This document shows positions 1-25,330 of a stretch of 25,330 bases of DNA, one piece after another (positions within the stretch are counted from its first letter, which is position 1; the number at the start of each line of letters is the position of its first letter). The notes beneath the pieces were generated by a model that ran no database searches, was not told where the DNA came from, and saw nothing but the letters and a program-made list of their open reading frames with translations. A program made the position numbers and the translations under genes. This stretch comes from a virus. The stretch is from the IMG/VR virus record IMGVR_UViG_3300001815_000003, positions 1-25,330 of that record; one strand, written 5' to 3'.

Positions 1-161
1 CAGTAGTCGGGCATCTGTTCAGGGGGTGTGCCGTCGCAGTAGAAAAAGCCGCTCTGATACGTTGCCGCGACGGGCTTGCAGTGAAGGGGGTTGTCGGGTT
101 GCGGGTAGAGCGTTATCCGGGCTCCGTCTTGGAGTGAGGAAAAGTCGGTTCTCTGTGCCAT
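1..161 (-). CDS. Small hypothetical protein, 3' end cut by the window edge
   Basis: This is the first 53 codons of the 77-residue protein seen complete at 23947-24180. The ATG (complement of 159-161) is preceded by an AGGAG-type ribosome site. The protein runs off the left edge only because the circle was opened here. See the complete copy for its description. Confidence 0.85.
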   Translation of the reverse strand, partial: MAQRTDFSSLQDGARITLYPQPDNPLHCKPVAATYQSGFFYCDGTPPEQMPDY

Positions 162-204
162 GTGATCAGTCTCCTGGGTGTTGTTCTGCTTGGTCGTGAG
201 TGGT

Positions 205-222
205 GGGCGCGCGCGAGCGCCC
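205..222 (-). promoter_or_regulatory. Leader hairpin upstream of the 77-residue gene
   Basis: Perfect 6-bp stem GGGCGC/GCGCCC with a 6-nt loop, lying between the stop of the coiled-coil gene and the ribosome site of the next gene. It is one of six GC-rich hairpins placed in the same way in the early operon. A second copy lies at 24224-24241. Confidence 0.5.
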
Positions 223-232
223 TAGGGTGCTG

Positions 233-1231
233 TCAATCAATCGCTCTGGAGTAGTCCATGCGGACTCCTGGGACTTGGTCTAGCGCGATCCAACGAATGA
301 TGGCTTCGGCGTCCGTGTTGCTTAGGCCAGAGAGTTGAGCCAGGGCGGCCGCGGCGGCGCGGTTGGTGGCGCGCTTCTGCTCGCGGTCGACCAAGGGAGC
401 GGGCGTGTCAGCGGGTGCTGATTGGGCTTCGTCCTTGGCGGCGGCTTCCGCTTCCGCGCGCGCTTTCGCGACGGCGGCGGCTTGTTGCTGGGCCGCGCGC
501 TGGCGCTCCTCCTCGATCTTCAGGCGGGCTTGTTCTTCGGCATCGCGGCGCGCCTTGGCGGCGGCTTCCTCGGCCATTGTCTTGGCGTACAGTTCCCGCT
601 CGCGCTGGCGCTCGGCTTCCTCCTCGGCCTTGATCCGCGCGCGCTCCTCCTCCACTTGGAGACGGCGCTTCTCGCATTGGCCCAGCCGATAGAGCGTCGC
701 ATCTCTGATCGATTGAGCTTCGGCTAGACGATCCCCAAGTGCGGGGTCTAGCTCGATGCGTTCGATGCGCTCGATTTCCGCGCGGATCTCTGCAAGCTCG
801 GTGTGCTCCGGGTCAATCTCCTGGGCCAACTGATGTTGGTCTTGCCAGTCACGGATGGCGCGGAGTTCAGCCTGTTGGCGCGCGGCTTCCGCTTCTTCGA
901 GTTCAGTTAGGGGCCGGCGAACCTCGCCTTTGAGCGCGTCCAGGCGCTCGCGAACGGTGCGGCGCTGGGCGTCGACAGCGCCAGCCTTTTTCTTGAGGTC
1001 AGCAACAAGGTCTTTCCCCAACTGGTCTAGGTAGGTCTTGCTGCGAGCGACCCTGTTCGCCAGGGAGGCAATTTCCTTGCGGCCTTTGGCTGTACTGACA
1101 TCGAGTACGACGGCGCGGGCGTGCGTCTCGATTTCCTGAAGGACTTCCTCTAAGGCCGTACCGTCCGGCTGGAACACGTCGGTTCCTGAAATCTGAATCA
1201 GCTTGGCGGGGAGTGTTGAGGTGGCGGCCAT
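233..1231 (-). CDS. Coiled-coil phage protein of the recombination module
   Basis: I place the start at the ATG at 1231 (332 residues) because GGAG sits 8 bases upstream and the previous gene has already stopped at 1245; the longer 350-residue version would overlap that gene. The N-terminal third (VVLDVSTAKGRKEIASLA) is of a type common in prophages beside recT/erf and exonuclease genes. The middle, about residues 175-275, is a long charged E/R/K/A heptad-like coiled coil resembling TolA or SMC hinges in composition only, and a short globular tail follows (LSGLSNTDAEAIIRWIA). There is no signal peptide or membrane segment, so it is probably cytosolic. Neighbours are ERF, the Cas4-like exonuclease and SSB, so a scaffold role in recombination or replication is an inference. 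No catalytic motif was seen. Confidence 0.85.
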   Translation of the reverse strand: MAATSTLPAKLIQISGTDVFQPDGTALEEVLQEIETHARAVVLDVSTAKGRKEIASLANRVARSKTYLDQLGKDLVADLKKKAGAVDAQRRTVRERLDALKGEVRRPLTELEEAEAARQQAELRAIRDWQDQHQLAQEIDPEHTELAEIRAEIERIERIELDPALGDRLAEAQSIRDATLYRLGQCEKRRLQVEEERARIKAEEEAERQRERELYAKTMAEEAAAKARRDAEEQARLKIEEERQRAAQQQAAAVAKARAEAEAAAKDEAQSAPADTPAPLVDREQKRATNRAAAAALAQLSGLSNTDAEAIIRWIALDQVPGVRMDYSRAID

Positions 1232-1244
1232 TATTGGGGCTCCG

Positions 1245-1448
1245 TTATTCGACAGGGGTTGATTGGAGGTTAGTGAGTGCGCCATTGAGGCGGGCGCGGA
1301 TGGCGCCCGTCATCGAGGCGGTTTCCTGCAGTCCAATAGCGCGTTCTTCGCGCTCGATTGACTGGAGGTACGCGAGGACTTCGGTGGCGACGGTAATCAG
1401 CTTCTGAAGGGCGGGGCTGGGTGGTGTTGTGGTTGTGGCGTTTGGCAT
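1245..1448 (-). CDS. Small hypothetical protein (67 aa)
   Basis: The ATG at 1448 follows GGAG by 6 bases. The protein has a low-complexity Thr/Pro start and then an amphipathic helical body (LQKLITVATEVLAYLQSIE) without cysteines or membrane segments. It ends 13 bases before the preferred start of the coiled-coil gene, so the two are probably translated together. I do not recognise a family. The gene lies in the early operon, downstream of a leader hairpin at 1482-1495. Confidence 0.75.
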   Translation of the reverse strand: MPNATTTTPPSPALQKLITVATEVLAYLQSIEREERAIGLQETASMTGAIRARLNGALTNLQSTPVE

Positions 1449-1481
1449 GGTGATCTCCGGCAGCAGTGGGTAAGGGGCTGC

Positions 1482-1495
1482 GCCCGTCCTTGGGC
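1482..1495 (-). promoter_or_regulatory. Leader hairpin GCCC-N6-GGGC
   Basis: On the transcribed strand it reads GCCC-AAGGAC-GGGC. It lies between a stop codon (1513) and the ribosome site of the 67-residue gene. The loop contains AAGGA, which itself resembles a Shine-Dalgarno sequence. Nearly the same element occurs at 1735-1748 and 4188-4199. Confidence 0.5.
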
Positions 1496-1512
1496 ATGGG
1501 GTTGGTTCGTGA

Positions 1513-1698
1513 CTAGACGCGAAGGAGGCCGTCTACCATTTCCGGCGCGAAAACACGGATGCATCCCTCGTTTGGCAGGCGCTCAATCGTGTAAACCCGA
1601 GTCCAGAACATGCAATCGTGCTGGAGACAAGGGCGCGGCTCGCCGTCTTTGCCGACTGGCAGCAGGGGGCATATCTTTGGTTTGTGGTGTTCCGACAT
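1513..1698 (-). CDS. Small cysteine-containing hypothetical protein (61 aa)
   Basis: The start at 1698 was chosen because GGAG lies 9 bases upstream; an in-frame ATG six codons earlier falls before that ribosome site. Cysteines at about residues 10, 24 and 29, with histidines nearby (KICPLL, RPCLQHDC), could bind one zinc ion. Small proteins of this kind, combining a Cys-Pro-Leu-Leu segment and a Cys-x4-Cys segment, occur in phage early regions without known function. It lies between the exonuclease and the 67-residue gene in the leftward early operon. Confidence 0.75.
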   Translation of the reverse strand: MSEHHKPKICPLLPVGKDGEPRPCLQHDCMFWTRVYTIERLPNEGCIRVFAPEMVDGLLRV

Positions 1699-1734
1699 TG
1701 TTCTGATCTCCGTCAATAGTGGGTGGCTTGTGGT

Positions 1735-1748
1735 GCCCGTCCCTGGGC
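1735..1748 (-). promoter_or_regulatory. Leader hairpin GCCC-N6-GGGC
   Basis: On the transcribed strand it reads GCCC-AGGGAC-GGGC, sited between the exonuclease stop (1768) and the ribosome site of the cysteine-containing small protein. The leader also shares an ACCCACT segment and a CGGAGATCA ribosome site with the leader at 1449-1512, so the two leaders look duplicated. Confidence 0.5.
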
Positions 1749-1767
1749 TGATGGAAGGGGCGTTGAG

Positions 1768-2691
1768 CTAGGCGGCTTCGCGCTGCATGGCGTCGGCGAT
1801 CTCGCTCTGGTACTGAGCGCAGTAGGGCGCGACTTCGCAGTAGTCCTGACACCGGATCGGCTCACCCGCGCGGTGCTCGATAAAGGTGCTGGGGTTCTCG
1901 GCGGCGAACGCGGCGGCTTGCTGCTTGCAGTCGAACACCCGCACAGCGGTTTTGCGGCCAGGCTTGCGAACGGCCCACTTCTCTCCGCGAACCCAACGCT
2001 CATTGTCGCTGCACAAGGGGAGCGGCTCGCTCTTGCTTTCAGCCTGTTCGGCCGCTTGATGAAGCTTGACCCTGCCGGCCACGTAGTTACTGGCAACAAT
2101 CGCTGGCCAGACCGGCACTTCGAGAACAACGACGGGCTTGTCGGGCATCCCTCCGCCCTTGCGGGCGCGGCCCTTGCTCCAGTCACGAAGGATCGCCACC
2201 ACTTCGAGCCGGTCCACTGAGAAGCCGTTCTCTCTGGACAGCCAAGCCAGCACGTTGAGTTGTGCTATCCAGACGTCTTTCGCGCCATCCATGACAGACC
2301 AACAACTCGTGACCTTGTAGTCCTGCAGGATGCGGACATTTGTCCGTTGCCCGGTCTCGGGGTCTTCCTCGATCTCGGTCAACAGGGCCATGCGGTCAAA
2401 CTGGCCGCTAATGTCCCATCCGCCAACGCGGGCGAATAAGCGATCCTCTGTCAGTGCGACCGTGTCCGCGCGCTCAAGTATCGTGTGGACGGACTGACCG
2501 AGCAGCGCCCAAATGCGGTCGGCCGCATCCTCCTGGAGTGAGTCTTTGTGTCGCATACGTAGGATGCGCTGCTGGGGAGGGCCGATAAGCTGAGTACAGC
2601 TGATATCCCCGGTCTTGCCGTGGGGGTAGGGGTCATTCCGGACTGCGGCGACTATCGATTCGGGAAGGTTGGCGTGATTAGTGACGTGCAT
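1768..2691 (-). CDS. Cas4/AddB-like PD-(D/E)XK exonuclease with probable Fe-S cluster
   Basis: The start at 2691 (307 residues) has GGAG 7 bases upstream. The nuclease core is visible: H69 (GQSVH), D99 in GQFD and D124-x-K126 in LQDYK, the order expected of RecB-family PD-(D/E)XK nucleases. One N-terminal cysteine (C32) and a C-terminal group C281-x3-C285-x5-C291 match the 4Fe-4S pinning arrangement of Cas4 and AddB. The likely role is resecting double-stranded DNA to give single strands for the ERF annealase encoded just upstream, analogous to lambda Exo with Beta. Its start overlaps the previous gene by 14 bases. No cas1/cas2 or CRISPR array is present, so an adaptation role is unlikely. 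Confidence 0.88.
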   Translation of the reverse strand: MHVTNHANLPESIVAAVRNDPYPHGKTGDISCTQLIGPPQQRILRMRHKDSLQEDAADRIWALLGQSVHTILERADTVALTEDRLFARVGGWDISGQFDRMALLTEIEEDPETGQRTNVRILQDYKVTSCWSVMDGAKDVWIAQLNVLAWLSRENGFSVDRLEVVAILRDWSKGRARKGGGMPDKPVVVLEVPVWPAIVASNYVAGRVKLHQAAEQAESKSEPLPLCSDNERWVRGEKWAVRKPGRKTAVRVFDCKQQAAAFAAENPSTFIEHRAGEPIRCQDYCEVAPYCAQYQSEIADAMQREAA

Positions 2692-2941
2692 TGTTTGTCT
2701 CCAGAGTGGTGGCCGTGAATGGCCAGGTTGATCCGTGAAAGGCCGGGTTTGTGTGAGCCTGACTGAACGCGTCAAGAACTCCATCCGCTAGACTCATTAA
2801 CTGGTCGAGCCGGGCGGCGAGGTCAGGACGCCCGACGGCTTCGAGGGCCATGCCGAGCTCGCCGCAAGTGGTGCTGTGGCTGATGCCGTTCTGCCCCCAA
2901 TAAAGGGCGGCGCGAAGTGGGTCTGTGATGGGGCGCGTCAT
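2678..2941 (-). CDS. Small hypothetical protein (87 aa)
   Basis: The ATG at 2941 overlaps the stop of the ERF gene in an ATGA arrangement and has GGAG 8 bases upstream, so translation is probably coupled. The sequence is mostly helical (DLAARLDQLMSLADGVLDAF), with two cysteine/histidine positions and no membrane segment. It sits between the annealase and the exonuclease, where phages often carry a small accessory protein of their recombinase pair. No family recognised. Confidence 0.75.
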   Translation of the reverse strand: MTRPITDPLRAALYWGQNGISHSTTCGELGMALEAVGRPDLAARLDQLMSLADGVLDAFSQAHTNPAFHGSTWPFTATTLETNNARH

Positions 2942-3786
2942 GGCTTGGGCTCCTGGGGCTGTGACTCGTTGGCGATTGCCGCGAGCTGGGGCAGGTGCCC
3001 AATCAACTGGCGCAGTTGCAGGGCGGAAAGCTCCGGGATACGGGGCGTCCCGAAAGCGCGCTCTAGCCAGCTTTCAAGGCGCTCGGCATGGGCAGTTAGG
3101 CCAAGACGTTCGATCTCATTAAGGGCGCGTTGCCGCAGTTGGGCGATGTCTTCCTGGGGCGGCTGCTGCTGGCCAGGCTGGCGGCGCGGGGGGGCGCTGG
3201 TGCGCTGGTTCGAGCGGGGCGCTGACTGAGGGGGCGGGACTGGTCGGCTTTCATCGTCAGCGGTGACGATCCCCAAGGCCGCGGTCAGGGCGTACCGGCG
3301 CCCATAGGACAACGAAGATCCGATCTCTTGAGCCTGGGACATGCGCCCTTCTGAAGCGACAGGGATCGGGAACGAGGCGGATTGCGAGTGACCGCCGCAG
3401 TGATGGACAGCGCAGGTCACCAGCAAGCCGCCGGGGTGCGGGGCGGTGTCGAAGGTGACGGATAGGCCATTGGCCGAAAGCGTCGGGCCTATCGCCTTCA
3501 GGATGTCTTGCAGGTTGGCGTAGGCATAGCTGAATCTGCCGCCTTTCTTCGATACGACCTCGGCGATGCGCGACTTGGGAATTGCCGGGATGTCGCGTTG
3601 AAACTGCGCCAGCGCGGCGGAGAAGTCCTCGCGGGCGCGTTCTGCACGAAGCTGCTCGCGCATGGCAAGCAACCGCTCAAGCGATTCAACGCTTACGTTA
3701 TGCTCGATCGCGCTTGCAATCAGTCGCTCCGGGTCGAGCGCCACGACGTTGGTGGGCTGCTGGGTCTTGAGTGCTGTAGTGGCCAT
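2938..3786 (-). CDS. erf: ERF-family single-strand annealing protein
   Basis: The 282-residue product carries the ERF superfamily signature: YAYANLQDILKAI at about residues 88-100, a GGLLVTC...H..GH segment, and IGSSLSYGRRYALTAALGI before an acidic DDE. ERF proteins (P22 Erf is the type member) are RecT/Beta-like annealases that pair complementary single strands during phage recombination or genome circularisation. A proline/glutamine-rich linker at about residues 187-215 separates the core from a helical C-terminal domain, as is usual. The ATG at 3786 follows GGAGG by 7 bases. Next genes in the operon are a small protein and the exonuclease; SSB lies further downstream across the circle join. 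Confidence 0.93.
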   Translation of the reverse strand: MATTALKTQQPTNVVALDPERLIASAIEHNVSVESLERLLAMREQLRAERAREDFSAALAQFQRDIPAIPKSRIAEVVSKKGGRFSYAYANLQDILKAIGPTLSANGLSVTFDTAPHPGGLLVTCAVHHCGGHSQSASFPIPVASEGRMSQAQEIGSSLSYGRRYALTAALGIVTADDESRPVPPPQSAPRSNQRTSAPPRRQPGQQQPPQEDIAQLRQRALNEIERLGLTAHAERLESWLERAFGTPRIPELSALQLRQLIGHLPQLAAIANESQPQEPKP

Positions 3787-3816
3787 TAGTTGTCCTCCAT
3801 AGCCAATGGGTTGTAT

Positions 3817-3841
3817 CCCTGGGCGCAGGTGCGCGCCAGGG
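3817..3841 (-). promoter_or_regulatory. Leader hairpin upstream of erf
   Basis: CCCTGG at 3817-3822 pairs with CCAGGG at 3836-3841, with GCGC-rich inner pairing and a short loop, in the 71-base gap upstream of the annealase gene. It is placed like the other GC-rich leader hairpins of this operon but is longer and of different sequence. Confidence 0.45.
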
Positions 3842-3857
3842 GCGGTTGATGGGGCGC

Positions 3858-4160
3858 TTACTTCTCTTGCGCTTGCCGCAAGAGCTGCCGCAAAGCGGCC
3901 GCCCGCTCAAAGGTCGCTTCCCAGTCGGGCTCGTCTTCGGTCATCAGAGCTTTGTGCTCCAATCCGTTGATGCCGGCCATGATCTCGTCATATCCGACGA
4001 TGCCACACCAGTCGGTAGGGGCGAGATTGATAGCCAGTAGGATGATGGCTAGATCCTCATCCGTGCCGTCGCCGCGCGCGATCTTGTCCAGTGCGAGGGC
4101 GGCCGGGACCATGGATGCGTGGATAGCGACGCTCCTGGTCGAAACAGGGTTCTTGCTCAT
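3858..4160 (-). CDS. Hypothetical protein (100 aa)
   Basis: The ATG at 4160 follows GGAG by 9 bases. The sequence looks like an all-helical soluble protein (AALALDKIARGDGTDEDLAIILLAINLA, then an acidic region and a C-terminal helix rich in Arg/Gln). There are no known catalytic motifs. Early-operon position between the 341-residue protein and the annealase suggests a DNA-metabolism or host-takeover accessory protein, but this is inference only. Confidence 0.75.
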   Translation of the reverse strand: MSKNPVSTRSVAIHASMVPAALALDKIARGDGTDEDLAIILLAINLAPTDWCGIVGYDEIMAGINGLEHKALMTEDEPDWEATFERAAALRQLLRQAQEK

Positions 4161-4187
4161 GGGGCGGTGCTCCGGGGTTGGGGTTGC

Positions 4188-4199
4188 GCCATCCTTGGC
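4188..4199 (-). promoter_or_regulatory. Leader hairpin GCC-N6-GGC
   Basis: On the transcribed strand it reads GCC-AAGGAT-GGC, in the gap between the stop at 4223 and the ATG at 4160. Its loop matches the loops at 1486-1491 and 1739-1744 in four or five of six bases. Confidence 0.45.
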
Positions 4200-4222
4200 T
4201 AGGGGGGTTTAGGTGCTAGTGG

Positions 4223-5248
4223 TTACTGGGCAGGGAGGGAGTATTCGCGGTTGAGCGTTATCATGCCGGCGGTGATCTGCACTCGGGCGGTCAGGCGCTC
4301 GGTCTTGGCGTCGCACTCGTCGCACTCCCAGATGTGGCGGAACGGCTGGACTTCGGCGCTTTCCCCGGCCCCGCGGTCAAAGGCGGCTGCCGTACGGATC
4401 GCGCAAAACGCGCTGTATTGATTAGCGGTCAGCGCTTCACCCGGTAGGGTGTAGTGGTCTATGTCCCCTTCTTCCATGCATGCATCCAAGTGTTCGAGCT
4501 CCGAATCGTCCAGCAAGGCAAACCGCTCGAAGCGATCTAGCGACTGGAACAGATGGCATGCCATAGACTCGAGGATTTCATCCTCGGGCAAGAATCCGTC
4601 CTCCCAACGGCCCTTGTCGTTGCTGCTCATGTGGTCTTGTACCCAACGGCCAAGCTGGGCAACGCGCTCTTGCTTGCGCTGCTCCTCCTCGGCGGCGGAC
4701 TGCCGCCGGGCTGCTTCGATCCGCTCTTTCTCGGCGGCGAGCTGGACGCGGGCGGCGGCGAGCTTGTCTGATAGCGATTCCTCCAGGTGCTTGATCTGCT
4801 CGCTCCCGAACCGTCGCCATTGATGAGCGTCATTAGATGGGAGCTCGACAATCCGCGTTGAAAAGAGACCGGAATCTGGACGGATGAAGCGCTCAACCGG
4901 GAGCTCACGAGCCCAAGCCAGATAGTTGAAGAAGTCTTGGGATTGATCGCGCTCTTGCTGGGCGCGCAACGCGGCCGCTGCTTGGGTCGCTTCGGCGCGC
5001 CAATCCAGCCACGCGATCGGGTCCGGCGCGCCGGTCTTCGGCGGCGGGCATGTCTTGCGGACCTCCATTGGTATGTCGAGGACCGAATCGAGGGCCGCCA
5101 CGTCATGAGTCGATTGTGGCGTGGCGACCAAGGTGGCGCGCTGGGCGGGCGAAAGATCCGCGACCGGCAGGTTGACAGTCACCTGGCCGTGCTGCTCGTT
5201 GCCAGCGAGGATTGCTTGCTCTCGATCAACTGTGATCCTGACTCTCAT
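4223..5248 (-). CDS. Hypothetical protein with central coiled coil and C-terminal Cys pair (341 aa)
   Basis: The ATG at 5248 follows GAGG by 8 bases. An N-terminal region of about 90 residues with beta-type patterning is followed by a long charged helix (about residues 150-205, rich in A/E/K/R/Q). An acidic segment then contains DDSELEHLDACMEEGDID, and the C-terminal domain has CDEC at about residues 310-313, possibly half of a zinc site. There is no signal peptide or membrane helix. It is the first large gene after the SLOG protein in the early operon. I do not recognise the family. Confidence 0.8.
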   Translation of the reverse strand: MRVRITVDREQAILAGNEQHGQVTVNLPVADLSPAQRATLVATPQSTHDVAALDSVLDIPMEVRKTCPPPKTGAPDPIAWLDWRAEATQAAAALRAQQERDQSQDFFNYLAWARELPVERFIRPDSGLFSTRIVELPSNDAHQWRRFGSEQIKHLEESLSDKLAAARVQLAAEKERIEAARRQSAAEEEQRKQERVAQLGRWVQDHMSSNDKGRWEDGFLPEDEILESMACHLFQSLDRFERFALLDDSELEHLDACMEEGDIDHYTLPGEALTANQYSAFCAIRTAAAFDRGAGESAEVQPFRHIWECDECDAKTERLTARVQITAGMITLNREYSLPAQ

Positions 5249-5269
5249 GTGTTTAGCCTCTTGAGTGAG

Positions 5270-5292
5270 GGCGCGACCGGAGCGGCCGCGCC
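5270..5292 (-). promoter_or_regulatory. Leader hairpin upstream of the 341-residue gene
   Basis: GGCGCG at 5270-5275 pairs with CGCGCC at 5287-5292 around an 11-base loop, between the stop of the SLOG gene (5318) and the ribosome site of the next gene. Confidence 0.4.
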
Positions 5293-5317
5293 TTGGGTTG
5301 GTGCGCTGATGCGCGGA

Positions 5318-5962
5318 TTAACGCTTATGACCCCCTGGCGTGGCGGGGGCGAAAATGAAACCCTGGGACCACAAGCCAGAGCGGGAACACTGCTGCCAAC
5401 TGCCAGCAACAGGGAGGGCGGGGAGCGGGGAGCCAGCCAGCGCGCCCACAGGGAAGACGACGACAGGAAGCCCGAGCAAAGCGGCTGCGGCGACACTGGA
5501 CCAAGTGCCGGAGCCACACGAACGCCACGAGCCAGAGCCGTGCCACTGGCGAGGCGGCAGGGCACTGGGAAACGCGGCGAGCAAGGAGCCTTGGCCCTGG
5601 GCGGCCGTGAACTGGACGGCGGCGAGCGACCGACGCGCCAGACGCGCCCGAAGCGGCAGAGCCAGCGAGCCACCAGCGCGCCAATGGACAACTGCGCCAG
5701 AGCGCGGGGCGGACATGACCACGGGCCAAGCTGATGCCGTGCCGGCAAACCCGACGCCCGACGCGCCGCCGACAGCGAATACATGGACGGACGCGCTGGG
5801 GTTGGCGAGTGCAGCGGAAAGCGCGGACTGATCCGCGCCAACTGCGCAACCGGTGACGACCGACCGACCGGCACGGATGGCGGCGGCGGTGACTTGGGCC
5901 ACGACGGCCGAGCCAGGGGCCGGCAGCGCGCGGCTGCCGGCGAACATTGCAGCGGGGGCCAT
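5318..5962 (-). CDS. SLOG (DprA/LOG-like Rossmann) family protein
   Basis: I choose the ATG at 5962 because it overlaps the preceding stop as TAATG; this gives 214 residues. The SLOG nucleotide-binding signatures are clear: MFAGSRALP at residues 6-14, VVTGCAVGADQSAL at about 35-48, and GSGTWSSVAAAALLGLPVV in the C-terminal half. SLOG proteins bind nucleotide-derived ligands or act on them; DprA is the DNA-loading member and LOG the cytokinin-releasing member. Phage members are common but uncharacterised. The alternative upstream start at 6085 lacks a good ribosome site. It opens the early operon immediately behind the repressor-controlled promoter, so it is made early. Whether it binds DNA or a nucleotide signal cannot be told from sequence. 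Confidence 0.8.
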   Translation of the reverse strand: MAPAAMFAGSRALPAPGSAVVAQVTAAAIRAGRSVVTGCAVGADQSALSAALANPSASVHVFAVGGASGVGFAGTASAWPVVMSAPRSGAVVHWRAGGSLALPLRARLARRSLAAVQFTAAQGQGSLLAAFPSALPPRQWHGSGSWRSCGSGTWSSVAAAALLGLPVVVFPVGALAGSPLPALPVAGSWQQCSRSGLWSQGFIFAPATPGGHKR

Positions 5963-6324
5963 TAGACAGCCACCCATTGAGCGCGGAGGAGCGCGCGCGC
6001 TTGCGCTGCGCGCATGCCACGAGGCAGGTGGACTTTGCACGCCCACGGGGGACATTGCAGATGGAGCGGCGAGCCTGGACGCCATATGGCGCAGGCTGAG
6101 CCAGGCTTAACATCAGACGCGAAACCGGCCGCGAGAGCAGCGCGCTGGTACATATAAGCGCGTTCTTGCGTGCGCGCCGGGAGGAAAAGCGCGGGCGCGT
6201 TGGGGCGATGCCCAGCGGATGGGGCGCGCCACGCCCAAACGGAACCAGCGCGATGCTGGCGGAAAATAACCCGGCCGCGATGGCGGGCGGGAGCGGAGCC
6301 GAAAGTTGCGGCAAGTGCGACCAT
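5962..6324 (-). CDS. Small hypothetical protein, first ORF of the early operon
   Basis: This 120-residue frame ends in TAA overlapping the SLOG start (TAATG), the usual sign of translational coupling. The ATG at 6324 has a G-rich GGGGG 5 bases upstream and lies about 40 bases after the predicted transcription start. The C-terminal half (PWACKVHLPRGMRAAQARALLRAQW) looks protein-like; the N-terminal half is Arg/Ala-rich and less convincing, so a shorter product from the ATG at 6153 is possible. No family recognised. Confidence 0.5.
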   Translation of the reverse strand: MVALAATFGSAPARHRGRVIFRQHRAGSVWAWRAPSAGHRPNAPALFLPARTQERAYMYQRAALAAGFASDVKPGSACAIWRPGSPLHLQCPPWACKVHLPRGMRAAQARALLRAQWVAV

Positions 6325-6369
6325 GAGAACCCCCGAAAAAACAGAACCAAAAGAACAACCTACACTTAT

Positions 6370-6389
6370 ATTATAGCAGCCCGGCTATA
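6370..6389 (-). promoter_or_regulatory. Early leftward promoter with repressor operator
   Basis: On the minus strand the sequence TGCTATAAT (6370-6378) is a perfect extended -10 box; no good -35 is seen, as is usual for that class. The palindrome TATAGC-AGCCCG-GCTATA (plus strand 6372-6389) overlaps the -10 box and spacer. The same half-sites with the same spacing occur at 21020-21037 in front of the repressor gene. Transcription would start near 6363 and drive the early operon. Repression by steric block is the natural inference. Confidence 0.75.
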
Positions 6390-6469
6390 TTTTGGGGCCG
6401 AAAACCCATAGGATGTATTTATGCCAGGCGGCGAAAGAGGGGCGATACCCTATAGGTTGAGAGCAGGGG

Positions 6470-6485
6470 TGTTTCACGTGGAACA
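6470..6485. other. parS: parS centromere site (ParB-binding)
   Basis: The 16-mer TGTTTCACGTGGAACA reads TGTTCCACGTGAAACA on the other strand, which fits the bacterial chromosomal parS consensus TGTTNCACGTGAAACA at every fixed base. It lies in non-coding DNA 80 bp from the early-operon operator. No ParA or ParB homologue is encoded on this circle. The site is therefore probably read by the host chromosome's own ParB. By chance a match of this quality in 24 kb is very unlikely (below about 1 in 10,000 by simple base counting). Confidence 0.85.
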
Positions 6486-6502
6486 AGGGGGGGGAGGGTG
6501 TG

Positions 6503-6526
6503 CAGCGCGCGCGGGAGCGCGCGCTG
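6503..6526. repeat. Perfect 10-bp stem hairpin next to parS
   Basis: CAGCGCGCGC and GCGCGCGCTG flank a GGGA loop; every base pairs. It begins 18 bases after parS. It lacks a following T tract, so it is not a typical terminator. It lacks the T-rich loop and the G.G mismatch of the six-member hairpin family further on. Confidence 0.7.
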
Positions 6527-6672
6527 GACGCGAACGCGCCCTGGGGAGCGCGGAAACAGAGGGGCTTGACAGGGAGCGGCGGCGGCGATACGCGCCCCAT
6601 TGAAGGCCGATAGCGACCGGTAGGCGACAGCGACCGGTAGGCGACGAAGCACGAGGAAGGCGGCTAGTAGCG

Positions 6673-6697
6673 GGCGGCGCGCTATTCGCGCGCTGCC
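6673..6697. repeat. GCGC hairpin family, copy 1
   Basis: Outer stem GGC/GCC, one G/T opposition, inner stem GCGCGC/GCGCGC, loop TATTC. It shares inner stem and loop with copies 2-4, while the outer stem differs but still pairs. Confidence 0.7.
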
Positions 6698-6715
6698 GAC
6701 AAGCGGGCGGTAGCT

Positions 6716-6742
6716 GCGCGGCGCGCTATTTGCGCGCGGCGC
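6716..6742. repeat. GCGC hairpin family, copy 2
   Basis: Outer stem GCGC/GCGC, one G.G mismatch, inner stem GCGCGC/GCGCGC, loop TATTT. Confidence 0.7.
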
Positions 6743-6760
6743 GGCACGAAGCACGAGTGA

Positions 6761-6785
6761 GCCGGCGCGCTATTTGCGCGCGGGC
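6761..6785. repeat. GCGC hairpin family, copy 3
   Basis: Outer stem GCC/GGC, one G.G mismatch, inner stem GCGCGC/GCGCGC, loop TATTT. Confidence 0.7.
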
Positions 6786-6804
6786 TGTGATGCGCGCGGT
6801 AGCG

Positions 6805-6831
6805 ATGCCGCGCGCTATTCGCGCGGGGCAT
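6805..6831. repeat. GCGC hairpin family, copy 4
   Basis: Outer stem ATGCC/GGCAT, one G.G mismatch, inner stem CGCGC/GCGCG, loop TATTC. The outer stem has A-T pairs, so its pairing is not just a result of GC-rich composition. Confidence 0.7.
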
Positions 6832-7224
6832 GGCCGAACCATGCCGCACTGAAGGGCGGGCAAGGAGCGGCTGGAGCTGGGAGCCGCCACCAATGAGAGC
6901 AGCCGCCGTTTAGGCACAACGCACTTATGCACTGGCGCGGTTGTTGCCGCTGGGGCTAGCTATTAAGCCCAAAGCTTGCAAGAACCGTGACAGTGTATAA
7001 GTGCTCTTTTCCAAGCCTGTGGGAAGGCCACCATGCGCAAGCATCGAGCGGGGGCGGTTGGCCTTGCCCGCGACGAGCGCCACCCGGAGCGCGTGTGAGG
7101 GAGCGCCGGAGCTGGCCGAGGAACGAGGCGAGCGGAGGCCGACCGAGCCGCGCGGAGTGGTGGCCGAGGAGCGGGCTTCCGAACCTGACCGAACCAACTT
7201 AGCGCGCGTGCTGGAGCGCTGGAG

Positions 7225-7251
7225 CCTGGGGCGCGTTGTTTGCGCGCCAGG
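7225..7251. repeat. GCGC hairpin family, copy 5 (diverged)
   Basis: Outer stem CCTGG/CCAGG, G.G mismatch, inner stem GCGC/GCGC, 7-base loop GTTGTTT. Same architecture as copies 2-4 with a different outer stem. Confidence 0.6.
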
Positions 7252-7471
7252 CGGAAGCGCGGAAGCGCCGCGCGGTGCTGGGGTCGTGCGCCAAGCCTGG
7301 GAGCTGCCGCCCTTGCGCCGACGAGTCCCGCCCGGAGCGCGAGTGGTGGAGTGCCGTAGGCGTGCGAGGAACGAGCAGGCCGGAGGCACGGAACCGCCGC
7401 GCGGAGTGGCGGGCGAGGAGGCGCGCTGCGAGCCAGACGGGCCGAATGAGCGCGCGTGCAGGGCGGAGGAG

Positions 7472-7500
7472 CGCGGGGGCGCTGCGTTTGCGCGCCCGTG
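7472..7500. repeat. GCGC hairpin family, copy 6 (diverged)
   Basis: Outer stem CGCGGG/CCCGTG with one G-T wobble, G.G mismatch, inner stem GCGC/GCGC, 7-base loop TGCGTTT. Confidence 0.55.
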
Positions 7501-7664
7501 CGGGGGAGCCCTGCGCCGCGCGGTGCTCGAGGTCGAGAGGGGCGCTTGACCGTGGCGCGGCCCGCGCGGCAGGAAGCCGCGCCGGACACCCCAGGGACGG
7601 CCGGAGGTCGGGGAGTCTGCCGAGGGTCGGGGTCGGCCACCAGAGCCCTGCAGCACTACCACGA

Positions 7665-7715
7665 CCGCCGATCCGATGCCCTGCGAACGGGAGTGAGCAG
7701 GGCATCGGGAGGCGG
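7665..7715. repeat. Long hairpin with perfect 12-bp stem
   Basis: CCGATGCCCTGC (7673-7684) and GCAGGGCATCGG (7697-7708) are exact reverse complements around a 12-base loop. CCGCC (7665-7669) and GGCGG (7711-7715) extend the stem past a small internal loop. There is no T tract on either side, so a simple Rho-independent terminator is unlikely. It lies about 100 bases beyond the stop of the 57-residue acidic gene and could stabilise the 3' end of its mRNA or be part of a structured RNA or DNA site. Confidence 0.7.
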
Positions 7716-7813
7716 CCTAGTGAAGCCGGAGTCGGCCAAAAAAGCCCGCAGCAACGGCGGACCCTGGCGTCGAGGGGAAGGAAAGCCCGAGCCTTGCGGC
7801 CCGGGCGACCTGC

Positions 7814-7987
7814 CTAGAAGGGGATATCCCCCTCATCGATATCTAGCTGGGCGGTGATCCATTCCTTGAAGTCTTCCCCGTCCAAAAGATCCCAAGAGTC
7901 CTCAAGCCACTCCGCCCGGTCGTAGCGTTCTGCAAACTCCGGGCAATTCTCCCGCGCGCTGTCGTGGTGGTGCTGAAGTTGGTCCAT
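7814..7987 (-). CDS. Small acidic protein with SSB-like C-terminal tail (57 aa)
   Basis: The ATG at 7987 has GGAGG six bases upstream, and the frame is open to a TAG at 7814. The product has 18 Asp/Glu against 4 Arg/Lys (net about -14), three tryptophans (27, 32, 43) and an N-terminal HHH. It ends DIDEGDIPF; the element's own SSB ends FDDDIPF, and the acidic-DIPF peptide is the part of SSB that docks RecO, RecG, PriA, RecQ and exonuclease I. Composition and codon choice differ sharply from the surrounding non-coding DNA, which supports a real gene. Likely a mimic of the SSB tail that recruits or titrates SSB-binding enzymes; a DNA-mimic role is an alternative. It stands alone in the 4.6-kb non-coding region. 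I know of no named family. Confidence 0.8.
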   Translation of the reverse strand: MDQLQHHHDSARENCPEFAERYDRAEWLEDSWDLLDGEDFKEWITAQLDIDEGDIPF

Positions 7988-10131
7988 GTGAGCCTCCGCT
8001 TGGTTGCTGCGACGGCCGATCCGCCGCGTCCCGTTCTGGGCAGCGAATCACGGATTGTGCTGTCAAGGCCGGGGCCACGTCCGTTCGTCGGGCGCGCACT
8101 GAGCGGGCGGATAAGAGCGGGAGCGCTTGACCCGGCGCGCGGACTTGCTGGAAGCCAAGAGCGCGCCCGACGAACGGATGGGGTGGCCTTGACCGCTCAA
8201 TCCGTGTCGCTACCCTGGGAGGGCGCGGTGGACGGCCAACTAACCAGCGCCAGGAGGGCGCGATTTGGCCATGGATGGCCCTCCGAGCCGGAGGCGAGTT
8301 TCGAATGCGACGGCTGGCGTGCGCGGCAGGACGCCGCGCTCGACAAACCAGGGATGGCGCAGCGATTCGGTAGCGCGCCCGGAGCGTTAGCGGAGCGCTG
8401 CGTGCGGTAGCCGGGTTCCCCCTCGGGGGTGGCGGCCGCCGGCACGCGGAAAGCCGCGCGGTGCTTGAGGTCGAGCGCGGAGGAGCGGGGCGAGACGGAC
8501 TCGCGAGCCGGGGGCCGCCGGGGGGTCAAAGTCGGCCGTGACGCTGCGGAGGGTCTTCGTGCGCTGCTGCTGGAGTTGGCGGTCGAGTGCGGGGCTGGGA
8601 GCGCACGATGGCCCGGAGCAGCGGCACACAATGCCTTCTGCGTCGAGCGGGCGGACAAGTCTCAAACCAACAGGACGCTCAGGATGGAGGGGGGCTCTCA
8701 GTGGGTACTCTTTGCTCTCGCGAAGCAAAGTGGCTTGGGATCGGTGCGGTGTTTGAGTCGTGACGAGCAAGTCACCAAGGATCGCGAAGGAGAGCAGGCG
8801 CGTCCTTGATGGTCGAGCGCTGATTGCGATGTGGGAAATCGGCGAGAGTCTTTTCGGGATTGGTCGCGGGTTGGGCGTCGTGCTGGCGGGTCTGATTCAC
8901 GGATGAGCGGTCGAGGCAGGGGAGTCGAGCCGGATCTTGTTCCAGAGTCTTTCCAGGGGGCTCGGTCGGCTGCGCTGGTCTGGTTCTGGGAGCCACAGGA
9001 GCAGCGGCAAGCGCGGGCTGGGGCGTCGCTAGATTTGCATCGCCAAGGTCGGCAGTTGGCGTCGAGCGCGAAGGGTTGGCGTCTCTGGAGTCTTTCTGAG
9101 GGCTGGCGAGATCGAGCAAGGTCTGTTTCAGGGGCGGCGGTGGTGGGATGTCCCTGGGCGTCGCCGGGCAAGCAGGGGTGCCGGATAGGGTGTCTTGAGA
9201 GCAGCCGCAAGGGCGGTCAGCTGGTTGCGAGTCTCTTTCAGTGCTGGCGGTTCCTCTGGGCGGTTCTTTTTCCAAAGTCTTTCCGGTTGATTGCTCCGTG
9301 ATCGCAACCACGGAGGACGAGAGATCGGCGGGCAGCATCAGGGCAGGATCAGACGGCAGGGTGGGCGTCGAGGGAAGCAGGGCGGGCGGAGCCGGTGCCG
9401 GGATGGGAGGCGAGCCCGAATGCTCGGGAAGTCGAGCCGGCGGGCTGGGAGGTCGAGCTACCAGGAGTCGAGGTCGCGGTGCCGGCGGGCGTCTCCTCGC
9501 GCAGAACTGAGGAGGAACAGGGATGTCGGCGCGGGACGTCGAGCAGGGCAGCGGGCTAGGGCGTCGGCTGGGATGGCGGGTGCGGTGCAGGGTGCGAGGG
9601 CAAGCCGGGTCGAGCAGCAGGTGCCGGAGGTGGGACGTCGCGAGGGGAAGGCTGAGGGGCCAGCTTCGTCGGTTGGTCACTCCTCGCGCTGTTCATTCCT
9701 CACGCTGGCAGGGCGGAGGTCGAGCGGGAGCTGGGGGGAAGCCGGGGCCGAGCTGGTCAGGGCAGCGGCGGCGGGAAGGTCAGCGCGATACTAGGATGTC
9801 GGGCGGATGGTCGTCAAGGGCTGGTAGTCGAGCGGGCATCGAGAGCAGCGAGGTGCTGGTCGTGATCGAGGTCGAGCAGCCGGGGAGTTGCGGGCATTCC
9901 TGGGAGGTCATCTTCTGGGGCGATCCAAAAAAGGTCGGGGTGGCGCGAGTTGTTGAGGTGGGTGTGGGGACTGGTGATGAGTCGGGGCGGGTTGTCCTTG
10001 GGGGCGGATGCGATGGGGGTCCGGTAATCGAAAACAGCGCGGGGGTGGTCGGGCGGGCTGAATCCAGGGGCTCCCAGGTGCGTGGGCCCGCGGGCGCAGG
10101 TGGGCGGGCGTACGCATGCATGTGAGCATAT
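7988..10131. other. Non-coding, repeat-rich region with GTCGAG motifs
   Basis: No convincing gene. GTCGAG occurs about thirteen times between 8812 and 9876 (for example 8812, 8910, 9061, 9366, 9431, 9538, 9720, 9827, 9871), in all three codon phases, so it is a DNA-level motif and not a protein repeat. A second motif, GAGTCTTTC and variants, recurs at about 8846, 8945, 9088, 9229 and 9275, also in more than one phase. The plus strand is strongly G-rich over C. Long open frames here give Pro/Thr- or Gly/Val-rich low-complexity products. Confidence 0.6.
8049..8206. repeat. Large imperfect inverted repeat (49/46-base arms)
   Basis: Arms 8049-8097 and 8161-8206 are reverse complements over most of their length, including an unbroken 18-base block next to the 63-base loop and a CCTTGAC plus CAATCCGTG block at the outer ends. 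Each arm thus carries a TTGAC box pointing outward. It lies just upstream of the 57-residue acidic gene. Possible roles are a binding site for a dimeric protein, divergent promoter halves or a cruciform; the sequence does not decide. Confidence 0.65.
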
Positions 10132-10160
10132 GTATTAGTTCTAGTTCAGTTTTAACTCAA
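10132..10160 (-). promoter_or_regulatory. Leftward sigma70-like promoter in non-coding DNA
   Basis: On the minus strand TTGAGT (10155-10160) and TAATAC (10132-10137) are separated by exactly 17 bases, in a small AT-rich island in otherwise GC-rich sequence. Transcription would start near 10125 and enter the GTCGAG-repeat region, where no credible gene starts for 2 kb. It could drive a non-coding RNA or reach the small acidic gene at 7987. Confidence 0.55.
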
Positions 10161-10339
10161 AATCAGCTTTTCCTAAGTAGTTGCCGCGAGGATGGGCGTG
10201 CTCGATCTCGATCTGTTCAGCTGATGTTCACAGAATTGGCAGAGCAGGTGCAGGGGGCGCGGCGCGGGTGGGGGTCGGGTGATCGGTTGTTGGGTGGTTG
10301 CTGTTGGTCGGTGGTCAGGTCGTTGGTCAGTTCTGGTCA

Positions 10340-10447
10340 GTTGGTTGATGGGGTGTTGGGTGTTGGATGGTGGGTGGTGGTGTGGTGGTTGGGGGTTGGT
10401 GGTCTGGTGGTTGGTGGTTGATGGTGTGGTGGTTGGTGGTTGGTTGG
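10340..10447. repeat. G/T-only low-complexity tract
   Basis: By my count about 104 of 108 bases are G or T on the plus strand (exceptions: A at 10348, 10367, 10421 and C at 10404), built from GGTGG and GGTT variants. Runs of GGG and GG spaced by T suggest G-quadruplex potential. Flanking sequence from about 10256 is also G/T-biased. Frames through it give only Pro/Thr/His- or Val/Gly/Trp-rich products. Confidence 0.75.
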
Positions 10448-10504
10448 CCAGCCGGGCGGAGTCAGGCGGTTGGGGTTGGCCCGAAAAGATCGGGGTGGTT
10501 CTGG

Positions 10505-10690
10505 TTGGTATGGTCTGTTTGTGATGGTCCAAAATTGGGATAAAAGCATAACGGAATATTCAAAAAATGACTCCTAAACAATCCATAAGTAATCAATCAT
10601 CATTCATCCCATAGATTGATCTATAAATGGGTTTCGGATTCGTCACAGTTTTCCATTGGTCGGATTTTGGTATTGAAAGGTCCGCGTTCG
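10505..10690. other. AT-rich intergenic island with palindrome
   Basis: This is one of the few AT-rich stretches on the circle. It contains the palindrome ATAGAT-TG-ATCTAT at 10611-10624. No gene is seen. It could be an easily melted segment or an upstream control region of the rightward cassette. Confidence 0.45.
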
Positions 10691-10765
10691 TTCCCGCTCC
10701 GGGTTCGGAGCTTAGCTTGTGCTCAGAGATCGATCTGGTGGCTGGCGCTTGGCTCGCGCTCAGTT

Positions 10766-10827
10766 CGCGCTTGCTGCGCACTCGGGAGCGGCGGACGGGC
10801 TCGGTTGGGCGCGCTTGCTGCGCACTC
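10766..10827. repeat. 18-bp direct repeat upstream of the rightward promoter
   Basis: CGCGCTTGCTGCGCACTC occurs at 10766-10783 and again at 10810-10827, 44 bases apart, that is about four helical turns. Each copy contains a GCGC-TTGCT-GCGC mini-palindrome. The spacing, ending about 47 bases before the promoter -35 box, is suggestive of activator sites. Confidence 0.55.
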
Positions 10828-10873
10828 TGGATGCAGCGCCGTGGTCGTGCTGCTGTAGATCGTCAACTGCGCC

Positions 10874-10904
10874 TTGACGCGAAACGAATGGTGTGGTCTA
10901 GACT
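10874..10904 (+). promoter_or_regulatory. Rightward promoter of the structural cassette
   Basis: TTGACG (10874-10879) is followed after 17 bases by TCTAGA (10897-10902), or after 19 by TAGACT (10899-10904). A strong GAAGGAG ribosome site follows at 10923-10929, and the ATG is at 10937. The combination suggests a well-expressed gene. No TATAGC operator is present, so this cassette may not be under the same repressor. Confidence 0.6.
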
Positions 10905-10936
10905 ATGGGGACATTCATAAATGAAGGAGATTACTG

Positions 10937-11485
10937 ATGGCACGGGTTAAGGGGCCGCTTTTCTCGATGGAAGCCTCGGGCGCTTACGGTGGCGCTCTGG
11001 TTTTCGCTCAACGCATGGGCAAGCCTGTTGTGCGCAAGCTCGTGACGCCTTCCAATCCGAACGCGGCAAGCCAAGAGACCAGCCGCAACCGGGTTCGCGT
11101 CTTCGGTGCGATTCAACGTTTCCTAAACCAAACCGCGCTTGTGGCGTCGGGCCAGACCGACACTGACAAGACCCGGATTGGCGCTGTCTGTCCGTCTGGC
11201 CAGCGCTGGAACTCCTACATCGTCGATCAGGGCGTCGGCTCTGGCGGTGTGAACTACACTGCTGCGGTCGCGGCTTGGGATTTGCTCGACGGGACTGCTC
11301 AAGGCGCTTGGGACACTGCGGCGGGCGCGCTGACTCCCGCGATCAATACCGTGAAGCAGACCGAGGCCGGCGGCGGTGAAATCACCCCGATGGAAGCTGG
11401 CAAGGTCTGGTTTATCGCGCAATACACTCTCTATCTGATGGGCTTAGCGCCGGTGCCGGGTGCTACTCCTCCTACCTATTCGTAA
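10937..11485 (+). CDS. Putative major virion-type protein, GPLFS family paralogue 1 (182 aa)
   Basis: The protein begins MARVKGPLFSMEASGAYGGALVF, followed by a VRKLVTPSNPN segment. N-termini of the type GPLFS..ASG.YGG..VF followed by NP(N/K) and AAQ motifs occur in small structural-looking proteins of phages and prophages; I know no assigned function. It is the only rightward gene besides the next one and the repressor, and has its own promoter, a strong ribosome site and its own terminator, which fits a high-copy product such as a coat or decoration protein. Related paralogues are at 11553, 12301 (minus) and 17335 (minus). There is no signal peptide; C-terminal residues about 150-182 are hydrophobic/Pro-rich. 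The virion role is inference. Confidence 0.75.
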   Translation: MARVKGPLFSMEASGAYGGALVFAQRMGKPVVRKLVTPSNPNAASQETSRNRVRVFGAIQRFLNQTALVASGQTDTDKTRIGAVCPSGQRWNSYIVDQGVGSGGVNYTAAVAAWDLLDGTAQGAWDTAAGALTPAINTVKQTEAGGGEITPMEAGKVWFIAQYTLYLMGLAPVPGATPPTYS

Positions 11486-11508
11486 GCGGGGCAGGCATGG
11501 AGCCATTG

Positions 11509-11535
11509 AGAGCCGGGCAACCCCCGGCTCTTTTT
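11509..11535 (+). terminator. Rho-independent terminator between the two rightward genes
   Basis: AGAGCCGGG (11509-11517) and CCCGGCTCT (11523-11531) form a perfect 9-bp stem with a 5-base loop, followed by a run of T to 11535. It lies 24 bases after the stop of the first gene and just before the ribosome site of the second. It would therefore act as an attenuator, making the first protein in excess over the second. Confidence 0.9.
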
Positions 11536-11552
11536 CGTTGTGGAGGTCAAAG

Positions 11553-11951
11553 ATGGCAAAAGTGAAAGGCCCGCTGATGAGCATGGAAGCCCACGGCACT
11601 TATGGGGGGCAGGTGCGTTTCCGTCGAGGTCCGGGCGGAGTTCACGTCTACACTGGAGGCGAGCCTCACAGCAAAGGGCCAAAGCGGGTCAGCGCTGCGC
11701 AGCAGGCCCAGCGTGACAGCTATCGGGCCGCTGTCGCGCAGTGGCGTGAGCTGTCGGAGTCGGCGCGGCTACTCTGGAGCCAGCGGGGGCGGGTGGCAGG
11801 ATTGACCGCCTACGCGGCTTTCCTGAGCTTCACGCTCGGGGGAGGGAGTCTGATCGTCGATGCGACCATGTACCCAAGCGAGGGTGTCTCGGTCGGGCTC
11901 GAGGCTGCGGTGCTGGTCGAAGATCCAGGCGAAATCGCTATCGTCTGGTGA
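11553..11951 (+). CDS. Structural-type protein, GPLFS family paralogue 2 (132 aa)
   Basis: I choose the ATG at 11553, six bases after GGAGG, because the N-terminus MAKVKGPLMSMEAHGTYGG then aligns with the gene before it; a longer frame starting at 11460 would read through the terminator. After a Gly-rich N-terminal half comes AAQQAQRDSYRAAVAQWREL, then SESARLLW and a hydrophobic TAYAAFLSF, the R..F/Y..A...W..LS...R..W pattern also seen in the minus-strand paralogues. The C-terminal 40 residues look beta-rich. Expression depends on read-through of the preceding terminator. It converges with the minus-strand operon with only five bases between the stops. Confidence 0.75.
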   Translation: MAKVKGPLMSMEAHGTYGGQVRFRRGPGGVHVYTGGEPHSKGPKRVSAAQQAQRDSYRAAVAQWRELSESARLLWSQRGRVAGLTAYAAFLSFTLGGGSLIVDATMYPSEGVSVGLEAAVLVEDPGEIAIVW

Positions 11952-11956
11952 GTTGA

Positions 11957-12301
11957 TCAGGGGTGGCTCTTGAGCCATTCCGAAATGAACAGGTTGTACC
12001 CTGTCCGGGAGGCTCTCTTAGCGCGCCGGATCCAAGGCGCGCGTTCTTCCGCGCTCATTCCCTGCCAGGCGGATACCGCATCCTGAAAGCGCGAGCGTCG
12101 AGCTACCTGGGCGTGACTCATTGCGTCTTGAATGGTGGCGCTTTGCCTGCGTACCTGAAGCTGGCGATTCCCCTCAACCCTGCCGTTCCCCAGGCCGATC
12201 CGCACGCGCTGAATGACGATGGTCGTTGGGTTTCCCTCGGTGTCGGTGGTGCCGAGCTTTCCTCGGATTTCCAAGCCTATTTGTGGCGCAGTGTTTGGCA
12301 T
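11957..12301 (-). CDS. Structural-type protein, GPLFS family paralogue 4 (114 aa)
   Basis: The C-terminal half matches the other paralogues: RSRFQDAVSAWQGMS, then AEERAPWIRRAKRASRTGYNLFISEWL. The N-terminal half has diverged but keeps a G..I.GKLG and VIQRVR beta pattern. The ATG at 12301 lies six bases after the TAA of the preceding gene; the ribosome site is weak, so translational coupling is likely. It is the last gene of the long leftward operon. Confidence 0.75.
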   Translation of the reverse strand: MPNTAPQIGLEIRGKLGTTDTEGNPTTIVIQRVRIGLGNGRVEGNRQLQVRRQSATIQDAMSHAQVARRSRFQDAVSAWQGMSAEERAPWIRRAKRASRTGYNLFISEWLKSHP

Positions 12302-12307
12302 CGTGGG

Positions 12308-13267
12308 TTACCAACTGTTTGTGACGAATGTCACTTGAAGATCGGCCGAGCAGTTCGCCCATAAACAGGTCGCGTGGTAGCGCCCGAAGGTGGCCATGGC
12401 CGATACATTGAGGCGAACAATGGGCCGGCGGCGCGAGAACGGCCGCTTGCGCAGAGCGGTCAGGTTGATCAACCAGTCGAACGAGACGGAATGGGACCAA
12501 GGCGAGGACTCAACCGGAACCGCCAAGTCGCGTTGGACGAGGGTTCGGTAGGCATATGGCATCGGCTTGATGGCCGGCTCGAATGGTGCCGCGTCTTCGC
12601 CGAATGACGCGCCGATTGCTGGGGCGAACCAAGTGACAGCGCCAAACCGAGAGGAGTCGGCTTGGATGGTGCCGGTCAGGTGGACAAGAAGCGGGCGAAA
12701 GCTGTCGGGCTGAAACAAGCTCGACAGGTCGTAGTAGAGCGCGCGCTGGCGAAACTCGGTGTCTCTAAACCAACCATCGCCATCAATGCCCGCGGTCCAG
12801 CCTGGTCGTTGGCCGCTGGGGCTCGGGTCGTAGTCGGACGAGGCGACGATGCTCGGGAAGCTGCACCACGTTGGTTTGATCTCGGCTGGGTCGTAGGGGT
12901 TGCTCGCGCGGTCGAAGTCGCGGACATGGGTTGGGTAACAGGTCTCGATCAGGTCTCGATCAGGGGTGTAGGTAACGAACTCGTCGCTACTGAAGTTGCG
13001 CGCAGTCAGCGCGGCAAGCATCTCGGCGCGGTAATTGGCTTTGAAGGCGCGGCTCCATCGACTGTACCGCTGTTCCGAGAAGTGACGCGCGACGGCTTGC
13101 ATGTCGAAAGGGCGCGGGTAGGATGGGCCAGGAGCGGGGCGGCGGTTCAGCAGTGGATGGCCGGCGGCGCTGTCGTAGGGCTTCCCTGGCACGTTGTTGA
13201 CTTTCAGAACTTGCGCCAGTGCATTTTCGACTTCTGGCGTGGGTGAGTAACCGGAGATCCTAGCCAT
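12308..13267 (-). CDS. Hypothetical structural-type protein (319 aa)
   Basis: I place the start at the ATG at 13267 (MARISGYSP), about 11 bases after AAGGA; an upstream TTG at 13294 is also open. The sequence is rich in aromatic, Pro and Ser residues, without long helices or coiled coils, and its second half alternates hydrophobic residues as in beta-sheet proteins (RPLLVHLTGTI, GAVTWFAPAIG, YHATCLWANC). It lies downstream of the glycosyltransferase and fibre-like genes. It is the best-sized candidate for a capsid or tail shell protein on this circle, but I see no recognisable fold signature and do not assign one. Confidence 0.7.
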   Translation of the reverse strand: MARISGYSPTPEVENALAQVLKVNNVPGKPYDSAAGHPLLNRRPAPGPSYPRPFDMQAVARHFSEQRYSRWSRAFKANYRAEMLAALTARNFSSDEFVTYTPDRDLIETCYPTHVRDFDRASNPYDPAEIKPTWCSFPSIVASSDYDPSPSGQRPGWTAGIDGDGWFRDTEFRQRALYYDLSSLFQPDSFRPLLVHLTGTIQADSSRFGAVTWFAPAIGASFGEDAAPFEPAIKPMPYAYRTLVQRDLAVPVESSPWSHSVSFDWLINLTALRKRPFSRRRPIVRLNVSAMATFGRYHATCLWANCSADLQVTFVTNSW

Positions 13268-13381
13268 GGTGCGAGTGGTCCTTGAGCCTTGCAATCATCC
13301 GTCGATTCGGCCCTGGTGCCTGCTCTGGCGTTGGTGGAAGCGCTGGCGGCGCAAGCAGCGCGAGAGCAGGATGCGAAGGGG

Positions 13382-13732
13382 TTAGGTCGCGGTGACGCGG
13401 TAGGGTCCGCTCGCGGCGGGTGCGTGGTTGTTCGTGGGGTCGGTGATCAGGAGCGAGAAAGCCCCGGTATAGTCGAGCGTGCCGGCTGCGGTGCCATCTG
13501 CCAGGGTCGTCAGCTCGAGCAAAAGGGCGCCGGTATCGACGGCATAGAAGCGGACGTCTAGCCCAGAGCGGTCGCCAGTTCCGACAACGGAAACAGAAAC
13601 ATTCTGGCTGCCTCCGGGACCGCCCTCTTCGCCGGTGCCGGTGCCGCCGGTATCGTCTCCGGGTTCTGAGCTTTGTTGCTGTATCGCAACGCCGCCGAGG
13701 TCCGACCATCCAAGAATAATCAGGTCAAGCAT
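13382..13732 (-). CDS. Small Gly-rich structural-type protein (116 aa)
   Basis: The ATG at 13732 is favoured over an earlier one because GGAGG lies 7 bases upstream. It overlaps the glycosyltransferase stop (ATGCTTGA), so the two are coupled. The N-terminus MLDLIILGWSDLGGVAIQ is followed by an acidic Gly/Thr/Pro-rich linker (about residues 22-43) and a beta-sandwich-like domain (VSVSVVGTGD, LDVRFYAVD, GALLLELTTL, FSLLITDP). This short hydrophobic head plus linker plus beta domain resembles small tail or decoration proteins of phages. No family assigned. Confidence 0.72.
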   Translation of the reverse strand: MLDLIILGWSDLGGVAIQQQSSEPGDDTGGTGTGEEGGPGGSQNVSVSVVGTGDRSGLDVRFYAVDTGALLLELTTLADGTAAGTLDYTGAFSLLITDPTNNHAPAASGPYRVTAT

Positions 13733-15113
13733 TGAATGCCTCCATTTGTGCGGCCATGGTTGGGGTGACTCGCTCAACTGCTTTATCCCACAGTCGCCGG
13801 GATGCTAATCGCATGCTCGAAACGGTCGTTGATCGAAAGCGTTTCGTTGCGCCGGCAATCGGTAGATGAACCCAGATACCGCTTTCGCAGAGAAGGCAGC
13901 ACTGAACGTACTCCTCGAAGGTCGGCCAGCGCGGAAGCTCGCGCAGAGTCGGGCCTATCGCGGAACGGCGCATGATTTTGGCGTGCGTAACCTCGGGTGC
14001 ATAGGTGAGTTGGCGTAAAGGGTTCCAGGGGCGTCCTTTGCGCTCGATGTCGGAATGCCCGTCAGGGTGCAAGTGGCGGGTGTCGGTGTAGACGCCAACT
14101 GCGTCCGGGCGTTGGTCAAGGATGTCGACAAGCGTTTTGATGATGCCTGGGGCAAGGATGTCGTCATCGTCCGCGAAACCGACATATTCGGCATTGCCTT
14201 GACGGAAGCCGCAAGCGCGAGCAGCGCCGATATTGCCGGGGAATCCGCCTACAACAAGGTGAACATTGCAGGGCTGTTGTTCCAGGCTGGCCAGGGTTTG
14301 CTTGAGCCAGGAGGCGGAACCGGAATAGCTGACGACATGGATATCAACGCGCGCGCCTGGTTTGGTTCTGCTCTCTATGTATGGACACTGTATCTGCTTC
14401 CGATTGTGCCAAAGCATCAGGGAATCAGTGTCGCGGTCGGTCAAATGTTCGCGAGTAATGGCGGCTTCAATCTGGCGATTGATCGCGCGCTGTCTGCTGT
14501 CGCCGTGCTGCGGCTGGTTGTTGGTGACGCATGAACGCGAGCCGGGCTCGCGCCAGTGGTAGCGAAGGCCGCTCATTGCAACCGGGGTGCGGTGTCGCCA
14601 TGCCTTAATCAGCAGGCGAGCGCCCCAATACAAGGGTTCTTGCCGGGCTGGGCGGATTTCGTCTGTCACCGATAGCGCGATATCGCGGCGGACAAGGGCC
14701 CCCCACTGGATGGGCTGGGGGTTGGCCAGGTAATCCCATATCTCCAGCGGTGGATGAGGGTGGGCGTTGCTCGATGCGATTGCGATTGGTGCGAGCTGAT
14801 CGCGGCGAAAGGATGGTCCGCGGTCTATCGTGTCGTCGCTGTCGAATGAAAGGCAGAAGTCACCGCGAGCAGCCGCGACCCCGGTCGCGCGGGCTGCGGC
14901 TTGGTTGCGAAAGCCTCGGCTCGGGATAACGCGGCATCCGCGTTCGGACGCGCGGCGGAGCGCGCGGACGGTCGCGGTGCTGGTGCTGTGATCGTCGATG
15001 AGCAGTATTTCATCATCCAGGTGCGCGAGCTTGATGCTTTGCAGAGCCTGTTCAAGCTCGCTCGGTTCGGTGTTATGCACCGGGGCAATGGCGCTGATGG
15101 ACGGCTTTATCAT
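13725..15113 (-). CDS. Tandem GT-A (family 2) glycosyltransferase (462 aa)
   Basis: Two glycosyltransferase-2-like domains lie in one chain. Domain 1: SISAIAPVHN at 5-14, LLIDDHS at 37-43 and the DxD-type metal site FDSDDT at 90-95. Domain 2: RVDIHVVSYSG at about 255-265, GNIGAARACGFRQG at 293-306 and the metal site FADDDD at 313-318. Such enzymes move sugars from nucleotide-sugar donors. The ATG overlaps the stop of the fibre-like gene (ATGA) and the gene is followed with overlap by a small structural-type protein, so it is embedded in the virion-type module. It may glycosylate virion proteins or alter the host surface in the lysogen; sequence alone does not decide. Soluble, no membrane segment. 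Confidence 0.88.
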   Translation of the reverse strand: MIKPSISAIAPVHNTEPSELEQALQSIKLAHLDDEILLIDDHSTSTATVRALRRASERGCRVIPSRGFRNQAAARATGVAAARGDFCLSFDSDDTIDRGPSFRRDQLAPIAIASSNAHPHPPLEIWDYLANPQPIQWGALVRRDIALSVTDEIRPARQEPLYWGARLLIKAWRHRTPVAMSGLRYHWREPGSRSCVTNNQPQHGDSRQRAINRQIEAAITREHLTDRDTDSLMLWHNRKQIQCPYIESRTKPGARVDIHVVSYSGSASWLKQTLASLEQQPCNVHLVVGGFPGNIGAARACGFRQGNAEYVGFADDDDILAPGIIKTLVDILDQRPDAVGVYTDTRHLHPDGHSDIERKGRPWNPLRQLTYAPEVTHAKIMRRSAIGPTLRELPRWPTFEEYVQCCLLCESGIWVHLPIAGATKRFRSTTVSSMRLASRRLWDKAVERVTPTMAAQMEAFNA

Positions 15114-16195
15114 GAGCTTCCAGGAAGCGATACGGTATAAAAGATCGGCCCTAGTTGTTCGCTGAAACCGCCGAAGCTGACGGTCGCGGTCAACTGCCCG
15201 GAGCCCTCGGCAAAGTTCGATTGGCCATTCCAGACATCAAAGCGAAAGTTGAACTCAGGACCACGGAAAGCCCCCCAGAATTGGGTTCCCTGTCCCGAGT
15301 CATAGGTTTCGATTTCGGGGTCGTGCCGGCCGGGCGCGAAGTCTAGCGGGCTCCATTGGTTATCGAATGAGTCTAGAACGGCGTCGGGAGGCAGTCCGAC
15401 GATAAGAGCGCGCGCGGCTTCCCAGGGTGGATTCTGGTATGTGTGCTCGCCAGGGGTGCCAGAAACCTCCTCAATCGGCAGGCTTACGGTTTCTTTGCTG
15501 TGGGTCATCTTCTCGGCATCCCACCAGGCTAGGCGCATTTCACCCACTGAGGGCGGAGAGAAATGGCGAATGGCGGTGCTGCCATTAGGAAGGGTGGATA
15601 GCTCTATTGTAACGGGCGGATCATCCGGGCTGATGCGGATCACTCGGCAGGGTGGGGAAGATACCCACGAGCGTGGCACGCGAATGTAATGCTCTTGGTC
15701 CCCTGATGGCGGCTGGATCGTTAGCTTGGTCACAAGCGGAATGTCAGAGTTGTCCATTCCGCCAGGAGTCGATACAGCAAGATCGGAAACGATATCTGAG
15801 GGCGTGACGGTCGAGGGTTGACCATCAAGCGGTACGGTGATGGTGGTGGCGACCGGGGTCAATGTCGAAGCTTCGGTGAAGCCCGGGAGGGTGGCGCGCG
15901 CTAAAACCGCGCGCGCTTCGACGATGGCATCTGTGGCGATGGTGCCGGCTTGGGCGAGGATTTTGTCTCGCGACAGGCGCATGGTCGCGCTTGACCACGA
16001 GGCTAGCCAAAGCTGCCAATTATCGTCGTCAAGTCGAACATGGATGCTCATCTGATCGCCGTCCGCCCATTGGTCGATGGCGGCGACAGCGTTAAAGGTG
16101 CGTTTGCCGGGTAGGGCGCCCCCCGATGAAAGATCAAGGTAGGTGGTCTGAAAGGTCGCGGATTGGCCGGTCAGGTCGGAATAGCGAAGCGTCAC
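15110..16195 (-). CDS. Tail-fibre/receptor-binding-like protein (361 aa)
   Basis: The start is GTG at 16195 with GGAG 9 bases upstream; the nearby ATG leads at once into a stop. The N-terminus has the pattern FNAVAAIDQWADGDQMSI, then VRLDDDNWQLWLASW and MRLSRDKILAQAG, which resembles a module found at the N-terminus of many phage tail-fibre or baseplate proteins (W..GD...V.I.D...W......Y......L.R...L.S). The rest is beta-rich with many Pro/Gly/Asp turns, as in fibres. It is followed by the overlapping glycosyltransferase gene. A receptor-binding role is likely but inferred. Confidence 0.7.
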   Translation of the reverse strand: MTLRYSDLTGQSATFQTTYLDLSSGGALPGKRTFNAVAAIDQWADGDQMSIHVRLDDDNWQLWLASWSSATMRLSRDKILAQAGTIATDAIVEARAVLARATLPGFTEASTLTPVATTITVPLDGQPSTVTPSDIVSDLAVSTPGGMDNSDIPLVTKLTIQPPSGDQEHYIRVPRSWVSSPPCRVIRISPDDPPVTIELSTLPNGSTAIRHFSPPSVGEMRLAWWDAEKMTHSKETVSLPIEEVSGTPGEHTYQNPPWEAARALIVGLPPDAVLDSFDNQWSPLDFAPGRHDPEIETYDSGQGTQFWGAFRGPEFNFRFDVWNGQSNFAEGSGQLTATVSFGGFSEQLGPIFYTVSLPGSS

Positions 16196-16223
16196 GATTG
16201 CATTCTCCGGTTGGTGCTGCTGA

Positions 16224-16754
16224 CTATGGGGTGAAAGGGAGTTCGATTGGGGTATGAAGCGGCCAGGCGACGGAATCGGGTTTGCTCGCGATCCGCCAGC
16301 GTGACCAGAAATGGGCGGTCACCTGGGAAACGATGCTCTCGCCTTCTAGCATGACACTGGTGTCGAGGTTGGTGGTCGCGCTGCTCACGCTGATGTTGTG
16401 AGAGCCGACGATTGCGGCAGTGTCGTCGAAGATGGCGATCTTCTCGTGGAGGACTCTGCTACCGGTTATCACGCGCACTTGCCAGCCAGCGGCGAGGAGC
16501 TTTTGCGCGGTGTCGTAGTTCGGTCGGCGCTTGCCGACCTTGAGCGGGCTAGGGCTAAGGATAATGCGGCACTGGAGGCCGCGGGCGGCGGCGTCGGTGC
16601 AGGCGGCGAGGATGTTATGGGTCGGTGTGTGCCAGCGTGGCGAGAACAGAAAGACACTGATCTTGACCGAGGTCTTAGCGTCGCGAAGCTGACGCATGAA
16701 CTGCTCGCGCCAGTCTCCGCCGGTTAGCAAGGTCACGTCGGCCAAGGTGCTCAT
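16224..16754 (-). CDS. Phospholipase D-like (single HKD) protein (176 aa)
   Basis: One complete HKD motif is present: H103-x-K105, D110 and GSHN at 117-120 (in VLHEKIAIFDD and IVGSHNIS). A short N-terminal beta/alpha half (KISVFLFSP) is as in Nuc-type members, which act as dimers to assemble one active site. The family includes nucleases, lipases and restriction enzymes such as BfiI. There is no signal peptide. Placement between the holin-like gene and the fibre-like gene suggests either a nuclease acting on DNA at exit or entry, or a lipase used in lysis; I cannot choose. Confidence 0.87.
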   Translation of the reverse strand: MSTLADVTLLTGGDWREQFMRQLRDAKTSVKISVFLFSPRWHTPTHNILAACTDAAARGLQCRIILSPSPLKVGKRRPNYDTAQKLLAAGWQVRVITGSRVLHEKIAIFDDTAAIVGSHNISVSSATTNLDTSVMLEGESIVSQVTAHFWSRWRIASKPDSVAWPLHTPIELPFTP

Positions 16755-16766
16755 AATTGATCCGGA

Positions 16767-17000
16767 TCAAAGGTGCGGCCAGCTAGTCGGGCGACCTTGA
16801 TTCTGCTCGCGCTTGGTGACTTTGCCGGATGGGTCTGGGAGAAACATCTCCACCACGCCACCGATAGCCACGCCAGCGGCAAGGATGCCGGCTTGCTGCT
16901 CGGGTGAAAGGCTCAGGCCAAGGGCGGTCAGCACGAAGATGAGGCCGCGCCAGGTGGAGCGCTCATCAAGGCGGTCGATCAAGAAGCGGTCGAGTTTCAT
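16767..17000 (-). CDS. Holin-like small membrane protein (77 aa)
   Basis: The ATG at 17000 follows GGAGG by about 10 bases. The pattern STWRGLIFVLTALGLSLSPEQ, followed by AGILAAGVAIGGVVEMFLPD, gives two short hydrophobic helices separated by a polar turn, then a charged C-terminal tail; this is a frequent type among phage proteins annotated as holins. Holins make holes in the inner membrane to release the endolysin, here the M15 peptidase encoded at 19423, which itself lacks a signal peptide. Spacing from the endolysin is unusual, with seven genes from 19055 to 17018 standing between or around them. Confidence 0.72.
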   Translation of the reverse strand: MKLDRFLIDRLDERSTWRGLIFVLTALGLSLSPEQQAGILAAGVAIGGVVEMFLPDPSGKVTKREQNQGRPTSWPHL

Positions 17001-17017
17001 GGTTTGGTGTCCTCCGG

Positions 17018-17335
17018 TTAGGTTGGGATGGTCGGCAGTGCTGGCGAAACGATGTCTTGCTGTAGAAACTCACTGACAAAGAGTTGGTAGCCGTTCATTG
17101 GCTGGGACACGGCGGCATTGCGCCATTGGTTCTTTTGGCTCGTGGCAAGGTCGGACCATGCGGCGGCGGCTTCGGCGAATCGAGTGGAACGCTGCTGCTG
17201 GGCTGCCGTGCGGGGTTTGGTCATGGTCCGGGTCTTGGCTGCCACAGCTTGCCCTCCGTTGTTGCGAAACTCGATCAGGTCCGCGAATACGCCAGAGGCC
17301 GAGGCGGAGAACAGTGGGCCGGTCAGTTTGGGCAT
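17018..17335 (-). CDS. Structural-type protein, GPLFS family paralogue 3 (105 aa)
   Basis: It starts MPKLTGPLFSASASGVF, then ADLIEFRNNGG, with a later TAAQQQRSTRFAEAAAAW, then KNQWRNAAV and NGYQLFVSEFL: both halves of the paralogue pattern are present, which makes it the link between the N-terminal halves of paralogues 1 and 2 and the C-terminal half of paralogue 4. The ribosome site is weak, and the gene follows the stop of the membrane-anchored protein by 15 bases. Likely a virion component, inferred from its relatives. Confidence 0.75.
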   Translation of the reverse strand: MPKLTGPLFSASASGVFADLIEFRNNGGQAVAAKTRTMTKPRTAAQQQRSTRFAEAAAAWSDLATSQKNQWRNAAVSQPMNGYQLFVSEFLQQDIVSPALPTIPT

Positions 17336-17350
17336 GGCGTCAGTGTCCAG

Positions 17351-17809
17351 TTAGGGAGCCAGGTACGGGAGGAAGCGCTCAATGGGCGCGATTTCCCGAA
17401 GGAAGAACAAGGCGGTCACGACAAAGAGGCCAAGGACTGTCGTGGCGCGAATGATGGTGCGGTGTAGCCGTTCCATGGCGGTTGTTCTGGCGCTCTCCTG
17501 CTCGATCTCTTGCTTGATGTGGCTATCGAGCCGGGACAAGATCCGGTCGGTTTGATCCTGGGTGCTGCTCAGGATGTGGTTCTGGGCGGTGAGCCCATCC
17601 TGAATCGCCGATGTCCGTCCCTGGACTTCGGCGAGCAGCGAGGCGGACGTGGTTAGCCGGCTCTCGATTGTCCCTAGCCGGACGTCGGCGCGGTCGACGC
17701 GCTTTCCCAGGAGCCGCATTACTGAGGCCGTCGCTCGGATCTTGCGGTGTGCCGCGTCGAGGTCTTCAACCTCGGGCGTGGTTTCATCGTCGATAAACTG
17801 TTCATCCAC
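17351..17809 (-). CDS. Coiled-coil protein with C-terminal membrane anchor (152 aa)
   Basis: I place the start at GTG 17809 because GGAGG lies 7 bases upstream; an ATG seven codons earlier would put that ribosome site inside the gene. A long heptad-rich helix (about residues 20-115, with repeated S/L/I/Q spacing) precedes one membrane helix, TTVLGLFVVTALFFL, near residues 123-140, and a short tail. This is the shape of phage inner-membrane spanin-like or cor-like lysis accessories, or tethered regulators. It lies two genes from the holin-like gene. Function not assigned. Confidence 0.72.
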   Translation of the reverse strand: MDEQFIDDETTPEVEDLDAAHRKIRATASVMRLLGKRVDRADVRLGTIESRLTTSASLLAEVQGRTSAIQDGLTAQNHILSSTQDQTDRILSRLDSHIKQEIEQESARTTAMERLHRTIIRATTVLGLFVVTALFFLREIAPIERFLPYLAP

Positions 17810-17863
17810 GTTATTACCTCCATAAGCCATTGGCTGTAATTATGGACGAACATGGCGGTTTTA

Positions 17864-18211
17864 TCAGTGGGTGCGTGTGCTGCCGTTGGTGGCCGCTTTA
17901 ACCCGCTCGGCAAACGCCTCGTCGAACATATCGGGCTGAATCGGACACCCGAGCGCGAGCCGGGTCTGTTCGTATGTCCAATCCCAATTCTCACGCTTCT
18001 CCTCGGACAGCTGGGCATACTGGAGCGCGGCCTTGATCGCGTGACGGTTGCATGCGTGCTCTGCTTGCAGCCGCTCGAAGATCGCCCGCTTTTGGGCGCT
18101 GAGGTTGGCGCGCTCGTCGTCGATCTCGGCGAGCTGGGTGGCGGCTTGGGCCAGTTCAGTGACGACGGGCTCGGTGGTGCCTGGGGCTATGGTTTCGGCT
18201 TTCTTTACCAT
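17864..18211 (-). CDS. GapR/DUF2312-like DNA-associated protein (115 aa)
   Basis: The ATG at 18211 follows GGAG by 8 bases; the longer frame upstream overlaps the nuclease gene and is Arg/Pro-rich noise. A central helix (QLAEIDDERANLSAQKRAIFERL) is followed by AIKAALQYAQLSEEKRENWDW and a tail ending in GCPIQPDMF. This helical pattern resembles GapR-type phage proteins, which bind AT-rich, overtwisted DNA ahead of replication or transcription. The resemblance is partial, so the assignment is tentative. It lies between the PD-(D/E)XK nuclease and the membrane-anchored protein. Confidence 0.6.
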   Translation of the reverse strand: MVKKAETIAPGTTEPVVTELAQAATQLAEIDDERANLSAQKRAIFERLQAEHACNRHAIKAALQYAQLSEEKRENWDWTYEQTRLALGCPIQPDMFDEAFAERVKAATNGSTRTH

Positions 18212-18251
18212 CGCTTCTTCTCCGTTTGGGTTGGGTGGTTGAGGGGTGTGT

Positions 18252-18761
18252 TTAGGCCGCGTTCGGGGTGGTCTTCGGAACCTGGCGCAGCCGGCGGGAG
18301 TGGCGTGGGACTGGCGGCGGTGCTGCTCGGCTCGCCAGTTCGGCGGCGGTGTCGCGCGCATCGATTCGCTCGCGAATAATCTGCATCCAGGCGGCGAGCG
18401 TGATCTCGGCGGTGTGGTCCGGGTCAACGTCCTCCGAGCAGATTGCGGCGAGGGGCACGATCACGCGCCACTTGAGGATGGGCGGGAGCCCAACGCCCTT
18501 TTGATCCAGCCGGTAGACGAGCGCCGGTGTGGCGTTCTCCATGATCCCTTGGTCTTGTGCTTGCTCCCACCACTCGGATCGCCAAGTTTTGGCCCATTTG
18601 ACCTCGACCGCCCAGCCGGGCAGTCCATCAAGGTCCGAATTGCTCTTGCGCGCGGCTTGTCGCTGCCAAGCGCGGGTGATGTCTAGGCCGAGGTGGTCTC
18701 TGATCAGGCGCGCGACTTCTTGTTCGCCAGCGCGGCCTTTGTTGCGTTGCATTGCGCTCAT
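18252..18761 (-). CDS. PD-(D/E)XK nuclease, Holliday-junction-resolvase-like (169 aa)
   Basis: The ATG at 18761 overlaps the previous stop (ATGA) and has AAAGGAG 10 bases upstream. Motifs: GRAGEQEVARLI with E13, SDLDG with D43, and VEVKWAK with E53-x-K55, which form the catalytic set of archaeal-Hjc-type and related phage PD-(D/E)XK enzymes; WWEQA and PALVYRLD follow as in phage versions. A likely job is resolving branched intermediates or cutting DNA in the late phase. With no terminase on the circle, a role in genome processing is conceivable but unsupported. Confidence 0.82.
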   Translation of the reverse strand: MSAMQRNKGRAGEQEVARLIRDHLGLDITRAWQRQAARKSNSDLDGLPGWAVEVKWAKTWRSEWWEQAQDQGIMENATPALVYRLDQKGVGLPPILKWRVIVPLAAICSEDVDPDHTAEITLAAWMQIIRERIDARDTAAELASRAAPPPVPRHSRRLRQVPKTTPNAA

Positions 18762-19048
18762 GCGGGGGGTTCTCCTTTCAGCCAGTAATGCATTTTGAGT
18801 AGGGCGGATTTGGCCGGGTAAGCCCACAGGCCAGTGAAAACAACGCCAGGGCAGTCGGTCCCTGGTTTGAGCGCGCGAGCGGCCATGAGCATCTGCTGTC
18901 GCGCCTCGGGGTCGTGGCGATACCTGTCGAGTAATGCCTCGCGGTAATCGTTGGCGTCGCCACAGAAGCCAGTCCGGGGCGCGAATGGCGACCCGGATCC
19001 TGGATTGGTGTCGAACCGGAAGGGTTCGTGATCGGGCTGGAGCGGCAT
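18758..19048 (-). CDS. Hypothetical protein (96 aa)
   Basis: The ATG at 19048 lies six bases after the endolysin stop (19055); the ribosome site is weak, so coupling is likely. The central segment DANDYREALLDRYRHDPEARQQML with a preceding GSPF faintly recalls DUF4326 proteins, but the Cys-rich C-terminal part of that family is missing (only CGD and DCPG remain). I therefore leave it unassigned. It overlaps the nuclease gene by four bases. Confidence 0.72.
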   Translation of the reverse strand: MPLQPDHEPFRFDTNPGSGSPFAPRTGFCGDANDYREALLDRYRHDPEARQQMLMAARALKPGTDCPGVVFTGLWAYPAKSALLKMHYWLKGEPPA

Positions 19049-19054
19049 GGGCGG

Positions 19055-19423
19055 TTAGCCAGTCCAGCGGGCGCGCGGCCGCCGCGAGTCGATGTGAACC
19101 CAGCCGCCCGCGCCGCGCTGGTAGAGGCCGATCCCGCCATAGCTGGGAAACAGCCGTTCGGCCATGGCATGGACCTCGGTCGGGTGCGCTCCTGGAACCT
19201 GGATGTCGGCTGCCATACCGCGCAGGTGGTAGCTGTTCTTCGCACCGCCGACTTGGGCGTTGTAGCTTGGTGATCGATAGCCGGACGTGATGCGGATCGG
19301 ATGGCCGCCCAGGGCAGCGCGCAACTGCTCAAGCATCTCGATTAGCTGGGGGTCGATCTCGGTGGACGTGCCATCGCGGCATACGAACTCATGATTCGAG
19401 AAGTGCGGGGATAGGTCACCCAT
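19055..19423 (-). CDS. Peptidase M15 endolysin (122 aa)
   Basis: This is a compact M15_3-type peptidase. The zinc ligands are H66 and D73 in SYHLRGMAAD and H110 in WVHID; the ITSGYRSPSYN segment precedes them. Enzymes of this type cut peptide cross-links or stems in peptidoglycan. There is no signal peptide, so release requires a holin, for which 16767-17000 is a candidate. The ATG at 19423 follows GGAGG by six bases and overlaps the P-like gene by eight bases. Confidence 0.92.
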   Translation of the reverse strand: MGDLSPHFSNHEFVCRDGTSTEIDPQLIEMLEQLRAALGGHPIRITSGYRSPSYNAQVGGAKNSYHLRGMAADIQVPGAHPTEVHAMAERLFPSYGGIGLYQRGAGGWVHIDSRRPRARWTG

Positions 19424-19871
19424 GGTTGGCCTCCTGTTCGGTGAGGGGTGGTTCGGACTGGTTAAGGGGTACGTCGTCGCGGAGATGCGCGAGAATGGCC
19501 CGGATATGGCGCTGGCCGCGTTTGCGCTTGTGCTCCCATGTCTCGGTTGGGAGTAGCTTGAAATCGCCGTCAGCGGCGTTTAGGCGGGCTTGCTGGGCGC
19601 GCTGCTCGGGTGTGCCTGGTCTGGCGGCGGCGCGGAACTCTGCGATGCTGGGCGGGAAACGGTGATTGGCGCGGCAGTGCTTCAGCCCGCGATCAATCTC
19701 GTGACCAGTGAGCCCCTGGAGACCCTGTTGCCACTCCCGGGTCAACAGTTCAAGGTCGGTGGCCGCGATGGTGTCGGCCCAGGCTAGCGGCCAGAGCAGG
19801 CCGAAGCGGGCGAACAGCGCGTCAATCCACTTGCGGGAAATGAGCGCGCGCTCGGTCGAAGAGGTCGGCAT
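19416..19871 (-). CDS. Phage replication protein P-like helicase loader (151 aa)
   Basis: I prefer the ATG at 19871 (MPTSSTERALISRKW); the longer frame continues into the O-like gene with low-complexity residues. The body has WIDALFARFGLLW, LLTREWQQGLQGL, IDRGLKHCR and FPPSIAEFRAA: the W...L..L....I..GL..CR....PP...EF pattern of lambda P-like loaders, which bring the host DnaB helicase to the phage origin. It overlaps the O-like initiator by about 50 bases, matching the O-P order of lambdoid phages. Confidence 0.82.
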   Translation of the reverse strand: MPTSSTERALISRKWIDALFARFGLLWPLAWADTIAATDLELLTREWQQGLQGLTGHEIDRGLKHCRANHRFPPSIAEFRAAARPGTPEQRAQQARLNAADGDFKLLPTETWEHKRKRGQRHIRAILAHLRDDVPLNQSEPPLTEQEANHG

Positions 19872-20712
19872 TGATTGCCCTGCGGCGCTCGGTCTTGTCG
19901 GTGTATCCACTGCTGGTCCTCCGTGGGTTGTGCTCGAGTTCGCGCCTGCACCAGTTGCGCCAGGTAGCGAGCCAATCACTCTTGCGGCCCTTGGCCCCTG
20001 GGGTGCTGCGCCAGTAGTCGGAAAATCGATCCCAAGTCGCGCCCGGGTCCAGCGCGGGACAGTTGGAGCGGCACCAGTCCGCCCATTCCTTGGGCAACTC
20101 CTCCAGGTCGAGACGGAAGCCTTGCGACGCAGGGCGCTTCGGTCTGGGCGCGCCAGCGCCTGACAGACTCTCCTCTTTCTTCTCCTGTTCCTGTTCCTGT
20201 TCCTGTTCCTGTTCCGTAGCGTTACTAACGCGCACGTACGCGTTACATGCCGGGTTGTTACGCGTTACATCTGCCTGTTTAGTGGGTTTGTCGGCTTTCT
20301 TGCGGTCGCGCCAGGCGCGCACTCGGGCGCGGCTCGACAGGCGGGTGGTTAGCATCTGTTCCACCATGCCGGTTATGTGGCGGTGGTAGAGCAGTCCATC
20401 GTTGTGCAGGGTCCAGCCGCGCAACAGGATCTCGCCATGAGCCTCCAGGAACGCGGTTCGGCAGCCGATGCGGCGGGCGAACAAGCGGTGCTCGCTGGGC
20501 ATTGAGCCGACCGGGACAGAGCGCCAAGCCTCGACCCATATCCGGAGCAACCAAGGACGCTCCTCGTCTTCGGCGAGCGTCCATGAATCCGAGGAGAAAA
20601 GGCGCTCCAGGTCCAGTTCAGGCTTCCAGCCGTTGGCCTTGGTGTCGGTCGGGTATGGCGGCTCCGGAAGGTCTTTCGGAACCGCGTGCAGGTGTGGATG
20701 TGATGAGGGCAT
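19822..20712 (-). CDS. Phage replication initiator, O-like with DUF1376-type N-terminus (296 aa)
   Basis: Residues about 35-125 (SWTLAEDEERPWLLRIWVEAW, SMPSEHRLFARRIG, DGLLYHRHITGM) fit the DUF1376 winged-helix type found in phage initiators. A polar linker with five CCTGTT hexamers follows, encoding an (EQ)n run at about residues 167-176. The C-terminal part, WADWCRSNCPALDPGATWDRF, then WLATWRNWCRRE, is typical of O/DnaT-like partners. The protein should bind the origin and, with the P-like loader, recruit DnaB. The ATG at 20712 lies two bases after the Cro-like stop. The linker-coding DNA also holds candidate origin iterons (separate entry). Confidence 0.85.
   Translation of the reverse strand: MPSSHPHLHAVPKDLPEPPYPTDTKANGWKPELDLERLFSSDSWTLAEDEERPWLLRIWVEAWRSVPVGSMPSEHRLFARRIGCRTAFLEAHGEILLRGWTLHNDGLLYHRHITGMVEQMLTTRLSSRARVRAWRDRKKADKPTKQADVTRNNPACNAYVRVSNATEQEQEQEQEQEKKEESLSGAGAPRPKRPASQGFRLDLEELPKEWADWCRSNCPALDPGATWDRFSDYWRSTPGAKGRKSDWLATWRNWCRRELEHNPRRTSSGYTDKTERRRAINADLFDRARAHFPQVD
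20184..20270. other. Candidate replication origin inside the O-like gene
   Basis: Three GCGTTAC iterons begin at 20219, 20240 and 20262, spaced 21-22 bases apart, so on one helix face; copies 2 and 3 share the longer TACGCGTTACAT. They sit beside five tandem CCTGTT hexamers (20184-20213). In lambdoid phages the origin lies in the same position, in the linker-coding part of gene O. Binding by the O-like protein is inferred. Confidence 0.5.
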
Positions 20713-20714
20713 GG

Positions 20715-20933
20715 TCAGCCCTCGGTCTGTACCTGGAACAACGCGCTGACCGGGACAGCGAGCGCGTCAGCGAGTCGCTCAATCGTTGCAAGCGACGGCT
20801 TGCGCTCGCCGGCCTCCAGTTGGCTCAAATACGGCTGGCTTAGCCCTGTGGTCTTGCATAGTTCCATTTGGCTCAACTGTTTCTGAGTGCGCCAGTGCTT
20901 GACGTTGTGGCCGAGTGTTGTCGCTGTTTGCAT
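20715..20933 (-). CDS. Cro-like XRE-family regulator (72 aa)
   Basis: The ATG at 20933 follows GGAG by 8 bases. A single HTH_XRE domain fills the protein: LSQMELCKTTGLSQPYLSQL for the helix-turn-helix, then AGERKPSLATIERLADALAV. It lies first in the leftward replication/late operon and is divergent from the repressor, the usual place of Cro. It probably represses the repressor gene and its own operon at late times. Confidence 0.87.
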   Translation of the reverse strand: MQTATTLGHNVKHWRTQKQLSQMELCKTTGLSQPYLSQLEAGERKPSLATIERLADALAVPVSALFQVQTEG

Positions 20934-20963
20934 GGATAAAGCTCCGGGGATATATCGCAGGTG

Positions 20964-20992
20964 AGAATAAATGGCCCTAGGCAGTATTGCAA
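20964..20992 (-). promoter_or_regulatory. Leftward promoter of the replication/late operon
   Basis: On the minus strand TTGCAA (20987-20992), 17 bases, and TATTCT (20964-20969) form a good sigma70-type promoter, about 31 bases upstream of the Cro-like ATG. It does not overlap the TATAGC operator at 21020-21037, which lies just upstream of its -35 box. Confidence 0.7.
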
Positions 20993-21019
20993 GGAATGCG
21001 ATAAGCGGCACTCTCCTGC

Positions 21020-21039
21020 TATAGCTGCCGAGCTATACT
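21020..21039 (+). promoter_or_regulatory. Repressor promoter and operator, leaderless start
   Basis: The palindrome TATAGC-TGCCGA-GCTATA (21020-21037) overlaps a -10 box TATACT (21034-21039). The ATG is at 21046, six bases after that box, so the transcript would begin at or next to the start codon with no ribosome site, as for lambda cI from PRM. No good -35 is visible, so activation may be needed. The operator matches the one at 6372-6389. Confidence 0.72.
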
Positions 21040-21045
21040 CAGGGT

Positions 21046-21540
21046 ATGAACATTAAGATGATGCGGAAAAAACGGCGACAGTTGGGTCTTACCCAGCAAC
21101 AGCTCGCGGACAAGTTGAAGGTAAAGCAAGCTTTCGTATCCGAATTGGAGCGCGGCACAAAGAAACCGAGCATTGAACGGCTTGAATCCATTGCTCGTGC
21201 ATTGAAGTGCAAAGCGGCGGAATTGCTGGATGAAAGTGGAAAGGAGTCGCCTATACAATGCCAGCCGGAGCCACAAAAAGCCGAAACGGTATTCCGGGAC
21301 TATGGCACCCCGGCGGGGCTGCGCGCCTTCGCGGACGATCACGCGCTTATCAACGCGCTGGCGGTGACACCTGGGGAGTGGGCAGTGCTGCGCGCGGTGC
21401 AGATCGAGGGGATTAGCAAGGACGGTTACCTTCAGTTGCTGGTGACCTTCCGCAGCGTGACGAGAACGTGTCACGGCCGAGTCAGCGAGGGGAGCGGCAG
21501 GGGCCAAGTCAGTCACGGCAGCGCGGGGCGGCATCGCTAA
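21046..21540 (+). CDS. XRE-family phage repressor without protease domain (164 aa)
   Basis: The N-terminal 70 residues form an HTH_XRE domain (LTQQQLADKLKVKQAFVSEL, then RGTKKPSIERLESIARAL). A middle region (GTPAGLRAFADDHALINALAV, TPGEWAVLRAV, KDGYLQLLVTFRSV) is known as a C-terminal module in other phage repressors, function unclear. There is no LexA/CI-type S24 peptidase domain, so RecA-triggered self-cleavage is not expected. The last 30 residues are Gly/Ser/Arg-rich. It is the likely binder of the TATAGC-N6-GCTATA operators. Confidence 0.85.
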   Translation: MNIKMMRKKRRQLGLTQQQLADKLKVKQAFVSELERGTKKPSIERLESIARALKCKAAELLDESGKESPIQCQPEPQKAETVFRDYGTPAGLRAFADDHALINALAVTPGEWAVLRAVQIEGISKDGYLQLLVTFRSVTRTCHGRVSEGSGRGQVSHGSAGRHR

Positions 21541-21590
21541 ATGACTGATTGGATTAGGCCGGCAAACCGGGGGCCGGATTCGAATGGCAG

Positions 21591-21623
21591 AGGCCGGAGG
21601 TTCGAATCTTCTCACCCCGACCA
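21591..21623. other. attP: Putative attP with tRNA-Pro 3' end
   Basis: GGTTCGAATCTTCTCACCCCGACCA (written in pieces: GGTTCGAATC, TTCTCACCCC, GACCA) is the T-arm, acceptor strand and CCA of a bacterial tRNA-Pro, with no 5' half of a tRNA upstream. It lies 15 bases beyond the integrase stop, the usual place for an attP whose integration restores the host tRNA gene. A related T-loop-like block (GGATTCGAATGGC) lies just upstream near 21577-21589 and may be a decoy or part of the integrase binding region. Confidence 0.75.
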
Positions 21624-21637
21624 TTCATAACAGACAC

Positions 21638-22738
21638 TTAACCGACCTCCTTTCTAGCTGTTGAAGGGGCCGCGTGACTTGATCGTGACAGGGCGTCGAG
21701 TTGATCGACCGCGGTGCGGACGCGATCTGGAGCCAAGTGGGCATAGCGCTCGGTCATGGTGACGGAGGCGTGGCCTAGCAGGTCGCGGATCTCGGTTAGG
21801 GGCACGCCGGCAGTCACCAGCCAGGCGGCGCAGGTGTGCCGGAGGTCGTGTATCCGGAAGTCGCTGATCTCGGCGCGGCGACAGGCGGTGGCAAAGCTGC
21901 GTTTGGTGCCGGCGATTCTGCTTCCATCCTGATGCGCGAAGACCCAAGGCGAGTCTGGGCAGTGTTGCGCGCGAAAGCGAGCGCGCGATAGCATGGCCGC
22001 GCGAGCCGAGTTATTCAGCGGCACAGTTCTCCGTTTGCCTGACTTGGTGTGCTGGGCCTCGAGCGTCACGAGCCGGCGCTTGAGGTCCACCCTCCCCCAC
22101 TCCAGCCCCAACAGTTCGCCGCTCCGGCAGCCAGTGTTGAGCGCCAGGGCGATGAAGTCGGCCAGGTGCGGGGCTCTTGGTTCGGCGGCGGCGGAGGCGA
22201 TGAGCCGCGCGGCTTCCTCCTGCGAGATCCAGCGAACGCGCCCCTCGGGTTCGCGCAACTTGCGCCCCTGGACCGGGTTCGGTATGTCCCAATCGAGCGC
22301 TCGCCGCGCCCAATTCAGCGCGGATGAGAGCAGGGACAGTTCGCGGTTGACTGTCGCGGGAGAAGCGCCAGCGCCCCGGCGGTCGGCGATGTAACTGGTG
22401 ACATCGGATGGCCGGAGTGTTTGGAGTTCGCGCCCGGTCAGTTTCGCGGTCAGGTGGCGCGCGCTCCAGATGTCGCGGTCGCACCGCTTGTCGGCGCCAG
22501 GTCCGTCCATATAGGCGAGCATCATTTCGTCATACGTCCTCGTCGGTTGCTTGTTCCAGTGCCGTTCCTCGCGGGCTTCGAGGGTCCATTTCGCGAGGAG
22601 TGCGGCGGCTTCGTTCTGGTCGGTCGTTCCAGTCGAGCGGCGAGTTCTCTGGCCGCTTGCGTTGGTGTAGCTCGCCCACCAGAGGGGCGAATCGGAACGA
22701 CGGTAGAGCCCTGAGCGGGCGGTGGTGCGCTTCGGCAT
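21638..22738 (-). CDS. int: Tyrosine-recombinase integrase (366 aa)
   Basis: The catalytic set is complete: R205 in NTGCRSGELLGLEW, a lysine near 232-235 in HTKSGKRRTVPL, H297 and R300 in IHDLRHTCAAW, H323 in LLGHASVTMTERY and the nucleophile Y332. The N-terminus (SGLYRRSDSPLWWASYT) is an arm-binding domain and residues about 65-150 the core-binding SAM-like domain. The ATG at 22738 has a perfect GGAGG 7 bases upstream. It integrates the circle at the tRNA-Pro-type attP next to its stop. The excisionase-like gene overlaps its first 217 bases in another frame. Confidence 0.95.
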   Translation of the reverse strand: MPKRTTARSGLYRRSDSPLWWASYTNASGQRTRRSTGTTDQNEAAALLAKWTLEAREERHWNKQPTRTYDEMMLAYMDGPGADKRCDRDIWSARHLTAKLTGRELQTLRPSDVTSYIADRRGAGASPATVNRELSLLSSALNWARRALDWDIPNPVQGRKLREPEGRVRWISQEEAARLIASAAAEPRAPHLADFIALALNTGCRSGELLGLEWGRVDLKRRLVTLEAQHTKSGKRRTVPLNNSARAAMLSRARFRAQHCPDSPWVFAHQDGSRIAGTKRSFATACRRAEISDFRIHDLRHTCAAWLVTAGVPLTEIRDLLGHASVTMTERYAHLAPDRVRTAVDQLDALSRSSHAAPSTARKEVG

Positions 22739-22962
22739 TTGGATTCCTCCGGCGATGCCGGCCCCGCGCGGTCGTTATTATCGCGCGGCAATAATTGAGC
22801 GTCGATATATCGCTCGAGGTCGCGGTGCGCGACGCGCAGTGAGCGCCCGACGCGCACGGGGGTTAGGTGCCCCTGGTCGAGCAGTCGCCGCACGGTGCGC
22901 TCGCTGACCGAGAGGGCATCGGCGGCGTGAGCCAGGGTGAGCAGCAAAGGGGCGGCACTCAT
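22522..22962 (-). CDS. Excisionase-like HTH protein, 3' half overprinted on int
   Basis: The ATG at 22962 overlaps the previous stop (ATGA). Residues 1-60 form a MerR/excisionase-type HTH_17 domain: LTLAHAADALSVSERTVRRL, then DQGHLTPVRVGRSLRVAHRDLERYI. Such proteins bend attachment-site DNA and steer the integrase to excision. From about residue 75 to the stop the frame overlaps the integrase start and is Pro/Arg/Ser-rich, so the useful part may be the first 70 residues. Length 146, against 60-90 in most excisionases. Confidence 0.8.
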   Translation of the reverse strand: MSAAPLLLTLAHAADALSVSERTVRRLLDQGHLTPVRVGRSLRVAHRDLERYIDAQLLPRDNNDRAGPASPEESKCRSAPPPAQGSTVVPIRPSGGRATPTQAARELAARLERPTRTKPPHSSRNGPSKPARNGTGTSNRRGRMTK

Positions 22963-23165
22963 AGCTCGTCCAGGCGCGACCATTCACAGTGTCCGCTGTT
23001 GAGCCGGTACTTCCATACCGGTCTACCGCGCTTGATGTCGGCGAACTCGGCGACAAGCTCCTCGGTGCGCTCCTGGAGCGAGCCGGCGGCGCGGGCGTCG
23101 GCGGCGTAGCTCTGAAGCTCGGCGTGGGCGCGCTTGGCCCAGTTGACTAGCGTGTCATGATCCAT
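22959..23165 (-). CDS. Small hypothetical protein (68 aa)
   Basis: The ATG at 23165 follows AGGAG and overlaps the previous gene by 11 bases; the stop overlaps the excisionase start. It is mostly helical (WAKRAHAELQSYAADARAAG, then RTEELVAEFADIKRG), with a C-terminal YRLNSGHCEWSRL strand segment. No family recognised. Tight overlaps on both sides imply it is cotranslated with the excisionase. Confidence 0.75.
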   Translation of the reverse strand: MDHDTLVNWAKRAHAELQSYAADARAAGSLQERTEELVAEFADIKRGRPVWKYRLNSGHCEWSRLDEL

Positions 23166-23427
23166 TGCAGGCTCCTAGCGGGCGGAAGCTGTCGCCTTGG
23201 GCGAGCGCTAGGTTCGCGCGCTGCCGAACGTCATCCATGGTCGCGTTGGTCGGCAGTTCCAGGATGCCGACAAGGCCGTCGCGGAACAGAATGCAGCGCC
23301 CAGCCAGCATAGTGACGTTCCGGTCGTGCTGGCGGGCGAGCTCCATGGACGAGCGGGCTTGCTCGGCTTGGAGCTTTTTCATCAAGGCATCGGCGAACGG
23401 GGTCTCGGAGTTGTTCTTCTTGGTCAT
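23155..23427 (-). CDS. Small hypothetical protein (90 aa)
   Basis: The ATG at 23427 follows GAGGT by 9 bases. An N-terminal charged helix (FADALMKKLQAEQARSSMEL) leads to a small beta segment (RCILFRDGLVGILELP) and a final helix (MDDVRQRANLALAQG). No catalytic motif, no membrane segment. It follows ssb in the operon by 13 bases. Unassigned. Confidence 0.75.
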   Translation of the reverse strand: MTKKNNSETPFADALMKKLQAEQARSSMELARQHDRNVTMLAGRCILFRDGLVGILELPTNATMDDVRQRANLALAQGDSFRPLGACNGS

Positions 23428-23439
23428 TGGTTGGCTACC

Positions 23440-23943
23440 TCAGAACGGAATGTCATCGTCAAAGTCGGCCGCGTTGTCGGGTTGCATCCCGAACGGCGCT
23501 GGCGCGTGCGGGTGAGGCTGTTGTGGCCGAGCTTGGGCGTTGGGCTGGTGCTGGGCGGCTTGGCCCTGGTGGGACTGCGGTGGCGTCTGGAAGGCGCTGG
23601 GCTGCTCGCCCTGAGAGTCGAGCATCATCAGGTCGCGAGCCCGAACCTCGGTGGTGTAACGATCCTGGCCGCTCTGGTCTTGCCACTTGCGCGTTTTGAT
23701 CTGGCCGGCGACGAATACCCGCGATCCCTTTCGGATGTACTGCTGCGCGATCTCGGCTAGGCGCTGCCAGAGAATGACGCGATGCCATTCGGTTTCCTCG
23801 CGCATCTCGCCCGTGGTCTTGTCGGTCCATTGCTCGTTTGTGGCCACTGAGAGCGTGGCGACAGGGGTTCCCTGCTGGGTATAGCGGAGCTCGGGGTCAG
23901 CGCCCAGCCGTCCAATCAACTCAACTCTGTTCAATGCGCGCAT
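23440..23943 (-). CDS. ssb: Single-stranded DNA-binding protein (167 aa)
   Basis: The OB-fold N-terminus is standard: [55 protein letters not shown] and [12 protein letters not shown] Gln/Pro-rich linker of about 45 residues follows, and the C-terminus is DFDDDIPF, the docking tail for repair and restart enzymes. It coats single strands made by the exonuclease and at forks and works with the ERF annealase. The ATG at 23943 has AGGAG 8 bases upstream, which overlaps the end of the previous gene. The tail is echoed by the 57-residue protein at 7814-7987. Confidence 0.96.
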
Positions 23944-23946
23944 TGG

Positions 23947-24180
23947 TTATGCTCCTGGGCTGCTGGTTGACGATTCAAGGAAGTCAAAGCCGGCGATAGC
24001 TTCGGTGATATCCCTCATGCAGTAGTCGGGCATCTGTTCAGGGGGTGTGCCGTCGCAGTAGAAAAAGCCGCTCTGATACGTTGCCGCGACGGGCTTGCAG
24101 TGAAGGGGGTTGTCGGGTTGCGGGTAGAGCGTTATCCGGGCTCCGTCTTGGAGTGAGGAAAAGTCGGTTCTCTGTGCCAT
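23947..24180 (-). CDS. Small hypothetical protein (77 aa), complete copy
   Basis: The ATG at 24180 has AGGAG upstream. The compact N-terminal part looks beta-rich (ARITLYPQPDN, VAATYQSGFFYCDG), followed by MPDYCMRDITEAIAGFDFL. Two cysteines and no membrane segment. It ends three bases before the ssb start, so the two are probably cotranslated. Unassigned; its 5' part is repeated at 1-161. Confidence 0.8.
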   Translation of the reverse strand: MAQRTDFSSLQDGARITLYPQPDNPLHCKPVAATYQSGFFYCDGTPPEQMPDYCMRDITEAIAGFDFLESSTSSPGA

Positions 24181-24251
24181 GTGATCAGTCTCCTGGGTGT
24201 TGTTCTGCTTGGTCGTGAGTGGTGGGCGCGCGCGAGCGCCCTAGGGTGCTG

Positions 24252-25250
24252 TCAATCAATCGCTCTGGAGTAGTCCATGCGGACTCCTGGGACTTGGTCT
24301 AGCGCGATCCAACGAATGATGGCTTCGGCGTCCGTGTTGCTTAGGCCAGAGAGTTGAGCCAGGGCGGCCGCGGCGGCGCGGTTGGTGGCGCGCTTCTGCT
24401 CGCGGTCGACCAAGGGAGCGGGCGTGTCAGCGGGTGCTGATTGGGCTTCGTCCTTGGCGGCGGCTTCCGCTTCCGCGCGCGCTTTCGCGACGGCGGCGGC
24501 TTGTTGCTGGGCCGCGCGCTGGCGCTCCTCCTCGATCTTCAGGCGGGCTTGTTCTTCGGCATCGCGGCGCGCCTTGGCGGCGGCTTCCTCGGCCATTGTC
24601 TTGGCGTACAGTTCCCGCTCGCGCTGGCGCTCGGCTTCCTCCTCGGCCTTGATCCGCGCGCGCTCCTCCTCCACTTGGAGACGGCGCTTCTCGCATTGGC
24701 CCAGCCGATAGAGCGTCGCATCTCTGATCGATTGAGCTTCGGCTAGACGATCCCCAAGTGCGGGGTCTAGCTCGATGCGTTCGATGCGCTCGATTTCCGC
24801 GCGGATCTCTGCAAGCTCGGTGTGCTCCGGGTCAATCTCCTGGGCCAACTGATGTTGGTCTTGCCAGTCACGGATGGCGCGGAGTTCAGCCTGTTGGCGC
24901 GCGGCTTCCGCTTCTTCGAGTTCAGTTAGGGGCCGGCGAACCTCGCCTTTGAGCGCGTCCAGGCGCTCGCGAACGGTGCGGCGCTGGGCGTCGACAGCGC
25001 CAGCCTTTTTCTTGAGGTCAGCAACAAGGTCTTTCCCCAACTGGTCTAGGTAGGTCTTGCTGCGAGCGACCCTGTTCGCCAGGGAGGCAATTTCCTTGCG
25101 GCCTTTGGCTGTACTGACATCGAGTACGACGGCGCGGGCGTGCGTCTCGATTTCCTGAAGGACTTCCTCTAAGGCCGTACCGTCCGGCTGGAACACGTCG
25201 GTTCCTGAAATCTGAATCAGCTTGGCGGGGAGTGTTGAGGTGGCGGCCAT
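24252..25250 (-). CDS. Coiled-coil phage protein, second copy of the same locus
   Basis: Identical to 233-1231; the preferred ATG is at 25250 with GGAG 8 bases upstream. It is listed because it lies in the window, but on the circle it is one gene. It is followed, in the direction of transcription, by the 77-residue gene and ssb. Confidence 0.85.
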   Translation of the reverse strand: MAATSTLPAKLIQISGTDVFQPDGTALEEVLQEIETHARAVVLDVSTAKGRKEIASLANRVARSKTYLDQLGKDLVADLKKKAGAVDAQRRTVRERLDALKGEVRRPLTELEEAEAARQQAELRAIRDWQDQHQLAQEIDPEHTELAEIRAEIERIERIELDPALGDRLAEAQSIRDATLYRLGQCEKRRLQVEEERARIKAEEEAERQRERELYAKTMAEEAAAKARRDAEEQARLKIEEERQRAAQQQAAAVAKARAEAEAAAKDEAQSAPADTPAPLVDREQKRATNRAAAAALAQLSGLSNTDAEAIIRWIALDQVPGVRMDYSRAID

Positions 25251-25263
25251 TATTGGGGCTCCG

Positions 25264-25330
25264 TTATTCGACAGGGGTTGATTGGAGGTTAGTGAGTGCG
25301 CCATTGAGGCGGGCGCGGATGGCGCCCGTC
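25264..25330 (-). CDS. 3' end of the 67-residue hypothetical gene, cut by the window edge
   Basis: The last 22 codons of the gene seen complete at 1245-1448. It is partial only because the window stops here. Confidence 0.75.
   Translation of the reverse strand, partial: TGAIRARLNGALTNLQSTPVE

Follow-up and report, generated by a model that had tools for sequence, protein, structure and literature searches.

SSB is the single-strand DNA-binding protein of the cell, and its C-terminal tip docks onto repair enzymes. Many enzymes of replication and repair recognise this tip as their docking signal, and it is being explored as a target for antibacterials (PMC5872125, PMC10143822). In the SSB-Ct pockets the C-terminal Phe is buried, the carboxylate is held by a basic lip and the Asp residues are met by a basic ridge, and binding to RecG is strongly weakened when the Phe is removed or the Pro is changed (PMC10164576). 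The requirements for docking are a free C-terminal Phe, a preceding Pro and upstream acidic residues (PMC10164576, PMC10143822). The natural SSB-Ct peptide binds RecO with a KD of 0.14 µM and ExoI with a KD of 3.07 µM, the DFDD part and proximal residues adding to the affinity (PMC10143822), and a KD of 3-4 µM is reported for RecG (PMC10164576).

Two small acidic phage proteins were used for comparison, T7 gp5.9, a highly acidic mimic directed at RecBCD, and P22 Arf, a suspected mimic (PMC9836394). The P22 arf gene, placed immediately upstream of erf, encodes 47 residues with a net charge of -11, and its annotation credits it with stimulating Erf recombination. No description of a phage protein presenting only the SSB tip was found among the open-licence papers that literature searches returned. 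If the docking role considered below for a 57-residue phage protein is true, such a tip-only protein would show viral manipulation of the SSB hub, would serve as a natural model for SSB-Ct inhibitors, and would give small-ORF surveys a simple signature in the form of an acidic IPF end without an OB fold.

The element and its 57-residue gene

The window analysed here is a stretch of 25,330 nucleotides from an IMG/VR virus record. Its first 1,311 bases (1-1311) are repeated exactly at its end (24020-25330), which points either to a circle of 24,019 bp or to direct terminal repeats of the genome. The genes of the element encode an integrase, two HTH regulators, a replication protein, ERF, an exonuclease, SSB, a RusA-like resolvase and an endolysin (Table 1). 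PHROGs and Pfam comparisons of the proteins scanned revealed no terminase, portal or capsid gene. Neither Rfam families nor tRNAs were found in the window.

Table 1. Positions in the window of the 57-residue gene, its surroundings and the recombination and replication genes of the element.
Feature	Position	Strand	Details
57-residue acidic protein gene	7814-7987	minus	ATG at 7987, TAG stop at 7816-7814; coding score +18.2 bits
Shine-Dalgarno GGAGG	7993-7997	minus	5 nt before the ATG, the sole start codon of the gene
Codons of SSB-type tip DIDEGDIPF	7817-7843	minus	final four residues identical to those of the element's SSB (FDDDIPF)
Intrinsic-terminator-like hairpin	7785-7806	minus	9-bp stem, TTTCCTTCCC; begins 7 nt past the stop codon
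Long near-perfect hairpin upstream of the gene	8049-8206		arms 8049-8070/8185-8206 and 8075-8100/8158-8183
Gene-poor, GC-rich, hairpin-rich region (gap)	5249-10936		57-residue gene its only gene
SSB	23440-23943	minus	ends FDDDIPF; PF00436 3e-38, phrog_44
ERF single-strand annealing protein	2938-3786	minus	PF04404, phrog_155
Exonuclease	1768-2784	minus	phrog_2139; relatives annotated as PD-(D/E)XK nucleases
Replication organiser	19822-20712		

A small acidic protein had been proposed at this locus in an earlier note, which left the strand unstated. The gene was found on the minus strand (ORF 7987 to 7814, product MDQLQHHHDSARENCPEFAERYDRAEWLEDSWDLLDGEDFKEWITAQLDIDEGDIPF), the plus strand of the same interval being interrupted by a stop. 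The properties given there were all borne out, namely the GGAGG, the three Trp, the net charge of -14 (D+E = 18, K+R = 4) and the C-terminus DIDEGDIPF, and the element's own SSB, a PF00436 member, does end in FDDDIPF.

Coding potential was assessed with a model of codon usage built from 20 window genes, and all ORFs of at least 30 residues in the gap (n = 74) were scored. The runner-up to the 57-residue ORF (0.325 bits per codon; codon-position GC 0.68/0.32/0.72) scored only +0.8 bits, and the highest score obtained in 400 dinucleotide-preserving shuffles of the gap was 10.7. The claim that this is the only credible gene in 4.6 kb was therefore correct and even conservative, as it has the sole clearly positive score across the whole 5.7 kb. 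The gene was taken as real because its coding signal is unique in the gap and was never matched in the shuffles, and because it has both a Shine-Dalgarno sequence and a terminator-like hairpin; terminator-like sites as such are not enriched in the region, and the evidence for this hairpin is its position.

The long hairpin upstream of the gene is very stable (fold z of -7.3 to -9.6, about -7 to -10 on both strands), and the interval separating it from the gene yielded no sigma-70-like site. Further very stable long hairpins lie at 6921-7004 and 7673-7708. Ten gap ORFs compared with PHROGs gave no family below 1e-3, and nucleotide searches gave no match to phages for the gap and none to plasmids for its central part. 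The plus strand carries more G than C in nearly every interval of the skew calculation though most genes are on the minus strand, with a peak skew of 0.43 at 9501-10500, a pattern that looks as if replication ran unidirectionally. Leftward from the 57-residue gene follow, all on the same strand, genes for a 341-residue protein, a 100-residue protein, ERF, the exonuclease, a 350-residue protein and, later, SSB; the 341-residue early gene downstream is separated from the 57-residue gene by 2.6 kb and the terminator-like hairpin.

The SSB-type tail and the chance of such an ending

An acidic C-terminal tip ending in I-P-F, a trait of the SSB family, is present in the 57-residue protein. As in the SSB-Ct of PF00436 proteins, the last four residues are DIPF, acidic residues precede them (here at -4 and -6), the C-terminal Phe is free and the segment is probably disordered; the features that docking requires according to published work are present in the tail. 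The protein differs from SSB-Ct proteins in having no OB fold, in carrying the tip on a body predicted to be helical and in the Gly at -5 (residue 53), where SSB has Asp; the proximal Phe of DFDDDIPF is also missing. Because of the Gly and the missing Phe, the tip would be expected to bind somewhat more weakly than that of SSB.

When the residues of the protein were shuffled 300,000 times, endings of the form [DE][ILVM]PF arose 27 times (~9e-5); from the composition of the element they are expected at 3.9e-5 per gene, and SSB-type endings were absent from all 26,250 ORFs of the shuffled gap. Over the few dozen genes of the element, the chance of such an ending amounts to some 0.1-0.4%. In a survey covering very many windows, such endings would nonetheless be met occasionally by chance alone, and this is the ground for supposing a real small acidic phage protein of some other function that reads DIPF at its end by coincidence: 4-9 cases per 100,000 genes are expected, so that any very large scan will contain them, and no homologue shows selection on the tail. 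Against this, the ending coincides with an acidic, probably disordered terminus and with exonuclease, ERF and SSB genes in one element, and a purely fortuitous ending is considered improbable.

Homologues were sought by several routes. Peptide-pattern scans of IMG/VR and of 84,980 GTDB species, which reach only close relatives, found none within that reach, and none was found in 369 Gammaproteobacteria genomes. Comparison with Pfam, PHROGs, NCBIfam, PADLOC and the PDB gave no match. Searches with tblastn returned nothing significant (best E 0.1 for phages, E of at least 1 for plasmids); the matches to T4-like and Aeromonas phages were not significant and did not keep the tail. The only match in genome contigs, in Acinetobacter pittii, was a chance match within a 412-residue ORF, and where this match recurs in an A. 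baumannii record, the annotation is TIGR03862 flavoprotein. A degenerate internal motif matched mostly long unrelated ORFs in IMG/VR, many of them terminase-like. Since no homologue was found, conservation of the tail could not be demonstrated. The interpretation offered in the earlier note, that a free mini-protein with this tail could titrate or redirect host repair enzymes, is partly supported, by a real gene, the docking-type features of the tail and an exonuclease/ERF system that could profit from a block of ExoI; the check proposed there, a search for homologues that keep the DIPF end, returned no homologue at all.

The protein body compared with SSB, Arf and gp5.9

A single-sequence AF2 prediction of low confidence (mean pLDDT 58) placed four short broken helices, with no coiled coil, in residues 3-49 and an unstructured tail in residues 50-57. 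A Foldseek search with this model, which is too weak to bear much weight, gave no fold match. No conserved replication or ssDNA-binding domain was detected in the protein, the PHROGs comparison giving no family below E 0.42. Membership of the SSB family (PF00436) was rejected, given the absence of an OB fold, the empty Pfam, PHROGs and NCBIfam comparisons, the length of 57 residues and the all-helical model.

P22 Arf resembles the protein in being very small and acidic, in belonging to a phage with ERF-type recombination and in being encoded upstream of erf on the same strand. However, Arf ends in FAGYYS and has no SSB tail, and arf overlaps erf, whereas the 57-residue gene stands apart as a unit of its own, with 4 kb and the terminator-like hairpin between it and the ERF gene downstream, so that the Arf trait of a small acidic gene adjoining erf is absent here. 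T7 gp5.9 is likewise very small, highly acidic and largely helical, but it is a RecBCD inhibitor built as a parallel coiled-coil dimer with surface acids, an architecture for which the low-confidence model of the 57-residue protein, with its four short helices, gave no support.

These resemblances suggest a DNA mimic or an Arf-like recombination accessory, in which the acidic helical body would do the work, perhaps by acting on RecBCD or some other nuclease, while an incidental or auxiliary part would fall to the IPF end. The precedents of gp5.9 and Arf favour it, as does the finding that, among lambdoid phages, RecBCD inhibitors were found only in those that also carry a recombinase (PMC3784561). 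Such a role is nevertheless held to be rather unlikely, as homology to Arf was rejected (local score 21, 68% of shuffles scoring as well), no significant sequence or fold match to gp5.9 or any other PDB entry was obtained, and the low-confidence model has short broken helices in place of a coiled coil. Judged by sequence, the protein is neither an SSB nor an Arf homologue and has no detectable relationship to gp5.9; it is an orphan small phage protein in which a putative docking tip of a known kind sits on a body of no known family.

Tails on other phage proteins and possible modes of action

The frequency of such tails was estimated from 80 IMG/VR loci, each surrounding a relative of the element's exonuclease, with 1,836 greedily called ORFs in all. 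An acidic PF ending was present in 16 of these, none shorter than 73 residues, and a free mini-protein with an SSB-type tail was not seen in the 80 loci. The carriers tested belong to SSB families (phrog_18154, phrog_7364), a primase/helicase family (phrog_239) and uncharacterised families (phrog_862, phrog_18187); most are SSB-like, primase/helicase or uncharacterised families beside the exonuclease, while at least one of the 16 is likely spurious (an antisense ORF repeated in L140-L143) and another is a 168-residue ORF of L154. In such phages the tail therefore mostly marks ssDNA and replication proteins, and points to that biology here. These proteins share with the 57-residue protein the kind of tail and a phage with exonuclease genes of the same family, but they carry larger conserved domains, whereas the latter is a free mini-protein without a known domain.

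A tail-anchored pattern scan of IMG/VR returned 50 loci, consisting of SSBs, OB-like proteins, two unrelated small proteins and noise, with no homologue of the 57-residue protein among them. The two small proteins belong to no known family: one of 82 residues (L227:917-1165) ends in ESDIPF, overlaps a nuclease-like ORF and recurs in near-identical contigs, and one of 85 residues (L216:967-1224) ends in DEDDIPF. They are small like the 57-residue protein but non-homologous to it, and their tails were the selection criterion of the search.

Tails of this kind carried by other phage proteins bring partners to ssDNA, which makes an adaptor role nearly as plausible as displacement of SSB from ExoI. 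The helical part would bind a phage protein (ERF, the replication organiser or SSB) or DNA, and through the tail a host enzyme, for instance PriA, DnaG, Pol III chi or RecO, would be recruited to the phage DNA. The location of the tail on ssDNA and fork proteins elsewhere in phages (SSB-like proteins and primase/helicases) is consistent with this, and the tail of the HK620 SSB is needed for loading of the phage annealing protein Sak4 (PMC5928155). With no known interaction domain in the protein and no adjoining partner gene, an adaptor is regarded as possible though doubtful.

The best reading of the protein as a whole is a small helical accessory of Exo-ERF recombination presenting an SSB-type tip, whether as decoy, adaptor or DNA mimic. 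The form tentatively preferred, with a probability of roughly one in three, is that of a strongly acidic early protein whose free tip would compete with SSB for host SSB-binding enzymes and so aid exonuclease/ERF recombination, a bare tip on a small helical carrier competing for or redirecting the SSB partners and hijacking the hub without any ssDNA-binding domain. Once translated, presumably early, and folded into helices, the protein would most likely dock its tip in the SSB-Ct pocket of host enzymes, with ExoI, RecO, RecG, PriA and Pol III chi as candidate targets, and would there compete with SSB. The likely benefit would be that 3' single strands produced by the element's exonuclease are spared from ExoI or from RecO/RecA loading. 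Deletion of xonA improves RecET- and Red-mediated assembly (PMC13048471), and displacing SSB from ExoI would accordingly suit a phage with an exonuclease and an annealing protein.

In favour of competition with SSB count the unique coding signal with its Shine-Dalgarno sequence and hairpin, the DIPF ending shared with the element's SSB and the common strand of the exonuclease, ERF and SSB genes. Against it count the lack of a homologue, Gly53 and the missing proximal Phe, and the cost of titration at micromolar affinity, as lone SSB-Ct peptides bind with a KD of about 0.1-4 µM and a decoy would need high abundance. The distance of 2.6 kb from the 341-residue early gene, the gene's own terminator-like hairpin, the occurrence of chance tails in very large scans and the lack of a match in the related records L262 and L263 also count against it. 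Overall, the docking reading is plausible and unproven.

Relatives of the element and the variable region

In 10937-17335 four divergent paralogues are encoded, of which those at 10937, 11553 and 17018 start with M-[AP]-[KR]-[VL]-[KT]-G-P-L and the one at 11957 is more distant; further copies occur in L262 and L263. The paralogue start M-A-[KR]-V-K-G-P-L led to three related records, L262, L263 (record G003, 20.5 kb) and L264, while ERF, the exonuclease and a 361-residue protein, used as single queries in IMG/VR, gave no close relatives. L262 and L263 have several genes in common with the window, broadly in matching order, among them that of the 182-residue protein at 52-54% identity, and L264 shares little with the window beyond the family of that protein. 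The 182-residue protein of the element was absent from 369 Gammaproteobacteria and 398 Pseudomonadota genomes. In G003, RecT and YqaJ-type genes replace ERF and the phrog_2139 exonuclease.

Neither SSB nor the 57-residue protein was matched in the three related records, an absence that weighs little as the records may be fragments, and G003 contains no ORF of at least 20 residues ending in [ILVMFDE]PF. That the element has both SSB and the 57-residue protein while G003 matched neither agrees with an anti-defence decoy, in which the free SSB-like tip would blunt host systems triggered by phage SSB; phage SSBs trigger Retron-Eco8, AbpAB, Hachiman, Nhi and Hna (PMC10732053, PMC13381803, PMC12887533). 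Yet the trigger named in the cited passages is the whole SSB or the SSB-ssDNA complex and not the tip, and no homologue was found among the PADLOC families, a weak test as PADLOC is a library of defence systems; a decoy of this sort is judged very unlikely.

A gene-poor stretch, at least 3.6 kb long (L265 3850-7483), likewise adjoins the early genes of G003; it is GC-rich, has long inverted repeats and shows no significant nucleotide similarity to the gap of the window. In L262 (8477-10629) a GmrSD_N (NsnA-like) gene and a HEPN gene, possibly defence cargo, come after the 182-residue gene, which indicates that cargo can be accommodated on this side of the genome. From its setting, the 57-residue gene has the look of an accessory gene within a variable region. 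The 182-residue gene and its neighbour (10937-11951) are inverted relative to the late genes when the window is set against L262 and L263.
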